Shown here one piece after another: positions 1-58,049 of a stretch of DNA of 58,049 nt. Every line of letters begins with the position of its first letter. Positions within the stretch are counted from its first letter, which is position 1. The stretch comes from Anaerolineaceae bacterium. GTDB taxonomy: Bacteria; Chloroflexota; Anaerolineae; Anaerolineales; Anaerolineaceae. The notes beneath the pieces are model-generated. The model did no database searches. It was given only the letters and a program-made list of their open reading frames with translations, and was not told where the DNA came from. Location: positions 1 through 58,049 of the forward strand of contig JAFPZX010000173.1 of the NCBI GenBank assembly GCA_017417055.1, in the 5' to 3' direction. Both the position numbers and the translations under genes were made by a program.

Positions 1-1029
1 AACACCTGGTATGGCGGCGAAATGAAGAAGGGTATGTTCTCCATGATGAACTACTACCTGCCGCTGAAGGGCATTGCCGCGATGCACTGCTCCGCCAACA
101 CCGATATGGAAGGTAATCACACTGCCATCTTCTTCGGCCTGTCCGGCACCGGCAAAACCACCCTTTCCACCGACCCGAAACGTCTGCTCATCGGCGATGA
201 CGAACACGGTTGGGATGATGAAGGCGTCTTCAACTTTGAAGGCGGCTGCTATGCGAAAGTCATCAACCTCGACAAGGATTCTGAACCGGACATCTACAAC
301 GCCATTCGCCGCGATGCCCTGCTCGAAAACGTCACGGTTGACGCTAACGGCAAGATCGATTTCGCTGACAAATCCGTCACCGAAAACACTCGTGTTTCTT
401 ACCCGATCGAACACATTGAAAAAATCGTCAAGAACGTACGCCCGATCTCTTCCGGCCCTGCTGCTGAAAACGTTATCTTCCTTTCCGCCGATGCCTTCGG
501 CGTGCTGCCTCCGGTCTCCATCCTGACTCCGGAACAGACCCAGTACTACTTCCTCTCCGGCTTCACCGCAAAACTCGCGGGAACCGAACGCGGCATCACC
601 GAACCTACCCCGACCTTCTCAGCATGCTTCGGTCAGGCTTTCCTGGAACTGCACCCGACAAAATACGGTGAAGAACTGGTGAAGAAGATGCAGAAGTCCG
701 GCGCGAAGGCTTATCTGGTCAACACCGGCTGGAACGGCACCGGTAAGCGCATTTCCATCAAGGATACCCGCGGCATCATCGACGCCATTCTGAACGGTGA
801 CGTTCTGAAAGCCCCCACCAAGCAGATCCCGTACTTCGATTTTGAAGTCCCGACCGAACTGCCGGGTGTCGATCCCGCTATCCTTGACCCGCGCGATACC
901 TATGCCGACGCTTCCGAATGGGAAACCAAGGCAAAGGATCTGGCCGGCCGCTTTATCAAGAACTTCAAGAAATACGAAACCAACGAAGCCGGCAAGGCTC
1001 TTGTCGCAGCTGGTCCGAAACTTGACTAA
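1..1029 (+). CDS. pckA: Phosphoenolpyruvate carboxykinase (ATP), 3' part
   Basis: The reading frame is open from the first base of the window, so the 5' part of the gene lies outside; about 342 residues are visible. The enzyme interconverts oxaloacetate plus ATP with PEP, CO2 and ADP in the cytoplasm, linking the C4-acid pool to glycolysis and gluconeogenesis. The visible part has the kinase-1a P-loop GLSGTGKTT (fragment residues 46-54), the acidic metal-binding motif DDEHGWDD about 13 residues later, and the family signature [21 protein letters not shown]-loop placement and length fit the ATP-dependent family, not the GTP-dependent one. Codon use is strongly biased to GC-ending codons, like gap and pgk at 14-16 kb, which suggests high expression. 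A strong terminator follows 19 nt after the stop. Confidence 0.97.
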
Positions 1030-1048
1030 GTTCAAATAGAATTGCAGT

Positions 1049-1077
1049 AAAAACAGCGGGAGAGCCCCGCTGTTTTT
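1049..1077 (+). terminator. Rho-independent terminator of pckA
   Basis: Perfect stem with arms AAAAACAGCGGG (1049-1060) and CCCGCTGTTTTT (1066-1077) and a 5-nt loop, with the T run in the right arm. It lies just after the pckA stop and the A/T tracts make it potentially bidirectional. Confidence 0.92.
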
Positions 1078-1089
1078 ATATCACAAATC

Positions 1090-1179
1090 GTAACGGTTCA
1101 GTACCGAGTCAAGTGACCAGTTTTCATTAACTCAGCATTTAGTCAACGAAAACAGGCTGCCTTTACTCATTCTGAATAG
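1090..1179 (+). repeat. Dispersed ~90-bp imperfect palindrome, copy A
   Basis: Intergenic copy of a repeat family also found at 24.2, 28.7 and 42.2 kb, with degenerate copies at 12.7 and 26.9 kb. It starts GTAACGGTTCAGTACC. Its left (alpha) arm contains GAGTCAAGTGACC. Its right half, read in reverse complement, gives the beta arm with ATTCAGAATGAG and CCTGTTTTCGTTGAC. The arms pair around a short centre. It separates the pckA terminator from the peroxiredoxin gene. Orientation alpha-to-beta is called plus. Confidence 0.8.
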
Positions 1180-1204
1180 ATATCACAGAATTAAAGGAGA
1201 AAAA

Positions 1205-1657
1205 ATGTTAGAAATTGGAACCAAAGCCCCTGAATTCACTCTTCCGGATCAAAATGGAGAAATGAGAAGTTTATCGGATTACAAAGGACAAAAAGTTATC
1301 CTTTATTTTTATCCGAAGGACATGACTTCCGGATGCACCAGTCAGGCATGTACCTTTGGAGAACTTTTCCCTCAATTCCGGGAAAAAGGAGCAGTTATTA
1401 TCGGAGTAAGCAAAGATACCGTTGCCTCTCATAAGAAATTTGAGGAGAAATACGGACTGCCTTTCACCCTGCTTTCAGATACAGAGCTGGAAGTTATCAA
1501 AGCATATGATGTCTGGAAAGAAAAGAAAATGTTTGGAAAACCATCTATGGGCGTCGTCCGTTCTACATATCTGATCGACGAAGAAGGAACGATCGTCAAA
1601 GCATTCGATAAGGTAAAAGCATCCGAAAACCCGACGCAAATGCTCAAAGAACTTTAA
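1205..1657 (+). CDS. bcp: Thioredoxin-dependent peroxiredoxin, BCP/PrxQ type
   Basis: A 150-residue cytoplasmic thiol peroxidase that reduces hydrogen peroxide and alkyl hydroperoxides, normally with thioredoxin as reductant. The peroxidatic motif P-x3-T-x2-C is present as PKDMTSGC (P37, T41, C44), and a second Cys five residues later (C49) is the resolving cysteine of the alpha2-type atypical 2-Cys PrxQ group. Length is typical of the family. The start is supported by AAAGGAG 5 nt upstream of the ATG. It stands alone between a repeat element and a regulator gene. An oxidative-defence role fits a strict anaerobe (inference). Confidence 0.95.
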   Translation: MLEIGTKAPEFTLPDQNGEMRSLSDYKGQKVILYFYPKDMTSGCTSQACTFGELFPQFREKGAVIIGVSKDTVASHKKFEEKYGLPFTLLSDTELEVIKAYDVWKEKKMFGKPSMGVVRSTYLIDEEGTIVKAFDKVKASENPTQMLKEL

Positions 1658-1804
1658 AAAGATAATAACAGGACGGTTTTTCCGTCACATCTTTACCATA
1701 ACAAAAGCATCGTCCACTGTAATTACAGCAACTGTGAGTTGCTTGCAAAATCCAATCAAAGAGCCATAATTAAACTGAGTCTGGAAACAGGAGGACAGTT
1801 TAAG

Positions 1805-2248
1805 ATGGAAACAAAGGATATATTGAAATCTCTTCGGGAAAAGCAGGGACTGACACAAGACGAATTAGCGGAACGCGTATTTGTGACCAGACAGGCTGTC
1901 AGCCGCTGGGAGACCGGAGAAACACAGCCAAATACAGAAACGCTGAAATTGCTTTCAAGGGAATTTGACGTATCGATCAATACACTTCTCGGTTCACCAC
2001 GTCAGCTGATTTGTCAATGCTGCGGCATGCCGCTGAATGATGATGGAATGATCAGCAGAGAGCCTGATGGCAGTTTCAATGAAGAATACTGTAAATGGTG
2101 TTACACAGATGGTCAATTTGTTTATCAAAGCAAAGATGCTCTGCTCGATTTTCTTGTCAGTCATATGCCAAACCCTGACAATACACCTGAAGAGCAAAGA
2201 CGCAGCCAATTTGAAGGTTATTTAAATCAACTGGCACATTGGAAATAA
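1805..2248 (+). CDS. XRE-family regulator with C-terminal zinc ribbon
   Basis: A 147-residue protein with an N-terminal Cro/C1-type helix-turn-helix (about residues 5-60, with QGLTQDELAE and TRQAVSRWETGE) and a C-terminal putative zinc-ribbon domain. The metal ligands visible are C70, C72/C73 and C96, C99 (CQCCGMPL and EYCKWC). This two-domain layout is widespread in Firmicutes-like gut bacteria and is thought to be a small-molecule or metal-responsive repressor; the ligand is unknown. The frame is open further upstream, but the ATG at 1805 follows AGGAGG with good spacing and begins METKDIL, the usual start. A palindrome that can terminate transcription follows. Confidence 0.88.
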   Translation: METKDILKSLREKQGLTQDELAERVFVTRQAVSRWETGETQPNTETLKLLSREFDVSINTLLGSPRQLICQCCGMPLNDDGMISREPDGSFNEEYCKWCYTDGQFVYQSKDALLDFLVSHMPNPDNTPEEQRRSQFEGYLNQLAHWK

Positions 2249-2266
2249 GTAATTAGTATTTTATAC

Positions 2267-2307
2267 CCAATGGGTCGACACTATGTCTATGCGTGTCGAC
2301 CCATTGG
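2267..2307. terminator. Perfect 15-bp inverted repeat, terminator or operator
   Basis: Arms CCAATGGGTCGACAC and GTGTCGACCCATTGG match perfectly with an 11-nt loop. The following sequence ATTTTGATT is a weak U tract. It probably ends the regulator transcript, but the perfect symmetry also allows an operator role. Confidence 0.6.
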
Positions 2308-2431
2308 ATTTTGATTAGTAAATTTCACAAAAAACAAATTTTCCGCCTTCTCACGCTGATAACTATCAAAACCCGCCACACTGAAATAATTCAGTATAAA
2401 TCTGAAACATTATATATTTTACTAAAATTGA

Positions 2432-2463
2432 AAAACAGATAACCATTTATTATCCGTTTTTTT
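2432..2463 (+). terminator. Terminator-like hairpin upstream of the GyrI-like operon
   Basis: Arms AAAACAGATAA and TTATCCGTTTT (one mismatch, 7-nt loop) followed by a T run to 2463. It lies a few bases before the next promoter and would insulate it from read-through. Confidence 0.55.
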
Positions 2464-2468
2464 CTATA

Positions 2469-2499
2469 TTGACTTTTTTTCATTTTCAAAGTGTATAAT
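2469..2499 (+). promoter_or_regulatory. Candidate promoter, TTGACT - 19 bp - TATAAT
   Basis: A near-consensus -35 (2469-2474) and a perfect -10 (2494-2499) with a 19-bp spacer lie 69 bp upstream of the GyrI-like start. The long spacer is of the type activated by MerR-like regulators, but no clear dyad is seen inside it. Confidence 0.5.
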
Positions 2500-2567
2500 T
2501 ATAACAAGAAGTGTAAAATGGATAAAAAAGTTTTATCGTACACCATTTCATGTTCAGGGAGTCTGCA

Positions 2568-3209
2568 ATGCCATTTGACTTTAAGAAAGAATACAAAGAG
2601 TATTATCTGCCAAAGGCAAAACCGGGAATCATCACGATACCCAAAATGAATTTTATTGCCATTCGCGGAGAAGGCGACCCCAATATAGAAGATGGAGATT
2701 ATAAGAAAGCTATCGGTGTTTTGTACGCGATTGCATATACGATCAAAATGAGCAAGATGGGCAGCCGGCAGATCGAAGGTTACTTTGATTACGTTGTTCC
2801 TCCGCTTGAAGGATTTTGGCAGCAGAAAGGGATCAACGGCATTGATTACTCCCGGAAAGACCTGTTTCAATGGATCTCTGTTATTCGTCTGCCGGATTTT
2901 GTCTCTCAGGAAGATTTTGACTGGGCAAGAGATGAAGCCTCACGAAAAAAAGGGTTGGACACATCAAAAGCAGAGTTGTGGTCTTACGAAGAAGGTCTGT
3001 GCGTGCAGTGTATGCATCTCGGTTCCTATGATAACGAACCGGCAACAGTCGAACTGATGCACCGATTTATAGAGGAACAGGGGTACACACCTGATATTAC
3101 TGACGAGAGACCTCATCATGAAATTTACCTGAGCGATCCACGCAAAACTGTTCCGGAAAAACTGAAAACGGTCATCCGCCATCCGGTCAGGAGTTTACTT
3201 ATTTTATGA
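2568..3209 (+). CDS. GyrI-like small-molecule-binding domain protein
   Basis: A 213-residue protein of the COG4832 type: a stand-alone GyrI/SOUL-like effector-binding fold without a DNA-binding domain. Family hallmarks seen are the start MPFDFKKEYKEYYLPK, the segment GEGDPN, the aromatic region DYVVPPLEGFWQQ and the near-terminal HHEIYLSDPRKTVPEKLKTVIRHPV. Such proteins bind or hydrolyse small hydrophobic or cationic compounds, but the natural substrate is not known. The ATG at 2568 is preferred over the one at 2550 because CAGGGAG precedes it and the family starts MPFDF. It overlaps the next gene by ATGA, so it heads an operon with an acetyltransferase and a flavin reductase, suggesting xenobiotic handling (inference). 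Confidence 0.88.
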   Translation: MPFDFKKEYKEYYLPKAKPGIITIPKMNFIAIRGEGDPNIEDGDYKKAIGVLYAIAYTIKMSKMGSRQIEGYFDYVVPPLEGFWQQKGINGIDYSRKDLFQWISVIRLPDFVSQEDFDWARDEASRKKGLDTSKAELWSYEEGLCVQCMHLGSYDNEPATVELMHRFIEEQGYTPDITDERPHHEIYLSDPRKTVPEKLKTVIRHPVRSLLIL

Positions 3210-3865
3210 AAAACGGCAAGAAACCTGATCCTAACACGATTCATCCTATAACAGGATACGAGAAGGAAATCTATGTAAAGCCGACAATTACGAATCCAAA
3301 TATCCTCGTCGGTGATTTTACTTACATTGCCGATTCAGAATTCGAAAGTCATGTGACACACCTCTACCCGTGGAACGGGGACAAGCTGATCATCGGAAAA
3401 TTCTGTCAGATCGCCGCAGGTGTCGAATTCGTTATGAACGGAGCGAATCACCAGATGAACGCTGTTTCTACCTTCCCGTTTTATACACTGGAAGGCTGGG
3501 AGATGAAGCCGCCTGTGCTCTCCGACCTGCCGCTCAAAGGTGACACTGTAATCGGCAATGATGTCTGGATCGGTCAGAACGCCGTGATTTTACCCGGTGT
3601 CCACATCGGTGACGGTGCAATTATTGGAGCTAACAGCGTTGTAGGCAGTCACATTGCTCCTTATACGATTGTCATTGGCAATCCGGCAAAACAGCTGCGG
3701 AAGCGTTTTGATGATGAACTGATCAACCTTCTTGAATCTTTTTGTTGGTGGAACAAAAGCATTGAAGAGATCAATACCTTGATTCCAATTCTGACATGCA
3801 GTGATCTGGAACGAGTGAAAGAAGAACTGAAAGAAAGAATACAAAATGAACAAACAAAAAATTGA
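3206..3865 (+). CDS. Vat/CatB-type xenobiotic O-acetyltransferase
   Basis: A 219-residue left-handed beta-helix (hexapeptide) acetyltransferase using acetyl-CoA. The catalytic His lies in MNGANHQM, aligned with the histidine of streptogramin A and type B chloramphenicol acetyltransferases. The hexapeptide rungs are seen in GDTVIGNDVWIGQNAVILPGV and GDGAIIGANSVVG, and the CoA-binding GNPAKQLRKRF segment follows. Length matches Vat enzymes. The start overlaps the previous stop (ATGA) and the end overlaps the next gene by 20 nt, so the three genes are translationally coupled. Whether it gives antibiotic resistance cannot be told from sequence; many environmental members have unknown acceptors. 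Confidence 0.9.
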   Translation: MKNGKKPDPNTIHPITGYEKEIYVKPTITNPNILVGDFTYIADSEFESHVTHLYPWNGDKLIIGKFCQIAAGVEFVMNGANHQMNAVSTFPFYTLEGWEMKPPVLSDLPLKGDTVIGNDVWIGQNAVILPGVHIGDGAIIGANSVVGSHIAPYTIVIGNPAKQLRKRFDDELINLLESFCWWNKSIEEINTLIPILTCSDLERVKEELKERIQNEQTKN

Positions 3866-4361
3866 TTTTACAGATTATTCAAACACTATCACGAAAGCTC
3901 TTAAAAAGGGGATTTTTCTGACAACCAAAGCAGGAGAAAAGGTCAACTCCATGGTAATTGGATGGGGAAATGTCGGGCAGGTATGGAATCTCCCGGTGTT
4001 TGTTGCCTACGTTCGTGACAACCGCTATACCCGGGGAATGTTGGACCAAAACCCGGAATTTACCATCAACGTTCCTGTCGGCGATGTTGACAAAAAAGCC
4101 TTTTCCATCTGCGGTTCGAAGAGCGGCAGAGACATGGATAAAATCCGCGAAGCTGGATTGACTCTTATTCCGCCTGAGGTCATCTCCGTACCGGGAATCA
4201 AGGAATTTCCGCTCACACTGGAATGTAAGGTTCTCTATCGACAGGAAGAAAATGTCTCCGCACTGCCTGAAGAAATTAAACGGAAGTTTTATTCTATTGA
4301 AACCGATGCTCACATCATCTATTTCGGTCAGATTGTCGCTGCATACTTAATCGAAGACTGA
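3846..4361 (+). CDS. Flavin reductase-like FMN-binding protein
   Basis: A 171-residue protein of the flavin reductase-like domain family (split-barrel FMN fold). It begins with the usual TITKALKKGIFLTTK segment, followed by NSMVIGWGNVGQVWNLPVFVAYVRDNRYT, the FMN-contacting strand and loop. The region FTINVPVGDVDKKAFSICGSKSGRDMDKI is also typical. Members reduce free flavin or bind FMN as electron-transfer partners. It is the third gene of the GyrI-like/acetyltransferase operon. The ATG overlaps the acetyltransferase by 20 nt and is preceded by AGAAAG. No partner monooxygenase is visible nearby. Confidence 0.9.
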   Translation: MNKQKIDFTDYSNTITKALKKGIFLTTKAGEKVNSMVIGWGNVGQVWNLPVFVAYVRDNRYTRGMLDQNPEFTINVPVGDVDKKAFSICGSKSGRDMDKIREAGLTLIPPEVISVPGIKEFPLTLECKVLYRQEENVSALPEEIKRKFYSIETDAHIIYFGQIVAAYLIED

Positions 4362-4542
4362 CTTGACTGAATAGTGAAAGATATATACAGCAGCTTTTCC
4401 TTATGTCTCACAGAAAGAAATGCACGAAAAAGCTGCGAACATGCGATAGAAGACTTGAGAATTCCGACAACCTGGCTTTGTGGATTTTGAAGAAATTCAA
4501 CGGTTCCACACAAGCTCAAAAATTTACGGTCTCTTTATAAGA

Positions 4543-4560
4543 TATAATAATTACAGGGAG
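4543..4560 (+). promoter_or_regulatory. -10 box and Shine-Dalgarno for the HipA-like gene
   Basis: TATAAT (4543-4548) is followed by AGGGAG (4555-4560) and the ATG at 4569. No convincing -35 is seen. Confidence 0.5.
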
Positions 4561-4568
4561 AATTATCG

Positions 4569-5795
4569 ATGAGATGCCTTCTGATGCATAGAGAGATTGC
4601 AGCTGCACATTTAGAAATCGACGACGATTCCGGGTTTATACTTAAAGTGAACACCGGATATGCGCCGGAACATTTCCCTGTTGGCGTTTCGACATCCAAA
4701 GGGCTGCCTGACCGTGCATCGCTGAACGAATGGTGGGCGGACCGCACAATACCTGCAAGCCGATCAGGGATCCGTGAAGTTCTTGATACATTAGGTATTT
4801 CATCCCCAAGAACGCTTCTTCTTCACAGTTATGGACTGAGCCTTTCTGATCAATATTGGATTAAACCGGAAAATGTGGATCTTGAATGGAGTCAAATCAA
4901 CTTTTTCGACAATCCATTTTCCGAAGATCTAGGAGATATCTTATTTGGCTCAAGAAAAAAATCAAATCCGTTGAACCTGAGCTCTCCGGACAGCACTTCT
5001 GATGGAAATCTGAAAAAACGTTGGAAAATCATTGAAGGAAAACGCTGCCTGATCAAAGGGGGATCAAGCCCCTTCCGTCAGCAGCCGTTTAATGAAGTCA
5101 TTGCATCTGAGGTGATGAAACGCCTCAACATCCCTCATATTGATTATCTTCTCATTTGGAATCAAAACACTCCGTATTGCATCTGTGAAGATTTTGTAAA
5201 CCGGGATATCGATCTGGTTCCTGCCTGGCGTATTTATCAGACCAAAAGAAAACCAAACAACGTTTCCGTTTATCAACATTTCTTAAACTGCGCACAAGAA
5301 CTCGGAATTCCGGATGTTCCTTCTTTTCTCCACAAGATGCTTGTCGCTGATTTTCTGATTGCAAACGAAGACAGACATTTCAATAATTTTGGAGCACTGC
5401 GAAATGCAGAAAATCTTGAATGGCTGGGAATGGCTCCCATTTATGACAGCGGTTCTTCCTTTGGCTATGACAAAGTTCCCGGGGAAATTCTATCAGGGAA
5501 AAACATCATCTGTAAGCCATTTAAGAAAAGCCATAATGAACAGCTTAAACTTGTCAAAGATTTTTCATGGGTCCGAATCGAGAATTTATCGGGCATGGAT
5601 CAGTTTATCAGCAACATTTTTTCAAACAAAAGGGCTGCTGTTTTCATAGATCAAAACCGAATCGATGCAATTGCAAAATCTTTTGGGAAGAGAATTATTG
5701 ATTTTAAGACTATATCTGATTTGCCGGAAAGTAATAAATCAGATTTTATCGATGATGATATGAACGAGAATATCGCTGCGGCATATCATTCCTGA
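4569..5795 (+). CDS. HipA-like Ser/Thr kinase domain protein
   Basis: A 408-residue protein of the HipA-like kinase superfamily. The nucleotide lysine lies in CLIKGGSSPFRQQ (about K163). The catalytic loop is IANEDRHFNNFGALR (D268, N273). The metal-binding acid is in APIYDSGSSFGYD (about D293). HipA kinases phosphorylate tRNA synthetases or other targets and are normally paired with a HipB antitoxin; no HTH partner lies on either side, so this is a solitary member. The N-terminal 130 residues do not look like the classical HipA N-subdomain 1 and are unassigned. The start follows AGGGAG. Neighbours are not in an operon with it. Confidence 0.82.
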   Translation: MRCLLMHREIAAAHLEIDDDSGFILKVNTGYAPEHFPVGVSTSKGLPDRASLNEWWADRTIPASRSGIREVLDTLGISSPRTLLLHSYGLSLSDQYWIKPENVDLEWSQINFFDNPFSEDLGDILFGSRKKSNPLNLSSPDSTSDGNLKKRWKIIEGKRCLIKGGSSPFRQQPFNEVIASEVMKRLNIPHIDYLLIWNQNTPYCICEDFVNRDIDLVPAWRIYQTKRKPNNVSVYQHFLNCAQELGIPDVPSFLHKMLVADFLIANEDRHFNNFGALRNAENLEWLGMAPIYDSGSSFGYDKVPGEILSGKNIICKPFKKSHNEQLKLVKDFSWVRIENLSGMDQFISNIFSNKRAAVFIDQNRIDAIAKSFGKRIIDFKTISDLPESNKSDFIDDDMNENIAAAYHS

Positions 5796-5951
5796 TACCG
5801 AATAATTTACCGATTTAACTGAGACTAATACTTTCCGGGTTCTGATCTTTCATTTCACGAAAACTTACAATATATTGTCACTGAATAAATCCTGATTCTG
5901 AAACCTGATATAAAATTATTAAATAAATTTCGCGTTATTATTCATAAATAT

Positions 5952-6638
5952 ATGAACAAACAAATCATCAAAAAGGCATTTGTGAAATCTCTGCCGGTAA
6001 TGGCAGGGTATATTGTGTTGGGTATAGGATTTGGAATCCTGTTGCAAAAGGCGGGATATGGTGTTTTGTGGGCTTTTGCTATGAGTGCCTTCATATATGC
6101 CGGCGCCATGCAGTATGTGGGTGTGAGGTTGATTTCAGGAGGAGCTTCAATCCTCACGACAGCATTCACCACCTTTATGGTCAATGCGCGTCACCTGTTT
6201 TACAGCATATCCATGATCGACCGCTACAAAGACGCGGGAAAATATAAGCCTTACATGATATTTGCACTGACGGACGAGACCTATTCTCTGCTCTGTGATG
6301 GACATGCTCCGGCTGAAGGCGATCCGAATCAATACAGATTTTTTGTTTCGCTCTTTAACCAATGCTACTGGGTGACCGGTTCGGTGTTAGGCTCTCTCCT
6401 TGGAGCGGTCCTGCCGTTTTCAACAGCAGGGATCGAGTTTTCCATGACAGCCTTGTTTATCGTATCATTTACGGAGCAATGGATGACCTCTCATGATCAC
6501 ATACCGGCACTTACCGGACTGCTGGGAACAATGATCTGTCTGGTGATTTTCGGTTCGGAAAATTTTCTGATTCCTGCGATGATCCTCATTACAATTATCC
6601 TGACCATCTTACGAAAACGGGAGGAAAAAGCATTATGA
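5952..6638 (+). CDS. azlC: AzlC-family branched-chain amino acid exporter, large subunit
   Basis: A 228-residue integral membrane protein with several hydrophobic spans and the AzlC signature near the N-terminus ([24 protein letters not shown], then [11 protein letters not shown] and NARHLFYS). AzlC with AzlD forms an efflux system for branched-chain amino acids or analogues (4-azaleucine resistance in Bacillus subtilis). It overlaps azlD by 4 nt, the classical pairing. No good Shine-Dalgarno precedes the ATG; a TATTAT box lies 10 nt upstream, so the leader may be very short. Confidence 0.93.
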
Positions 6639-6946
6639 GGCCGGCTATTCTCGTCGCGGTTATGGCAATTGTCACGATTCTTTTACGTTTTCTCCCCTTT
6701 CTGATCTTCCGGAAAAAAACACCATCCTACATCACCTATCTCGGTAAGGTCCTTCCGCCCGCAATTATTGGCATGCTGGTGATTTACTGTCTGAAAGACG
6801 TCAGCCTGTCAGCCCATCCACACGGTTTGCCGGAGTTGATTGCCGCTGCTTGTGTAGTTGGACTGCAGGCATGGAAGCGAAATTCCCTCATCAGTATTTT
6901 GAGCGGAACAGTGGTTTATATGATCCTCGTTCAAGTGTTTTTTTAA
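6635..6946 (+). CDS. azlD: AzlD-family branched-chain amino acid exporter, small subunit
   Basis: A 103-residue membrane protein with about three or four hydrophobic segments and the AzlD pattern ([30 protein letters not shown], and a final [20 protein letters not shown]). It starts inside the last codons of azlC (ATGA overlap) behind GGGAGG. Its stop codon overlaps the stop of the convergent minus-strand reductase gene, so the two transcripts must overlap at their ends. Confidence 0.92.
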
Positions 6947-8223
6947 TACCAGTCGTGTTTTTCACCGCGATCGAGGGAATTGATCTTCGCCATCTCATCG
7001 GCAGATAATTCAAAACCAAACAGGTCAAGGTTTTCACGAATGTGTTCTGGATTGCCGGATCCGGGGATCACAACGATCCCCCGCTGTAAGTCCCAACGCA
7101 GGATCACCTGAGCTGAGGATACATTATGTGCTTCAGCAATCTCACGAATCGTTTCATTTTCAAGCAGCTCTGACGTGTATCCCCGCCCACCCAATGGGTA
7201 CCAGCACTGCACAACAATTCCTTTCTCCTGAATAAAAGGAACCACATCCTGTTCCTGATAATAAGGATGGATCTCGTTTTGGACAAGTGCCGGTATAATC
7301 GTTACTTTCGGTAAAAAATCTGTCAATTCTTTTACATACCAGTTTGAAAGACCGAGGGACCGGATTTTCCCCTGAGCAACATAGCGCTCCATCGCCTGAT
7401 AGGCCTTGACATCATCGGTTCCCGGATGATGAAGGAGCATCATGTCTATATATCCGATGTTCAGTTTTTGCAGTGCCATTTCAATCGCGGATTCAGGATC
7501 CGAGAATTGATTCGGATAAAGTTTTGTAATTACAAATATGTCTTCTCTGGGAATATTGTATTCCGACATCGCCTGACGAACACCTTCCCCAACAGCTTCT
7601 TCATTATGATACATATAAGCCGTATCAATCAGCCGTCCGCCATTTTTCAGCAGCGTTTTGACCGAATTAACACAGGTATCATAATCAAGGGCATAGGTTC
7701 CCAGGCCAAGGATCGGCATTTTATAACCGCTGTTAAGCAATACCGTCCTGGTCTCAAAATCAAATTTTCCCACAAGTGAATCGGTTTCAGGCGGATTCAG
7801 GGAAAAGCGGGTTGTAACATTTCCGCTTCCAAGTATATTCCGGAGCTCTTCCGGAGTTTTATCCTGAACTTTTCCAAGCCGAGTAAAATTCCAGCTGTTC
7901 ACATCATAATAGATCGTGATTTCAGTTCCCAAATAAAGAATAACATCACCGGGTTCAGTTGTGATCGGTTCGTCATTTCGCGGCAATACAGCGCCGATTG
8001 GACCAACTTTTTCAAAATTGCCATAATCATGCATTTCAACAGTCAGGTCTCCCGCACGAAGCATTTCAATAAAGGCTTTTGCAGAAGAATTTTCGGAAGG
8101 CTTAATTGTCAGAACATTGTCATTTATTATTGCATAAATCATGGTATTCTCCCCATTGGCTGTGATTGTCCCTAAAAGAATCGCAAATACAATTACAAGA
8201 AAAAAGAAAAAACGTGTTTTCAT
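6943..8223 (-). CDS. Signal-peptide cyclophilin-like domain fused to aldo/keto reductase
   Basis: A 426-residue two-domain protein. Residues 1-24 form a Sec-type signal or anchor ([10 protein letters not shown] then hydrophobic residues to TANG). Residues about 28-140 are a cyclophilin-like fold domain ([48 protein letters not shown]). The rest is a complete aldo/keto reductase: start [15 protein letters not shown], Asp and Tyr of the tetrad in [13 protein letters not shown], Lys in VITKLYP, His in MLLHHPG, and the C-terminal NADP(H) region [17 protein letters not shown]. The start at 8223 is preferred over 8247 because AGGATG precedes it and the upstream Met lies inside the hairpin at 8243-8270. 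Aldo/keto reductases need cytosolic NADPH, so an export signal is odd; the signal may act as an anchor. The gene converges on azlD. Confidence 0.85.
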
Positions 8224-8242
8224 TTTTATCATCCTGAAAATG

Positions 8243-8270
8243 GACATAGGGAAAGCTTTCCCTATGTCCG
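8243..8270. terminator. Perfect 28-bp palindrome after the hydrolase gene
   Basis: GGACATAGGGAAAG joined directly to CTTTCCCTATGTCC. It is flanked by T8 on the plus side and ATTTTC on the minus side, so it can work as a bidirectional terminator. It lies between the hydrolase stop (8278) and the reductase start. Confidence 0.75.
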
Positions 8271-8277
8271 ATTTTTT

Positions 8278-9258
8278 TTATTTCAGATAAGTTTCGAAGA
8301 ATCGCTGGATTTTTTCGAAGGGGATAATATCTTTTTTGTCATATAAATCCGTATGGACCGCTCCGGGAATGAGCATAAGCTCCTTGTTTTCCCCTTTCAA
8401 CAGTTTGAAAGTATCCTTGCTCAAATAACAGGAATGAGCCTTGTCCCCATGGATCATCAGCACGGCACTGTCGATCTCACCCGCATAGGTAAAAAGACGC
8501 ATATTCATCAATGACGTTCCGGCTGTTGACGCCCAGCCGTCATTTGAATTCAGAGAACGGGGATGATATCCGCGCTTTGTTTTATAGTAGTCGTAATAGT
8601 CTTTGACAAAGAAAGGTGCATCTTCCGGAAGCGGATCAACCACGCCGCCAGCCTTAGCATAATTGCCGTTTTTATAATCTTCTGTCCGCTGAGCGTTGAT
8701 ACTTTTACGGGCAGCTGTACGATCCTCTTTGCTGTCGGCTGCATCAAAATAACCGTTTCCTGCCACCCGAGACATATCGTACATAGTGGAGGTTACTGTT
8801 GCTTTGATTCGGGTATCAAGACAGGCTGTCTGCAGCGCCATGCCGCCCCAGCCGCAAATTCCGATTATGCCGATTCGTTCCGGATCAACCAAATCACAGC
8901 ATGACAGGAAATCGACTGCAGCCTGGAAATCTTCCACATTGATATCGGGAGAATGCATAGCACGGGGAAAACCGCCGGATTCACCGGTGAAAGAAGGATC
9001 AAAGGCAAGTGTCAAAAGACCACGCTCAGCCATTTCCTGTGCATACAAACCGGATGATTGTTCTTTGCAGGCTCCAAACGGACCGCATACCGCAATCGCC
9101 GCCAATTTTCCTTCTGCCTTTTTTGGTACATACATATCCGCGGCAAGGGTAATTCCGAAATGGTTTATGAATGTCACTTTGCAATGATCTACTTTTTCAC
9201 TTTTCGGGAAGGTCTTGTCCCATTCCTGCGTAAGCTCCAACTTGTCAGACTTCATCAT
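8278..9258 (-). CDS. Alpha/beta hydrolase with Cys in the nucleophile elbow
   Basis: A 326-residue cytoplasmic alpha/beta hydrolase of the YcjY/DLH-like type. The nucleophile elbow reads IGIIGICGWGGMALQ, with Cys (about C135) where most relatives have Ser, as in dienelactone hydrolases. The oxyanion region is AVCGPFGACKEQSSG. A probable acid lies in LMIHGDKAHSCYL and the terminal His in IPGAVHTDLYD. The ATG at 9258 follows CAGGAG on the minus strand; the frame is open further upstream but that region is promoter. It is transcribed divergently from a MerR regulator whose operator overlaps this gene's promoter, so it is the probable regulated target. Substrate unknown. Confidence 0.88.
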   Translation of the reverse strand: MMKSDKLELTQEWDKTFPKSEKVDHCKVTFINHFGITLAADMYVPKKAEGKLAAIAVCGPFGACKEQSSGLYAQEMAERGLLTLAFDPSFTGESGGFPRAMHSPDINVEDFQAAVDFLSCCDLVDPERIGIIGICGWGGMALQTACLDTRIKATVTSTMYDMSRVAGNGYFDAADSKEDRTAARKSINAQRTEDYKNGNYAKAGGVVDPLPEDAPFFVKDYYDYYKTKRGYHPRSLNSNDGWASTAGTSLMNMRLFTYAGEIDSAVLMIHGDKAHSCYLSKDTFKLLKGENKELMLIPGAVHTDLYDKKDIIPFEKIQRFFETYLK

Positions 9259-9311
9259 GATAAAAAACTCCTGTTCTTTGATTATTCTTGATGTACCGTA
9301 GTACAATAAAT

Positions 9312-9342
9312 ATTGTAGATCCTAAAGCTGACTTTAGGTCAA
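9312..9342 (-). promoter_or_regulatory. MerR-type promoter with 19-bp spacer and internal dyad
   Basis: Read on the minus strand: TTGACC (9337-9342), a 19-bp spacer (9318-9336), TACAAT (9312-9317). The dyad CCTAAAG-N4-CTTTAGG (9321-9338) fills the spacer and overlaps the -35. A 19-20 bp spacer holding the operator is the hallmark of promoters activated by MerR-family DNA distortion. It drives the hydrolase and lies 33 bp before the merR start. Confidence 0.8.
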
Positions 9343-9374
9343 GGGTAATTTTGTAAAATGTGAGGGGTGAATAT

Positions 9375-9839
9375 ATGTATTCAATTGGGCAGATTTCAGA
9401 AATGTTCAATATACCTGTTTCTACGCTGCGATATTATGATAAGGAAGGCCTTTTTCCGGAATTGGAACGGAAATCCGGGATTCGAAAATTCAGTGAAAGG
9501 GAGGCTGAAGCGCTGCGGGTGATTGAATGTCTCAAAGCTTCCGGACTTGAGATCCGCGAAATCAAACAGTTCATGGATTGGACAACGGAAGGCAGTGCAA
9601 CCTATGAACAGCGTCGTCAGCTTTTTGAAACAAGATTGAAAACGGTAGAAGAAGAAATTCTCCGTCTGCAGAAAATCAGAGATATGCTGAAATATAAGTG
9701 CTGGTATTATGAAACCGCGCTTCGTGACGGCTCTGAGGACGGGATCAATGCCATGCTGCCGGATAATTTACCTCCGGAAATACAGAAACTTCACGACAGC
9801 GGTTTCTCCTTTACAGCTGATCTTCCTCAAAACAAGTGA
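9375..9839 (+). CDS. MerR-family transcriptional regulator
   Basis: A 154-residue regulator with the N-terminal winged helix of the MerR family (YSIGQISEMFNIPVSTLRYYDKEGLFPE, residues 2-29). It continues through the wing (ERKSGIRKFSEREAEALRVIECLKASGLEIREIKQF) and a long dimerisation coiled coil (about residues 80-120, RRQLFETRLKTVEEEILRLQKIRDML). The C-terminus is short, with no obvious metal-binding cysteine cluster, so an organic effector is more likely. The ATG at 9375 follows GAGGGGTG and is preferred to the upstream GTG. It faces the hydrolase gene across a shared control region containing its probable binding site. Confidence 0.9.
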   Translation: MYSIGQISEMFNIPVSTLRYYDKEGLFPELERKSGIRKFSEREAEALRVIECLKASGLEIREIKQFMDWTTEGSATYEQRRQLFETRLKTVEEEILRLQKIRDMLKYKCWYYETALRDGSEDGINAMLPDNLPPEIQKLHDSGFSFTADLPQNK

Positions 9840-10008
9840 ATTACGGATATAATTTGTCTGCGCAATAGGTCTCTTTATAAATACACTAAACAAATTTTTC
9901 CCATACAAAAAATCAATATTCAGAAAGTCCGGAACGCAGCTGTCTTGATTTTCAATAAAAACAATTTAAAAAAAATAACGATTTTATTTCCAATTTTCCA
10001 AATTGTCT

Positions 10009-10014
10009 TATAAT
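10009..10014 (+). promoter_or_regulatory. -10 box of the ferredoxin gene
   Basis: TATAAT preceded by A/T-rich sequence; the ferredoxin start lies 38 bp downstream behind GGAGG. The -35 is not clear. Confidence 0.5.
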
Positions 10015-10052
10015 TATTAACCGAGAAGAAATAAACCATATTGGAGGAAATT

Positions 10053-10223
10053 ATGGCATACGTTATTGATAAAGATACTTGTATTGCATGCGGCGCATGC
10101 GTTGGCGATTGCCCGGTTAGCGCTATTACTGAAGGCGACTACATGGTCATCGACCCTGATACCTGCATCGACTGCGGCACCTGCGCAAGCGTTTGCCCGG
10201 TTGGAGCACCGGCCGAAGCTTAA
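10053..10223 (+). CDS. 2[4Fe-4S] ferredoxin, clostridial type
   Basis: A 56-residue soluble electron carrier with two complete CxxCxxCxxxCP motifs: CIACGACVGDCP (from residue 11) and CIDCGTCASVCP (from about residue 40). Such ferredoxins carry low-potential electrons between pyruvate oxidoreductases, hydrogenases and related enzymes of anaerobes. The start follows TTGGAGG, a strong ribosome binding site. Codon use is biased as in highly expressed genes. A strong terminator follows, so it is monocistronic. Its separate location gives no clue to one specific partner. Confidence 0.97.
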   Translation: MAYVIDKDTCIACGACVGDCPVSAITEGDYMVIDPDTCIDCGTCASVCPVGAPAEA

Positions 10224-10244
10224 TCTGATAATTTTCAGAAAATC

Positions 10245-10281
10245 AGCCATCAGTGGGTTTTCCTGACTGATGGCTTTTTTT
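10245..10281 (+). terminator. Terminator of the ferredoxin gene
   Basis: Perfect 10-bp arms AGCCATCAGT and ACTGATGGCT around an 11-nt loop, followed by a T7 run. Confidence 0.93.
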
Positions 10282-10283
10282 GT

Positions 10284-10289
10284 TATAAT
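10284..10289 (+). promoter_or_regulatory. -10 box 6 nt before the rarA start (leaderless)
   Basis: TATAAT ends 6 nt before the ATG at 10296, so transcription would begin at or next to the start codon. There is no Shine-Dalgarno sequence, because the space is occupied by the ferredoxin terminator and this box. Confidence 0.6.
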
Positions 10290-10295
10290 AAAACT

Positions 10296-11624
10296 ATGGA
10301 TCTTTTTGAATACAACGAAGAACAAACCTATGAGAAAACCCAGCCGCTGGCTTCCCGGATGCGTCCCCGTACTTTAGATGAGCTGGTTGGTCAGGAGCAT
10401 ATTGTCGGCAAGGGGAAATTACTGCGCAGAGCCATTGAATCTGACCGCTTGTTTTCATCCATTCTTCTCTTTGGCCCACCCGGTACCGGGAAAACCACAC
10501 TGGCACAGCTGATAGCGAATGCATCATCCGCCGATTTTGTCACGATTTCCGCCGTATTAGCCGGTGTTCAGGAGCTGAGAAATGTTGTGAGCGACGCAAA
10601 AGAACGAAGGCGGCTTTATAACAAGCGAACGCTCCTTTTTGTCGATGAAGTTCACCGCTGGAACAAATCACAGCAGGACGCACTTCTTCCCCATGTAGAA
10701 AACGGACTGCTTACCCTTATCGGTGCAACAACGGAAAATCCTTATTTTGAGGTAAACAAAGCGCTGCTGTCGCGGTCTCGAGTGTTTGAAATGCACCCGT
10801 TAGGCCATCAATCTCTGCGTATGATCATGAATCGTGCACTGAAGGACGAAGAACGTGGATACGGAAAACTCAACATTTTGATTGATGAGGACGCATGTGA
10901 TCTTTTGATTGAACGCAGCAATTCCGATGCACGCAACCTTCTGAATGCCGTCGAACTTGCGGTAGAGAGTACACCTCCCGACGAAAACGGACTAATCCAT
11001 ATTACACTTTCTGTTGCAGAAGATTCAATTCAGGAACGAGCATTGAATTATGATAAAAAGGGCGACTCCCATTATGATACCATCTCGGCTTTTATCAAAT
11101 CCGTCCGCGGCAGCGATCCGGATGCAGCTCTTTATTGGGTATCTAAAATGTTACTTTCCGGAGAGGATCCACATTTTATTCTCAGAAGGTTAATCATCCT
11201 CGCCTGTGAGGACATCGGTATGGCCGATCCGCGGGCTTTGCAGGTTGCCATTTCCGCAGCTACCGCTTTTGATTATGTCGGAATGCCGGAAGGATATTAC
11301 CCGATTGCGGAAGCAGTCCTTTACTGTGCCACCGCTCCGAAATCCAATTCCGCGTGCGGTATCTTCAGTGCCATGGATAAGATCAAAAAGGAAGGTGCCG
11401 GACCGGTCCCAACACATCTGATGGATCCCAGCCGGGATGCGCAGGCGCTTGGTCATGGACAGGGGTATAAATATCCGCATAATTATCCGGAGCATCATAT
11501 CAAACAGCAATATCTTCCGAAATCCGTTACCGGAGGATTTTATGTTCCGAGTGACCAGGGATATGAAAAGATCATTCGCGAAAGGATGGAACACTGGGGA
11601 CACCTGATTCAAAATAAGAAATAA
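10296..11624 (+). CDS. rarA: Replication-associated recombination protein A (RarA/MgsA AAA+ ATPase)
   Basis: A 442-residue AAA+ ATPase related to clamp loaders and RuvB that acts at stalled replication forks. Seen: the N-terminal RPRTLDELVGQEHIVG box, Walker A FGPPGTGKTT (G60-T68), Walker B LLFVDEVHRWNKSQQDALL (D117, E118), sensor 1 LIGATTENP, arginine-finger region LLSRSRVFEM, sensor 2 SNSDARNLLNAVE, and the C-terminal tetramerisation region (KSVRGSDPDAALYW, through RRLIILACEDIGMADP to ALGHGQGYKYPHNYPEHH). Length fits the family. The mRNA appears leaderless. An A/G-rich low-complexity tract follows the stop. Confidence 0.97.
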   Translation: MDLFEYNEEQTYEKTQPLASRMRPRTLDELVGQEHIVGKGKLLRRAIESDRLFSSILLFGPPGTGKTTLAQLIANASSADFVTISAVLAGVQELRNVVSDAKERRRLYNKRTLLFVDEVHRWNKSQQDALLPHVENGLLTLIGATTENPYFEVNKALLSRSRVFEMHPLGHQSLRMIMNRALKDEERGYGKLNILIDEDACDLLIERSNSDARNLLNAVELAVESTPPDENGLIHITLSVAEDSIQERALNYDKKGDSHYDTISAFIKSVRGSDPDAALYWVSKMLLSGEDPHFILRRLIILACEDIGMADPRALQVAISAATAFDYVGMPEGYYPIAEAVLYCATAPKSNSACGIFSAMDKIKKEGAGPVPTHLMDPSRDAQALGHGQGYKYPHNYPEHHIKQQYLPKSVTGGFYVPSDQGYEKIIRERMEHWGHLIQNKK

Positions 11625-11668
11625 GAAATCAGAAATCAGAAATAAAAGAAATAAGAAATCTTGAATAT
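11618..11668 (+). repeat. Short purine-rich tandem repeat after rarA
   Basis: Repeated units of AAATMAGAAAT type (AATAAGAAAT, AATCAGAAAT) begin at the rarA stop codon. Comparable purine-rich tracts begin at stop codons at 27575 and 49058. Confidence 0.6.
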
Positions 11669-11728
11669 GAAGTTTGACGTACAGCAAATGATGTTGGATG
11701 TTTTTTTGATGCACAGGTGAATTGAATT

Positions 11729-12637
11729 ATGAATAATCTTTCTTATGCTGATGATGCTTTGATCGAATGTGTGCCCAATTTCTCGGAAGGGAGAGATTGG
11801 AAAATTATCGAAGCGATCCATGATACGATTGCAGCTGATGGACGCTGCGAGGTTTGGGATTACAGTGCAGACGCGGATCACAACCGCTCCGTTTTCACAA
11901 TAGCCGGTTCTCCCGATGCAATAGAAAACGCTGTTATGCGATTCACCGCAAAAGCAGCTCAGCTCATCAACATGGAAACGCATGAAGGTGTTCACCCTTG
12001 TATCGGCGCGACAGATGTGGTTCCCTTTGTTCCATTGCGGAATGTGAGCATGGAAGACTGTATTCATCTATCCGAAAAAGTCGGAAAACGAATCGCGGAT
12101 GAACTCGCAATTCCTGTTTATCTATACGCAAACTCAGCAAAAACAACTGCACATAAACGACTTGTCGATATTCGCAGAGGCGGATATCATAAATTAACAG
12201 AAGAGATCGCTGTTGTTCCGGACCGTGCGCCGGATTACGGTCCTAAAAACCTTTCATCCTGTGGGGGAGTATCCATCGGCGCCAGAGACTTTTTGATCGC
12301 GTTTAACGTATACCTTGACACGGAAGATGTAAAAAAAGCGAAAAAAATCGCAAAAAGTATTCGCGAATCCTCCGGTGGATTTCCGGGTTTACAGGCCATA
12401 GGGCTGTTGGTTAACAACTATGCGCAAGTTTCGATGAATCTGCTGGATTATCGGAAAACATCCATGAAAACAATTGTTTCAAGAATCAGAAAAGAAGCCG
12501 AATCAGAGAATGTGAAGCCTCTTTATACCGAATTGATCGGTATGCTTCCCCAGGATGCGATCTCCGGTACAACACCGGATGAATTAATGCTAAAAGATTT
12601 TTCCGAATCCAGAATTATTGAATCAAGAATGAAATAA
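11729..12637 (+). CDS. ftcD: Glutamate formimidoyltransferase
   Basis: A 302-residue cytoplasmic enzyme that moves the formimino group from formiminoglutamate to tetrahydrofolate in histidine degradation. It is the transferase domain alone, without the cyclodeaminase domain found in the fused eukaryotic protein. Diagnostic segments are LIECVPNFSEGRDWKIIEAI at the N-terminus, SADADHNRSVFTIAG, HEGVHPCIGATDVVPFVP (with the conserved His residues), and GARDFLIAFNVYLDT. Histidine-utilisation partners (hutH, hutU, hutI) are not in the window, so it may serve a separate folate route. AGGTGA lies upstream of the ATG. Confidence 0.94.
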   Translation: MNNLSYADDALIECVPNFSEGRDWKIIEAIHDTIAADGRCEVWDYSADADHNRSVFTIAGSPDAIENAVMRFTAKAAQLINMETHEGVHPCIGATDVVPFVPLRNVSMEDCIHLSEKVGKRIADELAIPVYLYANSAKTTAHKRLVDIRRGGYHKLTEEIAVVPDRAPDYGPKNLSSCGGVSIGARDFLIAFNVYLDTEDVKKAKKIAKSIRESSGGFPGLQAIGLLVNNYAQVSMNLLDYRKTSMKTIVSRIRKEAESENVKPLYTELIGMLPQDAISGTTPDELMLKDFSESRIIESRMK

Positions 12638-12656
12638 TAAAGAAACAGCGGATCAG

Positions 12657-12735
12657 ACTATTCCATGTTGAATGGGTCAAAATGACCTGTCAGTTGATGA
12701 AAATGAATAACCTTGTAACAGTTCAAAACTTGAAC
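12657..12735 (+). repeat. Degenerate copy of the dispersed palindrome (copy F)
   Basis: The left part (TTGAATGGGTCAAAATGACC) matches the beta arm of the copy at 42.2 kb. The rest is decayed, with GTAACAGTTC near 12715. It lies between ftcD and the tRNA terminator. Confidence 0.4.
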
Positions 12736-12828
12736 GGCGAACATTGGGACAAACTAATTTCTGTCAGCATCGCGAAACAAGGTACCAGCCCCATGTACTT
12801 CGTCTGATTAGATAAATAATTATTAAAT

Positions 12829-12857
12829 AAAAAATCGCTTACCAAAAGCGATTTTTT
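12829..12857 (-). terminator. Terminator of the tRNA-Pro gene
   Basis: Minus-strand hairpin with arms AAAAAATCGCT and AGCGATTTTTT around a 7-nt loop, starting directly at the tRNA 3' end. Confidence 0.88.
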
Positions 12858-12858
12858 G

Positions 12859-12933
12859 TCGGGGCGGGCGGATTTGAACCGCCGACCTCACGGACCCGAA
12901 CCGTGCACTCTATCCGGACTGAGCCACGCCCCG
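12859..12933 (-). tRNA. tRNA-Pro, anticodon CGG
   Basis: On the minus strand the acceptor arm CGGGGCG pairs with CGCCCCG, with discriminator A. The D arm is GCTC/GAGT. The anticodon stem CACGG/CCGTG encloses the 7-nt loop TTCGGGT, giving anticodon CGG. The T arm is GGCGG-TTCAAAT-CCGCC. The 3' CCA is not encoded. A terminator starts directly after it. Confidence 0.96.
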
Positions 12934-13038
12934 AACAACGTCCATTAGTATAATACCACCCTGATTTTAATGCAAGAGATTTTGTGAAAATTCATGACGT
13001 TTCTTTTTATATTCGTTAAGTTATGATATGATTGAGGC

Positions 13039-15134
<2,096 letters not shown>

Positions 15135-15157
15135 GCCTTGTAGTTCTTTAGAATGAG

Positions 15158-15198
15158 AAGGTGATTGTTTCGGTTTTGCCGCAGCAATCACCTTTTTT
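15158..15198 (+). terminator. Terminator or attenuator between gap and pgk
   Basis: Perfect arms AAGGTGATTG and CAATCACCTT with a 17-nt loop and a T6 run, placed between two co-directional glycolytic genes 88 nt apart. Partial termination would give more gap than pgk transcript. Confidence 0.8.
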
Positions 15199-15222
15199 AT
15201 CATCTGTAAGGAGAAAGTAAGA

Positions 15223-16398
15223 ATGTTCAATAAAAAAACCGTACGCGATATCGATGTCAACGGCAAGAAAGTACTTGTCCGCGTAGATTTCAATGTTCCG
15301 CTCAAAGATGGCGTTGTCGGTGACGACACCCGCATCCGCGGAGCTCTGCCGACCATCCAGTATCTGCTGGACAATGGCGCAGCAGTGATCCTCTGCTCCC
15401 ACCTTGGCCGTCCGAAAGGTGAACGCAATCCGCAGTATTCTCTCGCACCGGTTGCCGAATACCTGAAAGGGCTCGTTTCCAATCCTGTTTACTTCGCTGA
15501 TGACTGCATCGGTGAAAGCGCTCAGAAAGCTGCTGCCGAATTGAAACCGGGTGAAATTCTTGTTCTCGAAAACACCCGCTACTACAAAGGCGAAGAAAAG
15601 AACGACCTCGATCTGGCAAAAGGCCTTGCTGACCTTGCCGACCTGTATGTCAACGATGCTTTCGGTACCGCTCACCGCGCCCACTCCTCCACGGAAGGCG
15701 TAACCCACTTCAAACCCGGTGTTGCCGGCTTCCTGCTTGAAAAGGAAATCCAGTACCTTTCTTCCGCAGTTGAAGATCCGAAACGCCCGTTTGTCGCCAT
15801 TCTCGGCGGCGCCAAGATCTCCGATAAGATCGGCGTTATCAAAAACCTGCTGAACAAAGCTGACAAAGTCCTCATCGGCGGCGGTATGGCCAACACCTTC
15901 TTCGCAGCCCAGGGTTATGAAATGGCTGATTCCCTCGTCCAGGAAGAAGCAATCGAAACCGCAAAAGAAATCCTTGCTGCCGGTTCCGATAAGCTGGTTC
16001 TGCCCGTTGATATGGTCATTGCCAACGCTTTCGATAACGATGCTGAAAAGAAGTGCATCGATACCGGTAACGTCCCTGCAGGCTGGCGTGTTCTGGATAT
16101 CGGCCCTAAGACTGTTGAATGCTACAGCAAACTGGTTTCCGACGCAGCAACCGTTGTCTGGAACGGCCCGATGGGCGTTTTTGAAATGCCCGAATTTGCT
16201 AAAGGCACCTTCGCTGTTGCGAAAGCCGTTGCTGACAGCAATGCCATTTCCATCATCGGCGGCGGTGATTCCGTTGCAGCCATCCAGCAGTCCGGTCTGG
16301 CTGACAAGGTGACACACATCTCCACCGGCGGCGGCGCTTCCCTCGAAATGCTCGAAGGAATCGTTCTCCCGGGTGTTGCCGCTCTCGAAGATAAATAA
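15223..16398 (+). CDS. pgk: Phosphoglycerate kinase, bacterial type
   Basis: A 391-residue monomeric kinase making ATP and 3-phosphoglycerate from 1,3-bisphosphoglycerate. The basic patch that holds the substrate is intact: [26 protein letters not shown] (His and Arg), [10 protein letters not shown] and [10 protein letters not shown]. The nucleotide-binding C-domain shows [21 protein letters not shown] and [15 protein letters not shown] precedes the start. Codon bias matches gap. It serves as the reference against which the divergent archaeal-type paralogue at 35690-36934 stands out. Confidence 0.98.
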
Positions 16399-16423
16399 GA
16401 TCTTCTTAGTAAATAGTTTATAT

Positions 16424-16460
16424 ACAAAATGTCCGCCTTGTTGACGGACATTTTGTTATT
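16424..16460 (+). terminator. Terminator of pgk
   Basis: Perfect 12-bp arms ACAAAATGTCCG and CGGACATTTTGT around a 9-nt loop, then TATTATATT. It may also end ricT transcripts from the other strand. Confidence 0.87.
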
Positions 16461-16569
16461 ATATTATTGATCAAAATAATGATTGTTTAAATATCTACTT
16501 GAATAAAACTTTTGTAAACAGCCACCATGAGCGGCAATACCGCACAATACACCACAGTTTCTGTAAAGA

Positions 16570-17700
16570 TTAACCTTCAAATGGCTTAACCTGAGCAGAT
16601 CGCTCAGCGCGGTTGGTACGGTTCTGCTTGAAAGGTCGTTCCCGACGTTCGTTTTTGTCAGCTCTTTCGTCCTTTGCATCCTTTTCACGCCTATCACGGC
16701 GTTCAGGACGCTCTTTGCGGTCCTGTTTTCCCTCACGTTTTGGTTTTACCGGTTTCTCTTTCTTAACCGGATCGGCATATACATCATTACCACTCACCAA
16801 AGCAAGTATATCTTTGTCTTCGATTTCGCTCTCATCAGGAACTGAATCCGTGATATTATTATTTTGAGGAGCATTGCTGTCATCCGTAATAAGCTGTTCC
16901 CGTTTAAATTCACGTCTGCCCACTTCCGGAATCTCTACAAGAATCGCATCCCTCAGCGGGAAGACTTCTACAACTTTTCCTTCACCTTGCGGTGTTATGA
17001 CGCGTTTATTTTTCTTGGGGAGCCGCTTGCGGCATTCCACATAATAGTCGTTTTCATAAACAAGGCAGCAGCGCAGGCGGCCGCACATTCCGGTAATTTC
17101 CGCAGGAGTGAGTGAAATTCCCTGTTCCTTTGCCATTTTGATGGAAATGGAACTGAATTCTGTCAGATACTGGCAGCAGCAGCGGCAGGCCAACCCACAT
17201 GCGCCCATACCGGGAATCGTTTTCGCTACGTCACGCGGCCCCAGTTGCCGAAGATCAATAGCAATGACTGAAGGAAAATTGCGCAGTAAATCAAATTTCA
17301 AAGATTTTAAATCCACCTTTTCATCATTATCACTGCAATAATTTACCTGAAGCCGGGATCCGTCAAAACTGAATTCCGCATCCAGAATTTTGACTCCATC
17401 CAGATTCAGCTCCGTTAAACGCTTTCTCGCAAAACTTATCGCTTCATCTCTTTTCTGGTTGAAAAGTTCTTTCGCAACCAAATCTTTTGGGGATGCAGGA
17501 CGAATTACTGCCTTCAGCGGTTCCCCATCATTTTCAAAATCATTTTTGACTTGAACAACCTTCCCGATTTGTCTTCCGCGGATAGATTCAACGATCACAT
17601 AATCATCAATATCAAGATCAAATCCGTTCGCATCAAAATAATAAGCTTTATTTACTCGTGAAAAACGAACACTAACTACTTTATCATAAATTTCAGACAT
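16570..17700 (-). CDS. ricT: PSP1-domain protein RicT (YaaT) with charged C-terminal tail
   Basis: A 376-residue protein. Residues about 1-255 are the PSP1 domain of RicT/YaaT, a component of the Fe-S-containing RicAFT complex that stimulates RNase Y-dependent mRNA processing in Bacillus. The Fe-S ligand region is GMGACGLACRCCCQYL followed by GMCGRLRCCLVYEN, richer in Cys than the Bacillus version. From about residue 265 the protein becomes a low-complexity tail of K, R, E and D (KPKREGKQDRKERPERR and similar), unlike the short end of typical RicT. Such tails resemble RNA-binding extensions of RNases and helicases (inference). An SH3 protein gene lies upstream at a 12-nt distance. Confidence 0.88.
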   Translation of the reverse strand: MSEIYDKVVSVRFSRVNKAYYFDANGFDLDIDDYVIVESIRGRQIGKVVQVKNDFENDGEPLKAVIRPASPKDLVAKELFNQKRDEAISFARKRLTELNLDGVKILDAEFSFDGSRLQVNYCSDNDEKVDLKSLKFDLLRNFPSVIAIDLRQLGPRDVAKTIPGMGACGLACRCCCQYLTEFSSISIKMAKEQGISLTPAEITGMCGRLRCCLVYENDYYVECRKRLPKKNKRVITPQGEGKVVEVFPLRDAILVEIPEVGRREFKREQLITDDSNAPQNNNITDSVPDESEIEDKDILALVSGNDVYADPVKKEKPVKPKREGKQDRKERPERRDRREKDAKDERADKNERRERPFKQNRTNRAERSAQVKPFEG

Positions 17701-17712
17701 TTAAACCTTCTT

Positions 17713-18336
17713 TTATCGGCGCTGCGACAAGGCGAACAGTCCGATTACAATTCCTAATATACCACAAACCAAAATAATCATCCCCATCGGAACTCCACCG
17801 GTCACATTTACTCCGGTAATTGTTTGAAACGTCGGAATTACCAAAGGCGCAGGCTCTGTAAAAGTCGGGAGTCGGGTTGGTTCAACCGTAATAATGAACT
17901 GTGCCGCAAGGGTAGGGTCTATCGTATTGGTAATGCGGGGTGTTGGGGTATTCGGAACAACAACAATCGGGAGATCGCCGGTATAGTCAACATAAGAGCT
18001 ATATACCCAGGCATAATTATCCGGCCCGCCCATATATTCAATCAGGATCCAGCTGCCGCCTTCGGTTCTTCCTTTACCGACAACTTCCTGGTTCGCGAGC
18101 AGTGTTCCGACACGGTCATATTCCGTGCCCGGCCCGGAACGAACATTGATTTGCGGATTAGATTCATCATTTTTTACCCGTACAATAACACCGGGATCCG
18201 TCCCGGTAACTGTTGGAATATTTACCGTAGGAATCTGATAAAAACCGCTGCTCATGAATGGAACCAAAATGACACCAATCATAAAAAATATGAATATTGA
18301 GATGATATTTTTTTTCTCTTTCACAAAATTCCTCAT
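17713..18336 (-). CDS. SH3-domain surface protein with C-terminal membrane anchor
   Basis: A 207-residue protein with a hydrophobic N-terminal segment (residues about 11-30, signal or anchor). A bacterial SH3-type domain follows (about 50-118: INVRSGPGTEYDRVGTLLANQEVVGKGRTEGGSWILIEY and AWVYSSYVDYTG). Next come a Thr/Pro-rich linker (PNTPTPRITNTIDPT, VEPTRLPTFTEPAP) and a second transmembrane segment near the C-terminus (GMIILVCGILGIVIGLFAL) ending in SQRR. Such domains bind peptidoglycan or envelope proteins. The Thr-Pro linker style is common in Anaerolineae exported proteins. It lies upstream of ricT in the same direction. Function unknown. Confidence 0.75.
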   Translation of the reverse strand: MRNFVKEKKNIISIFIFFMIGVILVPFMSSGFYQIPTVNIPTVTGTDPGVIVRVKNDESNPQINVRSGPGTEYDRVGTLLANQEVVGKGRTEGGSWILIEYMGGPDNYAWVYSSYVDYTGDLPIVVVPNTPTPRITNTIDPTLAAQFIITVEPTRLPTFTEPAPLVIPTFQTITGVNVTGGVPMGMIILVCGILGIVIGLFALSQRR

Positions 18337-18544
18337 TTTACTTCATATAATTTTACTCTATTCTTGCTGGAAAGCGTGAAATTCCCTGTTAAATAAAGCA
18401 CAGAATCTAAAAAAATATTCCGGGTAAGCAACATTATGTTCGCTTTCGAAATACTTTGTAAATTCCATTTATATTTATCCGCTTGCCCCTTGTTTTTTTG
18501 GAACGACGGAAGTCAGGATTTATTATCATTGAAAAATCATCTTC

Positions 18545-18573
18545 TTGAAAAAGCAGGCTTTTTGTCTTATACT
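18545..18573 (+). promoter_or_regulatory. Promoter of ubiA, TTGAAA - 17 bp - TATACT (leaderless)
   Basis: The -35 TTGAAA (18545-18550) and -10 TATACT (18568-18573) have an optimal 17-bp spacer. The -10 ends exactly 6 nt before the ATG at 18580, so the mRNA should start at or next to the initiator codon. No Shine-Dalgarno is possible. Confidence 0.7.
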
Positions 18574-18579
18574 TATGAT

Positions 18580-19467
18580 ATGAGATTTATTAAGAAACTT
18601 TTATCTTCACCTTATATACACCAGATGCGTCCGCGGCAGTACACAAAGAATGCCTTTATCTATGCGCCATTATTTTTTGACAGGCAGCTTTTCAATCCAC
18701 ATTCTTTCCTGATAACAACGCTTGGTTTTATCACCTTATGTATTCTTTCCAGTGCGGTTTACGTGCTGAACGACATCGTCGATGTCGACTCTGACAGGAA
18801 CCATCCGCAAAAAAAATACAGGCCGATTGCGTCCGGTAAAATATCAATCAAAAACGCGAAAATTTTTTGTGTTTGTTTATTTATCCTGGCATTTCTGATG
18901 GCCTTTCTGATAGATTCCAAATTCCTGATGCTCTGTATATTGATGGCAGTCATCAATATTGCCTATTCCTTCCGGCTGAAGCATATTCCGCTGATCGATG
19001 TAATTACCATCGGAATCCTTTTCATCATACGTGTTTACAGCGGGGCCATTCTCATCAAAGTCAAGATCTTTTCGCCCTGGCTTTATATCGTCACATTTAT
19101 GTTAGCCTTATACCTTGGTTTTGGGAAAAGGAGAGCCGAACTGGCAAGTATAGAGGGAACACAGAATAATGTCCGTCCGGTGTTGGATGGATACACGATA
19201 CCCTTCCTTGACCAGCTGATTTCCATCATCTCCACGATCATCATTATGTCCTATGCTCTTTACACTTTTTCGGGTCCCTCTGTCCCGGACAATAACCGGA
19301 TGCTGCTGACGATTCCTTTTGTCGTTTATGGCATCTTCCGTTATCTGTATCTGATCCAGGTCAAGCACCAGGGAGGTGCTCCCGAAGAAGTGCTGCTTTC
19401 CGACCGCTGGCTGCAGGGGACGATCCTTTTGTATGCAGTTTCCGTTATCTATGCGATTTATCTGTAA
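18580..19467 (+). CDS. ubiA: UbiA-family decaprenyl-phosphate phosphoribosyltransferase-like protein
   Basis: A 295-residue polytopic membrane prenyltransferase. The first Asp-rich motif is LNDIVDVDSDRNHPQKKYRPIASGKI, which with the N-terminal MRPRQYTKNAFIYAPLFF is the pattern of DPPR synthases that join a polyprenyl phosphate to phosphoribosyl pyrophosphate. The second motif region is LYLGFGKRRAEL. The frame is open to 18436, but the ATG at 18580 starts at the family's N-terminus and lies at the right distance from a consensus promoter. It heads an operon with mevalonate kinase and isopentenyl phosphate kinase, which make its prenyl precursors. Whether the product feeds arabinan-like glycans or another lipid is not known. 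Confidence 0.85.
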   Translation: MRFIKKLLSSPYIHQMRPRQYTKNAFIYAPLFFDRQLFNPHSFLITTLGFITLCILSSAVYVLNDIVDVDSDRNHPQKKYRPIASGKISIKNAKIFCVCLFILAFLMAFLIDSKFLMLCILMAVINIAYSFRLKHIPLIDVITIGILFIIRVYSGAILIKVKIFSPWLYIVTFMLALYLGFGKRRAELASIEGTQNNVRPVLDGYTIPFLDQLISIISTIIIMSYALYTFSGPSVPDNNRMLLTIPFVVYGIFRYLYLIQVKHQGGAPEEVLLSDRWLQGTILLYAVSVIYAIYL

Positions 19468-19476
19468 GGGTTTGAT

Positions 19477-20382
19477 ATGAATACTTCAGCAAGTGCACCG
19501 GCAAAGACAATTCTTTTTGGAGAACACGCTGTCGTCTATGGAGAGCCCGCTATCGCCATTCCACTGTCCGGAATCAGAACCTATGCGGAAATACATCCAA
19601 ATGGGAAAGAGTTTCGCATTATTTCAGAAAGTGCTCACCTGAACCGAACCTATGGTCAGCTTATCAAAGGCAGCGGTCTTGAAATGCTGTTATCAAAGCT
19701 GAAAGAAAGAATGGCAGTTCAAGAGCTGCCCGCTGACACACTGAAAATTACCGGCAACATTCCAATTGCCTCCGGATTAGGCTCCGGAGCTGCGCTTTCC
19801 GTTGCTGTTATCCGTGCATTCGCAAAACAATACAACTTATCTTTATCAACGGAAGACATAAATCAACTTGCCTACCAAATCGAAAAAATCTACCATGGAA
19901 ATCCTTCCGGGATCGATAATACAACCATTGCTTATGAACAGCCTATACTGTTCTCAAAAAATACAGGTTTTAGACCGATCAATGCGGATTTCACGAAATT
20001 GAATTTGCTGGTTATTGATTCCGGCATTTGCAGTAAAACCATCGATGTGGTAACCGATGTCAGAAATAATCTCACTGTAAATGAAAAATATATACGCGAA
20101 ATCGGCTCACTGGTTCGTTCGACTGTCAAAGCGCTTGATTCCGGAAATGAAACTGAAATCGGACAATTAATGACGGAAAACCACAGATTATTGCAGAATA
20201 TCAATGTGTCCTGTCCCGTACTGGATGAAATCATTCAAATCGGCATATCCAACGGTGCATTAGGCGGTAAACTGACCGGTGCAGGCCGCGGCGGAAACGC
20301 ATTGATTTTAGCAAAAAGCAAGGAAGATGCTGAAAAACTATCCTCGTTATACGTCAATAAAGGTTATAAGGTAATTCTATGA
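19477..20382 (+). CDS. mvk: Mevalonate kinase
   Basis: A 301-residue GHMP-family kinase phosphorylating mevalonate to mevalonate 5-phosphate. Seen: the N-terminal APAKTILFGEHAVVYGEPAIA, the GHMP glycine-rich motif PIASGLGSGAA (residues 96-106), the catalytic Asp region NPSGIDNTT (D147), and the third motif KLTGAGRGGNALIL. It lies 9 nt after ubiA and overlaps the isopentenyl phosphate kinase gene by 4 nt. Mevalonate kinases are rare in bacteria outside Gram-positive cocci, Chloroflexota and a few others, so the pairing with IPK is a good lineage marker. Confidence 0.95.
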   Translation: MNTSASAPAKTILFGEHAVVYGEPAIAIPLSGIRTYAEIHPNGKEFRIISESAHLNRTYGQLIKGSGLEMLLSKLKERMAVQELPADTLKITGNIPIASGLGSGAALSVAVIRAFAKQYNLSLSTEDINQLAYQIEKIYHGNPSGIDNTTIAYEQPILFSKNTGFRPINADFTKLNLLVIDSGICSKTIDVVTDVRNNLTVNEKYIREIGSLVRSTVKALDSGNETEIGQLMTENHRLLQNINVSCPVLDEIIQIGISNGALGGKLTGAGRGGNALILAKSKEDAEKLSSLYVNKGYKVIL

Positions 20383-21167
20383 TCACATTACTGAAACTTG
20401 GGGGATCTCTGATCACAGACAAAGACAGTCCGCACACTGCCAGACCGGATGTCATTCGCCGTCTGGGAAAGGAAATATTTGATTATTGGAGAACTGATCA
20501 TTCTCCGCTCATCATTGGACACGGGTCAGGATCATTCGGACATATCCCCGCAAAACGCTATGGGACCCGCCAAGGTGTCAAATCAGCGGAAGACTGGGCC
20601 GGGTTTGCGGAAGTCCATGCAGAAGCAGCCGCACTAAACCAGATCGTAACAAATCTTCTCAGGGAATCCGGACTGCCAATTATCAGCTTTGTCCCGATGA
20701 ATCAGGTAAAAACCAATAACGGGAGCATTACCCACTGGGACACATCTGAGATAGTGAAAAGTTTTTCGGAATATGGACTGATTCCGCTTATTTTCGGTGA
20801 CACGGTATTCGATACAAACCAAGGCGGCACGATCCTTTCCACCGAGGACCTGTTTGAGCATCTTTGCAGCTCCTTTGCGGAAAAGCCAAGAATCCTTTTA
20901 GCAGGACTTGAAGACGGGGTTTGGTATGATTTTCCGCGTAAAACAAAGCTCATCACAAAGATTTCAGCATCCGATAAGGATGACGATAGTTTTATTCAGG
21001 GATCGGCTTCAACAGACGTCACCGGGGGAATGCACGAAAAAGTTCGGCTGATGAAAGAACTCGTCAGAAACAACCGTGCTCAATCCGTTACCATTTTTTC
21101 AGGAGAGCAGGCCGGAAATCTGACAAACGCATTGCTGGGGATTCAAACCGGGACAACGATTATTTAG
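20379..21167 (+). CDS. ipk: Isopentenyl phosphate kinase
   Basis: A 262-residue amino-acid-kinase-fold enzyme that phosphorylates isopentenyl phosphate to isopentenyl diphosphate, the last step of the alternative mevalonate pathway of archaea and Chloroflexota. It starts MITLLKLGGSLITDK (K6 and K15 contact ATP phosphates) and has the family-specific GHGSGSFGHIPAKRYG, whose last His (H55) holds the substrate phosphate. Later segments are PLIFGDTVFD, LAGLEDGVW and STDVTGGMHEKV. It is coupled to mevalonate kinase by an ATGA overlap. A mevalonate-5-phosphate decarboxylase is required between the two kinases but is not in the window. Confidence 0.95.
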   Translation: MITLLKLGGSLITDKDSPHTARPDVIRRLGKEIFDYWRTDHSPLIIGHGSGSFGHIPAKRYGTRQGVKSAEDWAGFAEVHAEAAALNQIVTNLLRESGLPIISFVPMNQVKTNNGSITHWDTSEIVKSFSEYGLIPLIFGDTVFDTNQGGTILSTEDLFEHLCSSFAEKPRILLAGLEDGVWYDFPRKTKLITKISASDKDDDSFIQGSASTDVTGGMHEKVRLMKELVRNNRAQSVTIFSGEQAGNLTNALLGIQTGTTII

Positions 21168-21205
21168 GAAACCGGCAGATTGTACAGTTAATTCAAGGAG
21201 GTATT

Positions 21206-22360
21206 ATGAATTACGCTTCATCCGCAAATTTACTTCGCAAAGAAGAAGTTATCATCGCGCCTTACGGTACCCATTCCAAAGATACAAAAGGAAGGCTTTA
21301 TCCTGAAGATGATCACAGTTACCGCGGCTGTTATCAGCGTGACAAAGATCGGATTCTTCATACAACGTCATTCCGCCGTCTCGAATACAAAACGCAGGTT
21401 TTTGTAAATGACGAAGGAGACTATTATCGGACCCGTCTGACACATACTCTGGAAGTCGCGCAAATCGGACGTACGCTGGCCCGCGCACTGGGCGGAAATG
21501 AAGACCTTGCGGAAGCCATCTGCCTGGCGCATGACATGGGTCATCCTCCTTTCGGTCATTCCGGTGAAGCTGTCCTTGCGAAAAAGATGGTCAATCATGG
21601 CGGGTTCAATCATAACCGACAGACACTGCGCATCGTCACGGAACTGGAAAAACGCTATAATGGTTTCAATGGGTTAAACCTGTGCTATGAAACACTGGAA
21701 GGGATTGCGAAACACGAAACACAGTATGACACGATGGGCGACATGAATTTCAATCCCGATCTGCGCGGTTCTTTGGAAGCTCAAATTGCCAATATGGCAG
21801 ATGAAACGGCATATTCCGCGCACGACCTGGATGATGGCCTGCGATCCGGTTTGCTGACACTGGAAATGGTCCAAAACCTGGGAATATGGCGGATGATTTC
21901 CGATGAAATCCATTTTGCGGAGACAAAACTCAGTGATCTTGACCGCCATCGCTTCATCAACACACTCACAGGATTTGAGGTAAATGACATTGTTGAGCAT
22001 ACTGAACAATTGATTCAAAAAAATCGCATTGAATCTGTAAGTGATTTGGTTCACATGCCTTATAATATAGTGTCAAACAGTGATATGATGGTATCTCTGA
22101 ACAGAGAATTGAAAGATTTCCTGTTCAATAACATGTATCGTCATTACCGGGTTGTAAGAATGAGTGCAAAGGCTGACATGATCCTGTCACGCTTGTTCGA
22201 TTCCTTTCTGAGCAATCCGAAACTGCTCCCGACACATATTCAGGATATGATTCCTGAAAAGGGGCTGGAAGTCGCGATTTGCGATTATATTGCCGGGATG
22301 ACAGACCGATACGCTGTTGAACAATATCAAAAATTATTCGATCCGGAAATTCTGCCATAA
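21206..22360 (+). CDS. dgt: Deoxyguanosinetriphosphate triphosphohydrolase-like HD protein
   Basis: A 384-residue HD-domain phosphohydrolase hydrolysing dNTPs to nucleosides and triphosphate. The N-terminal RDKDRILHTTSFRRLEYKTQVF, the metal ligand His in RLTHTLEVAQIGR, the HD pair in CLAHDMGHPPFGHSGE and the later MADETAYSAHDLDDGL all match the type 2 dNTPase group. AAGGAGG precedes the ATG. It follows ipk after 38 nt and may be in the same transcript, though no metabolic link with isoprenoids is known. Only 384 residues long, so it lacks the longer insertions of the E. coli Dgt type. Confidence 0.93.
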   Translation: MNYASSANLLRKEEVIIAPYGTHSKDTKGRLYPEDDHSYRGCYQRDKDRILHTTSFRRLEYKTQVFVNDEGDYYRTRLTHTLEVAQIGRTLARALGGNEDLAEAICLAHDMGHPPFGHSGEAVLAKKMVNHGGFNHNRQTLRIVTELEKRYNGFNGLNLCYETLEGIAKHETQYDTMGDMNFNPDLRGSLEAQIANMADETAYSAHDLDDGLRSGLLTLEMVQNLGIWRMISDEIHFAETKLSDLDRHRFINTLTGFEVNDIVEHTEQLIQKNRIESVSDLVHMPYNIVSNSDMMVSLNRELKDFLFNNMYRHYRVVRMSAKADMILSRLFDSFLSNPKLLPTHIQDMIPEKGLEVAICDYIAGMTDRYAVEQYQKLFDPEILP

Positions 22361-22436
22361 ACCGTATCGATAATGTTTTGAATATAAAATAAATTTGAAA
22401 GTGGCATAACACTTTTATTACACAAGAGGTGATTTT

Positions 22437-22910
22437 ATGGCTGAACAGGCAACATATTTAACTGCGGAAGGAAAGAAAAAGCTGGAAGATGAGCTTGAGG
22501 AGTTGAAAAACGTCAAGCGTCCGGAAATTGCAGCCCGGCTTCGTCACGCGATTGAACAGGGTGATATTTCAGAAAACGCTGATTATTCCTCAGCAAAGGA
22601 AGATCAGGGATTCATGGAAGGCCGCATTCAGGAACTGGAAAAGCTGCTTTCCAATGTGAAACTGATTGATGAAATGGACCGTGAAAAGGGTGTCGTAAAC
22701 ATCGGATCTGTCGTAACGCTGCTCGAAGAAGGTGAAGATGAAGCAGAAGAATATACGATCGTCGGAACGCATGAAGCTGACCCGATGAACAACCGCATTT
22801 CTTTCCTTTCCCCGATCGGTGCCGCGATTCATAAACGCAAACAGGGCGAAACTGTTACCGTTGAGACCCCCGGCGGAACCATCCGAATGAAAATTGTAAA
22901 AGTTATGTAG
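22437..22910 (+). CDS. greA: Transcription elongation factor GreA
   Basis: A 157-residue protein with the N-terminal coiled coil that enters the RNA polymerase secondary channel. The tip acidic residues are in HAIEQGDISENADYSSAKEDQG, the canonical GreA signature including the catalytic D and E. The C-terminal FKBP-like domain includes IGSVVTLLEEGE and ISFLSPIGAAIHKRKQGETVTVETPGG. Length is standard. AAGAGGTG lies upstream of the ATG. Confidence 0.97.
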   Translation: MAEQATYLTAEGKKKLEDELEELKNVKRPEIAARLRHAIEQGDISENADYSSAKEDQGFMEGRIQELEKLLSNVKLIDEMDREKGVVNIGSVVTLLEEGEDEAEEYTIVGTHEADPMNNRISFLSPIGAAIHKRKQGETVTVETPGGTIRMKIVKVM

Positions 22911-22960
22911 GGTATAATAAATAATGACAATGCGTTAAAAGCTTGTTCTGGAGGTACTTT

Positions 22961-24205
22961 ATGAGTTATATTCGTGACATTTCCCTTGCACCGTCAGGGA
23001 ATGATAAGATAGAATGGGTTCGCCGCAACATGCCGCTGCTGCGCAATATCCAAAAACAATTTGAAAAAGATCAGCCGTTCAAAGGACTGAAAATCGGTCT
23101 TTCGATCCATCTGGAAGCGAAAACCGCTTATTTGTGCCGTGTTCTCGCGTCAGGCGGTGCCGAAATGCACATCACCGGCTCCAATCCGCTTTCCACTCAG
23201 GATGATGTCGCGGCCGCTTTAGCTGACGGCGGATTGAATGTTTACGCTTTTCATGGCGCAGATGCTAAACTGTATGATGAATGTATCGAAATGGTCGTCA
23301 AAGCTGAACCCGATATTGTCATCGATGACGGCGGTGACATTCTGAACATGATGCATAACAAATATCCTGAAATCGAAAAGAAGGTTATCGGCGGCGGTGA
23401 AGAAACAACCACAGGTATCATCCGCCTCAAAGCAATGGAACGTGACGGCGAACTGAAGTTCCCGATGTTTGACGTCAATGACGCCAACTGCAAGCATTTG
23501 TTTGATAACCGCTACGGTACCGGTCAGTCCGTGTTTGACGGAATTAACGGAACGACAAACCTTATCGTTGCCGGTAAGCATGTCGTAGTAGCCGGTTATG
23601 GCTGGTGCGGACGCGGAACCGCCATGCGTGCCAAAGGTTTAGGCGCGAAAGTCATCATCACCGAAGTCGACCCGGTAAAAGCGATTGAAGCAGTCATGGA
23701 CGGATTCGAAGTGATGCCGATGAAAGATGCAGCCAAAATCGGTGACGTATTTGTAACGACCACCGGATGCAATCAGGTGATTACAGAGGATCATTTCTAC
23801 ACCATGAAAGATGGCGTACTGCTTTCCAATGCCGGTCACTTCAATGTGGAGGTTGATGTCGCCCGGTTGGAGGAAATTGCCGTCGAATCCAGACAGATGA
23901 AACCGAACATTATGGGATACAAACTGAGCAACGGCAACTGGTTGTATGTCTTGGGTGAAGGACGCCTGGTCAATCTGGCAGCAGGGAACGGGCACCCGGC
24001 AGAAATTATGGACATGAGCTTCGCGATTCAGGCACTTTGCGCCCGCTACGTAGCCGACCATCGAGGAAAATTACCGGTAAAATTAATGCCGGTGCCGGAA
24101 GAAATCGACAACCAGGTCGCTCATATGAAACTGGAAAGCATGGGCATTTCAATCGATGTGCTGACACCGGAACAGGAAAAATATCTGAGTTCCTGGCAAA
24201 TTTAA
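22961..24205 (+). CDS. ahcY: Adenosylhomocysteinase
   Basis: A 414-residue NAD-dependent enzyme that reversibly splits S-adenosylhomocysteine into adenosine and homocysteine. Seen: GLKIGLSIHLEAKTAYLCRVLASGGAE near the N-terminus, substrate residues around IDDGGDILN, GGGEETTTGIIRL, the NAD-binding VVVAGYGWCGRGTAMRAKGLG, and the C-terminal NGHPAEIMDMSFA. The ORF is open to a TTG at 22943, but the ATG at 22961 follows TGGAGG and begins MSYIRDISLAP, the family start. It precedes a deaminase acting on the same class of compound, forming a SAM by-product neighbourhood with the genes to 28.6 kb. Confidence 0.97.
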   Translation: MSYIRDISLAPSGNDKIEWVRRNMPLLRNIQKQFEKDQPFKGLKIGLSIHLEAKTAYLCRVLASGGAEMHITGSNPLSTQDDVAAALADGGLNVYAFHGADAKLYDECIEMVVKAEPDIVIDDGGDILNMMHNKYPEIEKKVIGGGEETTTGIIRLKAMERDGELKFPMFDVNDANCKHLFDNRYGTGQSVFDGINGTTNLIVAGKHVVVAGYGWCGRGTAMRAKGLGAKVIITEVDPVKAIEAVMDGFEVMPMKDAAKIGDVFVTTTGCNQVITEDHFYTMKDGVLLSNAGHFNVEVDVARLEEIAVESRQMKPNIMGYKLSNGNWLYVLGEGRLVNLAAGNGHPAEIMDMSFAIQALCARYVADHRGKLPVKLMPVPEEIDNQVAHMKLESMGISIDVLTPEQEKYLSSWQI

Positions 24206-24211
24206 GGAATC

Positions 24212-24297
24212 ACTGATTAATTCATCTGAGTCAAATGTGACCTGTTTTCGTTGACTCAGGCTTGAGTCAACAGAACCGGCTGCTCCGACTCTGTGAA
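24212..24297 (+). repeat. Dispersed palindrome, copy B
   Basis: Alpha arm with GAGTCAAATGTGACC and TTTTCGTTGACTCA. The beta arm in reverse complement reads AGTCGGAGCAGCC and TTCTGTTGACTCAAG. Plus orientation, directly downstream of ahcY. Confidence 0.78.
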
Positions 24298-24309
24298 GAA
24301 AATGAATGT

Positions 24310-24343
24310 TTGAAGATGACCTCCGTTTGGGGTCATCTTTCAA
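24310..24343 (+). terminator. Hairpin downstream of ahcY
   Basis: Arms TTGAAGATGACC and GGTCATCTTTCAA (one bulge, 9-nt loop). There is no long T run, so termination strength is uncertain. Confidence 0.5.
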
Positions 24344-24477
24344 CATATAATTATTGTACTTTTGCTGAGAAAAGCACACCGGGTCTGTTTTTGCCATCGG
24401 TCCTCCCAAAAGACTGCATTGTTTGGTGCATAATGCCTTATTACGAATGGTAAACCTATTGATCGAAAGAGGTAAAA

Positions 24478-25782
24478 ATGAAAATTTTATTTGAACACGC
24501 CGACATTCTTTTGACAGAAGAAAATGAATTTTCTGAATTAAATAACTCATATTTAGCTGTTGAAGACAAAAAGATTAGTTATATCGGCAAAGAACGTCCG
24601 GAAGGCTCTTTTGACGTAATCAAAGATTACAGCAATAAATTGTTGATGCCCGGTCTCATCAATACACATTGTCACGCAGCGATGGTCATGTTGAGAGGTC
24701 TTGGCAGTGACCTGCCGCTGCATGAATGGCTGTTTGAAAAAATGATGCCGGTCGAGGACCGCTTCAAGGCTCAAACCATTCGAATCGCATCGGAATTAGC
24801 CTTGCTCGAAATGATTTCCACCGGAACGACCAGTTTTTCCGATATGTATTTTTTCTGCCCCTCTACTGCTGACGCCTGCCTTGAAGCCGGTATCAAGGCA
24901 AATATAAGCCGTCCGATGCAGTCCTTTGACCCGGCAGATGAATACAAAACCATGTACCGAAAACAAGAAGCAGATGAACTTTTCAAATATTACAATGGGC
25001 TTGGAGATGGTCGGATCCTGATTGACGACTCCATTCACGCGGAATATACCTGCCGAGAAGATATCGTCCGGGCTCACAGTCTCGTAGCCAAAGAACGCGG
25101 CACACGAATGCATATCCACCTATCGGAGACCAAGAAGGAACATGAGGAATGTATTCAAAAGTACGGCAAGACCCCTGCCCGCTGGTTTGCGGACCTGGGC
25201 GCGTTTGACCTGCCCGCATTTGCCGCGCACTGTGTTTGGGTTAGCGATGAAGATATTGCACTTTTAGCCGAAAAAGGAGTAAGCGCTGTACATAATCCTT
25301 CTTCAAACATGAAACTTGGGAGCGGCTTTGCACCAATCGTGAAAATGCAGAAAGCAGGAATCAATATTACGCTCGGTACGGATGGAGCAGCCTCCAACAA
25401 CAACCTGAACATGTTTGAGGAACTGCATATCGCATCGATCATTCATAATGGCTATATGCAGGACCCGACAGTAGTCAAATGCACCGATACCCTGCGCATG
25501 GCAACCGTCAACGGAGCCAAACTGCAGGGCCGTCCGGATACCGGCGCTCTGAAAGTCGGAAACTGCGCGGATATTATTGCAATCGATCTGGACAAACCGC
25601 ATCTTTTCCCCAATAATGATACAGTCGCGCTCCTGTGCTACAGTGCGCAGGGTTCCGACGTCTGCATGAACATGGTTGACGGTGAAATCCTTTATGAGAA
25701 TGGCGAATTCCTGACAATCGACCGGGAAAAGGTATTGTTCAATACCCGTGTTGCGGAAAAAGAACTTCTCGGTTATGAATAA
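24478..25782 (+). CDS. mtaD: S-adenosylhomocysteine / 5'-methylthioadenosine / 5'-deoxyadenosine deaminase
   Basis: A 434-residue amidohydrolase of the MtaD/DadD family that deaminates the adenine ring of SAM-derived nucleosides to the inosine analogue. Metal ligands: PGLINTHCHAAMVMLRG (HxH), the middle His residues in MHIHLSETKKE and FAAHCVWV, and the Asp in LGTDGAASNNNLNM. The active-site VHNPSSNMKLGSG is also typical. Length fits. It follows ahcY by about 270 bp and lies 13 nt before an MtnA-like gene, so it is probably the first enzyme of a deaminase-first salvage route. GAGGT precedes the ATG. Which nucleoside is preferred cannot be read from sequence. Confidence 0.92.
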   Translation: MKILFEHADILLTEENEFSELNNSYLAVEDKKISYIGKERPEGSFDVIKDYSNKLLMPGLINTHCHAAMVMLRGLGSDLPLHEWLFEKMMPVEDRFKAQTIRIASELALLEMISTGTTSFSDMYFFCPSTADACLEAGIKANISRPMQSFDPADEYKTMYRKQEADELFKYYNGLGDGRILIDDSIHAEYTCREDIVRAHSLVAKERGTRMHIHLSETKKEHEECIQKYGKTPARWFADLGAFDLPAFAAHCVWVSDEDIALLAEKGVSAVHNPSSNMKLGSGFAPIVKMQKAGINITLGTDGAASNNNLNMFEELHIASIIHNGYMQDPTVVKCTDTLRMATVNGAKLQGRPDTGALKVGNCADIIAIDLDKPHLFPNNDTVALLCYSAQGSDVCMNMVDGEILYENGEFLTIDREKVLFNTRVAEKELLGYE

Positions 25783-25795
25783 TACAGGAGATAAA

Positions 25796-26860
25796 ATGGA
25801 AAGACAGGATAAAGACCTTGCATTTATGCTTCAATATGAAAATATAGCCTGGTACGAAAACGGCGAAGTCCGGATCCTGGACCGCAGAATTTATCCGGCA
25901 AATATTTCTTTTGTGATTTGTAAAACACATCAGGAAGTCACCCAGGCCATCCGTGATATGGTAACGCAGTCCGCAGGACCTTTCACAGCAGCCGCGATGG
26001 GAATGGCACTTGCCGCCTGGGAGTGCCGTGATCTCGGAAAAACCGAACAGATTGACTTTCTTGAAAAAGCGTCTGAAAACATCTCCCATGCCAGACCAAC
26101 GACAGTCAAACGTATGCAGCTGATCACGGAAGGCTGTCTGGAAGCAGCCCGACAGGCGTTGGATGCGGGGATTCCGGTTCCAGAAGCAATTCGGGATCAT
26201 GCGGTCAACACAAATAATATCCGCTATGCGAAAGTCGGAAAAGTTGCCGAATATCTGGTAGACATGATCCCTGATAATGGAACTGTCATGACGCAATGCT
26301 TTGGCGAAACCATCGTTGGACAGATGCTGCGGGTGGCAAAAGAACGGGGAAAGACAGTAAAAGTGGTCTGTCCGGAGACGAGACCTTATTTTCAGGGCGC
26401 AAGACTCACAGCTACTGTCGCGCATGACATGGGGTTTGATACCACCGTTATCACCGATAATATGCCGGCCTGGTATATGGAAAAGGAAGGCGTGGATATC
26501 TTCACCTGCGCGGCAGACGCAATCTGTCTTGACGGATATGTGGTCAACAAAATCGGCACTTATCAGCTGGCGATTGTAGCAAAATATATGAAGATCCCGA
26601 TGTTTGTCACCGGAGTCCCGGATAAAGGCCACCCTGCTCATGATACAATCAAAATCGAAATGAGGGATCCGGAATTCCCGCTGCAGGCGATGGGTGTGCG
26701 TACTGCGGATCAGGGCGTCAAAGGCTGGTATCCCTCCTTTGATATGACACCGCCGCATCTTATCTCCGGTATCGTCACAGACCGAGGTATCTTTTCCCCT
26801 TATGACCTGCATCGCTATTTTGATCAGGGTGATTTAGGGGAATATGAGATGGTTGTGTGA
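25796..26860 (+). CDS. mtnA: Methylthioribose- or deoxyribose-1-phosphate isomerase (MtnA/DrdI-like)
   Basis: A 354-residue protein of the eIF2B alpha/beta/delta-like family. It isomerises 5-methylthioribose 1-phosphate (or 5-deoxyribose 1-phosphate) to the ribulose form. Catalytic Cys lies in VMTQCFGETIVG (C168) and catalytic Asp in FTCAADAICLDG (D241), at the positions of C160 and D240 of the Bacillus enzyme. CPETRPYFQGARLTA and VNKIGTYQLAIVAK are family signatures. The start at 25796 follows ACAGGAG; the longer open frame overlaps mtaD. It is clearly diverged from textbook MtnA (TQCFGE instead of TxCNTG), consistent with a sub-specificity such as 5-deoxyribose 1-phosphate. Confidence 0.85.
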   Translation: MERQDKDLAFMLQYENIAWYENGEVRILDRRIYPANISFVICKTHQEVTQAIRDMVTQSAGPFTAAAMGMALAAWECRDLGKTEQIDFLEKASENISHARPTTVKRMQLITEGCLEAARQALDAGIPVPEAIRDHAVNTNNIRYAKVGKVAEYLVDMIPDNGTVMTQCFGETIVGQMLRVAKERGKTVKVVCPETRPYFQGARLTATVAHDMGFDTTVITDNMPAWYMEKEGVDIFTCAADAICLDGYVVNKIGTYQLAIVAKYMKIPMFVTGVPDKGHPAHDTIKIEMRDPEFPLQAMGVRTADQGVKGWYPSFDMTPPHLISGIVTDRGIFSPYDLHRYFDQGDLGEYEMVV

Positions 26861-26879
26861 TACAGATTCTAAGGAAGCA

Positions 26880-26950
26880 CCGATAGTTCATTCTGAGTCA
26901 AAACTGACCTGTTTTCGTCGAATCATTCAACGTGAATAGGTCATTAATCA
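26880..26950 (+). repeat. Degenerate dispersed palindrome, copy C
   Basis: The left half keeps TTCATTCTGAGTCAAA and TGACCTGTTTTCGTCGA. The right half is shortened (TTCAACGTGAATAGGTCA). It lies between mtnA and the aldolase gene. Confidence 0.55.
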
Positions 26951-26974
26951 GCGTTACACTAAGCTAATATAAAT

Positions 26975-27574
26975 ATGAAACTGATAGATGAATTAAAACT
27001 GGAAATTGTTGATAAATCGCTGCAGGCATTCAAAGCCGGACTTTTTGCCGGAACAAGCGGAAACATGAGCACCTACATTCCGGAAGAAAGGGTGATGCTC
27101 ATCACACCGACAAGTGTCCGCTATGAGATCATGAGGCCGAACCAGATCGTGGAAATGCGTCTGGATGGAACTGTCCTTTCCAATGGGAAACCCAGCTCTG
27201 AATGGCATTTGCATGCGGAAATGTATAAGGCGCATGAAAACATTCGAGCCGTTTTTCATACCCACAGTCCCTATGGTACCGCATTTGCCGTCAACCACAT
27301 GTCAATTCCCGCTGTATTGATCGAAGCTTATTTCTTCCTGGGCGGAGAAATTCCCTGCGCGAAATATGCCACGCCCGGCACACCGGAAGTAGGTATCTAC
27401 GCGTCAGAAACCATAGGTGACAAAGGTGGAGTACTGCTTGCCAATCATGGCGTTGTTGCTGTCGGCAGGAATCTCGCGGAAGCTTATCTGCGAGCCGAAT
27501 ACATCGAAGATGCCGCGAAAATCTATACGTTCGCAAAACAGCTCGGCACTCCGATTGAACTGAAACAGCTATAA
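26975..27574 (+). CDS. Class II aldolase (fuculose-phosphate aldolase / Ald2 type)
   Basis: A 199-residue zinc-dependent aldolase of the class II AraD/FucA family. The zinc-site residues are in FHTHSPYGTAFA (HxH) and LLANHGVVAVG (third His). The catalytic Glu region is SSEWHLHAEMYK, and the N-terminus has AGLFAGTSGNMS. Members split ketose 1-phosphates into DHAP and an aldehyde. Placed behind an MtnA-like isomerase it probably cleaves 5-methylthioribulose 1-phosphate or 5-deoxyribulose 1-phosphate (the DHAP shunt). No Shine-Dalgarno precedes the ATG; TAATAT 4 nt and TACACT 14 nt upstream leave room only for a very short leader. Fuculose phosphate is the alternative substrate. Confidence 0.88.
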   Translation: MKLIDELKLEIVDKSLQAFKAGLFAGTSGNMSTYIPEERVMLITPTSVRYEIMRPNQIVEMRLDGTVLSNGKPSSEWHLHAEMYKAHENIRAVFHTHSPYGTAFAVNHMSIPAVLIEAYFFLGGEIPCAKYATPGTPEVGIYASETIGDKGGVLLANHGVVAVGRNLAEAYLRAEYIEDAAKIYTFAKQLGTPIELKQL

Positions 27575-27705
27575 GGAGCGAGGAGTGAGGAGTTAGGAAT
27601 TAGATCGGTTTAAAGACCACTAATACCTATCTTCTCACTCCTAAACTTTTCACTTCACTCTTCACACTTCAAACGGATAACACCTGAAACCTGAAACCTG
27701 AAAAA
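27575..27705. repeat. Low-complexity repeat between aldolase and nucleoside phosphorylase
   Basis: It begins right after the aldolase stop with GAGGAGTGAGGAGTTAGG. A pyrimidine-rich near-complement follows (CTTCTCACTCC, CTTCACTCTTCACAC), then tandem CTGAAAC units. The two halves could fold back. A related tract is at 49058. No gene is seen. Confidence 0.6.
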
Positions 27706-28557
27706 CTAAAGCTTCGGCAAAATCTCTTTGAGGATCGTGATAATTTTTGGTCCGACAATGTTGGCTGCTTCCATCACTTCTTCATGTGTTGTCTGAACTT
27801 CGCCGTTATCGCTGTTTTTATTGGTGATACCGGAGAAACCCAAAACCCGAATACCGCAATGGCGAGCTACGATCACTTCCGGAACCGTAGACATACCGAC
27901 CGCATCAGCTCCCATCAATCGCAGCATTCTTACTTCGGCAGGCGTTTCAAAGGATGGACCGCTCAGCCACACATAAACACCGCTTTGCAGCGCCACACTG
28001 GTTTTCACAGATGCATCCTTTGCCAATTTGATGTACTCGCGATCATACGCTTGTGACATATCCGGAAAACGGGTACCGAATTCTTCCATATTCGGACCGC
28101 AAAGCGGATTGTTTCCGGCCATTCCGGCAAATCCAATGTGATCTGTAATCAGCATAACATCGCCCGGATGGAAGAAGACATTCAGCCCGCCGGCAGCGTT
28201 GGTAACTACAAGTGTTTTCACGCCCAGAAGCTTCATCACACGAACAGCGAAAGTCACTTCCTGCAGTGAGTAACCTTCATAAAAATGCGTACGTCCCTGC
28301 TGAACGATCACATTTCTTCCACCTAATTTTCCAATTACCAAGCGGCCTTTGTGACCGAAAACCGTAGAAAGAGGCCATCCGGGAATATCTTTATAATCAA
28401 TAATCACCGGTGCGGAACCCGGTTCAGCACCTTCCACTTCATCCGCAAGCTGTCCCAAGCCTGAACCGAGAACCAAACCGATTTCAGGTTCGATTGTTAT
28501 CCTGCTCTTGATTAAATCAGCGGCATTTTGGTATTCTGAATATGAATAAGTACGCAT
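27706..28557 (-). CDS. punA: Purine nucleoside phosphorylase, 6-oxopurine type
   Basis: A 283-residue trimeric (type I) phosphorylase that releases a purine base and ribose 1-phosphate. Seen: GLVLGSGLGQLADEVEG, GRTHFYEGYS, LVVTNAAGGLN, and GPSFETPAEVRMLR with the purine-binding Glu (E204). The base-recognition position in FSGITNKNSD is Asn (N246), as in 6-oxopurine PNPs; true methylthioadenosine phosphorylases have Asp there. This favours inosine-type substrates, including the methylthioinosine or 5'-deoxyinosine that the deaminase at 24.5 kb would make. AAGGAG precedes the start. It is convergent with the aldolase gene. Confidence 0.93.
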   Translation of the reverse strand: MRTYSYSEYQNAADLIKSRITIEPEIGLVLGSGLGQLADEVEGAEPGSAPVIIDYKDIPGWPLSTVFGHKGRLVIGKLGGRNVIVQQGRTHFYEGYSLQEVTFAVRVMKLLGVKTLVVTNAAGGLNVFFHPGDVMLITDHIGFAGMAGNNPLCGPNMEEFGTRFPDMSQAYDREYIKLAKDASVKTSVALQSGVYVWLSGPSFETPAEVRMLRLMGADAVGMSTVPEVIVARHCGIRVLGFSGITNKNSDNGEVQTTHEEVMEAANIVGPKIITILKEILPKL

Positions 28558-28683
28558 TTCTATCTCCTTTACTGTGATATTTATAATTATACCGTATATA
28601 AATCCAAAAGGAAAGATTTGAATTTCTGCGACAGTTTATATAAACAAAGAACGGAATATTCTTATCGTAATGATATAATAAAG

Positions 28684-28776
28684 GTAACAATTCAGAATGA
28701 GTCAAAGCAACCTGTTCTGTTGACTCAATGCTGAGTCAACGAAAACAGGTCACTTGACTCGGTATTGAACAGTTAC
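28684..28776 (-). repeat. Dispersed palindrome, copy D (best preserved, inverted orientation)
   Basis: A 93-bp element beginning GTAACAATTCAG and ending GAACAGTTAC. The beta arm is on the left (GAGTCAAAGCAACC) and the alpha arm on the right (GGTCACTTGACTCGG), so it is inverted relative to copies A, B and E. The inner arms are GTTGACTCA and TGAGTCAAC. It lies between two divergently transcribed genes. Confidence 0.85.
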
Positions 28777-28897
28777 AAATAAAGAAAAAACTGCGATTCT
28801 ATTCGGAGTACATCGGAGATTGGTATTTTTAGAGGCACTGCCCGAACAAACGTGACTTTCCCCATGTGCTCCGCAAAAACCTAAATATTACAAAAAA

Positions 28898-30418
28898 ATG
28901 GCAATGATGAATCAAAATCCAAATAACCAGCAATATCCCAATATGGGAAATAACAAACCAAATCCCAATCCGGGGCAAGGTTTTCCTCAGTATCCGCCGA
29001 ATTTTGCACAGCAAAATCCGTCAGGAAATTTCAGACCGGGGAATTATCCACCGGCTCAGCCGCAAATAAACCCTAACTTTCAGCAGCCTTCACAGCAGCA
29101 ATTTTATTCACCGCAGCCGGAAGCCAATGAAAAACCGAAGAAACAGACAAAACCCAAACGGAATCCTTCACTTCCTTTTTCTGAAATCCTTTCCAGGATT
29201 TTTGTCGGCGCATTGACACTGTTCATTGTCGTTTACATGGGATGGCTCTTTGCGCCGCGGATCCGGAATTCGATGACCTTTTGGCCGACGAACACCCCGA
29301 CACCGGTGACACCCACCCCGACCACTCCGGCAACGATGACTGTCACACCGCTTGCGACAAACACCCCGACACCATCGCCCACACCCACTCCGGGTCCGAT
29401 TTCTACCTATTGGATCGCGAATGGAAACGAACTTGATCCGGCTGTGCCCAATGCCCCGGAAGGGCTCGTGATGCTGAGCGCTAAAAACAGTGCGGAAGTA
29501 TATCCGGAATTGGACAGCATTTACTGGACCAGTTCCAGTCAAATCGTACAGGATCTCGGACGTGTGAACTCCCTGTATGACAGTGAGTGGTTCGCAACCG
29601 TCAACAACGGCTCCATCCGCTATTACATGGACCAGCCGCTCAGAGAAGGACTATACGAAATCTACGTGATGGATACCTTCTACAGCTCCGGTGGGTCTCT
29701 CGATTTTCTGGTTCAGGTCGGCAGTCAGACCTTGACACCACTGTCAGGAACTCAATCAGTGACCTTTATGACCAGTCAATACGACCCGCGCCAAAATTAT
29801 GATACCTGGCGCAGCCTCGGAATTTACTATATCACGCAGTCAAGAGAAGTTCTAACCGTATCCACTTCGTGGGGATTCCGTGATGAATACAGTTATGTCG
29901 CAGCCGACCGCATTATGATCGTTCCCAGAAAAATTACAGATCTGGGTCTGCTGAATTCTCTCCCCGCAAACGGGACGAAATACATCATGGATGACACACA
30001 GGCTTCGATCAATGCGGGAAATTCAAATTTCAAGGAAACAAGCCGTACAGCCTGGGATGATTCCTATCAGCTGATTATCAATCCGAAACAAAAATGCACC
30101 GTGGAATACAATTCACTGGAACCATGGCCTATCGGGCATTATTCGATTTACCTGTATATTCCTGAAAGCAAAGGCGGCGTTGACGCGGACGTTCAGGTAC
30201 GTGCTGATAACACCGTTTTACATACCTATTCCGGAGAAGACACAGTCCGCATGCACATTCCCACCGGCGGAAGCTGGGTACTGGTCGGGCAATACATGAC
30301 GGACCGATATTATGAACGTCCGGTGAAACTCCGTGTCAATATCACTGTTCCGGAAAATCAAACCGGCGAATATCCGATAGACGCAATCGCATTCGTTCAC
30401 CAGCCGTTCACGGATTAG
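28898..30418 (+). CDS. Membrane-anchored surface protein with Pro/Gln-rich head and golvesin-like repeats
   Basis: A 506-residue protein. Residues 1-85 are cytoplasmic and disordered, rich in N, Q and P. A transmembrane segment follows at about 103-125 (RIFVGALTLFIVVYMGWLF), then a Thr-Pro linker (about 135-170, NTPTPVTPTPTTP) and an exported region of about 330 residues. The exported part has two similar beta-rich segments: one closes with SYVAADRIMIVPR, the other has GHYSIYLYIPES and closes with YPIDAIAFVHQP. That pattern fits golvesin/xanthan-lyase CBD-like domains, which bind carbohydrates or mediate surface contact. TATTAC lies 6 nt before the ATG and no ribosome binding site is seen. 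Function unknown. Confidence 0.7.
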   Translation: MAMMNQNPNNQQYPNMGNNKPNPNPGQGFPQYPPNFAQQNPSGNFRPGNYPPAQPQINPNFQQPSQQQFYSPQPEANEKPKKQTKPKRNPSLPFSEILSRIFVGALTLFIVVYMGWLFAPRIRNSMTFWPTNTPTPVTPTPTTPATMTVTPLATNTPTPSPTPTPGPISTYWIANGNELDPAVPNAPEGLVMLSAKNSAEVYPELDSIYWTSSSQIVQDLGRVNSLYDSEWFATVNNGSIRYYMDQPLREGLYEIYVMDTFYSSGGSLDFLVQVGSQTLTPLSGTQSVTFMTSQYDPRQNYDTWRSLGIYYITQSREVLTVSTSWGFRDEYSYVAADRIMIVPRKITDLGLLNSLPANGTKYIMDDTQASINAGNSNFKETSRTAWDDSYQLIINPKQKCTVEYNSLEPWPIGHYSIYLYIPESKGGVDADVQVRADNTVLHTYSGEDTVRMHIPTGGSWVLVGQYMTDRYYERPVKLRVNITVPENQTGEYPIDAIAFVHQPFTD

Positions 30419-30458
30419 ATGATAATGTATAAAATAATTCAAGACGTGTTATGTTAAT

Positions 30459-30477
30459 AGAGACAAAAAGTCTCTTT
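30459..30477 (+). terminator. Small hairpin after the surface-protein gene
   Basis: AGAGAC-AAAAA-GTCTCT followed by TT. Short, so termination is uncertain. Confidence 0.4.
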
Positions 30478-30552
30478 AAGATAAAATTCGATAAATAAAA
30501 TAAATTAAGATAACTCGGATATGATTGGATTATACTTGAAAAAGGAGGTATC

Positions 30553-30852
30553 ATGACTATAAGTCATTTAGCAGAGTATAAAGAAGCAGATTTATCTCAA
30601 TTGGAATACACATACCATTTACTGACGAGATTAACAGATGACGAGCTTAGGGCAGTCCAACAAGTCGCTATTGTTTTCATAAATAGAAACCATGAAAAAG
30701 AAAATATCGATACAATCGTTCCGTTTCAACCACAGACAGAATCGCAGCTTTTAGAACGGATTGATCGTTCTCTAAAACAAGTTGATGCAGGACTTTGCGA
30801 GGATTTAGATGATGTTATAGCTGAGATGAGTTTCGGAGAAAAAAATGAATGA
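30553..30852 (+). CDS. Antitoxin of a RelE/ParE-type module
   Basis: A 99-residue acidic protein directly upstream of a RelE/ParE toxin and overlapping it by ATGA. The first 60 residues are predicted helical (LEYTYHLLTRLTDDELRAVQQVAIVFINRN); the C-terminal half (QLLERIDRSLKQVDAGLCEDLDDVIAEM) resembles the toxin-wrapping tails of RelB/Phd-like antitoxins, with the common DVIAEM-like end. No clear DNA-binding motif is identified. AAGGAGGT precedes the start. The region is A/T-richer than its neighbours, consistent with horizontal transfer. Confidence 0.75.
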   Translation: MTISHLAEYKEADLSQLEYTYHLLTRLTDDELRAVQQVAIVFINRNHEKENIDTIVPFQPQTESQLLERIDRSLKQVDAGLCEDLDDVIAEMSFGEKNE

Positions 30853-31166
30853 AAACATACCACGTAAAAGTCAGCCCTGAAGCAAAAGCGGATCTAAAAA
30901 GGTATAGAGACTACTTGTTATACCGAAAAAAGAATTCTCAAGCAGCCAAAAATGTAGTACAGGATTTTTATGCAACTGCGTCTCAACTGAGGACAATAGC
31001 AGGGATTATACGAAAGCCGGATAGTGAAAAACTTAGAATTAGAAAATTGAAAAGGATTAATTTTCTAAAACTTGACTATTTCCTTCTTTATCGTATAGAT
31101 GAGGATGTTGTATCCATTACAAATATGTTTCATTCGCTTGAAGACTACGAAAGTAAATTAAAATGA
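30849..31166 (+). CDS. RelE/ParE superfamily toxin
   Basis: A 105-residue basic protein with the RelE/ParE pattern: an N-terminal strand YHVKVSPEAKADLKRYRDYLLY, the middle region AASQLRTIAGIIRKPDSEKLRIRKLKRINF, and the C-terminal strands YFLLYRIDEDVVSITNMFHSLEDYESKL. Members either cleave mRNA in the ribosome (RelE) or poison gyrase (ParE); the sequence does not decide which. Translational coupling to the antitoxin and a terminator after the pair support a complete module. Confidence 0.85.
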   Translation: MKTYHVKVSPEAKADLKRYRDYLLYRKKNSQAAKNVVQDFYATASQLRTIAGIIRKPDSEKLRIRKLKRINFLKLDYFLLYRIDEDVVSITNMFHSLEDYESKLK

Positions 31167-31293
31167 ATGATGGTTTACGTCTTTGAACTGCTAATAAAAC
31201 CAGATATCATTCAAATATAAATTTTATATAAACTCTTACTTATGAAGTAAATACTATTTTGTTATAATAGTGACTGATACCTATCCTTTATAA

Positions 31294-31330
31294 CGAGGCA
31301 AAAAGTTTGTAATCACTTTTGCCTCGTTTT
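31294..31330. terminator. Terminator shared by the toxin module and larA
   Basis: Arms CGAGGCAAAAAG and CTTTTGCCTCG with a 10-nt loop, followed by TTTTATTT on the plus strand. It is placed between convergent genes. Confidence 0.85.
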
Positions 31331-31348
31331 ATTTGCAGAAGAAGACGA

Positions 31349-32596
31349 CTACTCTTGTGGAACAGGTAAAGTTGAACCGCCGTACGGCATCATGAGGACA
31401 CTTGCGTTTTTACCGTATTTTTCGAGCAGCTTGTCTATTGTTTCCTGTAAATCCGAAACATAATTAAAGTGAAGTTTCTCCACAAAGTCCTGTTTTAAAT
31501 CTGTGAAAAGATAAATATCCGCGCGCTTCATCACCATGGCAATGGCAGCCGCCTTATGACCGCCCAGGACGAATTCCCGTTCAATATGCGGGATCATGTC
31601 CAGCGGATTTTCATGGTTCAGCATCCAATCTTCAAAATGTTTTTCGCCCAGTCCTTCAATACCGGAGGCGATCCAAACGATAGATCCGCCGTCCCGTACA
31701 GCCTTTCCGGCGTTGTCCAAAGCTTTCTGAGCCTGATAGAGATTCATATCCTTTGGGAAACCTCCCGCTGAAACAATCACGATATCCGCCTTTTTGGGGA
31801 TCGGAAGCGAATACATTTTATCCAGCAGTTTGCATCCGGCCCGATGAGCTTCAATCACGTCACCGGCGACACAATGGCGGATCATCTTATGCTCATCCAA
31901 AACAACATTGACAATAAACGCCACCGGGACAAACTCTCGGACGGAATCGATATCCTGACGAACCGGATTCCCTTCAATCTTCCCTGTTGTTGCATTCGGA
32001 TCCACCATACGGGAATGATTTTTCTGGATCGCCTCGCGGGTGGAAACACCCGGCATGATGGCTTTCATTCCGCCGCTGTAACCGACAAAATAATGATACT
32101 CAATATTTCCGAGACAAATCACCTTATCTGCTTCTGCAACCGGTTTATAAATATCCACAGGCGTACCGTTTGCGGTCACACCCAAATGAACCATTTCGCC
32201 GTTGGAATCAAGGATTTGATATTCGTCAAAAACCTTCTCTCCGCAGAGCTTCTTTTTCTCTTCATCAGTATGTCCGCGGTGGCTTCCCAATGCAAGTACG
32301 ATCGAAACATCCTCATTCGGAACGCCGGCAGCTTTAATTTCATCAAGAACAGCCGGGAGAACTTTATAAGAGGGCATCGGACGGCTGATGTCACTGGTTA
32401 CGATAACAACTTTTTCCCCCGGTTTGACGATCTCACGCAGTTTCGGCGTCCCGATTGGATTTTCCAGCGCATCTTCGATAGTTTTCTGCTCATTCAATGG
32501 AATATCCGGAAGATTTGCGTGCAAAACATTCATCACATTCTCATCCGGGACCGTGATTTCAACCTGTTCTTTTCCGATTGCAAAAACCTGTTTCAT
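31349..32596 (-). CDS. larA: LarA-family nickel-pincer racemase/epimerase
   Basis: A 415-residue LarA homologue. LarA enzymes racemise or epimerise alpha-hydroxy acids through hydride transfer to a nickel-pincer nucleotide cofactor covalently bound to a Lys. The conserved set is visible: SDISRP (D69, R72), LALGSHRGH (H106), IEYHYFVGYSGG (H168) and GGMKAIMPGV (K178, the cofactor lysine). Known members act on lactate, malate, aryl lactates or gluconate-type sugar acids, so the substrate is open. Its position at the end of an inositol/transketolase cluster and its 4-nt overlap with the LacI gene favour a sugar-acid substrate (inference). Cofactor genes larB, larC and larE are not in the window. 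Confidence 0.9.
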   Translation of the reverse strand: MKQVFAIGKEQVEITVPDENVMNVLHANLPDIPLNEQKTIEDALENPIGTPKLREIVKPGEKVVIVTSDISRPMPSYKVLPAVLDEIKAAGVPNEDVSIVLALGSHRGHTDEEKKKLCGEKVFDEYQILDSNGEMVHLGVTANGTPVDIYKPVAEADKVICLGNIEYHYFVGYSGGMKAIMPGVSTREAIQKNHSRMVDPNATTGKIEGNPVRQDIDSVREFVPVAFIVNVVLDEHKMIRHCVAGDVIEAHRAGCKLLDKMYSLPIPKKADIVIVSAGGFPKDMNLYQAQKALDNAGKAVRDGGSIVWIASGIEGLGEKHFEDWMLNHENPLDMIPHIEREFVLGGHKAAAIAMVMKRADIYLFTDLKQDFVEKLHFNYVSDLQETIDKLLEKYGKNASVLMMPYGGSTLPVPQE

Positions 32597-33582
32597 TTCC
32601 GTGTACTCCTTCGAACCACTAACTCCGGTTCAAGCATAATATGATGCTTTTTAATTTCTTTATTATCGATCATATCGATCAGCATTTCAGCTGAAAGCTT
32701 CCCCATTTGATTTCTCGGCTGGGCAATCGTTGTCATCTGTATCTGAGGAAGTCCCGCTAGCATGATGTCGTCAAAACCAACAACACCTATCTCTTCAGGA
32801 ACATGTCTATTATGCTCCATTAAATACTGCAAAACACCAAGCGCGATCACATCATTTCCGCAAAAAATTCCATCGGCATCCGGAAATGCTGACAATAACT
32901 TTTCAGCCATTTTGTATCCGCTCTCAACGGAAAATCCGCCATATAATATATGGTCATCGTCTATATTCATACCGCGTTCCCGCAGTTTAGAACGAAAACC
33001 ATCTATACGAAAATCATTTGACTGACTGTTTCGGCTGCCGCCGATAAATGCAAAATGATGATATCCACAATCAATCAGATGATCTGCGGCAATTTGACCG
33101 CCCTTGTAATTATCAATTTCTATATAATTTTCATTTTCTCCCGGAATACAGGAAATCAACACACAAGGTATTGAAATTCCGGAAAGATCCGGAGGAACTT
33201 TACCGGCAGGTTTATAAATAATGCCATCTACCCGCTGGTTCTGCAGCTGATCCAAATGTGTTTTTTCAATTTCCTCATTCCAATTCGTATTGCACAATAC
33301 CGTGGTATACCCGCAGCTGAAGGCATATTCATCCACAGTATAGGCGATATCAGCAAAAAACGGGTTGGAAATATCCGGAAGGATCAGCGCGATTGTATTG
33401 GTTTTGTTTGTCTTCAGGCTGCGCGCATGAATATTGGGACGATATCCCATTTCTTCCGCAGCCGCAAGAACTTTATCACGCGTTGCGGGACTTACCCCGC
33501 TCAGGTGATTCAGTGTCCGCGAAACAGTGGCATACGAAACACCGGTTTGTTCCGCTATGTCTTTGATCGTGACTTCACCCAT
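32593..33582 (-). CDS. LacI-family transcriptional repressor
   Basis: A 329-residue regulator with the LacI helix-turn-helix (VTIKDIAEQTGVSYATVSRTLN, residues 4-25), hinge helix (PNIHARSLKTNKT) and periplasmic-binding-protein-like sensor (ALILPDISNPFFADIAYTVDE, GIFCGNDVIALGVLQYL, EEIGVVGFDDIMLAGLPQIQMTTIAQP). It lies inside the cluster it probably controls, between the transketolase and larA genes. A LacI-type palindrome upstream of iolG (about 41957-41972) is the likely operator. The effector may be an inositol derivative or a downstream sugar phosphate (inference). Confidence 0.93.
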   Translation of the reverse strand: MGEVTIKDIAEQTGVSYATVSRTLNHLSGVSPATRDKVLAAAEEMGYRPNIHARSLKTNKTNTIALILPDISNPFFADIAYTVDEYAFSCGYTTVLCNTNWNEEIEKTHLDQLQNQRVDGIIYKPAGKVPPDLSGISIPCVLISCIPGENENYIEIDNYKGGQIAADHLIDCGYHHFAFIGGSRNSQSNDFRIDGFRSKLRERGMNIDDDHILYGGFSVESGYKMAEKLLSAFPDADGIFCGNDVIALGVLQYLMEHNRHVPEEIGVVGFDDIMLAGLPQIQMTTIAQPRNQMGKLSAEMLIDMIDNKEIKKHHIMLEPELVVRRSTRK

Positions 33583-33598
33583 AATAAAATCTCAATGG

Positions 33599-33630
33599 GA
33601 AGCAGTGACCGGAAACCGGTTCACTGCTTC
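33599..33630 (-). other. Intercistronic hairpin between tktC and lacI
   Basis: Arms GAAGCAGTGACCGG and CCGGTTCACTGCTTC with one bulged base and a 3-nt loop. There is no T run, so it more likely affects mRNA stability or processing than termination. Confidence 0.6.
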
Positions 33631-33793
33631 ATAATAATCAAAACGCTGCAGAAAATACAGATTGTCAATGATATGAGAATCCGATACTTTCTATTTTTCA
33701 CGAGATAAAGCAGCTATTCAGAACACGTCTGCCCAAGATACACCTTTGACTCGATTCTATGTCTCCGGTGACAGTCCCGTTACTGAAAAGGTT

Positions 33794-34756
33794 TTATTTT
33801 CTCGCAATTGTCTTCTTTGCTTCTTCAACAACCTTTGCTGCGGTCAAACCGTAGGTTTCCGCCAAAAAGTCCACAGTACCGACCTGGCCGAAGCGGTCAC
33901 GAATACCGACCATGGAAATCGGTGTAGGAAGATTTTCGCCCAGATATTCCGAAACAGCAGCTCCTAAACCACCGACAACATTACCGTTTTCAGCAGTCAC
34001 AATAGCGCCGCATTTCGCTGCATATTTCAAAACACATGCCTCATCCAGCGGTTTGATGCACCACATATCGATAACAGCGGCAGAAATGCCTTCTTTTTCC
34101 AATTCTTCAGCAGCTTTCAATGCTTCAGAAACCATATAGCCTGACGCGATGATTGCCACATCTTTGCCATCGCGCAGAACATTCGCTTTCCCCTGTTCAA
34201 AGGTTGAATCCTCGGAGTAGACAGCAACGCAGTTCTTGCGGCAGATACGGACATAAGTCAGTCCCTTATTTTCCACCAATTGCGGAAGAACAGAAGCGAG
34301 CATAGTGCTGTCGGTCATATCGATCACGGTCGCTTCTGGAACAGCCCGGTACAAACAAATATCTTCAAAAGGCATATGTGTACCGCCGTTATATGCGGCG
34401 TTGATACCGGAATCGGACCCGACAATCACAACATTATTCTTCGCATAAGCGACAGACATAAAAGCCTGGTCGAATACACGGCGTCCGGCAAAGGAACCGA
34501 AGGTATGGACGATCGGTTTCATTCCTGAAGCTGACAAACCCGCGGCAACGCCGACCATATTGGCTTCCTGAATACCGGCTTCCACAATTTGATCCGGATA
34601 GTCCTTATCCAAACCATAGGTGCCAATGGAGTTCATCAGGTCTGCATCCATATAGATAACTTTACTGTCGGACTGGACCATTTTCTTGATTGTCGCGCCG
34701 AAAACATTCTTTCCCGCTACCTTTTCTTTTTCTCCGTTATAAATGCATTTGAACAT
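33794..34756 (-). CDS. Transketolase, C-terminal subunit (pyrimidine and C domains)
   Basis: A 320-residue protein carrying the pyrimidine-binding and C-terminal domains of transketolase as a separate polypeptide. Seen: ATIKKMVQSDSKVIYMDADLM, the catalytic-Glu region DQIVEAGIQEANMVGVAAGLS, FGSFAGRRVFDQAFMSVAYAKNNVVIVGSDSG and the C-terminal AENGNVVGGLGAAVSEYL. It pairs with the N-terminal subunit 10 nt upstream. Split transketolases occur in many anaerobes and also in dedicated catabolic clusters (for example apulose-phosphate transketolases), so the ketol donor here need not be a pentose phosphate. Confidence 0.93.
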   Translation of the reverse strand: MFKCIYNGEKEKVAGKNVFGATIKKMVQSDSKVIYMDADLMNSIGTYGLDKDYPDQIVEAGIQEANMVGVAAGLSASGMKPIVHTFGSFAGRRVFDQAFMSVAYAKNNVVIVGSDSGINAAYNGGTHMPFEDICLYRAVPEATVIDMTDSTMLASVLPQLVENKGLTYVRICRKNCVAVYSEDSTFEQGKANVLRDGKDVAIIASGYMVSEALKAAEELEKEGISAAVIDMWCIKPLDEACVLKYAAKCGAIVTAENGNVVGGLGAAVSEYLGENLPTPISMVGIRDRFGQVGTVDFLAETYGLTAAKVVEEAKKTIARK

Positions 34757-34766
34757 CTGGCACCTC

Positions 34767-35588
34767 TTATTCCAATTCAGCTTTCAGTTCTGCGATGTAT
34801 TCATCGGCATCATCTGCAGCAACATTCAGGTGATGGTTGAGTTTCGTTTCCTCAACAGCTTTTACACCCGCACCTTTGATCGTATCGAGAATAATCATCG
34901 CAGGTTTATCACCCTGATTTGCCTGAGCAACTTTGACAGCATCAGCGATCTTATCCGGATTACTTCCGTCAATACGCATTGTATACCAGCCAAAAGCCTC
35001 AAATTTTTCGTCAATTGGTTCAATATTGCAGATATCGGAGGTGTAACCGTCCAGCTGACGTTTGTTATTGTCAACAAAAGCGATCAGGTTGCCCAGTTTA
35101 TGCTGCGGTGCGAACATAGCCATTTCCCACACCTGGCCTTCCTGACATTCACCATCACCAAGGATCAGATATACACGGGCATCTTTTTTCTGAGCCTTCA
35201 GTCCAAGAGCCAGTCCGGCTGCAGTAGAAGCGCCCTGACCGAGAGAGCCTGTGGTCATGTCAATACCGGGAGTCAGGTTTTTGTCACAATGACTCGGCAG
35301 ATGAGTGCCGTTCTGGTTCAAGGTCTTCAGCATTTCCATCGGGAAATACCCTTTGAGTGCAAGTGTTGCGTAAAGCGCCGGACCTGCGTGGCCTTTTGAC
35401 ATAACAAGGCGATCCCGATCTTCCCACTGAGGATTTTTCGGGTCATATTTCATAATTTCGCCGTAAAGAGCGGCCAGACAATCCGTGATGGAAAGGGCTC
35501 CGCCGATATGGCCAAAACCACGGGCTTTGAACTCTTCCAATTGTGCAATGCGGATCTCTGTTGCGAATTTCTTGAGTTGAGACTGCAT
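34767..35588 (-). CDS. Transketolase, N-terminal subunit (thiamine diphosphate domain)
   Basis: A 273-residue protein with the diphosphate-binding half of transketolase. Seen: GFGHIGGALSITDCLAALYG (the HxGG His), DRLVMSKGHAGPALYATLALKG, GIDMTTGSLGQGASTAAGLALG, and the thiamine diphosphate motif GDGECQEG ending about 28 residues later in VDNNKRQLDG. The start at 35588 is preferred over the longer open frame because GGAAGGA precedes it and the family starts MQSQLKKFA. It lies downstream of the archaeal-type PGK after a 100-nt gap with two hairpins. Confidence 0.94.
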   Translation of the reverse strand: MQSQLKKFATEIRIAQLEEFKARGFGHIGGALSITDCLAALYGEIMKYDPKNPQWEDRDRLVMSKGHAGPALYATLALKGYFPMEMLKTLNQNGTHLPSHCDKNLTPGIDMTTGSLGQGASTAAGLALGLKAQKKDARVYLILGDGECQEGQVWEMAMFAPQHKLGNLIAFVDNNKRQLDGYTSDICNIEPIDEKFEAFGWYTMRIDGSNPDKIADAVKVAQANQGDKPAMIILDTIKGAGVKAVEETKLNHHLNVAADDADEYIAELKAELE

Positions 35589-35602
35589 TATTATTTCCTT
35601 CC

Positions 35603-35622
35603 GACAATGAAAACTCATTGTC
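35603..35622 (-). other. Hairpin upstream of the transketolase N-subunit gene
   Basis: GACAATGA-AAAC-TCATTGTC, perfect 8-bp stem with a 4-nt loop, 14 nt before the start codon on the minus strand. It is close enough to influence ribosome access. Confidence 0.6.
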
Positions 35623-35633
35623 ACTTAAGTTGC

Positions 35634-35666
35634 AAATTGCATTGCCGAAATTCAGCAATGCAATTT
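35634..35666 (-). other. Perfect 12-bp intercistronic hairpin between pgk2 and tktN
   Basis: AAATTGCATTGC and GCAATGCAATTT around a 9-nt loop, with no T run. With the neighbouring small hairpin it marks a probable processing or stability element. Confidence 0.65.
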
Positions 35667-35689
35667 ACTTTATTTTATTGTTCCAAAAC

Positions 35690-36934
35690 TTACTTCGCCT
35701 TATCTCGTTCGTAAGCTTTTTCCATTGCCGTGATCAGCGGCATCTTTTTGCCGGACATAAAGCGGACCATAGCGCCGCCGCCCGTGCAGACATAACTGAT
35801 ATCATTCAGGTCAATGAATTTCGTTGCGGAGCTGATAGTGTCACCGCCGCCGATGACAGAATAAGCAGGACTTTCAGCGATTGCTTTCCAGATTTCCCGC
35901 GTTCCGTATTCGAACATCGGATTTTCATAAACACCGGCAGGACCATTTGCGAAAACAGTTTTTGCATTATCAAGAATTTCTTTGTATGCAGCGACAGTCT
36001 TCGGACCGATATCAGGATACAGGCTGTCAATGGGCATATCTGCCACATCGATCTCTGCACGTTCCCCATCTTTTTCATACGCCACATCACACGGCATATA
36101 AATTTTACCGGGGAATTCGCTGAGGAAGCGCTTGGAATCCTCCACAAAGCCCAGCAAGTCCTTGTCCTTCAGGAATTTCAGCGTTTTTTCGCCAACGTTG
36201 ACACCGGAGGCATACAGCATCACCAGACCGGTCACACCGGTGGTCAAAATCGCATCCGCAGTCCCGTTTTCCAACACCGGGCGCATCATGCCATAGGCAT
36301 CAGAAATTTTCGCGCCGCCGAGCACAAACACACACGGTTTTTCCGCATTATGAAGTACGTTGTAAAGCGCTTCATATTCTTTGAAGAGCAGCGGACCGGC
36401 AGCTGTCGGAAGCAGTTCCTGAAAAGCGACCATGGAAGGGGAATTCCGATGAGCTGCAGAAAAAGCTTCATTGACATAAAAGTCAAACAGCGGCGCCAGT
36501 TTGCGAACTTCCCAGCAGTGAGTGTATTCTTCCGCGGTCTGTTTCACATCCTTTTCAAATGTCGAAACTTCCTCGGTCAAATAGCGAAGATTCCCCAGAA
36601 TAACCACTTCACCGGCTTTCAGGGCTTCCACACGTGCAATCGCAGCAGGGCCGCAGACGTCATCGATATACTCAACAGGCTGCCCCAAAAGGTCAGACAG
36701 ACGTTCCGCGTGTTCATGCAGGTCAACCAGATTTTGGTAATCCAGGGTATCACCCTGATGGGCGATGATGGCAATACCGGCGCCCTTGTCCAGCAAGTCT
36801 TTGATAACCGGGATCGTTTTCACGATCCGGTTATCATTTACGATTTTCTTCGTGACAGGATCGACCGGAGAATTGATATCCGGGCGGAGCAGAACTTTTT
36901 TTCCCCGCAGATCGATCCCTTCAAGAGAACGCAT
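35690..36934 (-). CDS. Archaeal-type phosphoglycerate kinase paralogue, altered substrate site
   Basis: A 414-residue PGK-fold protein much closer to archaeal PGKs (LRPDINSPVDP, IAHQGDTLDY, HEHAERLSDLLGQPVEYIDDVCG) than to the bacterial pgk at 15.2 kb. ATP-site segments are kept ([32 protein letters not shown]). Of the substrate basic patch, Arg residues are kept in LLRPDINS (R17), NDNRIVK (R36), NLRYLTEE (R117) and AAHRNSP (R163). However, the basic residue of HLGRP/HQGKP is Asp here (HQGDT, D62). A Met at 36946 gives a 4-residue longer start; 36934 follows GGAAG. It directly follows type II GAPDH. It may phosphorylate ADP from an acyl phosphate other than 1,3-bisphosphoglycerate (inference). 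Confidence 0.88.
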   Translation of the reverse strand: MRSLEGIDLRGKKVLLRPDINSPVDPVTKKIVNDNRIVKTIPVIKDLLDKGAGIAIIAHQGDTLDYQNLVDLHEHAERLSDLLGQPVEYIDDVCGPAAIARVEALKAGEVVILGNLRYLTEEVSTFEKDVKQTAEEYTHCWEVRKLAPLFDFYVNEAFSAAHRNSPSMVAFQELLPTAAGPLLFKEYEALYNVLHNAEKPCVFVLGGAKISDAYGMMRPVLENGTADAILTTGVTGLVMLYASGVNVGEKTLKFLKDKDLLGFVEDSKRFLSEFPGKIYMPCDVAYEKDGERAEIDVADMPIDSLYPDIGPKTVAAYKEILDNAKTVFANGPAGVYENPMFEYGTREIWKAIAESPAYSVIGGGDTISSATKFIDLNDISYVCTGGGAMVRFMSGKKMPLITAMEKAYERDKAK

Positions 36935-36936
36935 TT

Positions 36937-37965
36937 TTACTTCCATTTGCCAAGTCCCAGATATTTGTTGGTTTCAGCAACAGCCTTCAGGCGGTCGGTT
37001 TCCATATTGCAGGCAGCGCGGATACCATCCATGGTTTCCGGAATGGTGACAGATTCCTGCGGGATGTTGATAGCATACATGATGTCATCGCCGGATTCAA
37101 CGATGGAATCCGCCCACAAACCGATTTCATACATATCGCCGCGCGGGTTGCCGAGGTCACGGGCATAGCGGAAGAAGGAAGCATTGCCCTTGAAGCCTTC
37201 ATCGATGGTGACGACACGAATGCGGTCGTGTGTCAGGAATGCATCCAAAGCCATCTGCTTTGTGATCTTCTGTTTCCCTTTGGCAACAACAGTGATGATA
37301 TGACCGTGAGTCACAGGCGTGTGAACAAGAATACCGGTCGCTTCGATGTGCGGCATGATGGTCATGAGGTCGACAGCCTGATGGGACGGAGCCTTGTCCA
37401 TCTGCAGCGCATTGGTCAAACCGCGGTGATAGTCACCCGGGTCAGCAACACGGCGAATGATGGTGATGGCGACTTTTTCAATGCCATAGGCGCGATCCAG
37501 GCAGTCGACAGAACGGATCAAACCGGTGGTATTGCAGGATGTAAGCTTCAGATAATTCTGTCCGATACCTTTTTCATAGTTTGCATAGCCATGGAAAAAG
37601 ACATCAGCAACAGAGTTCTTTTCGCCGCCCTGGAAGATGGCTTTCTTGTTATGTTTTACATAAAGTTCCTTGTTTTTCGCGCCAACGCCGCCGGGGGAGG
37701 AGTCCAGCATGATATCGACTTTGTCGATCAGTTCTTCAAAAGTACCGGAAACCGGAATGCCTACCGCGTCAAACTGGGATTTATCAGCGCCATCGACCAG
37801 ATAAAGGTCATAGGGCATTCCCTTTTCTTTCAGCGCACGAATGGAAAGAGTCGGGGCGAGGTCAGCAACACCGACCAGTTCCATGTCACCCTGTCGGGCT
37901 ACGCCGTCAGCCAGACGCTGTCCAATAACGCCATAACCGGCGACACCAACTTTAATCTTACTCAT
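36937..37965 (-). CDS. Type II (archaeal) glyceraldehyde-3-phosphate dehydrogenase homologue
   Basis: A 342-residue dehydrogenase of the archaeal type II GAPDH family. The Rossmann start is VGVAGYGVIGQRLADGV. Other signatures are DSSPGGVGAKNKELY, AIFQGGEKN, the active-site LTSCNTTGLIRS (C144) and the catalytic His in TPVTHGHII (H220), then RRVADPGDYHRG. In archaeal enzymes the phosphate loop reads PSHHGPD; here it is PSHQAVD, so the second His is Gln (Q196). This suggests a changed aldehyde or phosphate specificity. It lies 23 nt after iolE and 2 nt before the PGK paralogue, forming an oxidation/substrate-level-phosphorylation pair inside an inositol cluster. Confidence 0.9.
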   Translation of the reverse strand: MSKIKVGVAGYGVIGQRLADGVARQGDMELVGVADLAPTLSIRALKEKGMPYDLYLVDGADKSQFDAVGIPVSGTFEELIDKVDIMLDSSPGGVGAKNKELYVKHNKKAIFQGGEKNSVADVFFHGYANYEKGIGQNYLKLTSCNTTGLIRSVDCLDRAYGIEKVAITIIRRVADPGDYHRGLTNALQMDKAPSHQAVDLMTIMPHIEATGILVHTPVTHGHIITVVAKGKQKITKQMALDAFLTHDRIRVVTIDEGFKGNASFFRYARDLGNPRGDMYEIGLWADSIVESGDDIMYAINIPQESVTIPETMDGIRAACNMETDRLKAVAETNKYLGLGKWK

Positions 37966-37988
37966 ACTTCTTTGCTCCTTATAAAAAT

Positions 37989-38888
37989 TTACAGACCGGC
38001 AACTTCTTTGATATACTTCCGGGCTTTCACTGCGTATTCAAACGGATTGGCTTTTGCCGGATCCTGTTCAGCTTCAACCAGGACGTAACCTTCGTAACCA
38101 TTTTCTTCAAGAACTTCAAAGATGGACGTGAAGTCCACATCGCCGTCGCCCGGAACAGTAAAGACACCGGCACGGACAGCATCCAGGAAGCTCATGTTCT
38201 GCTTTTTGACTTCTTCATAAACCTTGAGTCGCAGATCCTTGAGGTGGACATGCTTAATGCGGTGGATGTACTTCTTCAGAACCGGGAGCGGATCAATGCC
38301 TGCGAAGGAAAGATGACCGGAGTCGAACAGGAGGTAAACCAGTTCCGGATCGGTCTCGTCCATCAGGCGGTCGATTTCTTCCACAGTCTGTACGCCGGTA
38401 CCCATATGATGATGGATTGTCAGGTACATGCCTTTTTCGCGGGCCAAAGCGCCCATCTCATTGAAGCCTTTGCAGACAGTCTTCCACTGTTCCTCAGTAT
38501 AGACCGGTTTGTCGGGGCCGAGAATCGGCACATCCAGTTTTCCCTGGATGGAATTCCCCTGTTCAGAGGCACCGATGATTTTCGCGCCAAGATAGTTCAG
38601 TTTATCGCGATGGGCGATGAAATTCTGAATAGTGACTTCATAAGGTTCACTGGTCAGCAGGGAGGAGAACCAGGCATTGCAGACCTGCAGCCCGCGGACA
38701 TCCAGCTTATGCTTCAAAACAGCCGGATCCTTTGGATATTTGTTACCGATTTCAGTTCCTTTGAATCCGGCCAGCGCCATTTCGCTGACGCACTGTTCAA
38801 AGGTGTTTTCCGCGCCGAGGTCCGGCATATCATCATTTGTCCAACCGATCGGGGCAATCCCCAATTTTACTTTATTCGGATCAAGCAT
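37989..38888 (-). CDS. iolE: Myo-inosose-2 dehydratase
   Basis: A 299-residue TIM-barrel enzyme (xylose isomerase-like) that dehydrates scyllo-inosose to 3D-(3,5/4)-trihydroxycyclohexane-1,2-dione. Family features are the start KVKLGIAPIGWTNDDMPDLG, EMALAGFKGTEIGNKYP, IIGASEQGNSIQG and YLTIHHHMGTGVQTVEEIDRLM. Metal ligands are in YLLFDSGHLSFAG and IKHVHLKDLR, followed by GDGDVDFTSIFEVLEENGYEGYVLVEAEQDP. It lies 21 nt after iolD, in the order expected for an inositol operon. Confidence 0.95.
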   Translation of the reverse strand: MLDPNKVKLGIAPIGWTNDDMPDLGAENTFEQCVSEMALAGFKGTEIGNKYPKDPAVLKHKLDVRGLQVCNAWFSSLLTSEPYEVTIQNFIAHRDKLNYLGAKIIGASEQGNSIQGKLDVPILGPDKPVYTEEQWKTVCKGFNEMGALAREKGMYLTIHHHMGTGVQTVEEIDRLMDETDPELVYLLFDSGHLSFAGIDPLPVLKKYIHRIKHVHLKDLRLKVYEEVKKQNMSFLDAVRAGVFTVPGDGDVDFTSIFEVLEENGYEGYVLVEAEQDPAKANPFEYAVKARKYIKEVAGL

Positions 38889-38909
38889 TATTTACCTCTA
38901 TACGAAATA

Positions 38910-40778
38910 TTAGTAATCACGTGCTTCAGCAATATGCTTCTGCATGTCTTTCCAACAATCAACAACTTTCTGGTCTTTTGCTACTTCAGCCACGCCGACA
39001 CGCCACCAGTTTTCATATCCCGGGGTCATGGAGCCATGTTCGACTTTCATATCGAAGACACAGACACGGTTTTCTTTCTTTGAATCTTCCAGAGCAGCTT
39101 TCAGCTCGGCAAGGTTATGAATGGAATACCCCTTTGCGCCGTAACCTTCCGCGATCTTCGCAATATCCATCGGCACGATCGGACCATCAAGGAAACCGGT
39201 TTCCGGATTTCGGTAGCGGAAAACGGTACCGAAAGTCTTGGTTCCCTGATTGTTCTGCAGATTTTCAATGCAGCCCCATCCGGAATTATCGAAGACCATG
39301 ATGTTGATCTTGATGCCTTCCTGGATCGCTGTATAAAGCTCACTGTGGAGCATGATGAAGGAACCATCGCCAAGGAAGGTATAAACTTCACCCTGCGGCC
39401 AGGCCATCTTTACACCAACTGCCGCACAAACTTCATAGCCCATGCAGGAAAAACCATATTCCATGTGGTAGGTGCAGGGATTGCCCGGGCGGAACAGACG
39501 CTGCATATCACCCGGCAGACTTCCGGAAGAACCGACAGCCACGTCATCCGGTCCCATAAAGTTATTGATGGTACCCAATGCAAGTGTCTGCGGGAACACG
39601 CCTTCAGATTCCGGTTTGGAATACCATTCATCAACAATGGCATCCCATTCTTTCTTTGCTGCAGCGATTTCATCGGTATAAGCGGATTTGTAACCGCGTT
39701 TCTGCAATTCTTCACCGATTGCTTCCAGAGAAACCTTTGCATCTCCGATGATTGCTTCTCCATCCATCTTGACCGCGTCAAAGGAAGTAACATTGATATT
39801 GAGCATCTTGACGTCGGGGTTCTGGAATGCCCACTTGGAGCTGGTTGTAAAGTCTGTCAGGCGGGAACCGACCGCGATCACCAGATCGGCATCTTTTGCG
39901 ATCACGTTGGCTGCTTTTCCACCGGTAACACCGACACCGCCGAGATTCAGCGGATGCTTCCAGTCGATAACACCTTTCCCGGCCTGCGTTTCACCAAACG
40001 GGATGTTGAAATCTTCAGCAAATTTTTTGAAAGTATCCCAGGCTTCGCTGTAACGGACACCGCCGCCGCAGATGAGCAGCGGTTTTTTGCTTGCAGAAAT
40101 CAGATCCGCAGCACGTTTTACCTGATCAGCATTGATCCCGCGGCGGTCCATATGCCAGACACGTTTCTGGAAGAAGAATTCCGGATAGTCATAGGCTTCA
40201 CCTTCAACATCCTGCGGCATGCAGACGCAAACTGCGCCGGTATCTGCCGGATCTGTCAACACGCGCATGGCATGGATCAAGGCGGTCATGATCTGTTCCG
40301 GACGTTCGATTTTGTCCCAATAACGGCAAACGCCTTTGAAGGCTTCATTGACCGTGTAACCATAGCCGTTATAGAATTCAGCCTGCTGCAATACAGGATC
40401 CGGCTGGCGGGTGGCGAAGGTATCACCGGGGAACACCAGGAGCGGAATGCGGTTTGCGGTGGCAGTTCCGCAGGCGGTCACCATGTTCATGGCGCCGGGA
40501 CCAATGGAGGAAACGCAGGGGATGATCTTGCGGCGGTTGTGCTGTTTCGCAAAACCGATGGCAACATGGGCCATACCCTGTTCATTGTGACCCTGGTAGA
40601 ATCGGAGGTTATGACCGCCTTGTTCCAGTGCCTGTCCGACACCGACTACACAGCCGTGCCCGAAGATTCCGATGATCCCGTCCACAAATTTTTCTTCTTT
40701 CCCGTCAAATTCAACATATTGATTATCAAGGAATTTTACGATCGCCTGAGCCATCGTCAAACGAATTCGATTGGTCAT
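38910..40778 (-). CDS. iolD: 3D-(3,5/4)-trihydroxycyclohexane-1,2-dione acylhydrolase
   Basis: A 622-residue thiamine-diphosphate enzyme of the acetolactate-synthase superfamily that opens the ring of trihydroxycyclohexane dione to 5-deoxyglucuronate. Seen: the N-terminal RLTMAQAIVKFLDNQY, IIGIFGHGCVVGVGQALEQ, RFYQGHNEQGMAHVAIGFAKQ (the catalytic Glu), the middle domain GGGVRYSEAW, and the ThDP motif GDGSFIMLHSELYTAIQEG ending in NIMVFDNSGWG. Full length. CGGAGG precedes the start. It follows iolG after a 130-nt gap that holds a long hairpin. Confidence 0.96.
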   Translation of the reverse strand: MTNRIRLTMAQAIVKFLDNQYVEFDGKEEKFVDGIIGIFGHGCVVGVGQALEQGGHNLRFYQGHNEQGMAHVAIGFAKQHNRRKIIPCVSSIGPGAMNMVTACGTATANRIPLLVFPGDTFATRQPDPVLQQAEFYNGYGYTVNEAFKGVCRYWDKIERPEQIMTALIHAMRVLTDPADTGAVCVCMPQDVEGEAYDYPEFFFQKRVWHMDRRGINADQVKRAADLISASKKPLLICGGGVRYSEAWDTFKKFAEDFNIPFGETQAGKGVIDWKHPLNLGGVGVTGGKAANVIAKDADLVIAVGSRLTDFTTSSKWAFQNPDVKMLNINVTSFDAVKMDGEAIIGDAKVSLEAIGEELQKRGYKSAYTDEIAAAKKEWDAIVDEWYSKPESEGVFPQTLALGTINNFMGPDDVAVGSSGSLPGDMQRLFRPGNPCTYHMEYGFSCMGYEVCAAVGVKMAWPQGEVYTFLGDGSFIMLHSELYTAIQEGIKINIMVFDNSGWGCIENLQNNQGTKTFGTVFRYRNPETGFLDGPIVPMDIAKIAEGYGAKGYSIHNLAELKAALEDSKKENRVCVFDMKVEHGSMTPGYENWWRVGVAEVAKDQKVVDCWKDMQKHIAEARDY

Positions 40779-40810
40779 TATTTATCCTCCGACTAAATTA
40801 TTCTACTTTC

Positions 40811-40847
40811 CTTCACAGCTGTTCAGTAAAATTTGAACAGCCGTGAA
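40811..40847 (-). other. Intercistronic hairpin between iolG and iolD
   Basis: Arms CTTCACAGCTGTTCA and TTGAACAGCCGTGAAG with one mismatch and a 6-7 nt loop. There is no T run on the transcribed side, so it is a candidate mRNA-stability or attenuation element. Confidence 0.6.
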
Positions 40848-40911
40848 GTCAATAAATCATATCAAACGCGCAAAGCGCTATCCTATTACTCTGACAACTG
40901 GTCACTGACCA

Positions 40912-41925
40912 CTATTTAATCTCAGACAACTTCACCGGGCGGTGTTCTTTCATGGAGAGGTTCGCTGCCTGTGCGATCTTGATCGGCTGCAGACCATCCT
41001 GGATGGTGACAGGAACTTCAGTTCCGTTCTGGATTGCTTTGATGAATTCACGAACTTCATCGGCGAACGACTGCATGTAGCGTTCCAGGAAGAAGAACAG
41101 CGGTTTGTCTTTGGTGACTGCATCTTTGGTGCTGACGGTGACATTGGTTTCCGTATCATTATCAGCAGCGGCTGCACCCTTGGTACCGAAAACTTCAACG
41201 CGCTGGTCATAACCATAAACAGCCTGGCGGCAGTTGTCGATGACACCAATTGCGCCGTTTGCAAATTTCAGTGTGATAATAGCGGTGTCGATATCACCGG
41301 CTTCGCCAATGGCAGGATCGACAGTTACGGCGCCGACTGCGTAAACTTCTTCAACCGGGCTGCCGGCCTGATAGGCTGCCATATCGAAATCATGGATGGT
41401 CATATCCAGGAACATACCACCGGATGCGGCTGCATATTCAGCTGACGGCGGTTCCGGATCACGGGAGGTGATTTTCACGATTTGGATGTCACCCAGATCA
41501 CCGTTTTTCGCAAGTTCATGGATCTTGCGGAAGTTATGATCGAAACGGCGGTTGAAACCGATCTGCATTTTTACGCCGGCTTCTTTCACAACCTTTTCAG
41601 TTTCGAGGATTTTTGCAACGGAGGTGTCGATCGGTTTTTCGCAGAAAATGTGCTTACCGGCTTTGGCAGCTTCCATTGCGATATCAGCGTGAGTGTTTGT
41701 CGGAGAGCAGACAAAGACCGCCTGAATCGTGGGGTCTTCAAGGATTTTGTGATAGTCTTCATAGTAATTCGGGATGCCGAATTCTTCAGCAGCTTTTTTC
41801 GCACTTTCGACAAATTTGTCGGAAATTGCGACCAGTTCAGCTTCAGGAACGTTATTTGTCAAGGACTTGGAATGAACACGACCGATTCGGCCTGCGCCGA
41901 TGATACCAACACGAACTTTTTCCAT
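40912..41925 (-). CDS. iolG: Inositol 2-dehydrogenase
   Basis: A 337-residue Gfo/Idh/MocA oxidoreductase oxidising myo-inositol (or scyllo-inositol) to inosose with NAD. Seen: the dinucleotide-binding start VRVGIIGAGRIGRVHSKSL, VFVCSPTNTHADIAMEAAKAGKHIFCEKPIDTS (the catalytic EKP Lys), GFNRRFDHNFRKI, and the conserved MFLDMTIHDFDMAAYQAG with the active-site Asp and His. AAGGAG precedes the ATG. It is the first gene of the 10.5-kb minus-strand cluster. Substrate stereochemistry cannot be fixed from sequence, but iolD and iolE downstream make an inositol very likely. Confidence 0.93.
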   Translation of the reverse strand: MEKVRVGIIGAGRIGRVHSKSLTNNVPEAELVAISDKFVESAKKAAEEFGIPNYYEDYHKILEDPTIQAVFVCSPTNTHADIAMEAAKAGKHIFCEKPIDTSVAKILETEKVVKEAGVKMQIGFNRRFDHNFRKIHELAKNGDLGDIQIVKITSRDPEPPSAEYAAASGGMFLDMTIHDFDMAAYQAGSPVEEVYAVGAVTVDPAIGEAGDIDTAIITLKFANGAIGVIDNCRQAVYGYDQRVEVFGTKGAAAADNDTETNVTVSTKDAVTKDKPLFFFLERYMQSFADEVREFIKAIQNGTEVPVTIQDGLQPIKIAQAANLSMKEHRPVKLSEIK

Positions 41926-41956
41926 TAGTTTTACTCCTTAAATGCAAAATTAATTT

Positions 41957-41972
41957 TTGCAAACGTTTACTA
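41957..41972 (-). promoter_or_regulatory. Candidate LacI-type operator upstream of iolG
   Basis: The plus strand reads TTTGCAAACGTTTACT. The core AAACGTTT is a perfect palindrome flanked by semi-symmetric GC/AC, the pattern of LacI/CcpA-family operators. It lies 32 nt upstream of the iolG start, downstream of an A/T-rich region with -10-like GATAAT. The cluster encodes its own LacI regulator. Confidence 0.6.
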
Positions 41973-42015
41973 AAGATTATCTTATCATCTTTTTCATTTT
42001 TTACAAATAAATAGT

Positions 42016-42104
42016 TGTCATTTTTTTAAGGAATAAATGTCATGTTTTTTGTCATAAATAATTTTTCAGTGAAAAGTAATTATTATATAGATGACAAATG
42101 TCAA
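42016..42104. promoter_or_regulatory. Cluster of TGTCAT motifs upstream of iolG
   Basis: TGTCAT occurs at 42016-42021, 42038-42043 and 42050-42055, followed by ATGACA-AA-TGTCAA at 42091-42104. This is a dense set of one hexamer in both orientations in the A/T-rich control region. It may be a binding array for a second regulator. Confidence 0.4.
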
Positions 42105-42174
42105 TTCAGTATATAAGCGGCGTACATGGAAAAAGTCACCGATGTACTCCCTCCCGCGATTATTTTCTTTACAT

Positions 42175-42268
42175 GTAACTGTTCAGTACCAAGTCAAAGT
42201 GACCTGTTTTCGTTGACACAAAATTGAGTCAAAAGAACAGGTTGCATTGACCCATTTTCAATAGTTAC
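42175..42268 (+). repeat. Dispersed palindrome, copy E
   Basis: A 94-bp element from GTAACTGTTCAGTACC to TTTTCAATAGTTAC. Its alpha arm contains AAGTCAAAGTGACC, its beta arm (reverse complement) GGGTCAATGCAACC. Both ends show the GTAAC/GTTAC terminal inverted repeat. It lies between the inositol cluster and the small DUF2007-like gene. Confidence 0.85.
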
Positions 42269-42295
42269 CTATACGTAATAAAAGGGAACTTTTTT

Positions 42296-42525
42296 ATGGA
42301 AAACAAAAAATCGTTAACTGGGCTGAAAACCAGGTTGAAGCTGATTTGATCACCGGATTGATGAAGGATTGCGGTATTCCCTGTACCAAACTGAAAGAAT
42401 CAGTAGGAAAATCACTTGGTTTGCAATTCGGATTGCCTGGTTCCATTGCCTTAGCGGCTCCCAAGGACAGAGTTGCTGAAGCTGAGGCTGTCATCCTTTA
42501 TATGGATGTTCCGGCAGGAAATTAA
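42296..42525 (+). pseudogene. DUF2007-like small protein, frame interrupted at an A6 run
   Basis: The ATG at 42296 opens a frame that runs into a stop after 17 codons. A minus-one shift (or one extra A) at the A6 run at 42306-42311 instead joins it to a 70-odd-residue frame ending at 42525. The joined protein would start M-E-N-K-K then IVNWAENQVEADLITGLM and continue with DCGIPCTKLKE, SLGLQFGLPG and APKDRVAEAEAVILYMD. That is the DUF2007-type layout (helix, GIP strand, late strand with alternating A and E). It may be a true frameshift, slippage-dependent expression, or a homopolymer sequencing error. The sequence between the repeat and the AbiE-like gene is otherwise fully used by it. Confidence 0.6.
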
Positions 42526-42536
42526 TCAGTCCTTCC

Positions 42537-43118
42537 TTAAAAATCGAACAAACTCGGCTGTACCCAGTGGTCCAGCTCCTCCTTGTTCGATTTCTTCTTT
42601 GAAGGAGCTTTGGAAGCTCCTTTTTTCTTCCTGGTTTCAGGAACTCCGGCAAAAATCTGACCCATCATAGCCTTATGGATTTCGTTTCGATCCCCTTCTT
42701 TCATCGAATTTATAGATCGGATCTCAAAGGCTAACGGAACCTGCTGATAGGAGTATTCCGGAATAAAATCAAAATCCTTTTTATATATATACGCAACAAG
42801 CCGCAAATTATCAAATTCAATGGAAAAACCGTAATCCGAATCCATTACAGGACTGTCAATTCCAAATGCCGCCAATTCCATTTTCAAAAGAGGCAGACAT
42901 TTTTCAAACGGGAAAATGCCATCCTCGTTCTGTTTCAGAAAGCACAAGCAATATGTATTTCCTTCAAAGTGATCAAGTCCGGAAAGATAAAACGACTCTT
43001 TGAGAAATCCGCTGCGGGAGAGTCCGGATAATACAACTTCTTTCAATGCCAGTCCGAGAGCTTCCTGTCTGTTTTCATTTGAATAATTATTCGCTAACTG
43101 TTGTATTATTTTTTCCAT
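42537..43118 (-). CDS. AbiEii-like protein lacking the nucleotidyltransferase motif
   Basis: A 193-residue partner of the AbiEi-like gene. The N-terminus ANNYSNENRQEALGLALKEVVLSGLSRSGFLKESFY and the block FEKCLPLLKMELAAFGID match the AbiEii/COG2253 toxin family, as does the late EIRSINSMKEGDRNEI and the end HWVQPSLFDF. The expected GGTALR segment is missing, and the following acidic motif, normally S-E-D-L-D, is E-G-N-T-Y. The nucleotidyltransferase active site therefore appears lost. It overlaps the AbiEi-like gene by 32 nt. It is either an inactivated toxin or a protein reused for another role. Confidence 0.7.
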   Translation of the reverse strand: MEKIIQQLANNYSNENRQEALGLALKEVVLSGLSRSGFLKESFYLSGLDHFEGNTYCLCFLKQNEDGIFPFEKCLPLLKMELAAFGIDSPVMDSDYGFSIEFDNLRLVAYIYKKDFDFIPEYSYQQVPLAFEIRSINSMKEGDRNEIHKAMMGQIFAGVPETRKKKGASKAPSKKKSNKEELDHWVQPSLFDF

Positions 43119-43698
43119 ATTTCTTTCTCATAAAGGATTTCAGAATATGCAGATTCCTGCAGCCGTATAAATCAGCAAGTTGAAACAAAATATTGGGATC
43201 CAGTCTGAAAATTTTCCGCTTTCCGATTCCAATCTCATCAAATAATAAAGTTTTGAATTCTTTCAGGTTCGCAGCCGGAGCAGAATTATATAGCGTGTCA
43301 CAAAGCGCTTTTTCCGGAGAAGCCATTATGAAGCTATATCCATCTTCATTATGAAGCACTAATTCATAAGGATAAGCCTTTGCCGGGATATCCCGATAGG
43401 TAAAAGTTCCAAAGGAAGTCTCATGGATTTTTTCTTTGCGTTTTCCCAATGCGGCACAGGTAACAGGATATTTTTTTCCGGGAATCATATTGTAATAAGT
43501 CAGCGCATACTCAAAGGAGATATATGACGGTCCGTAAATCACGCCTGCCAGATAATGAGGAGGTGTCTTTGGATCATCTTCATAAAATCCGCGAATGATC
43601 GGATACAATTCACCTTTTTCGACCATTCTTCCGATTTTTGCCTTGGGATTAACATATTCCGAAAGCTCTGAAATGAGTAATGCTGTAGTCCTTATCAT
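43087..43698 (-). CDS. AbiEi-like antitoxin (type IV TA)
   Basis: A 203-residue protein with the AbiEi layout. An N-terminal region covers SELSEYVNPKAKIGRMVEKGELYPIIRGFYE, normally a winged helix. The conserved middle reads YLAGVIYGPSYISFEYALTYYNMIP, then YELVLHNEDGYSFIMASPEKALCDTLY, where the ASPEKALxDxxY motif is diagnostic. AbiEi represses its own operon and counters the AbiEii nucleotidyltransferase in phage abortive infection. It is upstream of, and overlaps, the degenerate toxin gene. A terminal KKYGKNNTTVSE tail is not informative. Confidence 0.82.
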   Translation of the reverse strand: MIRTTALLISELSEYVNPKAKIGRMVEKGELYPIIRGFYEDDPKTPPHYLAGVIYGPSYISFEYALTYYNMIPGKKYPVTCAALGKRKEKIHETSFGTFTYRDIPAKAYPYELVLHNEDGYSFIMASPEKALCDTLYNSAPAANLKEFKTLLFDEIGIGKRKIFRLDPNILFQLADLYGCRNLHILKSFMRKKYGKNNTTVSE

Positions 43699-43766
43699 AG
43701 CGAAAAATTATTGAATCTCTCCGAATTTAAAATCGTCCCTGATTATACCGCAGTTTATTTACATAT

Positions 43767-45644
43767 TTACATATTATTATTTTTGGTTTTCGCAATCACA
43801 TCAAAAACAACATTTGTAAAGTAACTGTTCTTTTCTTCCATTTCGTTACCATACTCAAGTTCCAGGACTTTGATTTCGACAATAAGTGTCTCGGTTTCAA
43901 GTGTATAAAGATCCCCTTTGCGGATCCTGTCGCATTTGCCACGCTGTTCCAGACGGCCGCGTATTCCATCATTGGAGAGCGCAAAATCACTCATCAGATA
44001 CCAGGTCGCCGTATGAATATCGTCCTTATCGAACAACCAGACCTCGAAAGCCGTTACAGCTTTCGGTTCGGTATTATTCAGTGTCTCACCAATGCTGATG
44101 CCGCATTCCCCACGGAAGGTGTCACCCTGATCGATTGAAAACACCTCATCATACATATCATTTCCGATTTTATAACCGGACTGATAATGGATCAAAATTT
44201 CATTTTCAACAGCCGGTGTTTCCTCATCATCCGGAATTTGATCGAAAGATGGCTGATTGGAGATCTCTTTTTCCACTGATTCAGATTTTTCCTGAGAATC
44301 ATTTTTTTCCGGAACAGCAGCGGTTTCAATTCCGTCGATTGATGCTGTGACTGATTTACCGATGATTTCATCTGAATTCGTTTTTGAATTGCGAATCATC
44401 TTTAATAATTCATCTTCATTTTCAGATTCATTTTCAGTGTCTGTTTCAACCAGCGGCTTTTCCGCATCATTGTTTTCTTCCGGAGTTTCAATTTTCTCAG
44501 GTTCAGTTTGTTCCTCTGACGTGTTGGGAAGGACAGGTTTATCATCCGGCAGTTCTTCATCTACCTGAACTTCTTCTTGGACCTCTTCCTGAACTTCCGG
44601 TTCCATACCTGATTCTTCAGTCTGTTCATCTGAGATTTCATAATCTGTAATATTATATGCAGGAGTGGTGCTCTTTCCATCTGCTGAAACTTCAGGCATT
44701 ATTTCAGTTTCTTCCGGAACATTTTCCTGATTCATTTCAGTCTGAACGGCATCATCTTCAGTAATTTTATTCTCTGAAATCACTGCTTCCTTTTGTTCTC
44801 TGTCCGGAATTTCAGTATTTTCGATATTTTCAGCAACAGATTCTTCAAATTTTGGTTCATCCGCTCCTTCAGTGTTCAATTCTGAAACCTTATCATCCGG
44901 CTTAATTTTTTCGAATGTTGATGCGTTATCATCATTTTCCGTTCGCTCTTCAGTTAATTCGGGCTCCTGATTAATGTTTTGATTATCGATTTTTTTCTGA
45001 GAACTATCATTAGTCTGCGGGAACAGGGAATCCAGATCAAACAAGGTATCCGGTGTGTCATTTGCCGCAGCCCGGGCCTTTTCCGGAGTAATCATATTCA
45101 CCGGTTCTGCTTCATACCGCTGCTGATTTATTTCCGCTCTGCGCTGGCGTTTTCGTTTTGTTTTGACCAGTGAAACGACATATAAAATTCCCGCAGCAAC
45201 CACACCCAGTCCTAAAACGATCAACAGTATTTTTCCGAAACCGGACAAACCTTTGCGAGGATTTGTCGGTGTGCCCTGCGCATCGGTTGAGAATTCATTG
45301 ATAGGATTGATCGCATCTGATTTGCCAATTGCCTTCGCGAAAGAAACCAGGTCATATGGGGAAACAGAATTATCCGCCCGCATCAGTTTCAAAGTCTCCT
45401 CAGCTTTTCCGCCAAGATGATCATACCGCCATGAAGCTAACAATTCATCATTATTATATGAATATTCGTTTATCGTCATTCGCAGATAGTCCTGCTGAAT
45501 GATTTCCGAGTTACCGGAAAGCGTCCTTCCATGATCCTGAAAAAGACTGATAACGCCTGCAAGCAGCAGACATGCGATAACACCTACAATGATTCCCGTT
45601 TGGAATGGATATCTTTTTATTTTTGCGGTTATTTTATCAATCAT
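43767..45644 (-). CDS. Large membrane protein with acidic low-complexity region
   Basis: A 625-residue protein I do not recognise. It has an N-terminal transmembrane segment (about residues 15-34), an external region of roughly 100 residues (EYSYNNDELLASWRYDHLGGKAEETLKLMRADN), a second transmembrane segment (about 137-160, ILLIVLGLGVVAAGILYVVSLV), a basic stop-transfer (KTKRKRQRR) and about 300 residues of very acidic sequence rich in E, D, S, T and N. A folded C-terminal domain of about 140 residues follows (from ILIHYQSGYKIGNDMYDEVFSIDQGDTFRGECGISIGE), resembling an FHA-like or jelly-roll beta domain only vaguely. The second membrane helix puts the acidic and C-terminal parts in the cytoplasm. 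Possibly a lineage-specific envelope protein. Confidence 0.6.
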   Translation of the reverse strand: MIDKITAKIKRYPFQTGIIVGVIACLLLAGVISLFQDHGRTLSGNSEIIQQDYLRMTINEYSYNNDELLASWRYDHLGGKAEETLKLMRADNSVSPYDLVSFAKAIGKSDAINPINEFSTDAQGTPTNPRKGLSGFGKILLIVLGLGVVAAGILYVVSLVKTKRKRQRRAEINQQRYEAEPVNMITPEKARAAANDTPDTLFDLDSLFPQTNDSSQKKIDNQNINQEPELTEERTENDDNASTFEKIKPDDKVSELNTEGADEPKFEESVAENIENTEIPDREQKEAVISENKITEDDAVQTEMNQENVPEETEIMPEVSADGKSTTPAYNITDYEISDEQTEESGMEPEVQEEVQEEVQVDEELPDDKPVLPNTSEEQTEPEKIETPEENNDAEKPLVETDTENESENEDELLKMIRNSKTNSDEIIGKSVTASIDGIETAAVPEKNDSQEKSESVEKEISNQPSFDQIPDDEETPAVENEILIHYQSGYKIGNDMYDEVFSIDQGDTFRGECGISIGETLNNTEPKAVTAFEVWLFDKDDIHTATWYLMSDFALSNDGIRGRLEQRGKCDRIRKGDLYTLETETLIVEIKVLELEYGNEMEEKNSYFTNVVFDVIAKTKNNNM

Positions 45645-45845
45645 TTATCAACCTCTTTTCAAACCTTCTCTATGAGACCTGCATCAGAACCTGATATCTC
45701 ACAGAACCGTATCTGAATTTTTACATTTATCGATATTATCATTTACAATTATAAATAAGATTTTTGAAAACGAGACATTTACCGTTCAAAAATCTTTATA
45801 TGGTGATTATATACCATAATTTTGAAAGAAGAGAGGCAGCAGACT

Positions 45846-46898
45846 ATGAAAAATAACTGGAAACCCTGTACCATATTAGTGATTTTACTTTGTCTGGTAT
45901 GTTTCGGAATTTACTCTCAATCAAACCTGGCTGTATCGATCTCTTCACCTGTTCTGATTGCCATTTCCATCCTCAGTGGAATATTAACGGGAATAATTCT
46001 GAATTTTTTATTTCTGAAACTGGCAAAAAACGTCCGGTCAATGAATTTTTCAAAATTATTTCTGATGCTTCTCACAGCATGCATCAGCAGCATAACAGGA
46101 GGACTTCTTTCTTTTTCGATCTCAGCACTGCCAGGGTGGCTGGGGCACTACGGTCCGATATTGATCGTTATTTTGATTTTTATTCTGAGTTCAATCATTT
46201 TCAGCTACCGCATGGAGGCCTTTATTGATCTGGCAAACCGTCTGACAAACGGCAAGCTGCAGATTTCGGAAGTCGCTGAAGAACATGAATCCACCGCTCT
46301 GCTTGATACAAGCGTCATCATTGACGGACGAATCGCCGATATCGCGCACTGCGGCTTTGTCCCCGGTACGCTGATCGTCCCCAATTTTATCCTGCAGGAA
46401 TTACAGTTCATTGCCGATTCAGAAGACGCCCAGCGCAGGCAGCGCGGACGGAGAGGATTGGAAACCCTCGCCAATATGCAGAAAGACAAAGACATCGCTA
46501 TTGAGATAAAGGAATTTAAGGTACCGAACATTCGTGAAGCTGATGCTAAACTTCTTCACGTTGCGTTAGAATTAGGCTGTCCAATCCTGACAAACGATTA
46601 TAATTTGAACAAAGTCGCGGAGCTGCAGGGCGTCCGCATACTCAATGTCAATGATCTGACGAATGCAGTCAAATCCATCCTGCTGCCCGGAGAAAAATTG
46701 ATCGTCAATGTCATACAGGAAGGCACAGAGATCAATCAGGGTGTAGGATATATGGAAGACGGAACAATGGTCGTCGTAGAAAATGGCAGACCTTACCTCG
46801 GTCAGGAAATTGACGTTGTTGTTACCAAAATTTTACAAACCGCCGCAGGCAGAATGATTTTTGCCCGGCATGAAAAAGAACTCGGAGTAAAACGATGA
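45846..46898 (+). CDS. Membrane-anchored PIN-TRAM domain protein (YacL-like)
   Basis: A 350-residue protein with four N-terminal transmembrane segments (about residues 8-130), a PIN nuclease domain (LLDTSVIIDGRIADIAHCGFVPGTLIVPNFILQELQ, with acidic residues also in EADAKLLHVALELGCPILTNDYNLNKVA) and a C-terminal TRAM domain (GEKLIVNVIQEGTEINQGVGYMEDGTMVVVENG). This is the YacL/PIN-TRAM layout found beside cysS or ispD in many Gram-positive genomes; RNA cleavage is presumed. The ATG at 45846 follows AGAGAGG and is preferred to the TTG upstream. It overlaps cysS by ATGA. Confidence 0.93.
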   Translation: MKNNWKPCTILVILLCLVCFGIYSQSNLAVSISSPVLIAISILSGILTGIILNFLFLKLAKNVRSMNFSKLFLMLLTACISSITGGLLSFSISALPGWLGHYGPILIVILIFILSSIIFSYRMEAFIDLANRLTNGKLQISEVAEEHESTALLDTSVIIDGRIADIAHCGFVPGTLIVPNFILQELQFIADSEDAQRRQRGRRGLETLANMQKDKDIAIEIKEFKVPNIREADAKLLHVALELGCPILTNDYNLNKVAELQGVRILNVNDLTNAVKSILLPGEKLIVNVIQEGTEINQGVGYMEDGTMVVVENGRPYLGQEIDVVVTKILQTAAGRMIFARHEKELGVKR

Positions 46899-48301
46899 GC
46901 ATTCAATTATATAATACGCTAACAAATAAAAAAGAACCACTGGAAACCCTTGAACCGGGCAAAGTGAAAATGTATGTCTGCGGTCCGACAGTCTATAATA
47001 AGGCTCACATCGGACACGCGATGTCAGCTATGGTTTTCGACATTATCCGCCGTTATCTGGAATACCGCGGCTATGAAGTTCAGTTTGCGATGAACTTTAC
47101 CGACGTGGACGACAAAATTATCAAACGCGCCAATGAAATGGGCGTTGATCCGTTCAAACTGGCTGAGGGCTATATCGAAGACTTCCAGCAGGATATGAAA
47201 GACCTGAACATCAAACCGGCAACCTTTAACCCTCGGGCTACACAGGAAATCGATGAGATCATCAGCATTGTCCAGGGACTGGTCGACAAAGGCTATGCCT
47301 ATCCGCTGGACGGCGATGTTTATTTCCGCGTACGGAAAGACCCGAACTACGGGAAACTTTCCGGCCGCAATATTGATGACATGCGCTCCGGATTCCGCAA
47401 GGAAGTAGATGACCGCAAGGAAGATCCGTTGGATTTCGCGCTTTGGAAATCAGCGAAACCGGGAGAACCTTCCTGGGAAAGTCCCTGGGGACCGGGACGT
47501 CCGGGCTGGCATATCGAGTGCTCTGCCATGAACCACCACCTGTTCGGTGATTCCATCGATATTCATGGCGGCGGAAATGACTTGATTTTCCCGCATCATG
47601 AAAATGAGATCGCCCAGAGTGAATGTTTCACCGGAAAACCTTTTGCTCGTTATTGGATGCATAACGGCATGCTGCGGCTGAATGGCGAAAAAATGTCCAA
47701 ATCACTCGGCAATATTATTTCCATTCAGGAATTTCTGCAAAACCACAGCGCCAATTCATTCCGCTATCTGATCCTGAATTCCGCCTATCGGAATCCGATC
47801 ATTTTCAGTGAAGAAACGCTCTCCCAGGCTGAAAAGGCAGTTGACCGCATGAAAGGCGCTCTGAAGCCAGCAAATCCGAAGACAGAACTCAAGGATGAGG
47901 AAGCTGTTGCAAAACTCAACGCGAAAATCGATCAGGTTAAGGAAGATTTCATTGCCAATATGGACGATGATTTCAACTCTGCCGGCGCATTGGGCTGCAT
48001 CTTCGAACTGGTTCGGGAAGTCAACACCATGCGCGACATGGGCGCTTCCCAGGCACAATTAGATCCGGCTCAGAACCAAATCCGCGAATTTGCCAATGTC
48101 TTTGGTTTGGTACTGGAAGAGGAAAAGTCCGATAGCGGACAGTCAGCCGATGTCTTTATTCAGATGCTGGTTGACCTGCGCTTTGAATTGAAAAAGCAGA
48201 AAAACTGGCCGCTTGCCGATCAGATCCGCAAACAACTGGGCGAACAAGGGATCACAGTGGAAGATTCCAAAGAAGGTTCGCTCTGGTACCGAAACGCCTG
48301 A
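46895..48301 (+). CDS. cysS: Cysteinyl-tRNA synthetase
   Basis: A 468-residue class I synthetase charging tRNA-Cys. Seen: the zinc ligand Cys in KMYVCGPTVYNKAHIGHAMSAM with the HIGH motif, FAMNFTDVDDKIIKRA, the second zinc region WHIECSAM, HGGGNDLIFPHHENEIAQ, and the KMSKS loop in LNGEKMSKSLGNI. Length is standard. It is translationally coupled to the PIN-TRAM gene upstream and followed after 15 nt by rlmB, the conserved cysS-rlmB order of many bacteria. No T-box leader is possible, because the gene starts inside the previous one. Confidence 0.97.
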   Translation: MSIQLYNTLTNKKEPLETLEPGKVKMYVCGPTVYNKAHIGHAMSAMVFDIIRRYLEYRGYEVQFAMNFTDVDDKIIKRANEMGVDPFKLAEGYIEDFQQDMKDLNIKPATFNPRATQEIDEIISIVQGLVDKGYAYPLDGDVYFRVRKDPNYGKLSGRNIDDMRSGFRKEVDDRKEDPLDFALWKSAKPGEPSWESPWGPGRPGWHIECSAMNHHLFGDSIDIHGGGNDLIFPHHENEIAQSECFTGKPFARYWMHNGMLRLNGEKMSKSLGNIISIQEFLQNHSANSFRYLILNSAYRNPIIFSEETLSQAEKAVDRMKGALKPANPKTELKDEEAVAKLNAKIDQVKEDFIANMDDDFNSAGALGCIFELVREVNTMRDMGASQAQLDPAQNQIREFANVFGLVLEEEKSDSGQSADVFIQMLVDLRFELKKQKNWPLADQIRKQLGEQGITVEDSKEGSLWYRNA

Positions 48302-48316
48302 GGCAGAGATTGAGCG

Positions 48317-49057
48317 ATGAAGGAATGGATCACCGGCCGCAACCCGGTCTATGAAGTGTTAGCTGCCCACCACCGGGACTCTTTCCGTGTGATGGTTGCT
48401 GATGGTGCAAAGGTTGAAGGGAAGCTCACGCAGATTCTGGATTTAGCAAAGAAATACCGTCTGCCTGTAACAAAGGTATCCCGAAAACAGCTGGACCAGA
48501 TGGGCGAAAACCATCAAGGCGTGGCACTGGAAGCAGCCGGTTATAACTATTCCGACATTCATGAGATAATTAAAGCAGCACAAAAGCAGGGAGAACCTCT
48601 TTTCGTGCTGCTTTTAGACATGATCCAGAACCCTCAGAATCTCGGCACACTGGTTCGTACCGCAGCGGCTGTCGGCATGCACGGGATCATCATTCCCCAG
48701 GCAAAAGCTGCCGGTGTCACTCCCGCGGTCGTTCATGCTTCTGTCGGATCCACAGAACATATACGCATAGCTCAGATGAACCTTTCACAGGCTATCGATA
48801 TTCTTCACGAGGAAGGATTATGGATCATCGGTCTGGAAGGCGGTGACGGAACACAGCTTGTACAACCAAAACGGCTTGGCGGTCCGCTGGGCATTGTTGT
48901 CGGGAACGAAGGCGAAGGACTGCGTCAGCTCACCCGCAAAGCCTGCGATGAACTGACAGCCCTCCCTATGGCCGGGCAGATTGAATCCCTGAATGCTGCA
49001 ACCGCCGGTTCTGTCATGATCTATCTCGCTTATATGAAGCGGCTGGAGATTCTCTAA
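48317..49057 (+). CDS. rlmB: 23S rRNA (guanosine-2'-O-)-methyltransferase RlmB (TrmH family)
   Basis: A 246-residue SPOUT methyltransferase using S-adenosylmethionine. N-terminal substrate-binding domain (ITGRNPVYEVLAAHHRDSFRVMVADGAK, through ENHQGVALEA). C-terminal trefoil-knot domain with motif 1 LLLDMIQNPQNLGTLVRTAAAVGMHG, motif 2 LGIVVGNEGEGLRQLTRKACD and motif 3 ESLNAATAGSVMIYLA. It is part of the PIN-TRAM/cysS/rlmB operon. A purine-rich tract starts right after its stop. Confidence 0.95.
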   Translation: MKEWITGRNPVYEVLAAHHRDSFRVMVADGAKVEGKLTQILDLAKKYRLPVTKVSRKQLDQMGENHQGVALEAAGYNYSDIHEIIKAAQKQGEPLFVLLLDMIQNPQNLGTLVRTAAAVGMHGIIIPQAKAAGVTPAVVHASVGSTEHIRIAQMNLSQAIDILHEEGLWIIGLEGGDGTQLVQPKRLGGPLGIVVGNEGEGLRQLTRKACDELTALPMAGQIESLNAATAGSVMIYLAYMKRLEIL

Positions 49058-49092
49058 TCAGTGAGGGATGAGGATTTAGGAGTGAGGATTTA
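49058..49092 (+). repeat. GAGGATTTAGGAGTGAGG-type low-complexity tract after rlmB
   Basis: Begins at the stop codon. It is related to the tract at 27575 (GAGGAGTGAGGAGTTAGG). Confidence 0.5.
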
Positions 49093-49204
49093 CCACATGT
49101 GCACTTCATTCCAAACTTCTGATCCTTGTTTTCGAATTTGTCACAAACCACTGTTTCCTTAACAAAAAACGTTTATAATAAACACCGTTTTGGAAACAAA
49201 ACAA

Positions 49205-49271
49205 AATCTAAATCTTTAAAAGGGTGAAGGTAACGGCATAATGGCCGTGAGAGGCGCCCGAAGGAAGAAAA
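49205..49271 (+). promoter_or_regulatory. Structured 5' leader of the bL25 gene
   Basis: The 60-odd nt before the rplY start can fold: ACGGC-ATAATG-GCCGT forms a perfect small hairpin, followed by GAGAGGCGCCCGAAGGAAG, where GGCGCC is self-complementary. GGGTGAAGG lies upstream. Ribosomal-protein genes are often autoregulated through such leaders. No named family can be assigned by eye. Confidence 0.4.
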
Positions 49272-49904
49272 ATGGAAAGAGTTGTTATTAAAGCTACAAA
49301 GCGAGACGTTACCGGTAAAAAAGTCAGCCAGCTCCGCCGCGAAGGCAAAATGCCCGGTGTTGTTTACGGTCACCACATTGAACCGATCGCCATCGTTATG
49401 GATGCCCGTGAAGTTACCCGTGCCATGGTCGGTCTGACCCCGTCCAGCATTGTCACCATCGACATTGACGGCGAAGATCATGCCGCTCTGATTCGTGAAC
49501 GCCAGCGCGATTATCTGCGCAATAAGTTCATCCATATCGATTTCCAGGCAGTTTCCCGCACGGAAAAAATCCGCGCACGCATCGAAACCGTCCTCGAAGG
49601 CACTGCCCCGGCTGTCAAGAACTACAACGGTATTGTCCTGCATGAAAAGGAATATATCGAAGTTGAAGCTCTGCCGGAACACCTGCCGGAACGTTTCATT
49701 GTCGATATTTCCAACCTCAACCGCATTGGCGATATGATCCGCATCAGTGATATGTCTATTGCTGACGACGTCACCGTCTTCGATGATGTCAACGACGTGA
49801 TCGTCTCCATCTCCGGCGTCAAGGAAGAAACCGAAGATGAAGAGACCGCCAGCGCCGACGAACCGGAAGTGGTCGAAAAAGGCAAGAAGGAAGAAGAAGC
49901 ATAA
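49272..49904 (+). CDS. rplY: Large ribosomal subunit protein bL25 (CTC form)
   Basis: A 210-residue long-form bL25, the general stress protein CTC type, which binds 5S rRNA. The N-terminal L25 domain (about 1-92) has KATKRDVTGKKVSQLRREGKMPGVVYG and QRDYLRNKFIHIDFQAVSR. The C-terminal TL5-like domain follows (about 93-185: KIRARIETVLEGTAPAVKN, LPERFIVDISNL, GDMIRISDM). An acidic tail rich in E and D ends the protein. AAGGAAG precedes the ATG, and codon bias is strong. A structured leader and a strong terminator bound the gene. Confidence 0.96.
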   Translation: MERVVIKATKRDVTGKKVSQLRREGKMPGVVYGHHIEPIAIVMDAREVTRAMVGLTPSSIVTIDIDGEDHAALIRERQRDYLRNKFIHIDFQAVSRTEKIRARIETVLEGTAPAVKNYNGIVLHEKEYIEVEALPEHLPERFIVDISNLNRIGDMIRISDMSIADDVTVFDDVNDVIVSISGVKEETEDEETASADEPEVVEKGKKEEEA

Positions 49905-49925
49905 TTTCTTCTTATCTACCGATAC

Positions 49926-49961
49926 AAAAAACCGGAAGGGCCTCAGCCTTTCCGGTTTTTA
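49926..49961 (+). terminator. Terminator of rplY
   Basis: AAAAACCGGAA... pairs with TTCCGGTTTTT; the stem extends through GGGC/GCC with one mismatch and a short loop, followed by ATTTT. Confidence 0.92.
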
Positions 49962-49977
49962 TTTTAAAATTGTGTTC

Positions 49978-50015
49978 GGGGACGGTTTTGTGCAAAAGCG
50001 AAAGACTGTTCTCCC
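49978..50015. repeat. GGGGACGG...CTCCC imperfect inverted repeat
   Basis: GGGGACGGTTTTGTGC and GACTGTTCTCCC form a decayed version of the perfect hairpin at 56829-56861 (GGGACAGTTCTG/CAGAACTGTCCC). It belongs to a second, REP-like family. Confidence 0.5.
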
Positions 50016-50049
50016 GCCTTTTCGGAAATTATTCAGTTTTTTCTTAGAT

Positions 50050-50088
50050 AAACAGAGACCCGAAAAATAACGGTTCAGGTCTCTGTTT
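50050..50088 (-). terminator. Terminator of deoB
   Basis: Perfect arms AAACAGAGACC and GGTCTCTGTTT with a 17-nt loop, 22 nt after the deoB stop on the minus strand. Confidence 0.8.
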
Positions 50089-50109
50089 ATGATAATTAAT
50101 TATAAACAG

Positions 50110-51276
50110 CTATGCAAACAGATCCACACCATTCTTCATCGGACCTGCATGCAGCATGGTGGCAATCGTCTGTCCGATGCAGCAGAAACCGTCAACAGTC
50201 CCGAAATTCTTTCCCGCGGGAATCTGTGGACCGTACATGAGCAGCGGTACATATTCACGGGTGTGGTCAGTACCCGGATGTGTCGGATCATTGCCGTGGT
50301 CCGCGGAGATCATCACCACATCCCCTTCATCCAGTTTATACAGGAACGACCCCAGCCAGTTGTCAAACTCCGCAAGGCCTTTTGCGTATCCTTTGACATC
50401 ACGGCGGTGCCCCCAGTTTGTATCAAAATCGACAAGATTGACGAAAATCAGTCCTTCCGGGAACTTTTCCATACATTCTTCCGTATGATGCATTCCGTCC
50501 ATATTGCTTTGATTGTGAACGGCAAAGGTTACACCCTCGCCATCAAAAATATCTTCGATTTTTCCAACACAAGCGACAGTTTTCCCCTGTGACTTCAGTC
50601 TGGTCATAATCGTTTCTTCCGGCGGTTTCAGGGAAAAGTCACGTCGTTTGGCAGTGCGCTTGAATTGTCCGGCACATGGGCCGACAAACGGACGTGCAAT
50701 CACACGGGCAACGCCATGTTCACCGGTCAGGAGCTTGCGGGCAATGCGGCAGTATTCATAGAGCTGCTCAATCGGAACAACATCTTCATGAGCTGCGATT
50801 TGAAAAACGGAATCAGCAGAGGTATAGACAATTAAATCACCGGTCCGCATATGTTCTTCACCCAGCGAATCAAGAATCACTGTCCCGGAAGCAACACAAT
50901 TTCCCAACACGCCTCTGCCGGTCTGTTCACGGAAGGGTTTCAGAATTTCTTCCGGAAAGCCATTCGGATAAGTCGGGAGACGTTTTGGACTGATGATGCC
51001 TGCAATTTCCCAATGTCCGATAGTAGTATCTTTCCCCGCGGAAAGCTCGCGAAGCCTGCCATAAGCCCCCAAAGGATATTTTGCAGCTTCATACCCTTGC
51101 ATTCCGTCGATATTTCCCAAACCAAGCCACTGCATTACCGGCAGTTTAAAACCGGGAATTGAGGCTGCGATATGGCCCAAAGTGTTCGGATGAATATCCC
51201 CGAAATCAGCGGCATCAGGAGCTTCCCCCATACCAACGCTGTCTAATATAATCAAAAAAACCCGTTTGATATCCAT
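50110..51276 (-). CDS. deoB: Phosphopentomutase
   Basis: A 388-residue alkaline-phosphatase-fold enzyme interconverting ribose (or deoxyribose) 1-phosphate and 5-phosphate. Metal ligands are seen in LIILDSVGMGEAPDA (Asp), the phospho-Thr region GKDTTIGHWEIAG, FVNLVDFDTNWGHRRD and ISADHGNDPTHPGTDHTREYVPLL. It connects nucleoside phosphorolysis, such as by the PNP at 27.7 kb, to central metabolism. It is monocistronic with its own terminator. The start is the first ATG, MDIKRVFLIILDS, as in the family. Confidence 0.97.
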   Translation of the reverse strand: MDIKRVFLIILDSVGMGEAPDAADFGDIHPNTLGHIAASIPGFKLPVMQWLGLGNIDGMQGYEAAKYPLGAYGRLRELSAGKDTTIGHWEIAGIISPKRLPTYPNGFPEEILKPFREQTGRGVLGNCVASGTVILDSLGEEHMRTGDLIVYTSADSVFQIAAHEDVVPIEQLYEYCRIARKLLTGEHGVARVIARPFVGPCAGQFKRTAKRRDFSLKPPEETIMTRLKSQGKTVACVGKIEDIFDGEGVTFAVHNQSNMDGMHHTEECMEKFPEGLIFVNLVDFDTNWGHRRDVKGYAKGLAEFDNWLGSFLYKLDEGDVVMISADHGNDPTHPGTDHTREYVPLLMYGPQIPAGKNFGTVDGFCCIGQTIATMLHAGPMKNGVDLFA

Positions 51277-51339
51277 TTATATATCTCCTCACAAAAAAGA
51301 TCCTGTACAGAACTCTTTTTTTATATAGTGTACTTGCTA

Positions 51340-51560
51340 CAATACGCGGATTCATTTTATGACTCCGCATGATGGGCAAATCGTTACAATTCACGCGTTC
51401 TCCAATATTACTGAGCCTCACACAGAGGCATACACACCGGTGTCGGCTTACGCGGCACAAGGTATCAGAGAAAGCCCCTGCTTCGTAAAGTACGATCTGC
51501 GCTCGTTTTAGATGCAGAACAGGAGCTGCGTCTTGCACGTGCTCCATGAACAGTATCGGG
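51340..51560. other. Hairpin-rich, GC-richer intergenic segment, possible structured RNA or gene remnant
   Basis: Within 220 bp lie several perfect stems: GCGGA/TCCGC (51346-51367), GCCTC-ACACA-GAGGC (51415-51429), the palindrome ACACCGGTGT (51434-51443) and GGAGC/GCTCC (about 51522-51545). A TACAAT box precedes it on the plus strand. An open frame on the minus strand has an odd Cys- and Arg-rich composition and is not a convincing protein. The composition differs from the A/T-rich spacers nearby. Confidence 0.4.
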
Positions 51561-51736
51561 CAATCTGTATCTGCTTATAATTATAAATCCTTTATTCGAA
51601 TCCGAAAAGAGCGAAAACAGATATAATTCAATAAAGGAAACAAACCTGCTGAATTTCCTGGATGAGTCATCATATCCGGCATATCAGACTCAATTAAGTA
51701 AGCATCGAAAAGTATAAAGTTTGAAAGTGGAAAATT

Positions 51737-52423
51737 ATGGAAAACATACAAATCGGAAAAGTAGTGATCGTTCGTGATTCCTTTTTGTCGGAAGACGAAA
51801 GAGATTTGAAAGGACAGAAAGGGATCATCCGGATGCTCTATGACGCGGATCCCACTGATGAACAAACCAGAGATGAGGTGATGGTGGAATGGACACCGGA
51901 AACGTTGGACAGCTTTGACGATGATTATTTCTATAACGCTTTTGATGAAGAAGTAAGCTGGACAAGCTATATCCTGCCGGCAGAGGTCATTGAACAAACT
52001 GATGAGATCATGGATGAGTTTGAACTTGCCTGGAAAAAGCAGGAAATCTTCACCAGACTGTTTCTGGACGGACTGGGACGCGATGGAAAGTTGATTGTAA
52101 AAGCATTTGAAAAGCCTGTTGATCCAAAAAAGAAAATGCCGATGGACTGCTGGCTGGATTACTTGAACAATTCATTGCGGTTCCCGGTTAAGTGCAAAGT
52201 CTGTTTCCCTTACGATGAAGAAGACGGTCCGATGCAGGAAGGCTCCCGCGTTTCCATGACAGGTCTCAACGGAATTGACCGCACACTGGGTATTTTGGCC
52301 GAAGTAGAATTCCACGGACGTGATTATGTGCTTCCGCTTCAGGATCTGACAAGCGCTGACGGTTATTCCAAAGACGGGAAATATCTCGACGCTTACGGCT
52401 TGTGGCTGGTTTGTCTCTCCTGA
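51737..52423 (+). CDS. CcbP-like calcium-binding domain protein
   Basis: A 228-residue acidic protein. The first half (IGKVVIVRDSFLSEDERDLKGQKGIIRMLYDADPT, MVEWTPETLDSFDDDYFYNAFDEE) looks like a small beta-barrel domain that may contact other molecules. The second half (CWLDYLNNSLRFPVKCKVCFPYDEEDGPMQEGSRVSMTGL, ILAEVEFHGRDYVLPLQDLTS, LDAYGLWLVCL) matches the layout of CcbP-type calcium-binding domains, with the LxFP strand and clustered acidic residues. The assignment is by pattern only. It precedes dus and a YcgN-like gene in a possible operon. It lacks a strong ribosome binding site. Confidence 0.55.
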   Translation: MENIQIGKVVIVRDSFLSEDERDLKGQKGIIRMLYDADPTDEQTRDEVMVEWTPETLDSFDDDYFYNAFDEEVSWTSYILPAEVIEQTDEIMDEFELAWKKQEIFTRLFLDGLGRDGKLIVKAFEKPVDPKKKMPMDCWLDYLNNSLRFPVKCKVCFPYDEEDGPMQEGSRVSMTGLNGIDRTLGILAEVEFHGRDYVLPLQDLTSADGYSKDGKYLDAYGLWLVCLS

Positions 52424-52431
52424 GCGAAAAC

Positions 52432-53394
52432 GTGGAATTTCACACCTTTTCTATCGGCCCGGTCAAGGTCAGCACACCGCTGCTGCAGGCACCGCTTGAT
52501 GGCTGGACCAATGAACCATTCCGCAGGATCACACGGGAGCTCGGAGCTCCGCTTTCCATCACAGAGTTCATCAACGGACTTGATGTGGTTCACAAAACAC
52601 CGAACCTCCCGCAGCGGATCGCCTTCGATGAGTCTGAAAGGCCAATCGTCTTTCAGCTGTTTGATGATGATCCGGACAGGCTGATCGAGTCTGCTGTTAT
52701 TCTGGAAGAACGCTGCCACCCGGATATATTTGACGTCAATATGGGCTGCTCGGCCCGGCAGGTAGCCAACCGGGGAGCCGGCGCAGGGCTGCTGCGTTTC
52801 CCGGAAAAAATTAGCAGAATTATTTCGGGAATGACAAAAGCTCTTTCCGTACCCGTGACGGCCAAAATACGTCTTGGCTGGGACAGCGAATCCATCAATT
52901 ATCTTGAAATCGGAAAAATTGTACAGGAATGCGGTGCGGCTATGATCACGCTCCATGCCCGCACACGGAAACAGGAATACAGCGGTAAGGCGGACTGGTC
53001 TGCCATCGCCGCATTGAAAGCGGCACTCACCATTCCTGTGATCGGAAATGGCGATGTTGAAACAATTTCCGACGCGGAACGAATGATGGAACAAACCGGC
53101 TGCGATGCCGTAATGGTCGGACGTGCCATGCTGAAAAACCCATGGATCTTTTCCGGCTATGATTTTGAAAATGTTCCGCTTGATCTGTTCTGTGAGACTT
53201 GCCGCAAACATCTGAAATATAATAAGGAATATTACGGTAATCATTGGGGATGTGTGACATTCCGCAAATTTGCCAAACGCTACCTTTCCCGTCTTGATGT
53301 GAGCCGGGAAGATATGCAAACCCTGATGACAACAGATGAGCCAGACACTTTTTGCCGGTATTTTGATAGTCTGCTGAATGGAGACGCATTATGA
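52432..53394 (+). CDS. dus: tRNA-dihydrouridine synthase
   Basis: A 320-residue FMN-dependent TIM-barrel enzyme that reduces uridine in the tRNA D-loop. Seen: LLQAPLDGWTNEPFRRITRELG (normally APMxGVTD), the RNA/FMN segment PIVFQLFDDDPDRLIESA, FDVNMGCSARQVANRGAGAGLLR with the catalytic Cys region (NxGCP in most members, NMGCS here), VTAKIRLGWD, ITLHARTRKQEYSGKADW and VIGNGDV, then MVGRAMLKNPWIF. It starts at a GTG (52432); another GTG at 52402 would overlap the previous gene. It overlaps the next gene by ATGA. Confidence 0.9.
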   Translation: MEFHTFSIGPVKVSTPLLQAPLDGWTNEPFRRITRELGAPLSITEFINGLDVVHKTPNLPQRIAFDESERPIVFQLFDDDPDRLIESAVILEERCHPDIFDVNMGCSARQVANRGAGAGLLRFPEKISRIISGMTKALSVPVTAKIRLGWDSESINYLEIGKIVQECGAAMITLHARTRKQEYSGKADWSAIAALKAALTIPVIGNGDVETISDAERMMEQTGCDAVMVGRAMLKNPWIFSGYDFENVPLDLFCETCRKHLKYNKEYYGNHWGCVTFRKFAKRYLSRLDVSREDMQTLMTTDEPDTFCRYFDSLLNGDAL

Positions 53395-53882
53395 CTGATC
53401 TAAGGGAATTACTGTCAGATGATGAATGGGAACTGCTCTGTGACTGCTGCGCACTCTGCTGTCTGTACAAAATCGAGGACGAGGACACACAGGAAGTTTT
53501 TTATACTTCCGTGATATGTCCCTATCTTAACAAAGAAACCGCTCACTGCAATTGCTATGCGGAGCGGTTTGATAAGATGCCGACCTGTACAAAAATTTCT
53601 CTGGAAAGTCTGCCAAAAATCGCGCACTGGCTGCCCAAAAGCTGCGCGTATCGATGTCTATACGAAGGTATTCAGCTTCCTTCCTGGCATCCGCTGTTCA
53701 CAGACACTTCCGAACCGGCAGCTGCTTTGCGTGAAAAACTTGAAAAGATCTGCATACGTCCGAACACCTGCATCAGCAAAAGAACGATTGACAAACTGGT
53801 TCAAAACAGCAGCGTACCCAAATCATCACATAAACTGACACGTCTGCTGCTGAACAACGTCATAGAAGATATTGATATTTGA
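53391..53882 (+). CDS. YcgN-like cysteine-cluster protein (UPF0260)
   Basis: A 163-residue protein of the YcgN/YkgJ-type cysteine-cluster group. The N-terminal LCDCCALCCLYKIED, the CPYLNKETAHCNCYAERF block and the later PTCTKISLESLPKIAHWLPKSCAYRCLYEG keep the conserved Cys pattern thought to bind Zn or Fe-S. The second Cys cluster and WLPKSCAYR identify the UPF0260 branch. Its job is unknown. It is coupled to dus by an ATGA overlap. Confidence 0.88.
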   Translation: MTDLRELLSDDEWELLCDCCALCCLYKIEDEDTQEVFYTSVICPYLNKETAHCNCYAERFDKMPTCTKISLESLPKIAHWLPKSCAYRCLYEGIQLPSWHPLFTDTSEPAAALREKLEKICIRPNTCISKRTIDKLVQNSSVPKSSHKLTRLLLNNVIEDIDI

Positions 53883-53899
53883 GGGAACACTGATTAAAT

Positions 53900-53970
53900 G
53901 GGACAAGGGGACATTACCGGTGTCCCTGAACCGGGACAGGCGGAAAACGTCCCCTTGTCCCTTGTTTTTA
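53900..53970. repeat. Long perfect inverted repeat GGGACAAGGGGAC / GTCCCCTTGTCCC
   Basis: The outer 13-bp arms (53900-53912 and 53949-53961) enclose a second stem TGTCCC/GGGACA (53921-53938), giving a nested cruciform or hairpin. TTGTTTTTA follows, so it can also end transcription. It belongs to the GGGAC-rich hairpins also seen at 49978 and 56829. Confidence 0.75.
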
Positions 53971-54021
53971 TAAATAAATCTGCGTGTCCTTAGAAGCAAG
54001 CGTGCAGAGAAGGAGTTCATT

Positions 54022-55152
54022 TTGAAGATTGCCTATTTTATTTCTTCACACGGGTTTGGTCATGCCAGCCGAGCAATAGCCATCATGGAAGCACTATCGG
54101 AGAAGGATCCGAATATACATTTCGATGTGTACACCGGTACGCAGGAATGGCTTTTCCGTGATGCAGGTCTCCGGAACTTTACATTCCATCCGGGAGCAGT
54201 CGACGTCGGGCTCGTACAACTCACGCCGATGGATCATGACCTGCCGCGCAGTGTGGAAACTATCCGCAATTATCTGAACTCCATTCCGGAACGATCGGAA
54301 TCTCTGGCATCTGAATTACTGAAAAACGAGACAGACGCCGTTATCTGTGATATTTCTCCCTTAGGGATCATCAGCGGGGAAAAAGCCGGATTGCCTGTCT
54401 TTTTGTTTGAAAATTTCACCTGGGACTGGATATACGAACTTTATGAGGATGAATGTCCTGCATTTCGTGAAATCGATGAACAACTGAAAGATATTTTCGT
54501 ACAGACGGATTACCGAATGCAGTCTGAACCACTGTGCGATCCGCTTCCAGGAGCAGATATCCTGATTCCGCCGGTCAGCCGCAAACCTCATCACACAGCT
54601 GCTGAATTCCGCAAATCTCTGAACATTCCCGATTCCCATCACATCGGTCTGATTTCCATGGGAGGGATCCCGGAAAATCTGGAGTTTGCTGTAAACAGTC
54701 ATATACCGGATAAGCTCACCATTCTCCTGCCAGGAACCTTTGAAAAAACAGAAAAAATCGGGAGCAAAATCCTGCTTCCGCATCACTCAGAATTCTATCA
54801 CCCGGATATGGTCCGGGCAGCAGATTTCGTGATTGGAAAGGCCGGTTACTCAACGATCGCGGAAGTCTGCAATGCCGGAGCAGCCTATGGGTTTATTTCC
54901 AGACCCAACTTCCGTGAATCTGATGTGACAGCAGATTTCCTGCGTCAACGTCCCAACACGCTGGAAATCGACCAGGGCAGATTCGAATCTTTCACACTGG
55001 ATGAGGAAATCAAAACGCTTCTTACACTGGGGAAAATCGCGCCTCAGCCAATCAATGGTGCTGATATCGCTGCTGATTTTATACTTGAGAAAATGATCCG
55101 CCACAACAAAAACACGTCAAACAGAGAAATAAATTCAGGGTTAGTTCTGTAA
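54022..55152 (+). CDS. Glycosyltransferase, GT28/MurG-like fold
   Basis: A 376-residue cytoplasmic protein starting at a TTG behind AGAAGGAG. The N-terminal FISSHGFGHASRAIAIMEAL carries the HGxGHxxR motif of the MurG-like and arabinokinase-associated glycosyltransferase families. The C-terminal half has LISMGGIPENL, LLPHHSEFYHPDMVRAADFVIGKAGYSTIAEVCNAGAAYGFISRPNF, typical of the nucleotide-sugar-binding domain of GT28-like enzymes. Donor and acceptor are unknown. Closest described relatives by pattern are stand-alone versions of the N-domain of plant L-arabinokinases. It is flanked by repeats and not in an operon. Confidence 0.8.
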   Translation: MKIAYFISSHGFGHASRAIAIMEALSEKDPNIHFDVYTGTQEWLFRDAGLRNFTFHPGAVDVGLVQLTPMDHDLPRSVETIRNYLNSIPERSESLASELLKNETDAVICDISPLGIISGEKAGLPVFLFENFTWDWIYELYEDECPAFREIDEQLKDIFVQTDYRMQSEPLCDPLPGADILIPPVSRKPHHTAAEFRKSLNIPDSHHIGLISMGGIPENLEFAVNSHIPDKLTILLPGTFEKTEKIGSKILLPHHSEFYHPDMVRAADFVIGKAGYSTIAEVCNAGAAYGFISRPNFRESDVTADFLRQRPNTLEIDQGRFESFTLDEEIKTLLTLGKIAPQPINGADIAADFILEKMIRHNKNTSNREINSGLVL

Positions 55153-55288
55153 GTACCTATCCCCTTCGTATCCATGTACATTACAGCAAAATTAGCAGAC
55201 GAGTGAATCGTAACAAAAATTGCGCCACAAATCCAAATTACTTATTGTGTTTGTTTTTTTGCTCTGATGTATATAATTAGAGGTAAAC

Positions 55289-56266
55289 ATGGGAAGAGCT
55301 GATGATATAACAAAAGAATATGTCAGGCGCAATTATATCTTCGCGGATTTGTTTAACTTCTTTCTCTATAATGGAGAAGAGGTGATCAAACCTGAACATC
55401 TGAGGGAAATGGATATTACCGAAATTGCTCTGCCTTTTGGAAACGGAAAAGATTTATCTGTGCAGAAATTACGTGATGTACTCAAAATTCTTCAGGTTAT
55501 GAAAGATGATGAAGCGATTTTTGTTTTGCTCGGAACCGAACTGCAGACAGATATTCACTATGCCATGCCGCCGAAAAACATGTTGTATGATGCAATAAAA
55601 TACGTGGAACAAGTCAGTACAATAGCAAGAGTTCACAAAGAAAAACGGGACTTAAGCGGTGATGCATTTCTTTCCGGGTTTGAAAAGACCGACAAACTTA
55701 TTCCGATAATAACGCTTGTTGTTTATTTTGGCAGCCGAAAATGGGATGGTCCTTTATCGCTGCATGAAATGTTTACAACAAAAAACACTGCGCTCTAAAA
55801 ATTTATTCCGGATTACAGGATCAACCTGGTCAGCCCGGAAGCTATGTCGGAAGATGATCTTGAAAGATTTCATACTGAATTTCGAAAAGTAATGAAATTT
55901 ATAAAATATTCCGAAAATAAAAAAGCGCTGCAGGATATGCTTAGAGAAGATAAGAGCTTTGAGACAGTCAGCAGAGACACGGCGAACGTGATCAATGCGG
56001 TAACACATTCCGGGCTGAAAATTCCCGAAAATGAGGAGGTAGTTAATATGTGTAAAGCTATTGAGGATATCAGAACAGAAGGGTACAATGAAGGCCGGGA
56101 TAAAGGGTACAATGAAGGCCGGGATAAAGGATACAATGAAGGTGAAAACAGGTTAGGAAAATTGATTATCAAGCTTTCTAATCTGGGCCGAATAGAGGAT
56201 ATATCCAAAGCAGCTTCAGATTCAGACTTTCGGCAAAAACTGTATAAGGAATTCCAAATCGCGTGA
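55289..56266 (+). pseudogene. Rpn-family nuclease/recombination-promoting protein gene, split by an in-frame TAA
   Basis: The first part (169 residues, GRADDITKEYVRRNYIFADLFNFFLYNG to LSLHEMFTTKNTAL) is the nuclease region of the Rpn/PD-(D/E)XK 'putative transposase' family. After a single TAA at 55796-55798 the same frame continues KFIPDYRINLVSPEAMSEDD, the expected family sequence, through VVNMCKAIEDIRTEGYNEG to the end at 56266. A one-base change in CTC-TAA-AAA would restore a 325-residue protein. The tail carries tandem GYNEGRDK units from duplicated 24-bp DNA, typical of this family. AGAGG precedes the ATG. It may be a recent pseudogene or use stop readthrough. Confidence 0.8.
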
Positions 56267-56375
56267 TCCTGTAATAATCAAATGATGACTTTTTACATTA
56301 CAGGAACAGACTAACTTGAGGAAGGTTTAAACTGTTCTTGTTTTGGTAATTACGAAATTTGACAAGGAAACAAAT

Positions 56376-56786
56376 ATGAAACATGAATGCAGAATTACAG
56401 TATTGGAAACCAAATGTTTTCCTGAATACCAGGAACAATATCTTGCTGACAAAAAATCAGGCCCCTGTCCCTTCTTCAAAAAAGGGGATACATTTCTGCT
56501 GAAACGGACACCGCAGCAGGATGATTTTTACCATCTGATGAACGGAAAGTTCTGCGGAGAAGCCTGGGATGCTGTCAGCCGGTATGTATATTCAGCCCTG
56601 CAGGGCGGTGCCATCATGAAAGGCTGGACAAATGATGACCGTATGATGATAGCGTGCTGCAACGACGGAACAAGACCGGTCATTTTCAAAATTGAAAGAA
56701 TTGATATACCGGAAAATGATGAAGAAACAGAATGGCTGAGCCGGCAGAATTTTACCAACAGCGCAGAAGATGCTTATACAGGCTGA
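56376..56786 (+). CDS. TIGR04076 family protein
   Basis: A 136-residue protein. The core pattern of the family is clear: HECRITVLETKCFPEYQEQYL, GPCPFFKKGDTFLL, FCGEAWDAVSRYVYSALQGG, then ACCNDGTRPVIFKIER, with conserved Cys residues (CPFF, FCGEAW, ACC). The function of the family is not established. The ATG at 56376 follows CAAGGAA; the longer open frame has no family match upstream. It lies alone between the broken Rpn gene and a hairpin repeat. Confidence 0.85.
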   Translation: MKHECRITVLETKCFPEYQEQYLADKKSGPCPFFKKGDTFLLKRTPQQDDFYHLMNGKFCGEAWDAVSRYVYSALQGGAIMKGWTNDDRMMIACCNDGTRPVIFKIERIDIPENDEETEWLSRQNFTNSAEDAYTG

Positions 56787-56828
56787 ATTTTTTTTAGTGA
56801 AACACTGAATAATTCCTTTGAAGGCGGG

Positions 56829-56861
56829 GGGACAGTTCTGCGCAAAGCACAGAACTGTCCC
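56829..56861. repeat. Perfect hairpin GGGACAGTTCTG / CAGAACTGTCCC
   Basis: Arms of 12 bp around a 9-nt loop (CGCAAAGCA). The same motif in decayed form is at 49978, so a dispersed REP-like element is likely. The G run upstream (GCGGGGGG) extends it on one side. Confidence 0.75.
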
Positions 56862-57090
56862 TGAGTCTCAATTACTGTGAATTTATAGCACACCAAGGTC
56901 TGCCCTGCTAATGCAGCGAAACCCGCACAACATGACCACACTTTGTGTGCGAGCTCCCAAAATCATTTATCGTGGTGCATGTGATGGCATGTTGGAGTAA
57001 TCAGTGCTTTTTAGGAAAACAGATTGCTAAATATGTTTTCATCTCGCGATGATATCTCTCATAGCTTATCTCAATAACTGCACTTATCTC
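56862..57090. other. Intergenic stretch without recognisable gene
   Basis: About 230 bp of mixed composition between the hairpin repeat and the DUF6273 gene. I see no open frame with family features, no tRNA-like fold and no strong promoter. Confidence 0.5.
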
Positions 57091-57771
57091 TTAATATCGC
57101 ACCCACATAGCAGGACGTACACCACAATACGCATCATCAACATGATATCCGATTTTAACAATTCCTCCGTCAAGATTTACTGTTGAGGCATATTGCATCT
57201 GACTTCCAGGTGTACGCAGCCACCACCACCAGAGATCTCCTCTGCGAGCATCTTTAGCCGAAGGATCTCTTTTTATTCCCATTGCTTTCGTATATTGTGT
57301 CGCATAACATTGAAGCTGGGGGCCTTCACGGAAATAACCTTGAACTTCAGAGATACTTAAAAGGAACAATTTATCCTGTGTGTTTCGTCCCCCATTGGTT
57401 CCGTAAGCAGGATTTGCATTATTATTTACAGAAGTTTCAACAATAGAATCCCGTTCGCTGCTGCTGAACGCGCTGTATAAAAAATCATTGTTCAGCCAAT
57501 TGCGAAGTGATGATGTTTCCCATGTTACTCCAGCATAAGCCCAATTATAAGGCTGAGCATCTATCGCATATTCACTCAGTAAAAGGATTTTCCCGTTGGA
57601 TACATCCAAAACCCTCCATACAATTGGTTCTGTTCCATTTCCGAGGTTATTGTCTTGTTCATAATGACCAAAAGTAACATTTAGCCCCGGATAATATTGT
57701 GCAGTGACTGAACTGGCAAATATCAAAAGCATCAGAACTAATACCTGGAAAAAAAGCACCTTGTTTTTCAT
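57091..57771 (-). CDS. Exported DUF6273-domain protein
   Basis: A 226-residue protein with a Sec signal peptide (residues 1-24, KVLFFQVLVLMLLIFASSVTA). A single DUF6273-type domain follows: PIVWRVLDVSNGKILLLSEYAIDAQPYN, WETSSLRNWLNNDFLYSAFSSSERDSI, GDLWWWWLRTPGSQMQYASTVNLDGGI and GVRPAMWVRY. The WWLRTPG and GVRPA motifs are diagnostic. The domain resembles the formylglycine-generating-enzyme-like/C-type lectin fold common in secreted proteins of gut bacteria. The role is unknown, though surface or adhesive functions are plausible (inference). No operon partner. Confidence 0.8.
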   Translation of the reverse strand: MKNKVLFFQVLVLMLLIFASSVTAQYYPGLNVTFGHYEQDNNLGNGTEPIVWRVLDVSNGKILLLSEYAIDAQPYNWAYAGVTWETSSLRNWLNNDFLYSAFSSSERDSIVETSVNNNANPAYGTNGGRNTQDKLFLLSISEVQGYFREGPQLQCYATQYTKAMGIKRDPSAKDARRGDLWWWWLRTPGSQMQYASTVNLDGGIVKIGYHVDDAYCGVRPAMWVRY

Positions 57772-57878
57772 ATTGTTATATCTTCCTTTAATATCGTAAT
57801 TTTTTTTATCAAAAACAAATTATAAACTTAAACTCGACAGTTAAAACTACGAGATAAAACTCGTAAAAACAAAGAACC

Positions 57879-57884
57879 TTGACA
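57879..57884 (+). promoter_or_regulatory. Consensus -35 TTGACA near the right edge
   Basis: Perfect TTGACA about 90 bp before the last ORF. No well-spaced -10 is evident, so its use is uncertain. Confidence 0.3.
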
Positions 57885-57915
57885 ATTGAATAGAAATGAG
57901 CCAAAGGAAAGAAAA

Positions 57916-57972
57916 AGAAGCTCTTTTGTGAGATAATTATTTTAGCTTAACAAAATCAACAAAGGAGCTTCT
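57916..57972 (+). promoter_or_regulatory. Inverted repeat that would hide the ribosome binding site of the last ORF
   Basis: AGAAGCTCTTTTGTGA (57916-57931) pairs with TCAACAAAGGAGCTTCT (57956-57972), with two mismatches. The right arm contains the Shine-Dalgarno AAAGGAG and ends at the start codon, so folding would block translation, as in several insertion-sequence transposase leaders. Confidence 0.55.
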
Positions 57973-58049
57973 ATGAAAGACATTGTATCATCATTAAAGA
58001 AAAGTTCAAAGTACTTTGACAAAATTGCTCAGCTTGGGAAGAGACTGAT
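57973..58049 (+). CDS. Truncated ORF at window edge, possibly a transposase
   Basis: The first 25 residues are visible (MKDIVSSLKKSSKYFDKIAQ and a few more) and the frame is open to the window end. A strong AAAGGAG lies 6 nt upstream, inside a hairpin arm. The short sequence does not identify a family. The guess of a transposase rests on the RBS-sequestering hairpin and isolated position only. Confidence 0.4.
   Translation, partial: MKDIVSSLKKSSKYFDKIAQLGKRL

Follow-up and report, generated by a model that had tools for sequence, protein, structure and literature searches.

Results

Gene content of the cluster

The window analyzed here is the whole stretch of 58,049 nucleotides from a bacterium of the Chloroflexota, whose relatives occur in animal guts. 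It carries nine minus-strand open reading frames in the order iolG-iolD-iolE-gap2-pgk2-tktN-tktC-lacI-larA, all of them inside positions 31349..41925 (Table 1). A first-pass annotation had listed these nine genes in this order and span, and all nine reading frames were recovered and their families matched by profiles. Its description of the phosphoglycerate kinase (PGK) as archaeal-type is reasonable, as the nearest solved structure is 2cun (302 bits; P. horikoshii), followed by 3uwd (202 bits). The window also encodes an ordinary gap and an ordinary pgk at a distance of 20 kb, so that the GAPDH/PGK pair of the cluster comes in addition to them.

Table 1. Position and assignment of the cluster genes, the candidate operator and the ordinary gap and pgk genes in the window.
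Feature	Position	Strand	Evidence
IolG, inositol 2-dehydrogenase	40912..41925	-	TIGR04380 473 bits, cut-off 355
IolD, trihydroxycyclohexane-1,2-dione hydrolase (ring opening)	38910..40778	-	TIGR04377 897 bits, cut-off 715
IolE, inosose dehydratase	37989..38888	-	TIGR04379 406 bits, cut-off 290
Gap2, divergent type II GAPDH	36937..37965	-	PRK04207 404 bits, cut-off 185; TIGR01546 303 bits, cut-off 232.9
PGK2, archaeal-type phosphoglycerate kinase homologue	35690..36946	-	PF00162 352 bits
TktN, N-terminal half of a split transketolase	34767..35594 (possible start 35624)	-	PF00456 181 bits
TktC, C-terminal half of a split transketolase, altered motif	33794..34756	-	PF02779 and PF02780
LacI-family regulator	32593..33582	-	PF00356 and PF13377; RbsR/CcpA-like, under every cut-off
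LarA, putative nickel-pincer malate racemase, LarAH6/Mar2 group	31349..32596	-	NF052593 551.4 bits, cut-off 500
Candidate operator, LacI-type palindrome 5' of iolG	41958..41971	.	one mismatch to LacI-type consensus
Ordinary gap	14001..15134	+	
Ordinary pgk	15223..16398	+	

The palindrome upstream of iolG was called against a LacI-type consensus. The same or a perfect palindrome precedes iolG in six of nine distinct loci examined (10/14 records if duplicates are included), and the LacI protein of the cluster probably represses the operon from this site.

Conservation of the module

The module is common to distant bacteria, namely Flexilinea, Treponema, Lachnospiraceae and other Clostridia. In a sample of 81 loci carrying the cluster-type GAPDH gene (gap2), the linked families were PGK2 (74 loci), TktN (46), TktC (46), IolE (45), LarA (44), IolD (40), IolB (31), malic enzyme (31), IolG (29) and LacI (11), with weak matches to TktC (L075, L095), to IolG (L041, L043, L044, L101) and to LacI (six) excluded from these counts. 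All 74 pgk2 genes are on the same strand as gap2, and 70 of them are at most 300 bp away from it. In 20/81 loci, gap2, pgk2, tktNC and larA occur together with two or more of iolB, iolD and iolE, and locus L103 of Flexilinea flocculi TC1 has the full set. In nine loci, gap2 and pgk2 stand without a further member; some of these are short contigs, and iolD is encoded at another site in the genomes of L052, L070 and L083. Six loci around ordinary type II GAPDH genes, taken as controls from 12 such GAPDHs, contained none of the other cluster families. The association of gap2 and pgk2 exceeds chance, and the linkage of the pair to iolG/D/E and tktN/C, which the first-pass annotation had put forward as a question for other genomes, is conserved at the counts given above. 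Two of the neighboring genes counted as malic enzyme were tested and score above the Pfam and below the NCBIfam cut-offs.

The upper inositol branch

The conversion of myo-inositol to 2-deoxy-5-keto-D-gluconate (DKG) by IolG, IolE, IolD and IolB is established chemistry for these families. The first-pass annotation had described the iolB/C/J branch as replaced, and this claim holds in part. The kinase/aldolase branch seems to be replaced, whereas a replacement of IolB is not supported: an IolB-family gene is located on a separate contig (C194) of this genome (PF04962 153 bits, cut-off 23.9), and 31/81 loci of the relatives have such a gene on the gap2 strand at a distance of up to 8.1 kb, so that we rejected a loss of IolB. 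The C194 protein is 67% identical to IolB of locus L098 and reaches 81 bits with TIGR04378, for which the cut-off is 205; all three cluster-type IolBs tested stay below this value (81-113 bits). An IolB-family isomerase would also be needed, because DKG, the donor of the transketolase step proposed below, comes from the IolB reaction.

IolC did not exceed the model cut-off (300) in this genome and in G176 (0/2) or in 14 further cluster genomes (0/14). The best sub-threshold matches reach 136.6 bits in this genome and about 115 bits in G176, and six of the 14 further genomes have matches of 177-196 bits, all of which score higher as fructokinase. Scanning these eight proteins led us to reject the sub-threshold matches as IolC, as the fructokinase or KDG kinase model gives the higher score for seven of them; the remaining one, from G176, has IolC narrowly as its best NCBIfam match (114 bits versus 109 bits for tagatose kinase). 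The criteria are uneven at this point, with a sub-threshold IolB accepted and sub-threshold IolCs rejected. The IolJ aldolase and the IolA dehydrogenase are not among the nine cluster genes, and a complete iolB/C/J set elsewhere was not found, as judged on IolC only in the 16 genomes.

Gap2 and PGK2

In the tree, the cluster GAPDH separates from 12 ordinary type II GAPDHs with a rather weak support of 0.65. Dozens of differences between the two groups are fixed, but by themselves they do not explain the pocket clearly. The catalytic cysteine of type II GAPDHs (C144 in SCNTTG) is invariant in 25 aligned sequences. PGK2 forms a separate clade with a support of 0.996 and deviates at position 65, where ordinary PGKs carry an arginine that, together with two others, binds the 3-phosphate (PMC7729029). 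This arginine is lost in 74/74 PGK2 sequences (serine in 52, aspartate in 22) and kept in 30/30 ordinary PGKs, the 30 best-scoring ones of a phylum sample. PGK2 retains two of the three phosphate-binding arginines, and the structure 2cun itself has a lysine at position 65. N25, R38, H62, R122, R170 and the catalytic lysine are kept in 74/74 sequences and D23 in 72/74. Due to the ordinary copies in the window and the loss of Arg65, we rejected the idea that the cluster carries its gap and pgk genes for ordinary glycolysis.

The split transketolase

At two positions, TktC has D and N in all 46 cluster sequences. The human and Carboxydothermus enzymes have H and D there, and so do five transketolase-like proteins encoded outside the clusters in cluster-bearing genomes. 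One Treponema cluster (L054) lacks a local tkt, and a motif-bearing TktC is encoded elsewhere in its genome (L188). Anionic ketoses as transketolase substrates have precedents: SqwGH uses a sulfonated ketose with glyceraldehyde-3-phosphate as acceptor (PMC11659671), and a transketolase has been proposed to cut 5-keto-D-gluconate to tartrate semialdehyde (Salusjarvi 2004, cited in PMC7970118).

LarA as a probable malate racemase

The model NF052593, over whose cut-off the cluster LarA scores, describes the nickel-dependent malate racemase LarAH6. The nearest solved structure of the cluster LarA is Mar2 (6d6z, 396 bits; next 219 bits). In the malate-type motif, H (or Q) and K take the places of W358 and T359 of LarA (PMC11770544). 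The H/K pair is present in 44/44 readable cluster copies (one of 45 is incomplete there) and both catalytic histidines in 45/45; a Treponema copy (L053) reaches 382 bits with NF052593 and is below the cut-off of 500. LarC, which is needed for the LarA cofactor, is encoded in this genome and in 14 of 18 cluster genomes. The other four gave no LarC match, and in three of them (L054, L065, L115) the locus includes LarA. It is a well-supported prediction from family and motif that LarA converts D-malate to L-malate. The linkage to malic enzyme is not wholly independent of this assignment, because malic enzyme has already served as a context cue for LarA group members (PMC7583248).

Discussion

A proposed transketolase-malate branch of inositol degradation

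The best explanation of these data, to which we assign a probability of roughly three in four, is an inositol pathway with a lower branch that runs through transketolase to malate. As inferred from family membership, IolG, IolE, IolD and the IolB-family isomerase would convert myo-inositol to DKG, which can be regarded as xylulose-5-phosphate with a carboxylate in place of the phosphate. Transketolases prefer the 3S,4R configuration of the ketose and, by our reasoning, DKG has it. TktNC would take the ketol unit (C5-C6) from DKG and pass it to an aldose phosphate, for which glyceraldehyde-3-phosphate is the most likely guess by analogy, to yield xylulose-5-phosphate and D-malate semialdehyde, which in turn would be the carboxylate analogue of glyceraldehyde-3-phosphate. 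Gap2 is predicted to oxidize it with NAD(P) and phosphate to 1-phospho-D-malate, whose phosphate PGK2 would use to form ATP from ADP, releasing D-malate for inversion to L-malate by LarA. This product may be used directly or by the malic enzyme encoded near the cluster in many relatives. The route would avoid both the kinase IolC and the aldolase step that leads to malonate semialdehyde, with no ATP cost for DKG and a gain of one ATP in the PGK2 reaction.

The first-pass annotation had suggested a different fate of the ring-opened product, with ketol transfer, conversion of an aldehyde to an acyl phosphate from which ATP is formed, and epimerization of a hydroxy acid, and our data support this idea. 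It had named no product, and the evidence now points to malate, a reading supported by the match of LarA to malate racemases, the H/K motif, the malic enzyme linkage, the loss of Arg65 in PGK2 and the lack of an IolC over cut-off in 16/16 genomes. The malate route was reasoned from stereochemistry when the presence of LarA, and not its group, was known, before LarA was scored against the malate-racemase model. No such pathway was found in the openly licensed literature, as judged by titles and abstracts of the top matches.

It seems unlikely, but should be kept in mind, that TktNC, Gap2, PGK2, LarA and malic enzyme serve carboxylated ketoses in general, with inositol as one feeder and tartrate-type acids (from 5-keto-gluconate) possibly as another. 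Dorea sp. D27 and CE91-St61 carry gap2-pgk2-larA-mae-tktNC although iolD did not exceed the search threshold in either, and their modules adjoin genes of the sugar ABC-transporter type and an IolO-like epimerase below cut-off (L082). As iolD is likewise missing from the genomes of L095, L106 and L107, inositol cannot be the sole feeder, and malate racemases are described as epimerizing tartrate promiscuously (PMC11770544). On the other hand, iolB, iolD or iolE is present in 46/81 gap2 loci and iolD in 14 of 19 cluster genomes searched, and the malic enzyme indicates malate and not tartrate.

We regard it as quite unlikely that the GAPDH/PGK pair and the transketolase are ordinary auxiliary enzymes of glycolysis and the pentose phosphate pathway, co-expressed with the inositol genes to handle triose phosphates. 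The families carry glycolytic names, and Gap2 is above the type II GAPDH cut-off. Flexilinea G425 (98% complete) gave no Transket_pyr protein other than the cluster TktC, which is perhaps its sole transketolase, and no other one was found in this genome (85% complete) either, so that the cluster TktC may also have to serve the ordinary pentose phosphate pathway in both. However, this view has to cope with the ordinary gap and pgk nearby and the Arg65 loss in every PGK2, it leaves the linkage of malate racemase and malic enzyme without explanation, and without IolC the classical route would yield no triose phosphate. That the substrate of Gap2 and PGK2 is a different aldehyde acid of the pathway, e.g., malonate semialdehyde from an unseen aldolase, with the transketolase serving a side reaction, is very improbable: the divergent sub-threshold IolC leaves some room for an aldolase route, but none of the 16 genomes has IolC, the enzyme before the aldolase, over cut-off, and LarA would have no role as malonate has no chiral hydroxyl.

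Beyond the inositol-to-malate route itself, we consider it rather likely that the module represents a second, carboxylate pay-off phase of glycolysis, in which GAPDH and PGK are re-specialized from glyceraldehyde-3-phosphate and 1,3-bisphosphoglycerate to D-malate semialdehyde and 1-phospho-D-malate, the transketolase takes 2-deoxy-5-keto-gluconate as xylulose-5-phosphate and the nickel malate racemase is the stereochemical adaptor, and that it has spread between phyla of anaerobes with a non-inositol substrate in some Lachnospiraceae.

If the proposed pathway is true, it would be a new lower branch of inositol degradation that spares the ATP used by IolC and forms another by substrate-level phosphorylation, which is of importance to anaerobes. 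As inositol is common in plants and in the diet, the fermentation products would be of ecological weight. Two of the most conserved enzymes, GAPDH and PGK, would have been re-specialized as a pair for a carboxylate substrate, and in Treponema and Lachnospiraceae genomes of this kind, glycolysis may be wrongly read from gap and pgk annotations. Furthermore, a physiological role would be on offer for malate racemases, whose function in vivo was called an open question in 2020 (PMC7583248).

Comparison with known systems

The classical myo-inositol pathway (iolG-E-D-B-C-J-A), including the propionate variant of Anaerostipes (PMC8355322), shares the upper half to DKG with the route proposed here. 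It then phosphorylates DKG and proceeds by aldol cleavage between C3 and C4, whereas we propose a transketolase cut between C4 and C5 that ends in malate, and its IolC was not found over cut-off in the cluster genomes. With archaeal-type (type II) GAPDH and PGK the cluster pair shares catalytic residues and gene adjacency; PGK2 differs by its separate clade and the lost Arg65, and Gap2 groups apart with weaker support. The cluster LarA belongs to the same family as Mar2/LarAH6, is over the curated cut-off and keeps the H/K motif, but differs at the position of Mar2 K173 (F in 44/45 copies, I in one), and a source of the D-malate is proposed here (compare PMC7583248 and PMC11770544). In the sulfo-transketolase pathway of sulfoquinovose (SqwGH; PMC11659671), a sugar with an anion in place of the phosphate is likewise split into xylulose-5-phosphate and a shorter aldehyde. 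There the anion is a sulfonate, whereas in the cluster it would be a carboxylate, with the aldehyde oxidized via an acyl phosphate with ATP gain and then converted to malate; SqvD (sulfoquinovose isomerase) and SqwI of the sulfo-pathway are not among the nine cluster genes. The cleavage proposed for 5-keto-D-gluconate (PMC7970118) concerns the same bond and the same 5-keto-aldonate type of donor and would lead to tartrate, whereas the cluster would use a 2-deoxy donor, lead to malate and have a gene cluster dedicated to this purpose.

Composition of the cluster and the proposed route

Curated models confirmed the nine-gene composition described by the first-pass annotation and name the products IolG, IolD, IolE, a type II GAPDH (Gap2), a PGK (PGK2), a transketolase split into N and C parts (TktN, TktC), a LacI regulator and LarA. 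The cluster is located on contig C84 of a 4.4 Mb genome that is 85% complete.

Features of the cluster and its surroundings in the window
Feature	Position	Strand	Remark
Nine-gene cluster	31349-41925	minus	ORFs iolG to larA
LacI-type palindrome	41958-41971		one mismatch; before iolG
Ordinary gap/pgk pair	14001-16398		same window as the cluster
GHMP kinase, then amino-acid-kinase-family gene	19477-21167		
Likely toxin-antitoxin pair	30553-31166		adjoins the cluster; toxin with a 99-aa upstream partner
ParE-type toxin of this pair	30849-31166		PF05016
Overlapping ORFs of 203 and 193 aa	42537-43698	minus	just upstream of the cluster; layout like a two-gene toxin-antitoxin unit; no Pfam match for either ORF

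With the ketone end up, 2-deoxy-5-keto-D-gluconate (DKG) reads CH2OH-CO-CHOH(L)-CHOH(D)-CH2-COO-, and in this view corresponds to D-xylulose-5-phosphate with a carboxylate in place of the phosphoester. Cleavage by transketolase would then leave a carboxylate counterpart of D-glyceraldehyde-3-phosphate, OHC-CHOH(D)-CH2-COO-, which the GAPDH/PGK pair would oxidize via 1-phospho-D-malate to D-malate with gain of ATP. As the product of this pair would be D-malate, a racemase would be needed to handle it. This malate route was reasoned out when the presence of a LarA was already known, but before its group or the neighbouring gene families were.

Conservation of the module

Relatives of Gap2 were collected by a contig scan with two queries from the genus Flexilinea, and the best 80 of 286 (79-99% identity) were kept. 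Among these 80, the closest (98-99%) belong to Flexilinea or Chloroflexi MAGs, and the hosts, whose MAG names may be imprecise, comprise Flexilinea and other Anaerolineaceae, many Treponema/Spirochaetaceae MAGs, Lachnospiraceae (Dorea sp. D27, CE91-St61), one Christensenellaceae, other Clostridia, one Synergistaceae, one Peptococcaceae, two Planctomycetaceae and two Deltaproteobacteria MAGs. Together with the congener G176 this gave 81 loci, many of which end at contig ends, and a profile search of their neighbours detected PGK2 in 74, TktC in 48 (46 once two weak matches are removed), TktN in 46, IolE in 45, LarA in 44, IolD in 40, IolG in 33 (29 without weak matches) and IolB and malic enzyme in 31 each. 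The linkage of the GAPDH/PGK pair to iol and tktN/C genes, suggested in the first-pass annotation as a check, is thus conserved, and gap2, pgk2, tktNC, larA and at least two of iolB/D/E occur together in 20 of the 81 loci. In the 34 loci with at least 6.5 kb on each side, iolB/D/E were found in 22, LarA in 22 and malic enzyme in 13, and five are without any iol, tkt, larA or malic enzyme gene. None of the other cluster families was detected at six control loci, taken from 12 ordinary type II GAPDHs, with 33-37% identity. In a sample of 400 genomes of the phylum, Gap2 of at least 80% identity is present in two, both of this genus, and 12 others match at 33-39%; PGK2 occurs in 14/14 genomes of the genus (71-100% identity) and is absent from 47 genomes outside it or, in six of them, present at 37-39%.

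The palindrome before iolG is the same in L037, L038 and L040 and perfect (TGTAAACGTTTACA) in L017, L074 and L198, so that one of the two forms precedes iolG in 6/9 distinct loci (10/14 records). Within 200 bases L103 and L201 contain none and L202 has a two-mismatch site only. As two-mismatch sites are frequent by chance in the window, the weight rests on position and conservation of the palindrome.

LarA and malic enzyme

The window LarA scores 551 bits against a cut-off of 500 with the model "nickel-dependent malate racemase, LarAH6" and stays below the cut-offs of the other LarA models listed. Its nearest solved structure is the malate racemase Mar2 (396 bits), followed by lactate racemases (219 bits). 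Malate racemases are described to carry H and K at two given positions (PMC11770544), and this motif is found in 44/44 readable LarA copies. It is retained in the two divergent LarAs of Treponema-type clusters that were checked (L053 and L054, 32% identity to Mar2), of which the L053 protein scores under the LarAH6 cut-off. By model and motif, the cluster LarA is assigned as a malate racemase. Malic enzyme, whose identity was tested on two members of the 31, is a context cue already used for LarA homologues (PMC7583248). Both the LarA assignment and this neighbour agree with the previously reasoned malate route. LarC was not found in 4 of the 18 cluster genomes searched.

Substitutions in PGK2, TktC and Gap2

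According to PMC7729029, the PGK arginines 65, 122 and 170 bind the 3-phosphate. N25, R38, H62, R122, R170 and the catalytic lysine are present in all 74 PGK2 sequences (window and 73 loci) and D23 in 72, whereas position 65 is S in 52 and D in 22. R65 is carried by all of the best-scoring 30 ordinary PGKs from a 61-genome sample, and structure 2cun has K at this position. PGK2 forms a single clade (support 0.996), in which the D65 type is one sub-clade of 22. Gap2 is placed apart from the 12 ordinary type II GAPDHs with a support of only 0.65 and shows dozens of fixed differences.

All 46 cluster TktCs contain D and N where the Carboxydothermus and human enzymes carry H and D, positions which we take to be H461 and D469 of E. 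coli transketolase, contacts to substrate phosphate and hydroxyl. Of the transketolase-like proteins encoded at other sites in cluster genomes, five (L173, L175, L177, L178, L184) have H and D, the motif reads S and D in a protein of F. flocculi (L180/L181), and several others are DXS-like or have an unreadable motif. Since the cluster TktC is apparently the only transketolase in the Flexilinea genome G425, it probably still accepts sugar phosphates there. In the window genome it is the sole Transket_pyr protein found, i.e. no DXS, and the GHMP/amino-acid-kinase gene pair, by reading mevalonate/isopentenyl-phosphate kinase-like, fits with this.

Supply of DKG

The first-pass annotation had taken the IolB branch as replaced, which is probably not the case for IolB itself. 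Two PF04962 proteins are encoded in the window genome. One is a KduI (PRK00924, 419 bits); the other, encoded on contig C194, is a divergent IolB (PF04962, 153 bits; TIGR04378, 81 bits, under the cut-off of 205) with 67% identity to the IolB of the L098 cluster. In the single-contig congener, the sole PF04962 gene lies directly before iolD in the same operon, and all 31 IolB-type genes of the 81 loci are on the gap2 strand within 8.1 kb. Judged from these genes, IolB is probably kept. As for the kinase, no IolC over the cut-off of 300 was found in the window genome (best 136.6 bits), in G176 (115 bits) or in 14 further cluster genomes, six of which have matches of 177-196 bits that score higher as fructokinase (200-228 bits, 6/6).

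Some loci contain tkt, larA or malic enzyme genes without iolB/D/E (26/81, L095 by a weak match only) or gap2 and pgk2 alone (9/81). Truncated contigs account for some of these cases, and iolD is located elsewhere in the genomes of L052, L070 and L083. In the genomes of Dorea D27 and Lachnospiraceae CE91-St61, iolD was not found, and both have the operon gap2-pgk2-larA-malic enzyme-tktNC. The CE91-St61 module has genes of the sugar ABC-transporter type nearby, together with one for a divergent epimerase resembling IolO, and that of D27 has a DctA-like carrier; along with the lack of iolD this makes a feeder other than inositol likely in these two strains. L094 and L100 have gap2 near iolG and no pgk2 in the locus, and in L100 a radical-SAM protein follows gap2; possibly the ATP-forming step is bypassed in this variant, or the kinase is located elsewhere. 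At L055, two iron-type alcohol dehydrogenases accompany tktNC and gap2, while pgk2, iol and larA genes are absent from the locus; it may be related to the module but work reductively.

Relation to known pathways

None of the titles and abstracts listed in searches of openly licensed papers describes this route, and the words inositol and transketolase are absent from the main text of two LarA papers, one of them PMC7583248, which describes the in vivo role of malate racemases as an open question. In the classical inositol pathway, including that of Anaerostipes, DKG is phosphorylated and then cut between C3 and C4 (PMC8355322). The closest precedent for the proposed transketolase step is the sulfo-transketolase pathway (PMC11659671), and transketolase action on 5-keto-gluconate was proposed earlier for tartrate (PMC7970118). 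With enzyme roles predicted from sequence, the most fitting description of the module is a new version of inositol catabolism assembled from re-specialized glycolytic enzymes.
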